Source of the DNA: a virus
DNA: 36,916 nt
Reading direction: 5' to 3' (one strand)
IMG/VR virus record: IMGVR_UViG_3300048121_001433
Location: 1-36,916 of that record
Shown: piece by piece, positions 1 to 36,916 of the stretch
How positions within the stretch are numbered: position 1 is the first letter of the stretch
Layout of the letters: each line of letters opens with the position of its first letter
The notes under the pieces: model-generated
What the model was told of the DNA's origin: nothing
Databases searched by the model: none
What the model saw: the letters and a program-made list of their open reading frames with translations, nothing else
Program-made: the position numbers and the translations under genes

Positions 1-332
1 AAATCGATATCTTTTTTGTAGAAATCTGCGTATCCTTTTCTACCAGTTAAAGATTCGTATCCTAATCTTACCCATTCCATCACTTGTTGTGCTCCACTTG
101 GAACGATTGGGTCATATAATGTAATTGTGATATCCTGCCATTCACCTTTACCTTGTAGTTTTCTATAAGTGTTGATGTGGTCTAACTTTACAGTTTCGAA
201 ATTGATAGATGGTCTAGCTGCAGTTTTTATCAAGTAAGATTGAATTCCATCAATCTCCATGATATACCTGTTCTTCATCTTCGGTTCGAAGTTGGTGAAC
301 ATCATTTCGTTAAATTCTAATACTTCTGCCAT
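1..332 (-). CDS. Tail tube protein, gp19-like (C-terminus outside window)
   Basis: The protein starts with ATG at 332, and about 110 residues are visible before the window ends. It begins MAEVLEFNEMMFTNFEPKMK and contains GEWQDITITLYDP (about residues 66-78), then a Gln/Met/Trp helix and a GRKGYADFYKKD stretch. This layout matches the T4 gp19 tail tube family: an N-terminal beta strand, a central 'W-D-T-T-YDP' strand, then a helix. The family polymerises as stacked hexameric rings inside the contracted sheath and forms the DNA channel. A good ribosome site (AGAGG, plus-strand 344-348) sits 11 nt before the start. The gene directly follows the sheath gene, as 18-19 do in T4-like phages. The family assignment is from memory of conserved motifs. 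Synteny with the sheath gene makes it very likely. Confidence 0.88.
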   Translation of the reverse strand, partial: MAEVLEFNEMMFTNFEPKMKNRYIMEIDGIQSYLIKTAARPSINFETVKLDHINTYRKLQGKGEWQDITITLYDPIVPSGAQQVMEWVRLGYESLTGRKGYADFYKKDID

Positions 333-352
333 TTTTTTATTTTCCTCTTTAT

Positions 353-368
353 ACTAATAAATATTAGT
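353..368. promoter_or_regulatory. Perfect inverted repeat before the tail tube gene
   Basis: ACTAATA-AA-TATTAGT on the plus strand contains the recurring TAAATAT core. It is located between the sheath stop and the tube ribosome site. Confidence 0.4.
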
Positions 369-384
369 TGTTCAAATTTTTATA

Positions 385-2679
385 TTATGCTGAGAATGAT
401 GCTCCAGTTGGTAAGATGTTGAAATCAATTACAATGAATTCAGCGGTCTTAGCAGGTTGTAGGAAAATCTGTCCAGCCAATATGTTTCTATCAACAACAT
501 CAGGTGTGTTGTTAGTCTCATCCATAACTACTTTAAATGCGTACAATCCTTGTCTTTGTTGGATACCTTCTAAGTAAGGTTGTACAGTGTTGATGAATCT
601 ACCTCTAGTCGATGCCGTATTTTGTTCGAATACTAAGAATCGAGATGTAGATGCCACAAATTTCTTAACGTTGATTAACAATCTTCTTACATTGATTCTA
701 TCTAATGCTGATGCTTTATCTTGCAACGTTTTTTGTCCAAATGCTACAATACCTTGTCCAGGGAAAGTTGCGATTGGATTTACTTTGTTTTCATATAAAG
801 TATCTCTTTCAGAGTGTGTTAATCTATTCAATACTGAAACTGCTCCAATAATACCTCCTCTATTTAAACCAGCAGGTGCGAACCATTCAGCTGCAATAGC
901 ATCATTCGCTGCGTACACAGCAGGTAATAGTACTGAAGGTGGTACTGAGATTAGTTTGTTAGTATTTGTATCTACTGTCTTAACCCAAGGATAATAAGAA
1001 CCTACATAGTTCGAATCAATTGAGTTAGCTTGAGTAGTAACTTGTGCGATTGTATCGTTTACTGAAGTTAAATCAGTAATATAGAATGCATCTTGTCTAG
1101 CTTCTACCATATCAATCACATCAGTAACAACTGCTGGGTGTAATCTTCTTATAATACCCGGTGTTGCTACCATATTAATATCATATTCATCAGCGTTTGA
1201 AATTGCGTTAACAGCTTTAGCGTATGCAACTGAACCACTAGCAGTAGAATCAGTTAAAGCTAAACCTTGCGAATTTCCAGCTGAAATGTTTGAACCTAAA
1301 GCGATTTCTCTATTCGGGCTCATTCCATCAAATCCTCCTTGGAATCCTAATGAGAATTGTCTCTTAATCATATCAGCGGTTGCTGAACCAGTCATTTCTA
1401 ATGATAATCCAACTCCACTTACATTTCCATCAAATCCAAAAGCTAAGTTAGAACCAACTCCTACACTTTCAGGTAGAGGTTTCATATAGTTAGCGTTATC
1501 ATCTTTTATACCAATTGATTCAAAATCAAATCCAGCATAATATTGTGGGTTACCACTTGTGTTAGCGATTGAACCAGTTTGATAAACAGCTACTGGAACA
1601 ATAGTTTCATCAGTTGCTTTAATTGGATTAGAGTATGCTCCATGTCCAAATGGTGCAGCAGATACAGGGTAAGAACCTTGCTCTCCTACTTTTACTCTAA
1701 TATACTTAGAGTTGTTTATCCAATCACCATTTTCAGTAATTTTACCATTTGAATCAATAGTATTCCATCTATCACCAATTACTCTTGCAATATAGTTTGG
1801 AGATGATGGGTCTAAGTTTACATTACTAAATGTTTCTAATACTACTTTTCTTTTATCAGTATCATTATAAGAACGAACAGTTACACTAAATACTGAGTAA
1901 TCAGTTCCTCCATCTTCACCTGCTGCCTTAACACCAGATATAGAAATCTTAAATCTTTTGTTTTCACCATTACCATGTCCTAAAGTATAGAACTTAAATA
2001 GGTCATATCTTTCACCGGAGATTAGTTGTGATTTTACATATGGTGTTGCTGCCGTACTAGCATCGTAAGTAAAGTTCTGAGTTGGTAGTGCAACTGCTTC
2101 TACTACATTTTTATCTTCGATTCCATCAAATGCATTCTTAAAGTAAGTATAAGTGTATGCATCTTTAGAACCTCTTGCATTAGAACCAAATACATCAGTT
2201 ACATCATTGTTATCAGTTGATAATAAAGAAGAAGATACTTCTCCAATACCACTACCACTAACAACAAATGAACCTGTTGCATTTCCATCAGATATGGTAA
2301 ATCCACTAAATCCAACTTCTTCATCACCATTATGAGTAGAGTGAAGAGTTGAAATTAATTTCAATCCAGCTGAACCAGTTACTGCAATACCAATAGGGTT
2401 TGCTTGGTTATAACCACCTACTCCTGCTACTCTTACAATAGTTGCCGTACCTGCTTCTCTAAGATAGTTTTGTACTGCATATTCTGTGTAATAAGTACCA
2501 TCAGGAGTACCAAATTTATCCTCAAACTCACTCTGAGTTCTAACGATTGTGGGAACAAACGCTGGCCCTTGTTTGAAAGGTCCAATAAACGCTGCTCCTA
2601 TTTCTCCAACCCCTTGTGCTAGGAATGATAAATCATTCTCTCTTGTGAATACACCGGGTGATACAATTCTTTCTGCCAT
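385..2679 (-). CDS. Contractile tail sheath protein, gp18-like
   Basis: This 764-residue protein begins MAERIVSPGVFTRENDLSFL, the hallmark N-terminus of T4-like sheath proteins (SPGVFTRE-D). It continues with AAFIGPFKQGPAF and YAVQNYLREAGTATIVRVAG (about residues 30-85). The C-terminal third carries the other conserved sheath elements: LNRGGI, a VNPIATFPGQGIVAFGQKTL stretch, LDRINVRRLL, FLVFEQNT, and the final ILAGQIFLQPAKTAEFIVID block. Sheath subunits wrap the tube as hexameric rings and contract to drive the tube through the cell envelope. T4 gp18 is about 660 residues, so this copy is longer. The extra length appears to lie in the surface-exposed middle (about residues 100-480), which is rich in Gly, Ser and Thr. 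GGAG at plus-strand 2685-2688 is a clear ribosome site. The tail tube gene follows after a 52-nt gap. Confidence 0.96.
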   Translation of the reverse strand: MAERIVSPGVFTRENDLSFLAQGVGEIGAAFIGPFKQGPAFVPTIVRTQSEFEDKFGTPDGTYYTEYAVQNYLREAGTATIVRVAGVGGYNQANPIGIAVTGSAGLKLISTLHSTHNGDEEVGFSGFTISDGNATGSFVVSGSGIGEVSSSLLSTDNNDVTDVFGSNARGSKDAYTYTYFKNAFDGIEDKNVVEAVALPTQNFTYDASTAATPYVKSQLISGERYDLFKFYTLGHGNGENKRFKISISGVKAAGEDGGTDYSVFSVTVRSYNDTDKRKVVLETFSNVNLDPSSPNYIARVIGDRWNTIDSNGKITENGDWINNSKYIRVKVGEQGSYPVSAAPFGHGAYSNPIKATDETIVPVAVYQTGSIANTSGNPQYYAGFDFESIGIKDDNANYMKPLPESVGVGSNLAFGFDGNVSGVGLSLEMTGSATADMIKRQFSLGFQGGFDGMSPNREIALGSNISAGNSQGLALTDSTASGSVAYAKAVNAISNADEYDINMVATPGIIRRLHPAVVTDVIDMVEARQDAFYITDLTSVNDTIAQVTTQANSIDSNYVGSYYPWVKTVDTNTNKLISVPPSVLLPAVYAANDAIAAEWFAPAGLNRGGIIGAVSVLNRLTHSERDTLYENKVNPIATFPGQGIVAFGQKTLQDKASALDRINVRRLLINVKKFVASTSRFLVFEQNTASTRGRFINTVQPYLEGIQQRQGLYAFKVVMDETNNTPDVVDRNILAGQIFLQPAKTAEFIVIDFNILPTGASFSA

Positions 2680-2706
2680 ATTATCTCCGTATTATTTAAT
2701 AAACAA

Positions 2707-2737
2707 TTTAGTTATTACTATTATAAATATAACTAAA
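2707..2737. promoter_or_regulatory. Shared intergenic AT motif inside a 9-bp inverted repeat before the sheath gene
   Basis: TTTAGTTAT (2707-2715) is the exact reverse complement of ATAACTAAA (2729-2737), with a 13-nt loop. The 15-nt motif TATAAATATAACTAA occupies 2722-2736. It is the same motif as in the preceding gene gap. Confidence 0.45.
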
Positions 2738-2753
2738 AGTTTGAAACCAACAA

Positions 2754-3134
2754 TTAAACTTCAGGTGTTGGAGTTACTGAACCTGTTGACCAAGGTAAGT
2801 CTCCTTCTCCTATTTCTTCAGTAGCATCATCAACTTCATCAATCTTATTTTGGATTTGTTCTGAGATGTGGTCCCAGTATCCTGATGATGGATGTGTTAC
2901 TGAAGCTGAAGCCCATCCTGCTACTAACTCTTCAGTTAATTCTCCGAAAGCTACAAATTCATCAGCTGAACCCGAATCAAAATCAATTGGAGTTGCTCCT
3001 ATAAATCTACCTTCAGTACCAGTAGTACCTTCAGTTCCAGTACATGTCCATCTAACGTGTAAAATTACGTTATCGTAAGAACCTACTGTTTTTTTAGTCA
3101 TTTGGGTTACACCCCAAGAATAAGTTACTGCCAT
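2754..3134 (-). CDS. Small conserved phage protein, 126 aa, cyanophage-type structural or accessory protein
   Basis: The reading frame is open further upstream to 3194, but the ATG at 3134 is preferred. It gives MAVTYSWGVTQMTKK and has AAGGA 7 nt before it, while the upstream extension lies in an AT-rich leader containing a hairpin. The 126-residue product has an N-terminal beta region (SWGVTQM...NVILHVRWTCTGTEG), then GRFIGATPIDF, EFVAFGELTEELVAGW (about 59-74) and a short acidic helix ending in a TPTPEV tail. From memory, small proteins of this pattern (GTFSGATPF...FVAFEDLTEE.V..W) are common in T4-like cyanophages and are listed as a domain of unknown function. That match was not checked. 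It is immediately upstream of the sheath gene, so a structural or tail-assembly role is plausible. The exact function is unknown. Confidence 0.8.
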   Translation of the reverse strand: MAVTYSWGVTQMTKKTVGSYDNVILHVRWTCTGTEGTTGTEGRFIGATPIDFDSGSADEFVAFGELTEELVAGWASASVTHPSSGYWDHISEQIQNKIDEVDDATEEIGEGDLPWSTGSVTPTPEV

Positions 3135-3141
3135 TTTATTT

Positions 3142-3146
3142 TCCTT
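3142..3146 (-). promoter_or_regulatory. Ribosome binding site deciding the 126-aa start
   Basis: AAGGA on the minus strand lies 7 nt before the ATG at 3134. It supports this start over the in-frame ATG at 3194, which would put the hairpin inside the coding region. Confidence 0.75.
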
Positions 3147-3162
3147 TTTATATATATAAGTA

Positions 3163-3199
3163 TATAGGTTGTTCCCCAAACGGAAAACAATCACCTATA
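3163..3199 (-). promoter_or_regulatory. Intergenic RNA hairpin between the 80-aa and 126-aa genes
   Basis: Read on the minus strand, TATAGG at the 5' side pairs with CCTATA at the 3' side. After a 3-nt bulge, TTGTTTTCC pairs with GGGGAACAA (two G-U pairs) around a GTTT loop. It lies about 30 nt before the ATG at 3134. No T-run follows directly, so it is not a standard terminator. Candidates are a transcript-end stabiliser, a processing site or a translation control element. Confidence 0.55.
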
Positions 3200-3218
3200 A
3201 ATATAACTAATTTTAGTT
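3196..3218. promoter_or_regulatory. Shared intergenic AT motif with inverted repeat
   Basis: The plus strand reads TATAAATATAACTAA at 3196-3210, identical to 2722-2736 before the sheath gene. AACTAA-TT-TTAGTT (3205-3218) is an inverted repeat. TATAAATA resembles the T4 late promoter core, but it is in the orientation opposite to the genes, so its role is uncertain. Confidence 0.4.
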
Positions 3219-3229
3219 AAACACAAATA

Positions 3230-3472
3230 TTAAGATATACTTCCAGATGTTTCTACAAAACTACTTGATACTTCTGACCAAATCGTTTGAATAAATGTAG
3301 ATTCACTTACATACAAATGTGCTTCATTATCAAATTGATAAAAAGTACTTGTATGATTTCTGTTAATCTCCACCCCATCTTCAATAAATGATATTCTTTT
3401 TATTACCTCAAGATGTGGTGTATTGACATTAATTTCTAATTTGTTTAAAACTATTTCTTTTTCTATTGCCAT
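3230..3472 (-). CDS. Small conserved phage protein of unknown function, 80 aa
   Basis: The product is 80 residues, starting MAIEKEIVLNKLEIN, with the central segment IKRISFIEDGVEINRNHTSTFY (about residues 25-46). It ends in a Ser/Thr-rich tail. No membrane segment or catalytic motif is visible. From memory, short phage proteins with a 'KE-V-K-E ... V-K---I-EDG-EI-----R' pattern often sit beside tail fibre genes, and their function is unsettled. The start is only 4 nt after the stop of the 3273-residue fibre gene and has no clear ribosome site, which suggests translational coupling to that gene. A 95-nt gap with a hairpin follows. The reading frame is supported by position and composition. No function can be assigned. 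Confidence 0.72.
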   Translation of the reverse strand: MAIEKEIVLNKLEINVNTPHLEVIKRISFIEDGVEINRNHTSTFYQFDNEAHLYVSESTFIQTIWSEVSSSFVETSGSIS

Positions 3473-3476
3473 TTTA

Positions 3477-6400
3477 TTATTTGTTTAATAATTCTTTCAT
3501 CATCTCTTTCATTTCTGAGAGTTCTGATTTTAAATATTCAATTTCTTCTTTTTGTGATTTAACTATATCGTTTTGTTCATTCACTGCGTTAATTAATAAA
3601 GGAGTTAACTTATCATATTGAATTGTCATATAATCATACCCCAATTGTTCTGCAAGAGGTGCTGGTTTAACAATCTCAGGAAGAACTTCTTTAACATCTT
3701 GTGCGGATACACCTATTTGTAGTTCAGTTCCTTCATATCCAATTGCATTAGCTTCTTTATTATTTCTATAATAGAAACCATTTAATTTACCAATTTTATC
3801 AAGAGCATTTTCAATATCACCTTCCTTATCCTTCAATCTCATATCAGAATAGTAAGCGATTATATCAGATGATGAACGCATTGAACCAATAACATATGCA
3901 CCATATGATTCAGTTCTTATTTTTTCAGCACCATTATAGTATAATCTTACTCTATCGTTTCGATAGTTAAGCATGTGCCATTCGTTATTTACATCATTGT
4001 AAATACCATTAGCAGAACTCATATCGTGCATAAACACAATTCTACCACCAATAGACCATCCTTCGTATCCACCTACATCCGAACCATAAGTTGCAACAGT
4101 ACCATACTGTCCACCTTCATCTCTTACAGCACGTAATCCACATCCTCTATCTTGGAAGTAAAGACCTGATGAACTTCTAGCTCTAAACCAGTTGTTTACA
4201 TATATACTACTTTGATTTGATGTTGATGCTGGGTCTACATAGTATCCAGTATTATTTGAATCGTAATATCTACCAGCATACATTGAACCACCATTACTAC
4301 TATTCTCATCAAGAACAGGAATAGTTCTCCAACTTCTCCATCCACTCCAAGAACTTCTGAATCTCAAGTTAGTAATTGGTCCACCAACCATCTGCCATCC
4401 GTAACCACCAGTGTTCGAACTACGATAATGGAATGCCTGCATTCCTACCCAGTGAGATGTACCTGAAGGTTGGTTACCTGGATTACTCCAAGAATCAATG
4501 AAACCAGAACCCCAAGTTGAAACAACGTTCATATCTTGTCTACCCCATCCAAATGCACCAGTCCAATAGTTAGTATCACTGGTTTGACGAGGTCTAGCTC
4601 TATAATATTCACCACTATTTCTTGTATGACCCGGCTGACCTATGTAAGCCATCGTTCTATTACTCACACCTTCGAATCTCGTAGAGTGTGCAGATGCACC
4701 ATCGAAATAATAACCAGTATTATTTGAATCATAAATAATTGGTGCTCTTAATGAAGAACCTGCTTGTAGGTTGTAGTTAACATATACGTTATTTGTACCT
4801 AATGGGTCAGTAGAGTTGTTAACAGACATCACCTGCGTTGCCATATTGTAATCGTTGTAGAAACGCATACCATTGTAAGATGCGTTTGCTCCAAACTTAA
4901 TACCAGTATGGAATGCGATTCTTAAATCAGGATATCTATAAGACCATCCACCACCTTCTCTATAAATAGCGTATGCAGTACTTCTACCAGATGAGAAATA
5001 CATACCAAATTGATGGTCTGTAGATACATCATATCTATTACTAAGGTAATTTGCTCTTGTTACATTGGTAATTGTTGTAGATGCAAAATCACCATAATAA
5101 CCAGTGTTGTTATTATCATAGAAAAGTGGACTTCTTACATCAGAATTATGTCTAAAGTAATCTGAGTTTAATCTCGCTACTTCATTATTTGAACCAGTAC
5201 CAAATATTGTTGTTCCACCATCATAGTAGTTAATATATGTAGTATATCCACTAGCTGAATCTAAGTGTAAGTTACCATTTGTAGTTACTACCGATGCAAT
5301 CGATGAATTGTTTACGAATTCTCTACCATTACCACCGACTTGTAAGTATCTTCCCCAACTATTGTTTGGTCCAATATAAATTCTTCCTCTAAATCTTGCA
5401 GCTTGTCCAGTTGAATTAGGGTCTACATAATATCCAGTATCATTTGAATCATAGAAAAGTGGTGCTCTATAAGAACCTCGCGCTTGTACATATCCACTTT
5501 GAGTTCTTTGTTCCCAAGTACCATTGTATCTTAGTTCCACATATGAGTTTCTATACATTAATATAGCCCACTCATTTTCATAATCATTATAGATACCAGC
5601 TGCGTTTGAATGGTCGTGCATAAACACCCATCCACCATTAATAGAGTATCCACCCCATCCACCTCTAGTAGAATGAGTTCTAACAGTACCATAGTTACCA
5701 CCTACTGTATCTCTACCAACACTAAATTCTAATGAACTACCATCAGTATAGAAATAAGTACCATTATCATTTTGGTGTCTGATTGCCCAACTTCCACCTT
5801 GGTCTAAGAAACCAATTTCATTTGAGTTAGTTGCGTAAACATATCCTCTAGCATTGTTACCAGATGTTGTGAATAAAATTTGTGATGTAGAAGAACCAGA
5901 ATATGCTCTCCAACGAGATGATGAATCAGAATACCAATGCATTCCAGTTGATTGGTTATATAAACCTTCACCACTATTATCATTTCTGAACCAGTTTCTT
6001 GCATAGATTTCAGTTGCTCTTAAACCACTATTAAGATTTGAGAAAGATGCAGGGTCTACATAATATCCAGTATTTGATGAATCATAAAAGATTGGAGACC
6101 TCATATCTGAGTAGTGATATGCGTAATCAGAGTTTACTCTAAACATTTCACTACCACCTCTTAACACTCTTATTGCATAGTTGTTAGTTGATGCCATTCT
6201 AAGGTCAATACCATAATCATCATCACCAGTTAAGATAATACCCCAGTCATTATTATTTGGTTTATCTAACCATAATAGTGCATCATCACCAGAAGCTTGA
6301 TTATCAATACCACTCAATCGTAAACCACTCATTCTAGAATTATTTCGAGGGTTTACATAGAATCCAGTATCATTTCTATCATACATGATATTTGGTCGAA

Positions 6401-9400
6401 TATCATTAAAGTACGATGTACTAGCAAAGTTACCATAGTATGATGTATTATTTCTATCATAGTAAATATCTGCTCTTACATCATTTAAATAAGATGTAGA
6501 GGCTGGGTCTAAGTAGAAACTATTACTATTGGAATCATAAAATCTTTGTGCGTACATGTATTCTCCAGCATATACACTTTGACCACTATAAATGTTTCTG
6601 TTAGTAGCAAGACCTGGATATGAATCAGGTACTACTTCACATGCTGTTGTTGAACCAGGATTTCCTGTTCCTGATGTTGTTAATGACCAACCAGGAGATT
6701 GGAAGTTATTTGTTATTGCGTAATATAATGTACCAGAAGTTCTTATATAAATTTGTAAGTAATGAGTATCATATGTACCACTTTTTCTAATTCTAATGTT
6801 ATTAAAAATACCATTAGAACTATACCAAGATTTACCTAACATAGTAATTGTACCTTGTTGACCATAAGAAATACCAGCAGTAAATGACATCGAACCATGT
6901 CTACTACTATTAGTATCCCACACATTGAAGGTAGCATATTGTCTACCACTTCCCGTAGCAATAGTTACCCATTGTCCTGCACTTACACTTCTTGATGCGG
7001 TATCTGCTATTTCAAATCCATCAACAATTATTTCATTTGCGTTTATTGAATTTAATCTAGATGTACCATTAGGGTCTGAATAATATCCTGTATTATTGGA
7101 ATCATACATTATAGGTGTTCTTACATTTGCAGTAAAGTTACCTACTTCTGCCGTAAGTTGTGCATTATTAGCACCAGTATCACCATAAAATACAAATTCT
7201 GCACCAGTTCCATTTGGATTAGCATCAGATACTCTAATTTCAGCATCAAATGATGTGTTGATGAATCCAATTCTATTACCTGTTAAAGTAAGAGTATTAA
7301 AATTAGATTGAGATGCTGGATTTGCGTAGAATCCAGTGTTATTTACATCATAGAAAATTGGTGCTCTATTTGAACTTCTTGTATATGCATCACCAGCTTG
7401 ATTTACATACCATTGTCTTGTACCTTGTCCACCAGAACTACCAGCACTACCAGTTGTTGTCCATGCTTCAACGTGTCCACTATTTACATCGAATCTTACA
7501 TATGCACCATAAGGGTTACTATTAGTCTGTCTACCATAATATTGTCCACTATAATTAATGTTACCACCAATACCTGTGTTATCATAAGTGATACCTGGCT
7601 CAGATGCCCAAAGTGTTAAATGAGCATCGTAAATATCATTACCATTATTGTAGTGTAATTGAATTCGAGTATCACCATGTCCACCTTCAACATAAAGATG
7701 ATGTAATCTAGTATCAGATGATGGTTTTACATAATATCCTGTATTATTGAAATCATAATAAATTGGATAGTATGCATAATCATTAGTATCGTATGCCGAA
7801 ATACCACCATCAGTTCTTAATTGTCTATTGAAGTAGAATAATCCTCTATCGGTTTGGAAATGTGCGTATGAACTATTCATTGGCCCCATATCAACATATC
7901 CATAGTTGGTTCTCATTCTTAGAGAATTACCACCACCTTCTTCTAACTGAGTATTTGAATCATTAATTTGATATTCACCATAAACCCTAACACCTGTTGA
8001 TATAGTTCTTAACCTTTCTGCTCCATCTTCGAATAATTGTAGATAAGGACGAGAAGTATCAGTAATTAAGTAAAAAAGTGCATGGTTTGTTCCTTCATTA
8101 TCTTCACCTTGGAAGTAGAAATCACCTTCACCATGATTATAATTTTTAAAATAGTGGTTTGACCCATCATGCCAAATTCTTAAATCCGAACCATTACCAA
8201 ATCTTAAAGTTTGGTTGTCTTGGAATTCCATATTGGCGTAAATCTCAATAGGGTCATTAGAATCAGCATCAATATATCCTCTAATATCTAATTGTCCATT
8301 TACTTGAACATTATTCATTACAGATGTTGATGCAAAATCACCATAGTAAGCAGTGTTATCACTATCGTAATAACGAGGTGCGTACATATCTTGTGCGTTT
8401 GTTGTAGTTCCACCAATTGGTACAGCTCTCATTGTTACCGTTACCTTCTTAGAAGATGAAGGTTCGGTTGAATTACTAATATTTGTTACTCTATTTCTTG
8501 CACTTCCACCAGCATCCCTTACTCTTACTTCAAATGAATTCCAATAAGATACTCTTGGCCACCAGAATGCAAGTGTACCACCATTATCAAATACCTTCAT
8601 TGTAGAGAATCCAGCTTTACCTAAATGTAAACCAGAATGGTTGATAATAGTGTTAGCATATAGATAACCCTGTACCATAAAGTTAAATGGTGAGTCTGCT
8701 GAATAACTTTTACCAGTTGCTTCTAATACAAACGATGCTCCGTTTGTAGTATTTGATGTAATATCAGTTTGTACTAATGTACCAGATGTAAAATCAGAAC
8801 CAGAATGTTTTTTATGTATGAATTCACTACCATATGTGTTTTCTGCATGATATAATCTAGAAGTTGAAGCAAAATTACCATAATAAGCAGTATCATTTGA
8901 ATCATAGAATATTGGTGCTCTTTTAGAAGTTTCGGAGTATGAATTACCACTACTATCGAAATAAGTTCTGTTTGAACTACCTCCACCTGGTCTTAGTTCT
9001 AAATTACCACCATTATATGATGCAATATCCCAAGAAACTGCTCCATTATCTTGCAATCTTATATAAGACCAATTATTATTAGAATCCAAATCTATTCTAG
9101 CATATGATGCACTATCAACTCTAAATCCATCTGCTCTAGTAGTTCTTACTTGACCTAATGTTTGAAAAGATACTCCTGTTGTATTAGGGTCTACATAAGT
9201 TCCAGTATTATTAGAATCATAAAATATTGGTGCTCTTGATGAACCTGCAGCTTCTACATTACCACTTGAGTCTACTAACATTCTCCAACTACCCCAACCA
9301 CCATTTCTATATCCTCGATTAGATGTAATAGCGTAAGAATCTGAAGTTTGGTAATAACCACTTGTCCAAGTTTGTGAAGTTAGTGGTGATGAGAATAATA

Positions 9401-12400
9401 AAGCAGGTCTATCAGTTCCAGAAATACCACCCCCTCTTATTTCTTGAACAACACCCCAAGAATGATTTGCGTATGTATTTTCTACTATTAAAGTTGTATT
9501 GTTTCCGGGAGCTGAACCAGTTTTAGTAATTTGCATTACAGGTCCATTTGATTTACCAAAATTAGAGAAGTCATTTGGGTTTACATAATACGCAGTATCA
9601 TTTGAATCATAGAAAATAGGTGCTCTAAATGAGTTATTAGCTTGAACATATCCTCTATAAATTCTCATTTGCTCTGCCCAACCAGAACCTAAGTTCTGCC
9701 ACATACTCATATATGAAGAGTTTTGGTCAATAGCACCTAAAGCTGTATTACCAGATGTGTACCAAGTTGATACTGAGTTAGATGGTCCTTCAAAATTAAT
9801 TACTCTACTATTAGAACCACCCCCAATTGTATTTGCAAATGTTGTACCATCAGGCGATGTATCAATTGAACCACCACCATATGCTCTAAAATTATTTTTT
9901 ACTTGTACTTCATTATTATTTATTTCTAATCGTTCACCACCACCAGTTACAACTCTAAAATTATCTGCAGATTGGAATTGAATGTATGTGTTAGTATCAC
10001 CATCGTGGAAAATACGGTCATTTAATCCAATATCTTCAACATTAAGAAGTTGTTGGTTATTTGCATTTAAAGAGGCACCAAGTTTAACGTAAGTATCGTT
10101 AACTTCCAACATTTCTGTACCACCAGTAACAATTCTAAATTGATTAGCATCATGGAATTGTAAATAAGTATCGGTATCACCTTGACTATAAATTCTATCA
10201 TCTAAATATATGTTTTCAACAGTATTTAAATTACCATTACCTAAGTTTAGTCCAGCAAATTGAGGTGAATCTGATGTACGAACATTCTGATTCATTAAAT
10301 AAACCTCAGTTGTACCTTGTCCAGTATTAATATTTGCTGCGGTTATTGTGCCATTGAAAGCTACGGTTGTTCCACTATATGAATAACTAAATACTTCATT
10401 ATTTGTACCAGCTTCTCTATTAAAGAATGTAATTCTATCTGAAGTTTCACCATTGATAAATCCAGGTGAACCATCTCCATTGTAAGAAATACCACCACCA
10501 TAAGTTGATGATTGTCCTACATAAAGGTAACCAGTACCTTGTGAGTTACCGTATGCTTCAAAACCTGCTTTATTAGAATCACCTGCAAGAACTCGAACTA
10601 CTGAATCTGCACTCTTTGAAGTACTACCTACTGTAACATCATCAAAAGTTACATCATCAGATGTACGAACATTTTGGTTCATTAAATAAACCTCAGTTGC
10701 ACCTTGTCCAGTATCTACTGTGTTTGAGTAGAATGTACCAGCAACATACATCGTATATGATGTATTTAATGTACCTTGTCCAAATGTAAAGTTACCACTT
10801 CCATTTAATCCAAATACTGCTCTTGTGTTACTTGCATCACTTTCAATAAAGTTTACTAAATGGTCTGAATAAATCGATAGATTATTCTCATTAGTAATTT
10901 TAGTTATTGCTCCAACCGTTTCATCTAAGATTAATGTACCACCTCTTGCATTTAAGTTCCCGGTTGCTGTTAAATCATCATCAGCGTACCATGAATCTAT
11001 TGATTCTCTCCAATAGAATTTTTTAGTTGCTGAAGAACCTCTTAATATCTCAATACCACCATCCTCCGAAGGAGTACCAGTTGTAAAGTTTGAATTAAGA
11101 GTTATAATATTATCTGCTAACTGAATAGTTTCGGTATTCACAATTGTTTGAGTACCTGTTACATTCAGATTACCTGTTATGTTTAATGTTGTACCATCAA
11201 AAGTAAGATTACTTTCAACAGTTCCGTTTGGTGCTGAACCATTAAGTGTGATTACACCATTATCAGTATTACCTGTTAATGCTAATAATCCATCTGTACC
11301 ACTTTCTCCAGAAGTTCCAGAAGTTCCAGATGTACCAGACGTTCCAGATGTACCACTTGTTCCAGATGTACCACTTGTTCCAGAAGAACCCGATGAACCC
11401 GATGAACCAGAAGAACCACTTGAGCCACTTGAACCAGAACTACCACTACTTCCAGAAGAACCTGAAGAACCTTCAGCTCCAGAAACACCACTTGTTCCAG
11501 ATGTTCCACTTGAACCACTTGAACCAGAACTACCACTAGAACCAGAACTACCACTACTTCCAGAAGAACCTGAAGAACCACTACTTCCACTTGTACCATC
11601 AGAACCTACTACACCAGCTGCTCCATCAACTCCACTCGAACCACTTGTTCCACTTGTTCCGCTTGTTCCACTTGTTCCACTACTCCCAGATGAACCTGAT
11701 GAGCCAGAAGAACCTGATGTTCCTCCACTACCAGCAGTACCTGGAGTACCATCACCACCACCAGCTCCAGTTAAACCAGAAGAACCAGATGTTCCAGATG
11801 TACCCGAAGAACCACTACTTCCACTACTTCCACTTGTTCCATCTTCACCATCAGTACCATCTATACCAGATGAACCACTTGAACCAGATGAACCTGAAGA
11901 ACCAGATGAACCAGATGTACCTTGAGCTCCACCAACACCTGAAGAACCAGATGAACCTGAAGAACCACTACTTCCAGATGAACCACTTGAACCAGATGTT
12001 CCACTTATCCCAGACGAACCACTTGTTCCATCTTCACCATCTACACCATCTACACCATCAACTCCATCTGCACCAGAAGAACCAGATGAACCACTACTTC
12101 CAGATGAACCACTACTTCCAGATGAACCACTACTTCCAGATGAGCCACTTGTTGCACTTGTTCCACTTGAACCAGATGAACCAGAACTTCCACTTGTACC
12201 TCCACTTCCTGCAGTACCATCGGTTCCAGATGAACCCGATGAGCCAGAAGAACCCGATGAACCAGAAGAACCAGAAGAACCAGATGTGCCAGATGTTCCA
12301 GATGTACCTGAAGTTCCACTACTTCCACTTGAACCGCTACTACCAGAAGTACCATCAGTACCATCTATCCCAGATGAACCAGATGTACCACTTGTTCCAG

Positions 12401-13298
12401 AAGTTCCAGAAGTTCCAGAAGTTCCAGATGTACCAGACGTTCCAGATGTTCCAGATGTTCCAGCAGTACCAGCTGCTGGTTCCCATTCTGAACCTGTGTA
12501 TCTAAATATGTTAGTATCAGTTGAGTTATAATATAATTGTCCAACTACACCACCAGATGGTTCTGAACTAAAGACTGGAATTACTACCGAATCTTTAATT
12601 AATACTGAACCTGTAAATTGATGTGAATCAGTACTTTCATCACCAAACACATTCGAACCCGATGCGTAAATTACTGATGATGAAATAAATGTTGTTATTA
12701 ATTCAGTTGATGTTATTGTTCCACCTACTGATAAATCGTTTCCGATTGTTAAATCGTTATCTATTTGTGCATTATTCTTAAAAATACCACTACCAGTTAC
12801 AATTAAAAATTTATCAATTGTAGTACCTGTGTTTATTCTTAAACCTTTATTTTCAGAAATTACAGCTTCTGCTGAACCTGATTTTAATCTATCGATATCA
12901 CCTAATGCTGATGCTGGTACATTATATAAACCACTACCATCACCATCATATCTTGATGCTGATACATTTGAACTTATATTTAATGAACCTGTTATTGTAG
13001 TATTACCAGTTACATCAAATGTAGTTCCACTTTCAACTGATGCGGTTGCTGAACCTTCTGCTATTCTTGCTATATCACCAGTAAGAGCTGATGTTGGTAT
13101 ATTATTTAATTCTGAACCATCTCCTCTGAAAGAACCACTAAAAGAAGATGCAGTTACACTATTATCTACATTTAAAGACGTATTGATATCAACCGAAGAT
13201 GTAGATATAGTTGCTTGTTCTACACCTTGAACATCAATCGAAAGTAAACTTTGACTGACCTGATTGATTCCGTTTGGGTTCTTTCCTCCGTATTCCAT
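3477..13298 (-). CDS. Giant tail fibre protein with collagen-like shaft and C-terminal peptidase S74 chaperone
   Basis: This protein has 3273 residues. Residues 1-270 hold fibre repeats (SGSFRGDGSELNNIP; GDGSGLYNVPASAL) and an ISSSVIYASGSNVFGD module. Residues about 273-672 are Gly-X-Y triplets, mostly GTS and GSS. Residues about 673-800 carry the 'ADNIITLNSN...EDGGIEILRGS' motif common in marine phage fibres. Residues about 1229-3030 hold 15 modules with the core YDSNNTGYYVDP, separated by different beta-rich segments (Trp, Tyr and Asn rich) that may form the receptor-contacting surface. Residues 3151-3273 form an intramolecular chaperone of the S74 type: SDMRLK supplies the Ser3151/Lys3156 dyad, GVSAQDVKEVLPEIV follows, and a coiled coil ends the chain. 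Known S74 domains trimerise the fibre and then cut themselves off before the Ser. AGAGG (plus-strand 13302-13306) precedes the start. Confidence 0.95.
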   Translation of the reverse strand: MEYGGKNPNGINQVSQSLLSIDVQGVEQATISTSSVDINTSLNVDNSVTASSFSGSFRGDGSELNNIPTSALTGDIARIAEGSATASVESGTTFDVTGNTTITGSLNISSNVSASRYDGDGSGLYNVPASALGDIDRLKSGSAEAVISENKGLRINTGTTIDKFLIVTGSGIFKNNAQIDNDLTIGNDLSVGGTITSTELITTFISSSVIYASGSNVFGDESTDSHQFTGSVLIKDSVVIPVFSSEPSGGVVGQLYYNSTDTNIFRYTGSEWEPAAGTAGTSGTSGTSGTSGTSGTSGTSGTSGTSGSSGIDGTDGTSGSSGSSGSSGTSGTSGTSGTSGSSGSSGSSGSSGSSGSSGTDGTAGSGGTSGSSGSSGSSGTSATSGSSGSSGSSGSSGSSGSSGSSGSSGADGVDGVDGVDGEDGTSGSSGISGTSGSSGSSGSSGSSGSSGSSGVGGAQGTSGSSGSSGSSGSSGSSGIDGTDGEDGTSGSSGSSGSSGTSGTSGSSGLTGAGGGDGTPGTAGSGGTSGSSGSSGSSGSSGTSGTSGTSGTSGSSGVDGAAGVVGSDGTSGSSGSSGSSGSSGSSGSSGSSGSSGSSGTSGTSGVSGAEGSSGSSGSSGSSGSSGSSGSSGSSGSSGSSGTSGTSGTSGTSGTSGTSGTSGTSGESGTDGLLALTGNTDNGVITLNGSAPNGTVESNLTFDGTTLNITGNLNVTGTQTIVNTETIQLADNIITLNSNFTTGTPSEDGGIEILRGSSATKKFYWRESIDSWYADDDLTATGNLNARGGTLILDETVGAITKITNENNLSIYSDHLVNFIESDASNTRAVFGLNGSGNFTFGQGTLNTSYTMYVAGTFYSNTVDTGQGATEVYLMNQNVRTSDDVTFDDVTVGSTSKSADSVVRVLAGDSNKAGFEAYGNSQGTGYLYVGQSSTYGGGISYNGDGSPGFINGETSDRITFFNREAGTNNEVFSYSYSGTTVAFNGTITAANINTGQGTTEVYLMNQNVRTSDSPQFAGLNLGNGNLNTVENIYLDDRIYSQGDTDTYLQFHDANQFRIVTGGTEMLEVNDTYVKLGASLNANNQQLLNVEDIGLNDRIFHDGDTNTYIQFQSADNFRVVTGGGERLEINNNEVQVKNNFRAYGGGSIDTSPDGTTFANTIGGGSNSRVINFEGPSNSVSTWYTSGNTALGAIDQNSSYMSMWQNLGSGWAEQMRIYRGYVQANNSFRAPIFYDSNDTAYYVNPNDFSNFGKSNGPVMQITKTGSAPGNNTTLIVENTYANHSWGVVQEIRGGGISGTDRPALLFSSPLTSQTWTSGYYQTSDSYAITSNRGYRNGGWGSWRMLVDSSGNVEAAGSSRAPIFYDSNNTGTYVDPNTTGVSFQTLGQVRTTRADGFRVDSASYARIDLDSNNNWSYIRLQDNGAVSWDIASYNGGNLELRPGGGSSNRTYFDSSGNSYSETSKRAPIFYDSNDTAYYGNFASTSRLYHAENTYGSEFIHKKHSGSDFTSGTLVQTDITSNTTNGASFVLEATGKSYSADSPFNFMVQGYLYANTIINHSGLHLGKAGFSTMKVFDNGGTLAFWWPRVSYWNSFEVRVRDAGGSARNRVTNISNSTEPSSSKKVTVTMRAVPIGGTTTNAQDMYAPRYYDSDNTAYYGDFASTSVMNNVQVNGQLDIRGYIDADSNDPIEIYANMEFQDNQTLRFGNGSDLRIWHDGSNHYFKNYNHGEGDFYFQGEDNEGTNHALFYLITDTSRPYLQLFEDGAERLRTISTGVRVYGEYQINDSNTQLEEGGGNSLRMRTNYGYVDMGPMNSSYAHFQTDRGLFYFNRQLRTDGGISAYDTNDYAYYPIYYDFNNTGYYVKPSSDTRLHHLYVEGGHGDTRIQLHYNNGNDIYDAHLTLWASEPGITYDNTGIGGNINYSGQYYGRQTNSNPYGAYVRFDVNSGHVEAWTTTGSAGSSGGQGTRQWYVNQAGDAYTRSSNRAPIFYDVNNTGFYANPASQSNFNTLTLTGNRIGFINTSFDAEIRVSDANPNGTGAEFVFYGDTGANNAQLTAEVGNFTANVRTPIMYDSNNTGYYSDPNGTSRLNSINANEIIVDGFEIADTASRSVSAGQWVTIATGSGRQYATFNVWDTNSSRHGSMSFTAGISYGQQGTITMLGKSWYSSNGIFNNIRIRKSGTYDTHYLQIYIRTSGTLYYAITNNFQSPGWSLTTSGTGNPGSTTACEVVPDSYPGLATNRNIYSGQSVYAGEYMYAQRFYDSNSNSFYLDPASTSYLNDVRADIYYDRNNTSYYGNFASTSYFNDIRPNIMYDRNDTGFYVNPRNNSRMSGLRLSGIDNQASGDDALLWLDKPNNNDWGIILTGDDDYGIDLRMASTNNYAIRVLRGGSEMFRVNSDYAYHYSDMRSPIFYDSSNTGYYVDPASFSNLNSGLRATEIYARNWFRNDNSGEGLYNQSTGMHWYSDSSSRWRAYSGSSTSQILFTTSGNNARGYVYATNSNEIGFLDQGGSWAIRHQNDNGTYFYTDGSSLEFSVGRDTVGGNYGTVRTHSTRGGWGGYSINGGWVFMHDHSNAAGIYNDYENEWAILMYRNSYVELRYNGTWEQRTQSGYVQARGSYRAPLFYDSNDTGYYVDPNSTGQAARFRGRIYIGPNNSWGRYLQVGGNGREFVNNSSIASVVTTNGNLHLDSASGYTTYINYYDGGTTIFGTGSNNEVARLNSDYFRHNSDVRSPLFYDNNNTGYYGDFASTTITNVTRANYLSNRYDVSTDHQFGMYFSSGRSTAYAIYREGGGWSYRYPDLRIAFHTGIKFGANASYNGMRFYNDYNMATQVMSVNNSTDPLGTNNVYVNYNLQAGSSLRAPIIYDSNNTGYYFDGASAHSTRFEGVSNRTMAYIGQPGHTRNSGEYYRARPRQTSDTNYWTGAFGWGRQDMNVVSTWGSGFIDSWSNPGNQPSGTSHWVGMQAFHYRSSNTGGYGWQMVGGPITNLRFRSSWSGWRSWRTIPVLDENSSNGGSMYAGRYYDSNNTGYYVDPASTSNQSSIYVNNWFRARSSSGLYFQDRGCGLRAVRDEGGQYGTVATYGSDVGGYEGWSIGGRIVFMHDMSSANGIYNDVNNEWHMLNYRNDRVRLYYNGAEKIRTESYGAYVIGSMRSSSDIIAYYSDMRLKDKEGDIENALDKIGKLNGFYYRNNKEANAIGYEGTELQIGVSAQDVKEVLPEIVKPAPLAEQLGYDYMTIQYDKLTPLLINAVNEQNDIVKSQKEEIEYLKSELSEMKEMMKELLNK
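3480..3848 (-). other. Peptidase S74 (endosialidase-type) intramolecular chaperone domain
   Basis: This is the C-terminal 123 residues of the 3273-residue fibre. The Ser codon at 3846-3848 opens the motif SDMRLK. In known S74 domains, the Ser at the domain's first residue and the Lys five residues later form the self-cleaving dyad. GVSAQDVKEVLPEIV and the YDKLTPLLINAVNEQN helix are also standard parts of the family. The predicted cut is between Tyr3150 and Ser3151, releasing a 123-residue fragment. Confidence 0.9.
4230..9630 (-). repeat. Fifteen YDSNNTGYY modules in the 3273-aa fibre
   Basis: The core [A/S]PIFYDSN[N/D]TGYYVDPAS occurs 15 times at an average spacing near 128 residues. Variants include YYGNFASTS, FYANPASQS and FYLDPASTS. 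The segments between cores differ greatly, but some are related. For example, the pair with GTV-T...GG-SI-G--VFMHD-S-A-GIYND--NEW--L-YRN occurs at about 5490-5720 and 3900-4130. Confidence 0.88.
11285..12480 (-). repeat. Gly-X-Y (collagen-like) coding tract in the 3273-aa fibre
   Basis: About 400 codons encode nearly unbroken Gly-X-Y triplets, mostly GTS and GSS. There are acidic punctuations such as GADGVDGVDGVDGEDG and GIDGTDGEDG, and only one obvious Pro (GTPGTAG). At DNA level the tract reads as 9-nt quasi-repeats on the plus strand (CCA-GAT-GTA and CCA-CTT-GTT types). The repeat produces long spurious open frames on the other strand. It probably forms a trimeric rod. Confidence 0.9.
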
Positions 13299-13308
13299 TA
13301 ACCTCTAT

Positions 13309-13641
13309 TTATGATATCTCTAATACTGATAAAATAACATCTGCCGAACTATTAACATTAGATGTCACTGTTATTGAATCGTTTGCCTCTAAAACTACTT
13401 TTTGGTCACCACCAACTAAAACTGCCGATGAACCATTTGGGATAACTGCTCCTTTTACTAAATATTTAGTAACACTAGCAGAATTATCGGTTATTTGTAC
13501 ATCTACATAAATGTTTTGAGATACAATATTTGCTACATTTACACCAATCACAGTTGTTGATGTTGCAGCTGGTGTTGTATAAACACTCAATCCACCTGTT
13601 CCTGCAGGTCCTTTTATACTATTTTTAAATACATTTGCCAT
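13309..13641 (-). CDS. Small beta-sandwich virion protein, 110 aa
   Basis: The product begins MANVFKNSIKGPAGTGGLSVYTTPA. It alternates hydrophobic strands with turns: TTVIGVNVANIVSQNIYVDVQI, KYLVKGAVIPNGSSAVLVGG, KVVLEANDSITVTSN, and DVILSVLEIS. From memory, this is a frequent small structural protein in marine T4-like phages, without a defined role. Its two halves match the first 55 and last 50 residues of the 286-residue protein at 26213-27073. The ribosome site AGGATAAAG overlaps the stop of the preceding 110-aa gene (4-nt gap), and the giant fibre gene follows after 10 nt. It may be a fibre-associated or tail-surface protein. The protein is certain to be structural in style, but its role is inferred only. 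Confidence 0.82.
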   Translation of the reverse strand: MANVFKNSIKGPAGTGGLSVYTTPAATSTTVIGVNVANIVSQNIYVDVQITDNSASVTKYLVKGAVIPNGSSAVLVGGDQKVVLEANDSITVTSNVNSSADVILSVLEIS

Positions 13642-13645
13642 ATCT

Positions 13646-13978
13646 TTATCCTAATGCTATTGAAAATGCCAACGCAGAATCTAATACATCTACACCTTCA
13701 ACTGTAAATGCGTTTCCATTTGTTACATTTATTGAACCACTTACTTGAACTGAACCACTATTAATAATATTTACACCACCATCAGTATTTTCCGTACCAA
13801 CGTTTAATGTTTGTTTTACAGTTAAATTACTAAATTCAGCCTGCTCAACTGTAATATCACCAATAAATGAACCACTAAGTGAACCTGTAAATGAACCAGT
13901 GAATGAACCACTCAAATCAGCGTATGCCGAAGGAGCTTGTGTAATCGAACCGGAAAAACTAGGTTGGTCTATTCTCAT
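13646..13978 (-). CDS. Mini-fibre protein, 110 aa
   Basis: The product starts MRIDQPSFSGSITQAPSAYADLSG and has the GSFTGSFTGSLSGSFIGD run seen at the N-termini of both long fibre proteins in this window. It then shows short fibre-like beta repeats (NLTVKQTLNVG, GGVNIINSGSVQVSGSINVTNG) and ends in a hydrophobic segment, DVLDSALAFSIALG. It therefore looks like a miniature version of the repeat part of the giant fibres. It may cap, join or attach a fibre, or be a relic of a longer fibre. The 52-nt gap upstream holds a perfect inverted repeat. The ribosome site is weak. No known family is recognised with certainty. Confidence 0.75.
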   Translation of the reverse strand: MRIDQPSFSGSITQAPSAYADLSGSFTGSFTGSLSGSFIGDITVEQAEFSNLTVKQTLNVGTENTDGGVNIINSGSVQVSGSINVTNGNAFTVEGVDVLDSALAFSIALG

Positions 13979-13995
13979 TGATAATTATCGTTTTC

Positions 13996-14013
13996 TTTGA
14001 TATAAATATCAAA
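13996..14013. promoter_or_regulatory. Perfect 18-nt inverted repeat before the mini-fibre gene
   Basis: TTTGATAT-AA-ATATCAAA has 8-bp arms and a 2-nt centre. It contains the recurring TAAATAT core in the 52-nt gap between the chaperone-like gene and the mini-fibre gene. Confidence 0.45.
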
Positions 14014-14030
14014 TAAATATCTTTTACCTT

Positions 14031-14489
14031 TTAAGATGGCTTTGTAGGCCATACAATATTATAAGGGTCTGATTGTGTTGTTACATCTCTTAAAGATTGT
14101 CTATAATTTTGCCAATCAGTTAGTTGAGAACCTGTGATTGGTGAATCTTGAAATTGAGTCCAATCAGAATTACTCAATAATGTATTTCTACTATCTCTTA
14201 TATCAGACCACTTTATTTCTTTTCTTGTATTTATTGTAGCTTCATCTGCATCTGATATTTCATATGTTTGTACATATACTGAACCAGATAAAGTTGGAGT
14301 TACTTCTACTACATCTTTAGTGTAATCATCGTCATAACCACTATCTTTTAATTCAACATTATATACACCAAAAGTTTCCAATAAACTATCTGTGATAATT
14401 GTTGGAAAACTTGTATTCTGATTATCAATTTTTAAATTTTGAACCGAATATGGATATGTTATAGTTGAACCTGATACTTTTAGATACAT
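14031..14489 (-). CDS. Tail assembly chaperone-like protein (Phage_tail_APC type), 152 aa
   Basis: The last 55 residues carry the pattern of phage tail or fibre assembly chaperones. RDSRNTLLSNSDWTQFQDSP (98-117) is followed by a W-x-x-YRQSLRD helix (about 126-135) and DPYNIVWPTKPS at the end. This is the 'R...L..sDWTqlpDsp...W..YRqaLRD....dP..v.WPt.P' signature of the Phage_tail_APC family. Members are small, act before assembly and are often encoded next to fibre genes. The N-terminal 90 residues are beta-rich and acidic (KDSGYDDDYTKDVVEV) and are not recognised. The gene lies 6 nt after the PKD/LRR gene and between the two giant fibre genes, so a fibre or adhesin client is likely. The 3585-residue fibre lacks an S74 chaperone and is a candidate client. 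Confidence 0.82.
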   Translation of the reverse strand: MYLKVSGSTITYPYSVQNLKIDNQNTSFPTIITDSLLETFGVYNVELKDSGYDDDYTKDVVEVTPTLSGSVYVQTYEISDADEATINTRKEIKWSDIRDSRNTLLSNSDWTQFQDSPITGSQLTDWQNYRQSLRDVTTQSDPYNIVWPTKPS

Positions 14490-14495
14490 AATATT

Positions 14496-15422
14496 TTATT
14501 TAAATGTTGCTGGTATCGAACCAAAATTAGTTAAACCACTACAAAATGCAAAACAATCAGTACCAATAGGTGTTGGAGTTCTTTCAAAAATTTCATCACC
14601 ACTTGGTGTATCAGTTGGAGTTGCTCCACCTAATGAGTTAGCTGTTGTTGCCATATTAAATGCATTAGAGAATGTTGTAACCGATTGGTTGTTACTAAAA
14701 AAGTTTGATGGAATTGCGGTTATTGACCTACAATTCCTAAATACTGATTCAAAGTTTACAACTTGTGTATTGTTATCAAATAATCCACTTGGTATTGATG
14801 TTAAAGTTAAACATGCATTGAATGTACCAGAAAAAGATGTTACATTTGTATTATTATCAAATAATCCACTTGGTATCGATGAAATTCCAGTACAAAATAC
14901 GAATGTATTAACAAAAGAAGTAACATTTGATGAAAAATCAAATAAACCATTTGGAATTATTGTTATTCCAGTTTGTCTAAATGTAGAGTTAAATCTAAGT
15001 ACAGTATTTAATCCTTCGTTTAAGGTTGCATTATTAGAAACATCTGATGGGATTGTTGTTAAATTAATACATCCAAAAAAGTCAATTTGTTCAAAATCAA
15101 TACCTCCCCAATCATCAACTGAACGATATAATCCTTTATATGATGAATTGTTATTCACATTAAAACCTGGACAATATCCACTAATTATAATTTGATAAGT
15201 ACCAGCAGTTGAATATGTATGGAATCTACCAGAATCAAGAGTTTGTAATATTGTAGTTGTACCACTACTATCACCCCAGTCAACAACTATATTAGGTTGT
15301 TTTCCACCAGGTGAAGTTAGGGGCAACTCAAATTGTGTATTTGCTCCTCCAGTTTGTATTGTAAATTTAAAAGGTCTCACTTGTCCTGCTTCTATTGAAA
15401 TTAAACGTCTTGCTATACTCAT
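14496..15422 (-). CDS. PKD-like domain plus BspA-type leucine-rich repeat protein, 308 aa
   Basis: Residues about 17-82 form a PKD-like Ig fold: FKFTIQTGG...FELPLTS, VVDWGDSSG (46-54) and HTYSTAGTYQIIISG (68-82), where the DWGD and HTY-AGTY motifs are diagnostic. Residues about 110-260 contain five repeats of roughly 24 residues with the core C-x-I-T-S-IPSGLFDNNTNVTSFSGTF. A further C-x-G-L-T element lies near the end (about 294-300). This is the BspA/DUF285 type of leucine-rich repeat found in adhesins of Bacteroidota, mycoplasmas and protists. No signal peptide or transmembrane anchor is visible, which fits a virion component rather than a cell-surface protein. It is read 9 nt after the 3585-residue fibre gene. 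The likely role is an adhesin-like tip or decoration that binds host or environmental ligands. That role is inferred from the domains. Confidence 0.85.
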   Translation of the reverse strand: MSIARRLISIEAGQVRPFKFTIQTGGANTQFELPLTSPGGKQPNIVVDWGDSSGTTTILQTLDSGRFHTYSTAGTYQIIISGYCPGFNVNNNSSYKGLYRSVDDWGGIDFEQIDFFGCINLTTIPSDVSNNATLNEGLNTVLRFNSTFRQTGITIIPNGLFDFSSNVTSFVNTFVFCTGISSIPSGLFDNNTNVTSFSGTFNACLTLTSIPSGLFDNNTQVVNFESVFRNCRSITAIPSNFFSNNQSVTTFSNAFNMATTANSLGGATPTDTPSGDEIFERTPTPIGTDCFAFCSGLTNFGSIPATFK

Positions 15423-15431
15423 AACTATTCA

Positions 15432-18400
15432 TTAACTTACATTGTTTGCACTTAGGAATCCATAATATGTACTCCCCCCATCATAAGTATAGAATACTAA
15501 TATATCTTTTCCATTTGCTGTTAGTGTTGGTGCTGCTCCATTAGCCCATTGTATTATACCAGGCCAACTTACAGTTGCAGTACCACCACTTCCATCTTCC
15601 AACACCAATGTAAATCCAATTGCACGAGGGCCTGTTGGTGCGTTTGAAAGAGAAATTGTTATACTACCAGTTCTATTGATTCTAAAGTTGTTACCTTCAG
15701 TTAAATCTATATTTGTTGTTCCACTTGAATTACCTATATCGTAGTAGTTTTCGTGGAATCTTGTAGAGAATGTAGCATCACTTACATCTAAATCACCAGT
15801 TACATCTAATAAATTACCATTGAATGTTAAATTAGCTTCTGCATTTGCAGTTCCATCACCTTCCATAGTAACAACTCTATCTTCTGCATCATTATCTACA
15901 TTTAATAATCCACTTGAACCAGATGTACCAGATGAGCCCGAAGAACCAGTTTCACCTGATGAACCAGAAGTTCCACTTGTACCACTCGTACCACTACTTC
16001 CAAATAAAGTACCATCTAAACCAGATGTACCAGCAGTACCAGACGAACCTGATGAACCACCCTCTCCAGTTATACCCGATGTACCCGAAGAACCAGAAGT
16101 TCCACCTGTTCCACTACTACCACTACTTCCGAATAAAGTACCATCTAAACCACTTGTACCAGATGTACCAGCCGTTCCAGATGAACCAGCCGTTGATGCA
16201 GTACCAGACGAACCCGATGAACCCGCAGTACCTCTCGTACCACTACTACCACTACTTCCAAATAAAGTACCATCTTGTCCAGAAGTACCTGATGTTCCAG
16301 CTGAACCACTTTCTCCACTCGTACCAGAAGAACCACTTATTCCACTTGTACCGCTTGAACCACTACTTCCGAATAAAGTACCATCTTGTCCAGAAGTACC
16401 TGATGAACCAGCAGTTCCACTTACACCAGATGTTCCACTTTCTCCACTCGTACCACGCGTACCAGAAGAACCAGATGAACCAAAGAAAGTTCCATCAATA
16501 CCACTTGTACCAGTTGTTCCAGAAGTACCTGATGAACCTCCAGTACCAGCAGTACCAGCGGTACCTGTTGAACCTGAAGTTCCCGAAGTACCATGTGTAC
16601 CACTACTTCCAAAGAATGTTCCATCTTGTCCAGAAGAACCTGAAGTACCAGTTGTACCCGATGTACCAGCAGTTGATGAAGTACCAGATGAGCCAGATGA
16701 ACCACCAGTACCAGTTGTTCCAGATGAACCAGCTGAACCAAAGAATGTTCCATCTTGTCCGCTTGTTCCACTCGTTCCACTTACCCCACTACTACCTGAT
16801 GTTCCAGCACCAGAAGTACCAGAAGTACCAGCCGTACCTGATGAACCGAAGAATGTTCCATCAACACCTGATGTACCAGTTGTACCACTTGTCCCACTAC
16901 TACCACTCTCACCGCTTGTACCAGATGTACCTGCTCCACTCGTACCAGAAGTACCAGCCGTACCAAAATTAGTTCCATCTAAACCAGAAGAACCTGAAGT
17001 TCCAGTTGTACCAGAAGAACCTGATGTTCCAGTTGTACCACTCGTTCCAGAAGTTCCAGCAGTACCAAAGTTAGTTCCATCTTGTCCAGATGAACCCGAA
17101 GTACCATTTGTACCATTAGCTCCATTTTCTCCATCAATACCCGATGTACCAGTTGTACCTGAAGAGCCAGCAGTACCAGATGAGCCACTACTACCGCTGG
17201 TTCCAGATGTTCCAGAAGTACCACTACTTCCAAAGAACGTTCCATCTAATCCAGTTGTTCCAGATGTACCATCACTTCCTAATCCAGAAGTACCCGATGA
17301 ACCTGCGGTTCCACTTGAACCAGATGAACCGAAGAATGTTCCATCTACACCAGAAGAACCTGAAGTTCCACTTGTACCAGACGAACCTGCCGAACCACTT
17401 GTCCCACTACTTCCGCTAGTACCATTTGTACCTGATGTACCTGATGTTCCACTACTCCCTTCAGCTGATGTACCAGAACTACCACTTGTTCCAGTTGTTC
17501 CGCTTGTTCCAGTTGTTCCAGAAGTTCCACTTGTTCCACTACTTCCCTCTGCGGATGTACCAGAAGAACCTGATGTTCCACTTGTTCCGCTTGTACCACT
17601 ACTTCCACTTGTTCCAGATGTACCTGATGTACCACTACTTCCTTCAGCAGATGTACCACTTGTTCCTGCTGAACCTGAAGTTCCAGTTGTTCCGCTTGTT
17701 CCAGAAGTACCAGCCGTTCCACTACTTCCCTCAGCTGATGTACCTGATGTACCAGTTGTACCAGAAGTACCAGCTGAACCACTTGTTCCATTAGAACCAG
17801 ATGTACCCGATGTACCTGCTGAACCACTTGTCCCACTACTACCACTCGTTCCAGATGTACCAGAAGTTCCACTACTACCACTCGTTCCATCAGAACCACT
17901 TGTTCCACTACTACCACTCGTTCCAGATGTACCAGAAGTTCCTTCAGAACCAGTTGTTCCAGAAGTTCCAGATGTACCCGATGTACCTGCTGAACCTCCA
18001 CTACCAGACGTTCCACTTGTTCCAGAAGTTCCAGTTGTTCCGCTTGTTCCAGAAGTACCACTTGTACCACTACTTCCACTTGTTCCAGATGAACCTGATG
18101 TTCCGTTTGTACCTGAAGTTCCAGATGTACCAGCCGAACCTGATGAACCTTCTGCTCCACTTGTTCCACTTGTTCCAGAAGTACCTGATGTACCATTAGT
18201 ACCTGTCGAACCAGAAGAACCAGAAGTACCCGATGAACCAGAAGTACCAGCTGAACCTGAAGAACCTTCTTGTCCACTCGTACCACTACTTCCACTACTT
18301 CCGCTTGTTCCACTACTTCCAGAAGAACCACTTGAACCAGAACTTCCGCTTGTACCACTTGTACCAGAACTTCCACTTGTTCCGCTTGTACCACTACTTC

Positions 18401-21400
18401 CACTTGAACCAGATGAACCCGATGAACCGGATGTACCTCCACTACCACTACTTCCGCTTGAACCAGATGTACCCGAAGTTCCACTACTTCCACTTATACC
18501 ACTTGAACCAGATGAACCTGATGTTCCAGAAGAACCTCCCGTACCAGATGAGCCTGAAGTTCCACTTGAACCAGATGTACCTGATGTTCCGTATTTATCA
18601 ACAATGTTTATTGTTCCAAGCATTGAACCATGAACACTACATTGGTAATATATGTTATTAGGAGCATTTTCAGGAACTCTATATTCTATTAAAGTAGAAG
18701 TACTATGAACTCCAGCTCCTGCATCATTATTTGTTGTACCAGGCACAGTTGTATTATCACCAGATTCTAATCTTAATGCAAATGGATGTGATGAACTTAC
18801 ATTTGAAACATCAAAGTAATATAATTCACCCCTTACAAGAGTTAATGATGGTTGGTTTCCACTATATCCATCTATTGTATAATTGTTTCCACCTGGTGTT
18901 CTAACAATGAACAAAGCTCCACCTTCTCTACCAGCAGTACCAGATGTACCACTCGTTCCAGACGAACCTGATGTTCCAGATGTACCAGTTGAACCTGATG
19001 TACCAGCAGTACCAGATGTACCACTACTTCCAGAAGAACCACTTGAGCCGGAAGAACCAGATGTTCCAGACGTTCCTGAAGTTCCACTACTACCACTCGT
19101 TCCACTTGTTCCAGAAGTACCCGATGAACCAGAAGTACCACTACTTCCACTTGAACCAGAAGTACCAGATGAACCTGAAGTTCCACTACTACCACTTGTT
19201 CCAGCGGTTCCACTACTACCACTTGTCCCACTACTACCACCTGTTCCACTTGAACCAGAAGTACCAGCAGTACCACTTGTTCCAGCAGTTCCACTACTAC
19301 CACTTGTACCAGCAGTTCCAGAAGTTCCACTTGAACCAGATGAACCAGCCGTTCCAGTAGTACCACTACTACCAGAAGAACCCGATGTACCACCAGTACC
19401 AGATGTACCACTTACAGCAGTTACATCTCTTTTGAAAACTTTTCCAGTTGATTCATCAATAACTAAAACTGTATCTGAACTACCAGTTTGTAATCCTACA
19501 AATTGTGTACTACCAGATGATACTAAACTACCACTTACTTCAAATCTTCCAACAAATGAACCAGTACCAGTATTTGGTAAGAAATTTTCTCCTAAGAAAT
19601 CACCAGCATTTAAAGCGAATGAAGCAGTTGCTGCATAAGATGCTGAAAGTACAGTCATCGATGCCGTTTGGTCATTTCTTACATAATCTTCAGCAGATAC
19701 AGCGTTTATAGCATAAGATGCTGAAAGAGCGTATGATGCTGAAAGTACAGTCATCGATGCCGTTTGGTCAGTTCTTACAAAGTTATCAGTATTAAAATCA
19801 CCAGCGTTTACGGCGAATGAAGCAGTTTCAGCATATGATGCTGAAAGTACAGTCATTGAAGCCGTTTGGTCATTTTGTATATAGTTATCTAAATTAGCAA
19901 TCTCAGCAAGAGATGCCGAATCGAATCCAAATAAGTTTGATGCAGTTTGAGCTAAATCAGCGTTTCTAGCATATGATGCTGATAATACTGAACCTACTAC
20001 ATCACTACCTTGTACAAATCCTGCTAATCTACCACCAGTACCAATTACTGCTTGTCCACTTGTCAATCCACTAAATGTTACTCTAACCGATGAACTATCG
20101 ATTGATTCTATTGCTTGTGGAATAATCTGTCCATTTGAACCAGTTTCATAAATTTGAACTACTGGATAATCAATAGCGAAATTGTGTTGGAATGTTACCT
20201 GAGTTACATCTGAGAATGGGAATACAGCAGTATCACCAAATTGTGTTACAGGTCTAAATTTGTTTGCATCTGCATCAAATACTAAAATATCTAAATCATC
20301 AGGTACATCTATACCAACATTTTCACCTTGGTATGAACCTACGAATGATGATGTAATTCTTGGTGAGAATATTTCATCCGTTACAGTTATCTTAGATGCA
20401 CTTACATCGTTTTGGAAGGTTACATCTCCGAAAAATGTTGAACCACTATCTATTGACCTAACTACGAATCCATCATCAGGAGTAACCGATGCGGTTACAG
20501 AACCACTAAGTATTCTACTTTGGTCTAATCCTTCAATAGCATCAGCAGGAATATTAAATAATCCCTCACCACTACCACTAAAGAATCCACTTCCAGATGG
20601 TATTTCTATATTACCAATAAAAGTAGAACCACTTGTTGGAGAAAATACCCTAAACCCTTCTATATTATCAACCGATGCACTAATACCACCACTTATGATA
20701 AGATTTAATTCTAAATCTTCTAATGCTTCTGCAGGAATATTAAATAATCCCCCACCATCACCAGTAAATAATGTACCACTAATTGGTTTATTTACGATTA
20801 AACCAGCAGTAGGGTCTACTCTTGCTTCAGCAGCACCAGATACAATTCTATCTAATTCTAAATCTTCAAGTGCATCTAATGGAATATTAAATAATCCACC
20901 ACCATCACCTTTATATAAAGATGCTGTTATTGATTGAGAAACATGTAGAGAACCACTAATTTCTACTTTAACTGAACCTGAGTTTATATTTGAATCTAAG
21001 TTTTCAACTCTAAAGAAACCTAATGGGTCAACTGATGCAGTTACCGAACCAGTAAATATTTTTGATGAATCAATTGCTAAGTTAGCAATATCAATGTTTG
21101 TAATCCCACTACCATCACCAGTAATAATACCACCAACATCTAAAGATTCAGAAATAATAACTGAACCACTAAATGATGAATCTACTGCAATTGATGAGGT
21201 TTCGTTAAATACTTTAAATTCAGTTTCCGATAAAGATGCAGTTGCTGAACCACTTGATAACTGAGTTACGTTTAGTGATAAATTAGCAATATCAATATTT
21301 GTTAAACCACTACCATCACCAGTAAATACTCCACCACCACCAACAGTTATTGAACCAGATGTTACAATTGAACCAGTGAATACTGCTCCACCAGTTGGTG

Positions 21401-24400
21401 CAGTTACTACAAATGTATCACCACTAGCAACCGATGCCGTAGCAGAACCACTTGAGATAAGAGGAGCAGCTGCTGCTTGTACATTTGTTAATTGAGAACC
21501 ATCACCAACAAAGAATGATGCACTTACAGATTCAGCAATATCAACCGAACCAGTTACTGATAAATTTTTACTTCCAGTTAAGAATCCTATTGATACACTA
21601 CCACTTACATCTAAAGATGATTTAAATTCTGAACCACTTATTGCCGTTACTACAAACGATTCTCCACTCTCAACCGATGCCGTAGCAGAACCACTAGCAA
21701 TTACAGGTGATAAATCAGCTTGTACATTTGTTAATTGAGAACCATCCCCTACAAATGAACCAGAGAATGAACCACTAATTTCATCAGCTTCTATTTTATT
21801 AGCTGTTATTTTTTCACTTACATCAAAACTACCAGTTACATCTACATCTCCTTTGAGAATGTTAGTTGTTACTTCTGGAGTTGTACCTAATACATTAAAT
21901 ACATTACCATATGATTCTGATTGTGCTGCGTAATAATATAATTGTGATGGTGCACTAGCTGATGGGGTAATCGTTAAGAAAGCTCCATTAGCACCAGGAT
22001 TTACACTACTACTAACTACATTAATAAAGTATTGAGAACCACTGTCAGAATTTGTACCATCTAAATTTTCTGAAATTTTGAAATCAAATCCAGCATTAGA
22101 ACTATCTGATAAATCAAAATAATAAGGGTTATCTTTAATAGTTTTAAATGTTGCTTTACCAACACCATCTATAAAGTACCTACTTTCTGATATTATTACT
22201 GAACGACTTGTTGGTATATTTTCTAATAAAATAGATGATGAAACTACTAAAGAACCAGTTATAGTAGTATCACCTAATATATCAACATCACCTTGAAGAG
22301 ATGAAGATGTATTTACTACAAATCCCTCATCAGGTGCAATTGATGCGGTAAAAGAACCACTAGCTATAAAACTTCGTTGAATTACATCTTCGGAAAGTGC
22401 CGATAATGGAATATCAAATAAATCTCTACCACTACCACTAAACGAACCACTAAATTCATCAGCTATAATCTTTGGAGTAGTAATTGATTCCGTTACATTT
22501 AATGTTCCATCTATTCTTAGATTATCTTCAATTCGTGAATCTAAGTATGGGAATTCATTAACAACATTAATAACAGCTGACCCAGCCATACCACCATGAT
22601 TCAAACAATAGTAGTAAAGTTGAGTTGGTGTTTCTGATGTTATTAATATACTAACTTGAGAACCTGCACTTCCAGCATCAATACTACCAGTAGTTACACT
22701 TGAAGTATATTCAGTTCCAGAAGAATGAATACCATTTAATGTTGTAGAAAATTTTAATGGGTGAGTTTCATTTGATGTATCTGATTGGTCAAATGTATAT
22801 GTACTACCACTTACTAAATATAAATCTGGATGTATTTGTCCATCTATAAAATATTTGTTACCATCATCAGTTGAACCAACAGTAACTATTTTTGTTAAAT
22901 TATCTTTTATTTGATTTGATGATGAAATAAATACACTACCACTAATAGTTACATCATCTTCAAATCTACCAGTTGAGTTTACTTCAAATCCTCTAGTCGG
23001 ATGAACCGATGCAGTTACTGAACCACTTACAATTCTAAATGCTTCATCTGTAATTGCTGAACGAGGTATATTAAATAAAGATTCACCACTACCACTAAAA
23101 ATAGATGCAGATACAGTTCCACTTACATCAATATCACCATCAAAAGATGCTGATGTATTTACAACAAACCCTAAGTTTGGAGAAATAGATGCCGTTGCTG
23201 AACCACTTGATATTCTTGGAGAATCTTCAGAAAGTGCAGATTGTGGAATATCAAATAAATTAGCACCACTACCACTAAATGATGAACTAACATCAAGTTG
23301 TACATTTCCACTTACAAATAAAGAGCCACTAAATATTGAACCACTTTCAACAGATTTTACTACAAATCCAAAGTTTGGAGAAACTGATGCGGTTACTGAA
23401 CCACTTGATATTAATGGTGCATCCTCTGAAAGTGCTGATTGTGGAATATTAAATAATCCACTACCATCCCCAACAAATCCACTGGAACTTATAAATTTAC
23501 TTGATGTTAAATTACCAAATATAGAAGTATCACCAAATAATGTTTGTTTATCACTTCCAGTATTATCACCAAATATATTTGAACCAGAAGAATAAATTAT
23601 TGATGATGAAATAAAATCAGTAAATATTTCGTTAGCTGTAATTCTACCAACAACAGTTAAATCATTATCAATTGTTAAATCACCTTGTATAGAAGCTGAT
23701 GTATTTACTACAAATCCTAAGTTAGGTGAAATAGATGCGGTTGCTGAACCACTAGCAATTCTAACAGCATCTTCAGAAAGTGCTGATTGAGGGATATTAT
23801 TTAAATCCGAACCATCACCACTAAATGAACCACTAAATGAACCAGTAATTTCATCAGCTATAATTTTTGGAACATCTAATGTTTCTGTTATAGAAACACT
23901 ACCACTAAATTCAGATTTTACTGAACCTGTTCCGAATACTTTAAATGTACCATCGGGTAAAACCGATGCGGTTACTGAACCAGTTGTGATTAAATTAGAA
24001 ATTAGTGCATCTTCAACTAACGCAGATTTTGGTATATCAAATAATTCCGCACCACTACCACTAAATACACTACCACTACTTAATTGAACACTACCACTAA
24101 ATATAGAACCACTATCTATTGAGGTTACTCTAAATACATTATCATCAGTTGAAGCAGTTACACTACCAGTTCCAATAAAAACTGCTTCTCTCGATACTAA
24201 CGCTTCAATTGATTCTTGTGCATCATTAGAAAGTGCTGAGAATGGTATATCAAATAAATCTTCACCACTACCACTATATTTTGAACCACTATTTAATTGA
24301 ACTGCACCACTAACAAATACCGAACCACTTAATTCAGTTGTTACTGAAGCCGTTGATTGTACTCTAAAGAAACCATCAGTTGAAACCGATGCGGTTACTG

Positions 24401-26189
24401 AACCAGTAGATATTAAGTTCGAAATAAGTGCATCATCCGTTAATGCAGTTCTTGGTATATTGAATAATTGTTCACCACTACCACTAAAGAATGAACCACT
24501 ACTTAAAAATACAGAACCTGTAAAAGTAGAACCACTTAATTCTGATTCTACAACTAATCCAAAGTTTGGAGAAACTGATGCGGTTACTGAACCACTTCTA
24601 ATATTATTTGTAATAAGTGCATCTTCAGTAAGTGCTGATTTTGGTATATCAAATAACTCTGCACCACTACCACTAAATATACTACCACTACTTAATCTTA
24701 AACTACCACTAAATGTTGAACCACTAGCTTCGGATTTTACAACAAATCCATCAGCATCAGAAACCGATGCAGTTACACTACCAGTTGCTAATAAACCAGC
24801 TTCAAAAGCAAGAACTGCTTCAACAGCGTCTTGAGCATCATCTGAAAGTGCTGCTAATGGTACATTAAATAATTTTTCACCACTACCAGAAATAAATGAA
24901 CCACTACTTAAAAATATTGAACCTGTAAATGTAGAACCACTATCTAATGAGTTTACTACAAAACCAGTATCAGGTGATACGGAAGCAGTTACTGAACCAC
25001 TAATAATTAAATTCGTTTCTAATGCATCTTCGGTAAGTGCTGAACGAGGAATATCGAAAAGATTAGCACCACTACCACTAAATATACTACCACTATTAAG
25101 TTGAACTGCTCCACTTACAAATATTGAACCACTAAATTCAGATTTTACTGAACCAGTTGATTCTACCTTAAAAACTCCAGATGGGTCTAAAGATGCGGTT
25201 ACTGAACCTGTTACGATTCTTGATGAATCAAATGCATCATCGGTAAGTGCAGTTCTTGGAATGTTAAAAAGATTTTCACCACTACCACTAAATGAAGAAC
25301 CACTATTTAATTCTATATTTCCACTAACTAAAAGTGAACCACTTAATTCAGTTGTTACTGAACTACTACCAAATACTCTAAAGAATCCAGAATCATCAAC
25401 AGATGCACTTACTGAACCAGTTGCTATGATTGGAGTAACTAATGCATCAGGTGCTAGTGCTGATTTTGGAATGTTAAATAATCCCTCACCACTACCACTA
25501 AAGAATGAACCACTATTTAATTCAATAGTTCCACTTGCGAATGTAGAACCACTTAATTCAGTTATTCCTACTATTATAGTATCTGATAAAGATGATGTTC
25601 CTTCTACACTAAATCCTCCAGTAACATTTGTATCACCATTTATTTCTAATGAACCAGTAATTCCAACTGAACCTGTAAATTCTTGCTTATCAGTAAGTTC
25701 ATCACCAAAGATATTTGAACCAGATGAAAAAATAACTGAAGAGGAAATAATTTCTACAATTAATTCTCTAGCTACAATACGATTATCAACAATTAAATCA
25801 CCAGTAACTCTTACATCACCATCTACATCTACATCACCATCAAATGATGATGATACATTTACTAAGAATCCAGTATTTGGTGAAATTGATGCTGATGCAG
25901 AACCTGATAATAATCTTACTGCTTCTGGAAGGTTATTTAATTCAGAACCATCTCCACTAAATGAACCACTAAATGAACCAGTAACTTGCTCTAATTGAAG
26001 TGTTGTAACAAATAAACGATTACCATCAGCATCAGAAGCAACAAGAGCAATAGAACCAGAAGAAAGTGAACCACTCTCAGGTACACCTAAGTTTGGTTCA
26101 GCCTCATTCAGCCTTAGATATTCATATCTATTCTCCGATACATCGGAGGGCCTTATTACTTTAACCTTTCCGCTTAATAATTGGCTCAT
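15432..26189 (-). CDS. Giant fibre protein with fibre repeats, cupredoxin-like domains and long collagen-like shaft
   Basis: This protein has 3585 residues. After an N-terminal segment (MSQLLSGKVKVIRPSDVSEN...LRLNEAEP), residues about 70-1890 hold about 20 repeats of 40-60 residues with the core SGSGE-LFNIP-SAL-EDA...GSVTASV. Inserted in this part are a cupredoxin-like domain (about 1113-1212) and a degenerate relative (about 1335-1434). Residues about 1975-2050 form a beta domain (VTQVTFQHNFAIDYPVVQIYE). Residues about 2080-2200 contain DQTASMTVLSASYA repeats. Gly-X-Y tracts cover about 2262-2418 and 2532-3430, separated by a second intact cupredoxin-like domain (about 2423-2531). The C-terminal 155 residues form a beta domain (NFRINRTGSITISLSNAPTG...ILVFYTYDGGSTYYGFLSANNVS) typical of phage fibre ends. 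No S74 chaperone is present. It is likely a trimeric long fibre. The start has only a weak ribosome site. Confidence 0.93.
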   Translation of the reverse strand: MSQLLSGKVKVIRPSDVSENRYEYLRLNEAEPNLGVPESGSLSSGSIALVASDADGNRLFVTTLQLEQVTGSFSGSFSGDGSELNNLPEAVRLLSGSASASISPNTGFLVNVSSSFDGDVDVDGDVRVTGDLIVDNRIVARELIVEIISSSVIFSSGSNIFGDELTDKQEFTGSVGITGSLEINGDTNVTGGFSVEGTSSLSDTIIVGITELSGSTFASGTIELNSGSFFSGSGEGLFNIPKSALAPDALVTPIIATGSVSASVDDSGFFRVFGSSSVTTELSGSLLVSGNIELNSGSSFSGSGENLFNIPRTALTDDAFDSSRIVTGSVTASLDPSGVFKVESTGSVKSEFSGSIFVSGAVQLNSGSIFSGSGANLFDIPRSALTEDALETNLIISGSVTASVSPDTGFVVNSLDSGSTFTGSIFLSSGSFISGSGEKLFNVPLAALSDDAQDAVEAVLAFEAGLLATGSVTASVSDADGFVVKSEASGSTFSGSLRLSSGSIFSGSGAELFDIPKSALTEDALITNNIRSGSVTASVSPNFGLVVESELSGSTFTGSVFLSSGSFFSGSGEQLFNIPRTALTDDALISNLISTGSVTASVSTDGFFRVQSTASVTTELSGSVFVSGAVQLNSGSKYSGSGEDLFDIPFSALSNDAQESIEALVSREAVFIGTGSVTASTDDNVFRVTSIDSGSIFSGSVQLSSGSVFSGSGAELFDIPKSALVEDALISNLITTGSVTASVLPDGTFKVFGTGSVKSEFSGSVSITETLDVPKIIADEITGSFSGSFSGDGSDLNNIPQSALSEDAVRIASGSATASISPNLGFVVNTSASIQGDLTIDNDLTVVGRITANEIFTDFISSSIIYSSGSNIFGDNTGSDKQTLFGDTSIFGNLTSSKFISSSGFVGDGSGLFNIPQSALSEDAPLISSGSVTASVSPNFGFVVKSVESGSIFSGSLFVSGNVQLDVSSSFSGSGANLFDIPQSALSEDSPRISSGSATASISPNLGFVVNTSASFDGDIDVSGTVSASIFSGSGESLFNIPRSAITDEAFRIVSGSVTASVHPTRGFEVNSTGRFEDDVTISGSVFISSSNQIKDNLTKIVTVGSTDDGNKYFIDGQIHPDLYLVSGSTYTFDQSDTSNETHPLKFSTTLNGIHSSGTEYTSSVTTGSIDAGSAGSQVSILITSETPTQLYYYCLNHGGMAGSAVINVVNEFPYLDSRIEDNLRIDGTLNVTESITTPKIIADEFSGSFSGSGRDLFDIPLSALSEDVIQRSFIASGSFTASIAPDEGFVVNTSSSLQGDVDILGDTTITGSLVVSSSILLENIPTSRSVIISESRYFIDGVGKATFKTIKDNPYYFDLSDSSNAGFDFKISENLDGTNSDSGSQYFINVVSSSVNPGANGAFLTITPSASAPSQLYYYAAQSESYGNVFNVLGTTPEVTTNILKGDVDVTGSFDVSEKITANKIEADEISGSFSGSFVGDGSQLTNVQADLSPVIASGSATASVESGESFVVTAISGSEFKSSLDVSGSVSIGFLTGSKNLSVTGSVDIAESVSASFFVGDGSQLTNVQAAAAPLISSGSATASVASGDTFVVTAPTGGAVFTGSIVTSGSITVGGGGVFTGDGSGLTNIDIANLSLNVTQLSSGSATASLSETEFKVFNETSSIAVDSSFSGSVIISESLDVGGIITGDGSGITNIDIANLAIDSSKIFTGSVTASVDPLGFFRVENLDSNINSGSVKVEISGSLHVSQSITASLYKGDGGGLFNIPLDALEDLELDRIVSGAAEARVDPTAGLIVNKPISGTLFTGDGGGLFNIPAEALEDLELNLIISGGISASVDNIEGFRVFSPTSGSTFIGNIEIPSGSGFFSGSGEGLFNIPADAIEGLDQSRILSGSVTASVTPDDGFVVRSIDSGSTFFGDVTFQNDVSASKITVTDEIFSPRITSSFVGSYQGENVGIDVPDDLDILVFDADANKFRPVTQFGDTAVFPFSDVTQVTFQHNFAIDYPVVQIYETGSNGQIIPQAIESIDSSSVRVTFSGLTSGQAVIGTGGRLAGFVQGSDVVGSVLSASYARNADLAQTASNLFGFDSASLAEIANLDNYIQNDQTASMTVLSASYAETASFAVNAGDFNTDNFVRTDQTASMTVLSASYALSASYAINAVSAEDYVRNDQTASMTVLSASYAATASFALNAGDFLGENFLPNTGTGSFVGRFEVSGSLVSSGSTQFVGLQTGSSDTVLVIDESTGKVFKRDVTAVSGTSGTGGTSGSSGSSGTTGTAGSSGSSGTSGTAGTSGSSGTAGTSGTAGTSGSSGTGGSSGTSGSSGTAGTSGSSGTSGSSGTSGSSGSSGTSGSSGTSGTSGTSGSSGTSGTSGTSGSSGSSGSSGSSGTSGTAGTSGSTGTSGTSGSSGTSGTSGTAGREGGALFIVRTPGGNNYTIDGYSGNQPSLTLVRGELYYFDVSNVSSSHPFALRLESGDNTTVPGTTNNDAGAGVHSTSTLIEYRVPENAPNNIYYQCSVHGSMLGTINIVDKYGTSGTSGSSGTSGSSGTGGSSGTSGSSGSSGISGSSGTSGTSGSSGSSGSGGTSGSSGSSGSSGSSGTSGTSGSSGTSGTSGSSGSSGSSGSSGTSGSSGSSGTSGQEGSSGSAGTSGSSGTSGSSGSTGTNGTSGTSGTSGTSGAEGSSGSAGTSGTSGTNGTSGSSGTSGSSGTSGTSGTSGTTGTSGTSGTSGSGGSAGTSGTSGTSGTTGSEGTSGTSGTSGSSGTSGSDGTSGSSGTSGTSGTSGSSGTSGSAGTSGTSGSNGTSGSAGTSGTTGTSGTSAEGSSGTAGTSGTSGTTGTSGSAGTSGTSAEGSSGTSGTSGTSGSSGTSGTSGTSGSSGTSAEGSSGTSGTSGTTGTSGTTGTSGSSGTSAEGSSGTSGTSGTNGTSGSSGTSGSAGSSGTSGTSGSSGVDGTFFGSSGSSGTAGSSGTSGLGSDGTSGTTGLDGTFFGSSGTSGTSGTSGSSGSSGTAGSSGTTGTSGIDGENGANGTNGTSGSSGQDGTNFGTAGTSGTSGTTGTSGSSGTTGTSGSSGLDGTNFGTAGTSGTSGAGTSGTSGESGSSGTSGTTGTSGVDGTFFGSSGTAGTSGTSGAGTSGSSGVSGTSGTSGQDGTFFGSAGSSGTTGTGGSSGSSGTSSTAGTSGTTGTSGSSGQDGTFFGSSGTHGTSGTSGSTGTAGTAGTGGSSGTSGTTGTSGIDGTFFGSSGSSGTRGTSGESGTSGVSGTAGSSGTSGQDGTLFGSSGSSGTSGISGSSGTSGESGSAGTSGTSGQDGTLFGSSGSSGTRGTAGSSGSSGTASTAGSSGTAGTSGTSGLDGTLFGSSGSSGTGGTSGSSGTSGITGEGGSSGSSGTAGTSGLDGTLFGSSGTSGTSGTSGSSGETGSSGSSGTSGSSGLLNVDNDAEDRVVTMEGDGTANAEANLTFNGNLLDVTGDLDVSDATFSTRFHENYYDIGNSSGTTNIDLTEGNNFRINRTGSITISLSNAPTGPRAIGFTLVLEDGSGGTATVSWPGIIQWANGAAPTLTANGKDILVFYTYDGGSTYYGFLSANNVS
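15905..18596 (-). repeat. Long Gly-X-Y tract with regular breaks in the 3585-aa fibre
   Basis: About 900 codons of Gly-X-Y triplets with X and Y nearly always Ser, Thr or Ala. Twelve breaks of the type DGTFFG, DGTLFG or DGTNFG lie between about 16009 and 17345, roughly 100-170 nt apart. Four GTSAEG breaks lie upstream in reading order (about 17455-17745). These breaks change the glycine spacing from 3 to 4 or 5. Confidence 0.9.
18597..18923 (-). other. Cupredoxin-like domain with complete type-1 copper ligand set (second intact copy)
   Basis: Residues about 2423-2531 of the 3585-residue fibre. The Greek-key pattern of short beta strands includes LTLVRGELYYFDVS, SSHPFALRL (His2468) and IYYQCSVHGSMLG (Cys2517, His2520, Met2523). 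The His ... Cys-x2-His-x2-Met set matches the type-1 copper site of amicyanin-like cupredoxins. The domain is placed between two collagen-like tracts. Confidence 0.8.
18924..19410 (-). repeat. Shorter Gly-X-Y tract in the 3585-aa fibre
   Basis: About 155 codons of Gly-X-Y, again Ser/Thr/Ala rich, follow the segment VFKRDVTAVSG. The tract ends at GREGGALF, where a cupredoxin-like domain begins. Confidence 0.88.
19639..19872 (-). repeat. Three DQTASMTVLSASYA direct repeats
   Basis: The plus-strand stretches 19639-19674 and 19735-19770 are identical over 36 nt, and 19837-19872 is a close third copy. They encode DQTASMTVLSASYA followed by ASFA-type heptad-like Ala repeats. The spacing is 96-102 nt (32-34 residues). 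Confidence 0.85.
21888..22187 (-). other. Degenerate cupredoxin-like domain lacking the copper ligands
   Basis: Residues about 1335-1434 of the 3585-residue fibre align with the domain at 22554-22853 (RYFIDGVGKATFKTIKDNPYYF; SQLYYYAAQSESYGNVFNV). The Cys, His and Met positions are Ala1421, Ser1424 and Tyr1427, and the upstream His is replaced by a hydrophobic residue. The fold is probably kept without metal. Confidence 0.7.
22554..22853 (-). other. Cupredoxin-like domain with complete type-1 copper ligand set (first copy)
   Basis: Residues about 1113-1212 of the 3585-residue fibre. The elements are YFIDGQIHPDLYLVSGSTYTF, NETHPLKFS (His1143), and LYYYCLNHGGMAGSAVINV (Cys1195, His1198, Met1201). 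Fold and ligands match a type-1 copper site. It is embedded among LFNIP fibre repeats. Confidence 0.8.
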
Positions 26190-26212
26190 TTATTTGTGTT
26201 CTTAATATATAA

Positions 26213-27073
26213 TTATTCGTTTGCACTTTCAAGTATCGATAGAATTACCGTTAAATCGGTAGAACCTGATACAATTAGTGAAAATTGTTGTTCTAATACT
26301 AATTTACCCGCCACAATCGGTGATAATGAATCTCCAGCAGGTATCGTTACATTTGTAATTAAATCAACGGGTTCTTGTTCAACTCTCGTTGGATTTGATA
26401 TGGTATCAGATATTGCATCAAACAAATTAACTGAAGCACTGATTGAACCTGATTCTGCTATTAATGTATTATCAAAAGATTGTGTAACACTATCTTGATA
26501 TAATCTAGGTATATCAATTGAACCCGTTACAGATTCATTAATAAGTATTTGTTGTACTAATAAATTAGCGTAATCTATCGATTGATAAGATGCTGTATAA
26601 TAATCATTAGGTATTAAGATTTCTCCGTTCTTATTATAATAAGAAAGAGCTGCTTTTTTACTCTGAAGTGTTCCTCCTTCGATTAAATCCGCCTCAACAC
26701 CATCCACAGCAGTTCTAACATATCCTTCAAAGAAAGAAGATGTAAAACTAAATGGAATTTGTGTTAAATTGTTTTGAAAATTTGTGTATGCCGCTGATTC
26801 TTTTTCTAAAAATGTTTGATTTTTAGCTATAAGTGCGGATGCGCTTAAAAAACTACCCGAATTACTTATTGAATCTACTTGTGGAACTGGCAAATCCCTA
26901 TTACTTGTTATACTAATAGTAACGGGTTCATCTGTAGTTCCAGTATTCGTTATTTGAGCAGATAATAAAATAGTAGAAACTCCTTTTGGAGCTGAATATA
27001 CTACATCATCATCACCTGTCAAAGTGGTAAGTACGGATTTAAATGCGTTTAGTGGTATTAATTCTTCTGCCAT
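26213..27073 (-). CDS. Virion structural protein, 286 aa: small beta-sandwich with an inserted helical module
   Basis: Residues 1-55 (MAEELIPLNAFKSVL...VVYSAPKGVSTILLSAQITNTGTTDEPVTISI) match the first half of the 110-residue protein at 13309-13641. Residues about 236-286 (VDLITNVTIPAGDSLSPIVAGKLVLEQQ...VILSILES) match its second half. Between them, about residues 75-185 resemble the alpha-type module repeated in the neighbouring giant protein: LIAKNQTFLEKESAAY, then R--VDGVEADLIEGG----KKAALSYYNKNG and IDYANLLVQQIL. The usual Cys of that module is missing. The gene follows the giant gene by 43 nt and precedes the long fibre gene by 23 nt. The function is unknown. It may be an adaptor joining the two proteins. 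The structural class is clear, but the role is inferred. Confidence 0.85.
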   Translation of the reverse strand: MAEELIPLNAFKSVLTTLTGDDDVVYSAPKGVSTILLSAQITNTGTTDEPVTISITSNRDLPVPQVDSISNSGSFLSASALIAKNQTFLEKESAAYTNFQNNLTQIPFSFTSSFFEGYVRTAVDGVEADLIEGGTLQSKKAALSYYNKNGEILIPNDYYTASYQSIDYANLLVQQILINESVTGSIDIPRLYQDSVTQSFDNTLIAESGSISASVNLFDAISDTISNPTRVEQEPVDLITNVTIPAGDSLSPIVAGKLVLEQQFSLIVSGSTDLTVILSILESANE

Positions 27074-27077
27074 ATCC

Positions 27078-27090
27078 TATATAAATATTT
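27078..27090. promoter_or_regulatory. Recurring AT motif before the 286-aa gene
   Basis: The plus strand reads TATATAAATATTT in the 43-nt gap. It has the same TAAATAT core as the other four large gaps and lies directly upstream of an AGGAT ribosome-site-like stretch. Confidence 0.35.
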
Positions 27091-27116
27091 CTTTTATTTT
27101 TATTCACTTTTTTTTA

Positions 27117-30100
27117 TTAATCCTGCAGTGCTAATGAGAATGGTGTTACAAGTGAGAATAACGATTTAGAGAATGTTCTACCCTCTAATGTACCAGAAGC
27201 TTGTTTAATAACAAGACCTCCACCAATTCTAAAGTCACCAAGTTCGTTACCAGAAGTAAAGAATACTCTACCTCCACCAATTTCAGTAATTTCCTTATCA
27301 GGATCAGGTACACCATCACCACCTTGGTTAGGAGGTAATGCTTTATAAGTTACACCAGCACCAGCGTAAGAGAAATCATGTCCAGTTGTAATAATTAAAG
27401 AACCAAACTCTTCAACAGGCGCTTGTCTAGCAGCGAATTGGAATTGAGTTCTTAAATATCTATTAGTTTCTGCAGTTTCTTTCTTTTGTTCGTTAATAAC
27501 AACAGCTGCACTTCCATACACTCCATTGTAATACGATTCAGCCGCTCTGATACTTCTCTCATTACCACCATAGATGATATCAGTTGCGATAGCATCTAAA
27601 ATAAATCCAGTATCTCTATAACATTTTTCTTCATTGTAATCAAAAGTAGGGAATGCCGCATTTGTGTACGATATTGCCTTACCTTGTAATACTTTTTTCT
27701 CCGCTCTAAGTGCATTAGCTCCATTTTTATTTAATAAGAATGGGAATACTAATTGTTGTTGTTTGATTATCTTTTCAGCCAACCCTTTTGAGAAATCAAT
27801 ACCATCAGTTGTTTGTGGTTTTTGTTCCGTAGTTGCGATTGAAGGAATATAGTAGTAGAATGTACCTGCTTGTACTGCTCTAGCATTACCACCATATGTT
27901 AAATCAGTTGCTACTGCATCTATGATGTATCCTAAATCTCTACTACAACTAACTTCGTTGTATTCAAACTCACTCCAAGACGAACTTAGATAAGCGATTG
28001 TTTCTTTTTGTATAAATGTTGTGTTATCTCTTAATAACTGAACACCATTTTTAATTTCAGCTGATGGATTTATGTATTCTAAGTTTTGAACTACATTTTG
28101 TGAAGTTCCATTAGCAAATCTAATTCCATCAATTGTTGGGTCTAACTGATTAGCTTCTGATGGAGTACCACCCTTAGTTGCTCTTGATGGGTATCTCCAA
28201 TAGTATAATCCAGCTACTCTACTTCTTTCATTTCCACCGTAAACTAAATCAGTTACAGCTGCATCAATTATATATCCAGTATCTCTTCTACATTTATCTT
28301 CGTTGTAAGTTACATTACTCCAAGAAGATGATATAAATTCGATAGTTTCATTTTGTACGAAACTTCTATTGTTTCTTAGTAATTCAGCCGATGCAGATAC
28401 TTCAGATGTTGGTGAAACGAATATTGTATTTTCTAATACTTTTTCAGCCAATCTAGCAGAGTAGTTAATTCCATCAATTGTTTGATTTAATTGTCCGTTT
28501 GGATTAGTTTGGTAATTAACAGTTGCATCTGATGGGTATAAGTAATAGTACTCACCATTTACTCTACCTCTTTCATTTCCACCATATAAGAAATCCGTTG
28601 CTACACCATTTAAGATATATCCAGTATCTCTCTTACATTTATCTTCATTGTAATCAAATGTACTCCAAGAAGATGAGATGTAAGCGATTACTTCATTCTG
28701 AATAAATTCTTTATTATCTAAAAGAACTTTATTTCCAGCTAATCTCTCAGCCGATGCCGTTACGAATATTTCGTTTTGTACTAATTTACTTGCCACATCA
28801 CCCGCGTACTTAATACCCGTTGTAGTTGGTTCTAATTGAGTTGATGTTGCTGATGAAGGATATTTGTAGTAGTATTCTCCTGCAATCTTACTTCTTTGGT
28901 TACCACCATAAAGTAAATCAGTAGATACTGCATCTAAAATATGTCCAACATCTCTCATACAAGTTGCTTCTACATAATCAAACCCTTCCCAAGAAGAACT
29001 TAGGTAAGAAATTGATTCAGATTGAATAAACTCTCTATTATTTCTAATTAATTCAACTGATGCTGATATTTGAGCTGATGGGAAATCAAATGTTACACCT
29101 TTAACGATTTGTTCAGTTAATTGTGATGCGTAATTGATACCATCAATAGTTTGTTGAGCTTGAGAACCAGTTCCATTAGCTTCAGATGGGAATTGATAGT
29201 AGAACTTAGCGTTTACTACTGATTGAGATACGATTCCATATCTTAAATCTTCTGCTACACCATTTACAATAAATCCAACATCTCTTCTACACTTAACATC
29301 ATCATAATCAAATCCTATCCACGAAGAAGAAATATATTCTACAACTTCATTTTGTATAAATGGTACACTTTCAGTAATCAATCCATATGTAGTTAGAATA
29401 TCAGAACCAGTTAATAATGAACCATATTCAAATGCAGGTTGAACAACACTTACTGAATTTTGCTCAGTTCTAACAAATGTGTGAACTGATTGTGGTAAAT
29501 GTTTAATTGCTCCATTTGATGCTGATACGAATGTGTGAACTGATTGAGGTAGATGTTTTACAGCGTTTGTTGATGCAGATACAAATGTGTGTACCGAACC
29601 AGAAGCACTTCCACCATCTCCTACATTTATTGTAAATGTACCAGTTTGTCTTTCTAATCCATCATTTGTAGCCGATACAAATGTATGTGTGTTTGTATAT
29701 GAGGAAGAACCTATGTTTATATCAAACGTATTTGTAGTTACATTAGAAATTTCTAACCATCTTCCATTTGGATAATCTATTCCAGCTCTTGGATATGATT
29801 TTTCAACAGTATCACCATCCAATACACAAGTATAAGTTAGAGAATTATTATCTAATTTGATATAATCACCATTACTAAAATTATGATTAGCTATTGTTAT
29901 AGTAACATCACCAGTTGATGCGTTATAAGGAGCATCAGTTACAGTATGTGATGTAGTTCCAACTGAAGTAATAACTATTGATTGTTCAGCGTATGGGTCA
30001 GAACCACTTCTTGGATAAGAATGAACAGATGTATCACCATCTTGGTCACAAGTAAATGCGAATGATTCATTTTCTAATACTACACTTCTACCAACACCTA

Positions 30101-33100
30101 TACCATGCTGTCCAACAGTTACAATCATATCACCACTTAATGCGTTGTAATCAACATCCGATGGTGTAAAGAATTTATTTGGACCCGAAATACCAACATT
30201 TACAGTCATTGTAGTATCAGTAATATCCGTTATCTTCATTGAACGTCCAGCGAATGGGTCAATACCAACTCTTGGATATGATTTAACTGATTGATTATTA
30301 TCCATATCACAAGTGAAAGCAAATGATTCAATATCTAAAATGATACCTTCACCAATACTTAAACTATGACTTTCAACAGTCATTACGAATTCACCCGTTG
30401 CTGGGTCATAAGATGCAGTTGTTGGATTAAATTCTACATTAGGTCCAGACGCTCCTACGTTAACAGTTATAGTATTATTGGTTTTTGAAAGAATTTCTAA
30501 TTCATTATTGTAAGCAGGTTGTCCAACTGAAGGTAATTTATCTTCAGTTTTGTTGTTATCCATATCACAAGTAAATGTGAACGATTCAGGTGATAAGTAT
30601 ATACCCTCACCCTCAGTATAAGAATGACTTTCAATTGTTAATACAAACTCACCATTTGATGGGTCATAAGTTGCGTTAGTTGGAGTTGAATCTGCTTTTC
30701 CATTAGCTATTGCATCTGATACAATTGCGAATGAAGATGAAATTGTGTTAAAAATAGTAACATCAGTTATACTACTACCAGTTGCTGGTGAGAATGAAGT
30801 TACTTTAATTCCATTATCAGTATTCAAACTTCCTGTTTGAACAAATAATGTTTCTTTGTTAACTAATTTTTCAATTAAATCTTTAGTATAGATTAATGCA
30901 TCAGTAGTTTCATCTAATTGATTACCAGTTGCTTCAGATGGGAATCTATAATAGAATTCACCAGCAGTTAATGCTCTTTGGTTTCCACCATATCTTAAAT
31001 CAGTAGCAACAGCATCAATTATGAATCCAGTATCTCTACTACAACTTAATTCATTGTATTCAAAGTTTGGATATTTAGCGTTTACGAATGCTACAGTTTC
31101 AGCTTGTAAGAATTCTCTATTTTCTCTAATTGTATCATAAACAAATTCAACTTCATTTGATGCAGTTTGGAAAACAGCTCCACTTACTATTTCAGTTACT
31201 ATATTTTGTACATAATCAATAGCAGTTACAGTTGGGTCTTTTTGTCTATTTTCATTTGGTACACCACCACTAATAGCTGCTGATGGGAATCTGTAATAAT
31301 AATCTCCAGCATTCACACTTCTTTCATTTCCACCATATAATAAATCAGTAGAAACTGCATCTATAATATGAGTAATATCTCTTTTACAAGTTATTTCATT
31401 ATAAGTAAATCCATCCCACGAAGATGATAAGAATTCAATTGTTTCATTTTGAATAAATTCTCTATTATTTCTAATCAATTCATAAGAACCACTAACTACT
31501 GCGGATGCAGTTTGGAACGTATATCCTCTTACAATACTTTCTGCTAATCTACCAGCATAATTAATACCATCTAAAGTTTGTTGTAATTGTGCACCTTGTG
31601 CCTGAGATGGGAAATCATAGTAGAATTTACCATTGAATATAGATGCAGAATTTGCGTTATACAACATATCTTCAGCTGCCCCACTTATAATTCCTCCTAT
31701 ATCTCTACTACACTTACTTTCATCATATGATGCAGTTGACCAAGAAGATGATAAATAAGCAATTGATTCACTTTGAATAAATCCAATATTTTCTTTTAAT
31801 AAGTTATATGCTGCAATTGTTGTTGGTGATTCTGATGGAGCTCCATACTCAACAACAGTTGGTAATGAACCAGTTCCATTTTTAACAATATTAGTTACAA
31901 TTGCAATTGATGATGAAATTAATCTTTGTTGTAATCTATCTCCAAATGATTCAGATGTAAATTGAACTGCGTCAGTAACTTTAATTAAGTTATCAACATC
32001 AGAGTTATTTTTAACAACGTTTGGTTTAACACCCAATCCATTTTGTAATATATTTTCAATTATACCAACTGATGTATTTACTTTATTAATTTCAATTGAT
32101 GAACCTACAATAGAAGAAGTAAACTGATTTGCTGAAGTTACTTTAATATTGTTTTCAGCATTAGTTACTAATTTTGGTAAAATACTTATTGAGTTATTTT
32201 CAGTTCTAACAAAAGTATGACCTGCCTGAGGTAAATGTTTAACTGCTCCTTTAGATGCAGATACAAATGTATGTAATGATTGAGGTTCATGTTTAACAGC
32301 GTTTGCTGAAGCTGATACGAATGTATGTAATGAACCTGAAGCGCTTCCACCATCACCTACATTTATTGTAAATGTACCAGTTTGTCTCTCAATACCATTT
32401 GCTGCAGCTGATATAAATTTGTGTTCTCCTATATATGATGATGCACCAATATTAATATTAAATGTATTCGTAGTTACATTAGAAATTTCTAGCCATCTTC
32501 CAGATGGGTAATCATAACCAGGTCTTGGATATGATTTAGTAGTTGTATTATCATCTAATACACAAGTATAAGTTAATGCGTTATCAGCAACTTTAACATA
32601 ATCACCATTACTAAATCCGTGATTGGCGATTGTTAGTGTTACTACACCTGTTACTGAGTTGTATGGAGCGTTTGTTGGAGTATGCGATGTTGTACCTACC
32701 GAAGTAATCACAATTGATTGTTCAGCGTATGGGTCAGAACCACTTCTTGGATAAGAGTGAGTTGTAGCATCTCCATCTTGGTCACAAGTGAACGCAAAAG
32801 ATTCATTTTCTAATACTACACTTCTTCCTACTCCTAAACCAAATGATTCAGTAACAGTTAGAGTCATATCACCACTTAAAGCATCATATGATGCAGTAGT
32901 TGGTGTAAAGTATTTATTAGGACCTGATATACCTACATTTACCGTCATTGTATTTGAAGTTACCGAAGTAAGTTTCATTGAACGTCCAGCGAATGGGTCA
33001 ATTCCAAATCTAGGATAAGATTTAGTTGATTGGTTGTTATCCATATCACAAGTAAATGCAAATGAACCAGTACTTAATACTATACCTTCTCCAACACTTA

Positions 33101-36100
33101 ATGTGTGAGTTCCAGTTGTAATTACGAAATCACCATTAGCAGGGTCATAAGTTGCATTAGTTGGAGTCCATTCAATATCAGGATCCGATGCTCCTACATT
33201 TACAGTTATAGTATCAGTAGTTTTTGCTGTTATCTCTAATTTATTAGTATAAGCAGGTTGTCCAACTGAAGGTAATTTGTGTTCAGTTCTGTTCCCATCC
33301 ATCGTACAAGTAAATGTAAACGATTCTGGTCTTATATAAATTTCATCTCCAATATCCAAAGTATGATTTGGAATAGTAACTACAAAGTTTCCATTTGATG
33401 GGTCATAAGTTGCTGTTGTTGGAGTAAATGAACCTGTACCATTTTCTATGATATTAATAATTTCTCCAAATGATGAACTTACAATACCAAATTCAGTATC
33501 AGTTACATAAGTACCACTAGCAGTTACATAAGAACCAGTTGTTAGTTGTTGTGGAGTATCTAATGTATCATCAAACCACTTAGCTAATGCAAATGGTGTA
33601 TCATCGGTTCCGAATCTAATAATATCATTAATAAACCCTACACTACGAGTTACAAATGCTGATTCAACTTCACTACCACTTAGTGAAGAAGTAAATTGAG
33701 ATGTATCATTAATTTTAATTAATCCTTCAATATTTTCAGTTAATATAGGTAAAGTACTTACTGAATCTCGTTGAGTTCTAATAAATGTATGAGCTGATTG
33801 AGGTAAATGTTTCAATGCCCCATTGGAAGCTGATACAAAAGTATGAACTGATTGAGGTTCATGTTTAACTGCTCTATTGGATGCTGATACGAATGTATGT
33901 AATGAACCAGAAGCACTTCCACCATCTCCTACATTAATTGTAAACGTTCCATCTTGTCTCTTCAATCCATTAGTAGTTGCTGATACAAATGTATGTGAAC
34001 CTACATATGGTGAAGAACCTATATTGATATCAAATGTGTTAGTTGTTACATTTGAAATTTCTAACCATCTTCCACTTGGATAATCGTAATTAGGTCTTGG
34101 GTAAGATTTTGTAGTTATATTTTTATCTAATACACAAGTATAAGTTAGAGAATTATCATCTAATTTTATGTAATCTCCATTATTGAAATTGTGGTTAGCT
34201 ATTGTAATAGTTACATCACCAGTTGCAGAATCATATGGTGCATCGGTTACACTATGAGAAGTAGTTCCAACTGAAGTGATTTTTATTGATTGCTCAGCGT
34301 ATGGGTCAGAACCACTTCTTGGATAAGAATGAGTAGTTACGTTACTATCCATATCACAAGTGAATGCAAATGATTCGTTTTCTAACACCACACTTCTACC
34401 AACACCCAATCCGAATGATTCAGTAACAGTTAGAGTCATATCTCCACTTAGAGAATTGTAAGAAGCAGATACAGGTGTGAAATATTTATTCGGACCTGAT
34501 ACTCCTACATTAAATGTCATTGTAGTATCAGTTACAGCCGTAAGAGGAAGTGAACGTACTGAATACGGGTCAATACCAACTCTTGGGTAGGATTTAACTG
34601 ATTGGTCGTTATCCATATCACAAGTAAATGCGAATGATTCAGGTGACATTACTACACCTTCACCAATACTTAAACTATGACTTGCTACAGTTACAACAAA
34701 TTCCCCAGTTGCTGGGTCATAAGATGCAGTTGATGGATTGTATTCTACATTTGGACCCGATTTACCAACGTTTACAGTTATAGTATCTGATGTTGTTGAT
34801 TTAATTGTTAATCTATTATCATAAGCAGGTTGTCCAATTGATGGAAGTTTGTGCTCAGTTCTATTTCCATCCATATCACAAGTGAATACAAATGATTCAG
34901 GTTTTAGATAGATACTATCACCACTATGTAAATTATGTTTAGGTACAGTCATTAAGAAATCACCATTAGCAGGGTCATAAGTTGCTGTTTTAGGTGTGAA
35001 TGATTCAATACCTGTTTTTATAATTCCAGTTACAATATCATATGATTCACTAACTTCAGTTTGATATGAACCACTCAATGCAATTGATGAAGATACTGAA
35101 TTAAATGATGTTACTTTTATATTTCCATCACTATTAGAAACTTTAGATGGAGTTTTAGTTATTAATTGAGATAAAACACTTATTGAGTTATTTTGAGTTC
35201 TAACAAAAGTATGACCTGCCTGAGGTAGGTGTTTTACTGCTCCATTAGAAGCTGATACAAAAGTATGAACTGATTGTGGTAAATGTTTTACAGCGTTTAT
35301 TGATGCTGATACAAATGTATGTATTGAGCCACTTGCACTTCCACCATCTCCAACGTTTATTGTAAATGTTCCAGTTTGTCTTTCTAAACCATTTGTTGTA
35401 GCTGATACAAAAGTATGAGCTGATGTGTAAGATGATGAACCAATGTTAATATCGAAAGTATTAGTTGTTACATTAGAAATTTCTAACCATCTTCCAGATG
35501 GGTAATCATAACCAGGTCTTGGATATGATTTCTCAACACTATTACCATCTAATATACAAGTATAGGTTAGAGAATTATCAGAAAGTTTGATATAATCTCC
35601 ATTACTAAATCCATGTCCTGTGATTGTTATAGTAACATCACCAGTAGATGCATCATAAGGTGCATTAGTTATAGTATGGGATGTAGTTCCAACTGAATTT
35701 ATTACAATTGATTGTTCCGCATATGGGTCTGAACCTAATCTTGGGTAAGAGTGAACAGATGTATCACCATCTTGGTCACAAGTGAAAGCAAAAGATTCGT
35801 TTTCTAATACTACACTTCTTCCTACTCCTAATCCGTGCTGTCCAACAGTTACAACCATATCACCACTCAATGCGTTGTAATCAACATCAGTTGGTGTAAA
35901 TAATTTATTCGGAGCCGATACTCCAACATTAACAGTCATTGTTGTATCAGTAACATCAGTTATAATCATTGAACGACCTGCAAATGGGTCTATTCCAAAT
36001 CGAGGGTAAGATTTAACAGATTGGTTATTGTCCATATCACAAGTGAATGCAAATGAACCAGTATCTAATACGATACCCTCACCAATACTTAAACTATGAT

Positions 36101-36916
36101 TACCAGTTGTGATTACAAATTCTCCAGTTGCTGGGTCATAAGATGCAGAAGAAGGTGTGAACTCTACATTAGGACCTGATTTACCAACATCCACAGTTAT
36201 AGTATCTTCGGTTACCGATTTAACTTTTAATTTATTATTATATGCTGGTTGTCCAATTGATGGTAATTTATGTTCCGTTCTATTATTATCCATTGTACAA
36301 GTGAATACAAACGATTCTGGTCTTATACAAATTTCATCCCCAACATCTAAACCATGTTTAGAAATAGTAACTACAAAGTCTCCATTTGATGGGTCATAAG
36401 TTGCTGTTGTTGGAGTAAATGTTTTTTGTGTAATTATATCTCTAACTAAATTCTTAGCATATACAATACCCTCAATAGTTTCTACTTTTTGTACGGTAGT
36501 TGCTTCAGATGGGAATAAGTAATAAAATTCTCCACTCTTAATACTTCGTTGATTACCACCCCATAAGAAATCGGTTGCAACACCATCTAAGATGTGTCCA
36601 ACATCTCTTCTACACTTTTCTCTATTATATGTAAAGAATGGGAATGTGTAATCAATGTATTCAGTTACTTCTTTTTGAATTAAAGTTCTATTATCTCTAA
36701 TCGTATTCCAAATACTTAATTTAGTTTCTGAAGGTTGTACTAATACTACATTCTGAATTAATTTTTGAACTAAGTTAGCTGCATGTACGATACCATCGAT
36801 AGTTTGTGTTTTTTGAACACTTGTTGCTTCTGATGGATATAAGTAATAGTACTCACCAGCAATAACACTTCTTTCATTTCCACCATATCTTAAATCGGTA
36901 GATACAGCATCTAAGA
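27117..36916 (-). CDS. Giant modular virion structural protein (N-terminus outside window)
   Basis: At least 3265 residues are visible. The frame stays open to the window edge, and the Met at 36293 lies inside a repeat, so it is not the start. Two module types alternate. The beta type has the core YDP-xGxFVVT--H-LxxGxxI-L-xxSFxFTCxMDxN...SYPRxGxDP and then I-xVTxxTxTVNVG. It occurs as four blocks of four (16 copies), each block ending in tandem HTFVSASxxAVKHLPQS units. The alpha type has the core NREFIQNETIxFxSSSW...C-RD-GYI-DAVATDLxYGGNERS...YY-YPS...IDGI-YA. At least 11 copies occur in groups of two or more, three and six. The C-terminus (HDFSYAGAGVTYKALPPNQGG, ITEIGGGRVFFTSGNELGDF, then a TFSKSLFSLVTPFSLAL end) matches, from memory, structural proteins of marine T4-like phages. 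It may be a baseplate- or fibre-associated virion protein. The specific role is not known. Confidence 0.92.
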   Translation of the reverse strand, partial: LDAVSTDLRYGGNERSVIAGEYYYLYPSEATSVQKTQTIDGIVHAANLVQKLIQNVVLVQPSETKLSIWNTIRDNRTLIQKEVTEYIDYTFPFFTYNREKCRRDVGHILDGVATDFLWGGNQRSIKSGEFYYLFPSEATTVQKVETIEGIVYAKNLVRDIITQKTFTPTTATYDPSNGDFVVTISKHGLDVGDEICIRPESFVFTCTMDNNRTEHKLPSIGQPAYNNKLKVKSVTEDTITVDVGKSGPNVEFTPSSASYDPATGEFVITTGNHSLSIGEGIVLDTGSFAFTCDMDNNQSVKSYPRFGIDPFAGRSMIITDVTDTTMTVNVGVSAPNKLFTPTDVDYNALSGDMVVTVGQHGLGVGRSVVLENESFAFTCDQDGDTSVHSYPRLGSDPYAEQSIVINSVGTTSHTITNAPYDASTGDVTITITGHGFSNGDYIKLSDNSLTYTCILDGNSVEKSYPRPGYDYPSGRWLEISNVTTNTFDINIGSSSYTSAHTFVSATTNGLERQTGTFTINVGDGGSASGSIHTFVSASINAVKHLPQSVHTFVSASNGAVKHLPQAGHTFVRTQNNSISVLSQLITKTPSKVSNSDGNIKVTSFNSVSSSIALSGSYQTEVSESYDIVTGIIKTGIESFTPKTATYDPANGDFLMTVPKHNLHSGDSIYLKPESFVFTCDMDGNRTEHKLPSIGQPAYDNRLTIKSTTSDTITVNVGKSGPNVEYNPSTASYDPATGEFVVTVASHSLSIGEGVVMSPESFAFTCDMDNDQSVKSYPRVGIDPYSVRSLPLTAVTDTTMTFNVGVSGPNKYFTPVSASYNSLSGDMTLTVTESFGLGVGRSVVLENESFAFTCDMDSNVTTHSYPRSGSDPYAEQSIKITSVGTTSHSVTDAPYDSATGDVTITIANHNFNNGDYIKLDDNSLTYTCVLDKNITTKSYPRPNYDYPSGRWLEISNVTTNTFDINIGSSPYVGSHTFVSATTNGLKRQDGTFTINVGDGGSASGSLHTFVSASNRAVKHEPQSVHTFVSASNGALKHLPQSAHTFIRTQRDSVSTLPILTENIEGLIKINDTSQFTSSLSGSEVESAFVTRSVGFINDIIRFGTDDTPFALAKWFDDTLDTPQQLTTGSYVTASGTYVTDTEFGIVSSSFGEIINIIENGTGSFTPTTATYDPSNGNFVVTIPNHTLDIGDEIYIRPESFTFTCTMDGNRTEHKLPSVGQPAYTNKLEITAKTTDTITVNVGASDPDIEWTPTNATYDPANGDFVITTGTHTLSVGEGIVLSTGSFAFTCDMDNNQSTKSYPRFGIDPFAGRSMKLTSVTSNTMTVNVGISGPNKYFTPTTASYDALSGDMTLTVTESFGLGVGRSVVLENESFAFTCDQDGDATTHSYPRSGSDPYAEQSIVITSVGTTSHTPTNAPYNSVTGVVTLTIANHGFSNGDYVKVADNALTYTCVLDDNTTTKSYPRPGYDYPSGRWLEISNVTTNTFNINIGASSYIGEHKFISAAANGIERQTGTFTINVGDGGSASGSLHTFVSASANAVKHEPQSLHTFVSASKGAVKHLPQAGHTFVRTENNSISILPKLVTNAENNIKVTSANQFTSSIVGSSIEINKVNTSVGIIENILQNGLGVKPNVVKNNSDVDNLIKVTDAVQFTSESFGDRLQQRLISSSIAIVTNIVKNGTGSLPTVVEYGAPSESPTTIAAYNLLKENIGFIQSESIAYLSSSWSTASYDESKCSRDIGGIISGAAEDMLYNANSASIFNGKFYYDFPSQAQGAQLQQTLDGINYAGRLAESIVRGYTFQTASAVVSGSYELIRNNREFIQNETIEFLSSSWDGFTYNEITCKRDITHIIDAVSTDLLYGGNERSVNAGDYYYRFPSAAISGGVPNENRQKDPTVTAIDYVQNIVTEIVSGAVFQTASNEVEFVYDTIRENREFLQAETVAFVNAKYPNFEYNELSCSRDTGFIIDAVATDLRYGGNQRALTAGEFYYRFPSEATGNQLDETTDALIYTKDLIEKLVNKETLFVQTGSLNTDNGIKVTSFSPATGSSITDVTIFNTISSSFAIVSDAIANGKADSTPTNATYDPSNGEFVLTIESHSYTEGEGIYLSPESFTFTCDMDNNKTEDKLPSVGQPAYNNELEILSKTNNTITVNVGASGPNVEFNPTTASYDPATGEFVMTVESHSLSIGEGIILDIESFAFTCDMDNNQSVKSYPRVGIDPFAGRSMKITDITDTTMTVNVGISGPNKFFTPSDVDYNALSGDMIVTVGQHGIGVGRSVVLENESFAFTCDQDGDTSVHSYPRSGSDPYAEQSIVITSVGTTSHTVTDAPYNASTGDVTITIANHNFSNGDYIKLDNNSLTYTCVLDGDTVEKSYPRAGIDYPNGRWLEISNVTTNTFDINIGSSSYTNTHTFVSATNDGLERQTGTFTINVGDGGSASGSVHTFVSASTNAVKHLPQSVHTFVSASNGAIKHLPQSVHTFVRTEQNSVSVVQPAFEYGSLLTGSDILTTYGLITESVPFIQNEVVEYISSSWIGFDYDDVKCRRDVGFIVNGVAEDLRYGIVSQSVVNAKFYYQFPSEANGTGSQAQQTIDGINYASQLTEQIVKGVTFDFPSAQISASVELIRNNREFIQSESISYLSSSWEGFDYVEATCMRDVGHILDAVSTDLLYGGNQRSKIAGEYYYKYPSSATSTQLEPTTTGIKYAGDVASKLVQNEIFVTASAERLAGNKVLLDNKEFIQNEVIAYISSSWSTFDYNEDKCKRDTGYILNGVATDFLYGGNERGRVNGEYYYLYPSDATVNYQTNPNGQLNQTIDGINYSARLAEKVLENTIFVSPTSEVSASAELLRNNRSFVQNETIEFISSSWSNVTYNEDKCRRDTGYIIDAAVTDLVYGGNERSRVAGLYYWRYPSRATKGGTPSEANQLDPTIDGIRFANGTSQNVVQNLEYINPSAEIKNGVQLLRDNTTFIQKETIAYLSSSWSEFEYNEVSCSRDLGYIIDAVATDLTYGGNARAVQAGTFYYYIPSIATTEQKPQTTDGIDFSKGLAEKIIKQQQLVFPFLLNKNGANALRAEKKVLQGKAISYTNAAFPTFDYNEEKCYRDTGFILDAIATDIIYGGNERSIRAAESYYNGVYGSAAVVINEQKKETAETNRYLRTQFQFAARQAPVEEFGSLIITTGHDFSYAGAGVTYKALPPNQGGDGVPDPDKEITEIGGGRVFFTSGNELGDFRIGGGLVIKQASGTLEGRTFSKSLFSLVTPFSLALQD
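27540..36916 (-). repeat. Alternating alpha- and beta-type module arrays in the giant structural gene
   Basis: The beta blocks lie at about 35150-36420, 33730-35010, 32150-33433 and 29450-30680. The alpha modules lie at about 36425-36916 (two), 30850-31830 (three) and 27540-29430 (six). A 34-nt stretch is identical in three beta blocks (plus strand 29987-30020, 32723-32756, 34294-34327), which shows recent shared origin or gene conversion. Confidence 0.85.

Follow-up and report, generated by a model that had tools for sequence, protein, structure and literature searches.

Predicted cupredoxin-fold domains with type-1 copper ligand residues in a giant tail fibre and other virion proteins of marine phages

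Three copies of one domain in a giant tail fibre

Can a phage tail fibre carry a type-1 copper site, and what would the metal do there? The question is raised by a 36,916-base virus record (IMGVR_UViG_3300048121_001433), which was analysed as a whole and is referred to here as the window. One of its genes encodes a protein of 3585 aa (15432..26189, minus strand; open reading frame and translation) that contains three copies of a predicted cupredoxin domain. The protein had been taken for a phage fibre, which is supported by its matches to PHROG tail-fibre families (best E 1.5e-93) and by its tail-gene neighbourhood, which includes a tail sheath gene. Collagen-like repeats occupy its C-terminal third (Pfam Collagen, E 5.9e-99) and were the sole family recognised in a Pfam scan of the fibre, which revealed no enzyme domain or other copper centre. 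Equivalent open frames are present in other viral contigs, with 3585 aa in G047, G049 and G052, 3551 in G050 and 3720 in G051.

The original prediction assigned cupredoxin strands and a full type-1 ligand set to residues 1113-1212, which indeed correspond to 22853..22554 on the minus strand. A beta-sandwich was modelled as anticipated, but its first strand comprises residues 1098-1107, so that a start at 1113 is ∼15 residues too late. Based on the AlphaFold2 model and its Foldseek and VIA matches, domain 1 spans residues 1098-1212 (22554..22898, minus strand). All four ligands were found at the expected places on this strand: His1143 (22761..22763), which is invariant in an alignment of 74 rows, Cys1195 (22605..22607), one of only two Cys in the whole protein, and, as read from the translation, His1198 (22596..22598) and the predicted axial ligand Met1201 (22587..22589). 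We take CTPHPFM to be the metal loop of amicyanin. The Cys-x2-His-x2-Met spacing of this loop, which is named in the title of PDB entry 2fta as a replacement for that of azurin, is present in domain 1 as had been noted.

The domain is also rightly called the first, since two further copies follow. Domain 2 (residues 1333-1432; 21894..22193, minus strand) is homologous to domain 1 with E 3.3e-11 and has lost the ligands, with Phe, Ala, Ser and Tyr in the four places. Domain 3 (residues 2428-2535; 18585..18908, minus strand; E 1.8e-7 to domain 1) lies within the collagen-like repeats and retains all of them, as His2468, Cys2517, His2520 and Met2523.

In a fibre this long and repetitive, the motif might have arisen by chance. 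However, the composition of the protein (2 Cys, 12 His and 7 Met in 3585 residues) predicts ∼1.3e-5 C-x2-H-x2-M motifs, compared with the two observed, and both Cys (1195 and 2517) sit in these motifs. The conservation of the ligands in 129 of 133 non-redundant copies and in a blind set, described below, refutes a chance origin, to which we assign a negligible probability.

Predicted fold and sequence relationships

Residues 1097-1218 were modelled with AlphaFold2 using the 74-row alignment of natural relatives as input, which yielded a beta-sandwich with a mean pLDDT of 93.9 and a pTM of 0.86. The anticipated cupredoxin fold was borne out by comparison with solved copper proteins. Among the 50 matches listed by Foldseek against the PDB, 43 were copper proteins (best E 2.6e-4), namely three-domain nitrite reductase (the best match), multicopper oxidases, rusticyanin, AcoP and pseudoazurin; the other seven rows were SO1698 (four rows), PAD2, coagulation factor V and Izumo1. 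With VIA, all 50 matches listed were copper proteins. The best of these was 2dv6 (rmsd 3.4 over 101 residues) with a Z of 9.0, where values of 8 to 9 are modest and, by the tool's own warning, those under 8 may mean just a common arrangement.

Domain 2, modelled separately, reached a pLDDT of 77.7. Copper proteins accounted for 47 of the 50 Foldseek rows listed for it, with a best E of 2.1e-3 and thus none passing E 0.001, and rusticyanin was the best VIA match (Z 8.7). Since this copy without ligands is also predicted to be a cupredoxin, the fold assignment is independent of the ligand letters. The likeness to amicyanin that had been proposed is seen in the loop spacing, but the best fold matches of domain 1 were the N-terminal part of three-domain copper nitrite reductases, multicopper oxidases and rusticyanin. 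Amicyanin was not among the 50 rows listed for domain 1 by either Foldseek or VIA, and it was listed for domain 2 (2idq, 2gb2, 3ie9 and 3ply). From the model and the residues in the ligand places, we infer that domain 1 is a cupredoxin-fold domain with complete type-1 copper ligand residues, with predicted copper binding and predicted site geometry.

The domain thus shares its predicted fold and the His ... Cys-x2-His-x2-Met order with the type-1 copper proteins plastocyanin, amicyanin and azurin (PF00127). Unlike these small secreted electron carriers, it is part of virion proteins. It also differs from plastocyanin in the residue after the first His, which is Pro as in the copper oxidase 6vox, whereas the plastocyanins compared have Asn, and in a loop that is two residues shorter. 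In the best fold matches of domain 1, the N-terminal domain of three-domain copper nitrite reductase (2dv6, 6tfo and 6tfd) and multicopper oxidase domains, a cupredoxin is likewise one bead in a longer chain and, as in 6vox, His-Pro is found at ligand 1. In contrast to those enzymes, the Pfam scan recognised neither an enzyme domain nor another copper centre in the fibre.

A profile of the family matched a set of 30 host cupredoxins with a score of 32.3 (P 3.1e-5), compared with a maximum of 21.9 for 100 column shuffles and 8.9 for the reversed profile. Ligands 1, 2 and 3 were in register with those of plastocyanins, and the Met was left unaligned because the plastocyanin loop is two residues longer. 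Big_2, intended as an outside control family, had no match in the four genomes searched; an unrelated repeat of the window was used in its stead and gave P 0.48. When the ligands were masked, the score against plastocyanin dropped to 14.7 (P 0.077), with the 95% level of the shuffles at 14.0. The sequence link to plastocyanin therefore consists of the ligand pattern alone, and descent from a phage or host plastocyanin is unsupported, as the profile match vanishes with the masking. The plastocyanin gene petE is tabulated in cyanophages in an earlier study (PMC3037559) and is thus also a phage-borne cupredoxin, but it is a separate small gene serving host photosynthesis, whereas the fibre domain is encoded inside genes for virion proteins and no longer resembles plastocyanin when its ligands are masked.

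Domain 1 of the window had no Pfam match at E up to 1 and is thus not filed under PF00127 (Copper-bind), for which the gathering cut-off is 21.2 bits. The same family was matched at E up to 1 by 27 of the 74 relatives (best 1.8e-5). Ten other single domains, nine from isolated phages and one being the third copy of the window, gave two matches, both below the cut-off. One bacterial relative (L244) passed it with 24.1 bits, and another (L248) fell on either side of it, with 24 bits and 20.7 bits in two scans. Three sequence searches against the PDB returned no convincing relative (best E 0.087, 0.89 and 0.27), with plastocyanins, a pseudoazurin and a copper oxidase appearing near E 1, and nothing relevant was matched in NCBIfam.

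Distribution of the module and conservation of its ligands

The module is not peculiar to this fibre but is widespread in marine phages. A tblastn search with domain 1 matched 244 of 50,697 phage records, among them 231 named Synechococcus phage, Prochlorococcus phage or cyanophage; the remainder were Pelagibacter (4), Methylophilales (4), Marine (3) and two others. A query with masked ligands gave 152, and a profile scan of viral contigs gave at least 530 confirmed stretches. PHROG places the domain in families of tail fibres, of the baseplate wedge, of the gp9-type fibre connector and of virion structural proteins. In S-SM1 gp9 and the matching Syn9 connector, the C-terminus is a domain copy with all four ligands. 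Bacterial genome contigs contain the domain at 51 loci, for example in a Prochlorococcus single-cell open reading frame of >2500 residues. We propose that shuffling has distributed the module over many virion proteins in marine phages as well as some proteins of surface type in marine bacteria.

Some of these contexts deserve mention in their own right. In both S-SM1 (L318) and Syn9 (L319), the gene after the gp9-type connector encodes a baseplate wedge with two more copies, one with Cys-x2-His-x2-Met and one without. PSS2 encodes a stand-alone domain protein of 112 aa that adjoins the tape-measure gene (L278:592-930) and is without the His, Cys and His ligands. In the Flavobacteriaceae genome represented by L244, a single protein combines DUF285 repeats, an Ig-like surface domain and the domain copy that passes the PF00127 cut-off.

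Mass spectrometry places at least one carrier in virions. The domain match of S-CREM2 lies in ORF130 (98589-103511), in a copy without ligands. This is the only carrier that we found with a published mass-spectrometry table, and the part of that report holding the table records the protein in purified virions with 24 unique peptides and 8.7% coverage (PMC10665884). The proximal long-tail-fibre protein of S-SCSM1 has a ligand-bearing copy, and its record is annotated '(virion protein)' by the depositors. For this phage, 45 virion proteins were identified by mass spectrometry, and the accessible parts of the publication do not name the fibre carrier (PMC9602691). In the S-CREM2 record, the same label is attached to two genes listed in the mass-spectrometry table and is missing from a third, unlisted one, so that '(virion protein)' probably stands for detection by mass spectrometry. 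The proteome of S-SM1 is also described in part of PMC3037559.

All four ligands (His and Cys-x2-His-x2-Met) are present in 129 of 133 non-redundant copies; the other four are second copies of the giant fibre and its orthologues. Because the patterns of the first fetch partly included Cys-x-x-His and thus depended in part on the ligands, we made a blind set with patterns located between the His and the Cys. In this set, for which the best 80 of 583 confirmed loci were kept, one of the 79 complete copies had DCHL and the other 78 had all four ligands; two more were truncated at contig ends. In the 74-row alignment, with rows 30-83% identical to domain 1, the four ligand columns are the sole invariant ones. 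It contains the window, 39 viral and 34 genome loci, chosen from 106 candidates plus the window, and since copies without ligands were left out, this invariance is partly due to the choice of rows.

Copies without ligands are common among isolated phages. In 26 such phages, which were hand-picked from the match lists (three for existing proteomes) and include some close relatives such as S-TIM5 and S-TIM66, we counted 37 distinct copies (39 rows less two duplicates). All four ligands were present in 24, one had Tyr in place of the Met and 12, one of them a partial match, were without the His and the Cys-x2-His. The Syn9 baseplate-wedge copy with CRYHRHM was below the threshold and is outside these counts. 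The T4-GC 345 structural proteins of Syn33 and P-SSM4, similar cyanophage proteins and the 112-residue protein of PSS2 are among those without ligands. The ligands are mostly lost as a block, with partial exceptions in HTSF, DCHL, the His-Cys-His with Tyr of S-RIM4, the DATM of PSS2 and S-PM2, in which a Cys remains in a partial match. As about a third of the copies from isolated phages have no ligands, the metal is not essential to the general job of the module.

Outside the domain, Cys is rare in the carriers. The 147 viral open-reading-frame pieces with the domain have 184 Cys in 73,371 residues outside it, and 90 of the pieces have none there; within the domain, 160 of 163 Cys belong to Cys-x2-His. 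A nearly invariant Cys could also be conserved for a disulfide or as a free reactive residue rather than for a metal site. However, each domain has a single Cys and the whole chain has two, which leaves no intrachain pair within the domain, and the two His and the Met are conserved with the Cys and lost together with it. We consider this explanation very unlikely, and the disulfide was rejected as the main reading on account of the single Cys per domain.

The window and L030, an 82% identical relative, differ in domain 1 (22554-22889) with a dN/dS of 0.78, compared with 0.20 to 0.25 in four other stretches of the fibre. Against L031 and L033, the values for domain 1 were 0.39 and 0.57, which is not exceptional. 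The raised ratio against L030, where dS is low, may stem either from recombination or from rapid evolution at the surface of the domain.

Possible roles of the domain and surroundings of the fibre gene

What might the conserved residues do on a virion? With moderate confidence, we favour an outward-facing cupredoxin module that is loaded with copper after release and in which the copper serves as a structural clamp, the domain itself being an adhesive or spacer element. Phage fibres fold in the cytoplasm, which offers little free copper, and this makes loading after lysis likely. The fibre would be made and assembled there, and the exposed domain would pick up the metal from sea water or the host exterior after lysis. 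Copper could then clamp the Cys-His-Met loop onto the His-bearing strand, giving a stiff, protease-resistant adhesion or spacer domain that would need no redox chemistry. In the giant tail fibre, three copies would be strung like beads, and some lineages would have lost the metal and retained the fold. The occurrence in exposed virion proteins (tail-fibre, baseplate-wedge and connector families) counts for the clamp, and the predicted fold of domain 2, which is kept without ligands, counts for a structural role. On the other hand, the axial Met, which a pure clamp may not need, is conserved no less strictly than the other ligands, and about a third of the copies in isolated phages do without the metal.

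The strict retention of the complete type-1 set, including a Met that a merely structural site could vary, would also be expected of a redox-active centre that senses or switches the state of the fibre or baseplate, or that hands over to a host-surface protein that is redox-active or handles copper, as a copper version of the iron Trojan-horse idea. In T4, the state of the fibres is passed to the baseplate at the gp9-type connector, and it is the S-SM1 connector of this type that ends in a ligand-bearing domain. For phage tails, an analogue based on iron has been put forward (PMC11705849). However, the ligand-bearing copies of the giant fibre are far apart in the chain (residues 1143 and 2468), the module occurs in many unrelated virion proteins, no partner was identified, and the 12 of 37 copies from isolated phages manage without ligands. 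We regard a functional redox centre as unlikely. The same holds for its broader version, a rather doubtful one, in which marine phages, especially those of picocyanobacteria, would use copper in fibres and connectors as a copper- or redox-dependent switch or docking site, with the copper-free paralogues serving as a fixed joint. The variety of contexts, the distance of over 1000 residues between the two ligand-bearing copies, the surface-type relatives in bacteria and the viability of paralogues without ligands all agree better with a structural or adhesive role than with electron transfer.

If the fold alone mattered, the domain would be an adhesion or spacer cupredoxin in which the four residues stabilise the apo protein or bind another metal, for example zinc. 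The frequent copies that lack ligands and keep the predicted fold would fit this, as would the scarcity of copper where fibres fold, and a cupredoxin-like domain solved with zinc (4hcg) is among the VIA matches listed for domain 2. Nonetheless, such a role appears improbable: across the 74 aligned copies, from which rows without ligands were left out, the four ligands are the sole invariant columns, more strongly conserved than core packing residues, and Cys is otherwise rare in the carrier proteins.

Ig-like and other beta-sandwich decoration domains are known in phage structural proteins. They share with the phage cupredoxin a modular, shuffled and surface-exposed use in fibres and baseplates, to which the latter adds a conserved set of metal ligands. 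Repeated metal sites along a fibre are also known from the HxH iron sites of T4 gp37 and, as a predicted case, Alteromonas phage R22Y (sections of PMC11705849), but these hold octahedral iron between pairs of His, whereas here one site per domain, with Cys and Met, is predicted. While the cupredoxin, the beta-sandwich decoration of phages and the iron site in a fibre are each known, the conserved type-1 ligand set in virion modules is apparently new: we found no description of it, and no experiment demonstrating a clamp or adhesive role, in the open-licence PubMed Central literature, judged in part by title and the start of the abstract. If copper is bound by the domain, type-1 copper centres would sit on the tails of many marine phages, and a textbook metal site would gain a new setting. 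Attachment could then depend on copper, which would also tie phages to the chemistry of sea water, alongside the proposal made for iron. Intact copies are present in the cultured phages S-TIM5, Syn9, S-SM1, P-SSM2 and HTVC028P, which makes copper binding directly testable, and the pattern of all four or almost no ligands provides a natural control, with copper-type and copper-less paralogues even within one fibre.

The tail sheath of the window is closest to those of Microcystis phage Mel-JY01 (46.7%) and Flavobacterium phages. The photosystem gene psbA was not found in five of six related contigs searched, fragments included. The exception, G048 (IMGVR_UViG_3300046170_000162, locus L040), is a viral contig of 181,945 bases with three domain copies and a psbA-type gene, and given this gene it is probably a cyanophage.

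The fibre gene is flanked by other large genes on the same strand. A second giant fibre of 3273 aa (3477-13298, minus strand) has collagen repeats and, at its C-terminus, an intramolecular chaperone of the Peptidase_S74 family (residues 3151-3211, E 4.9e-11). Between the two lies a gene for a 308-aa protein with leucine-rich-like repeats (14496-15422, minus strand) that matches phrog_9915, a family of unknown function (E 2.8e-22). A third giant protein of at least 3265 aa (27117-36914, minus strand) runs off the end of the window; its sole Pfam match above the cut-off is DUF3850 (24.5 bits), and it consists of repeated modules with a conserved Cys in FTCxxD.
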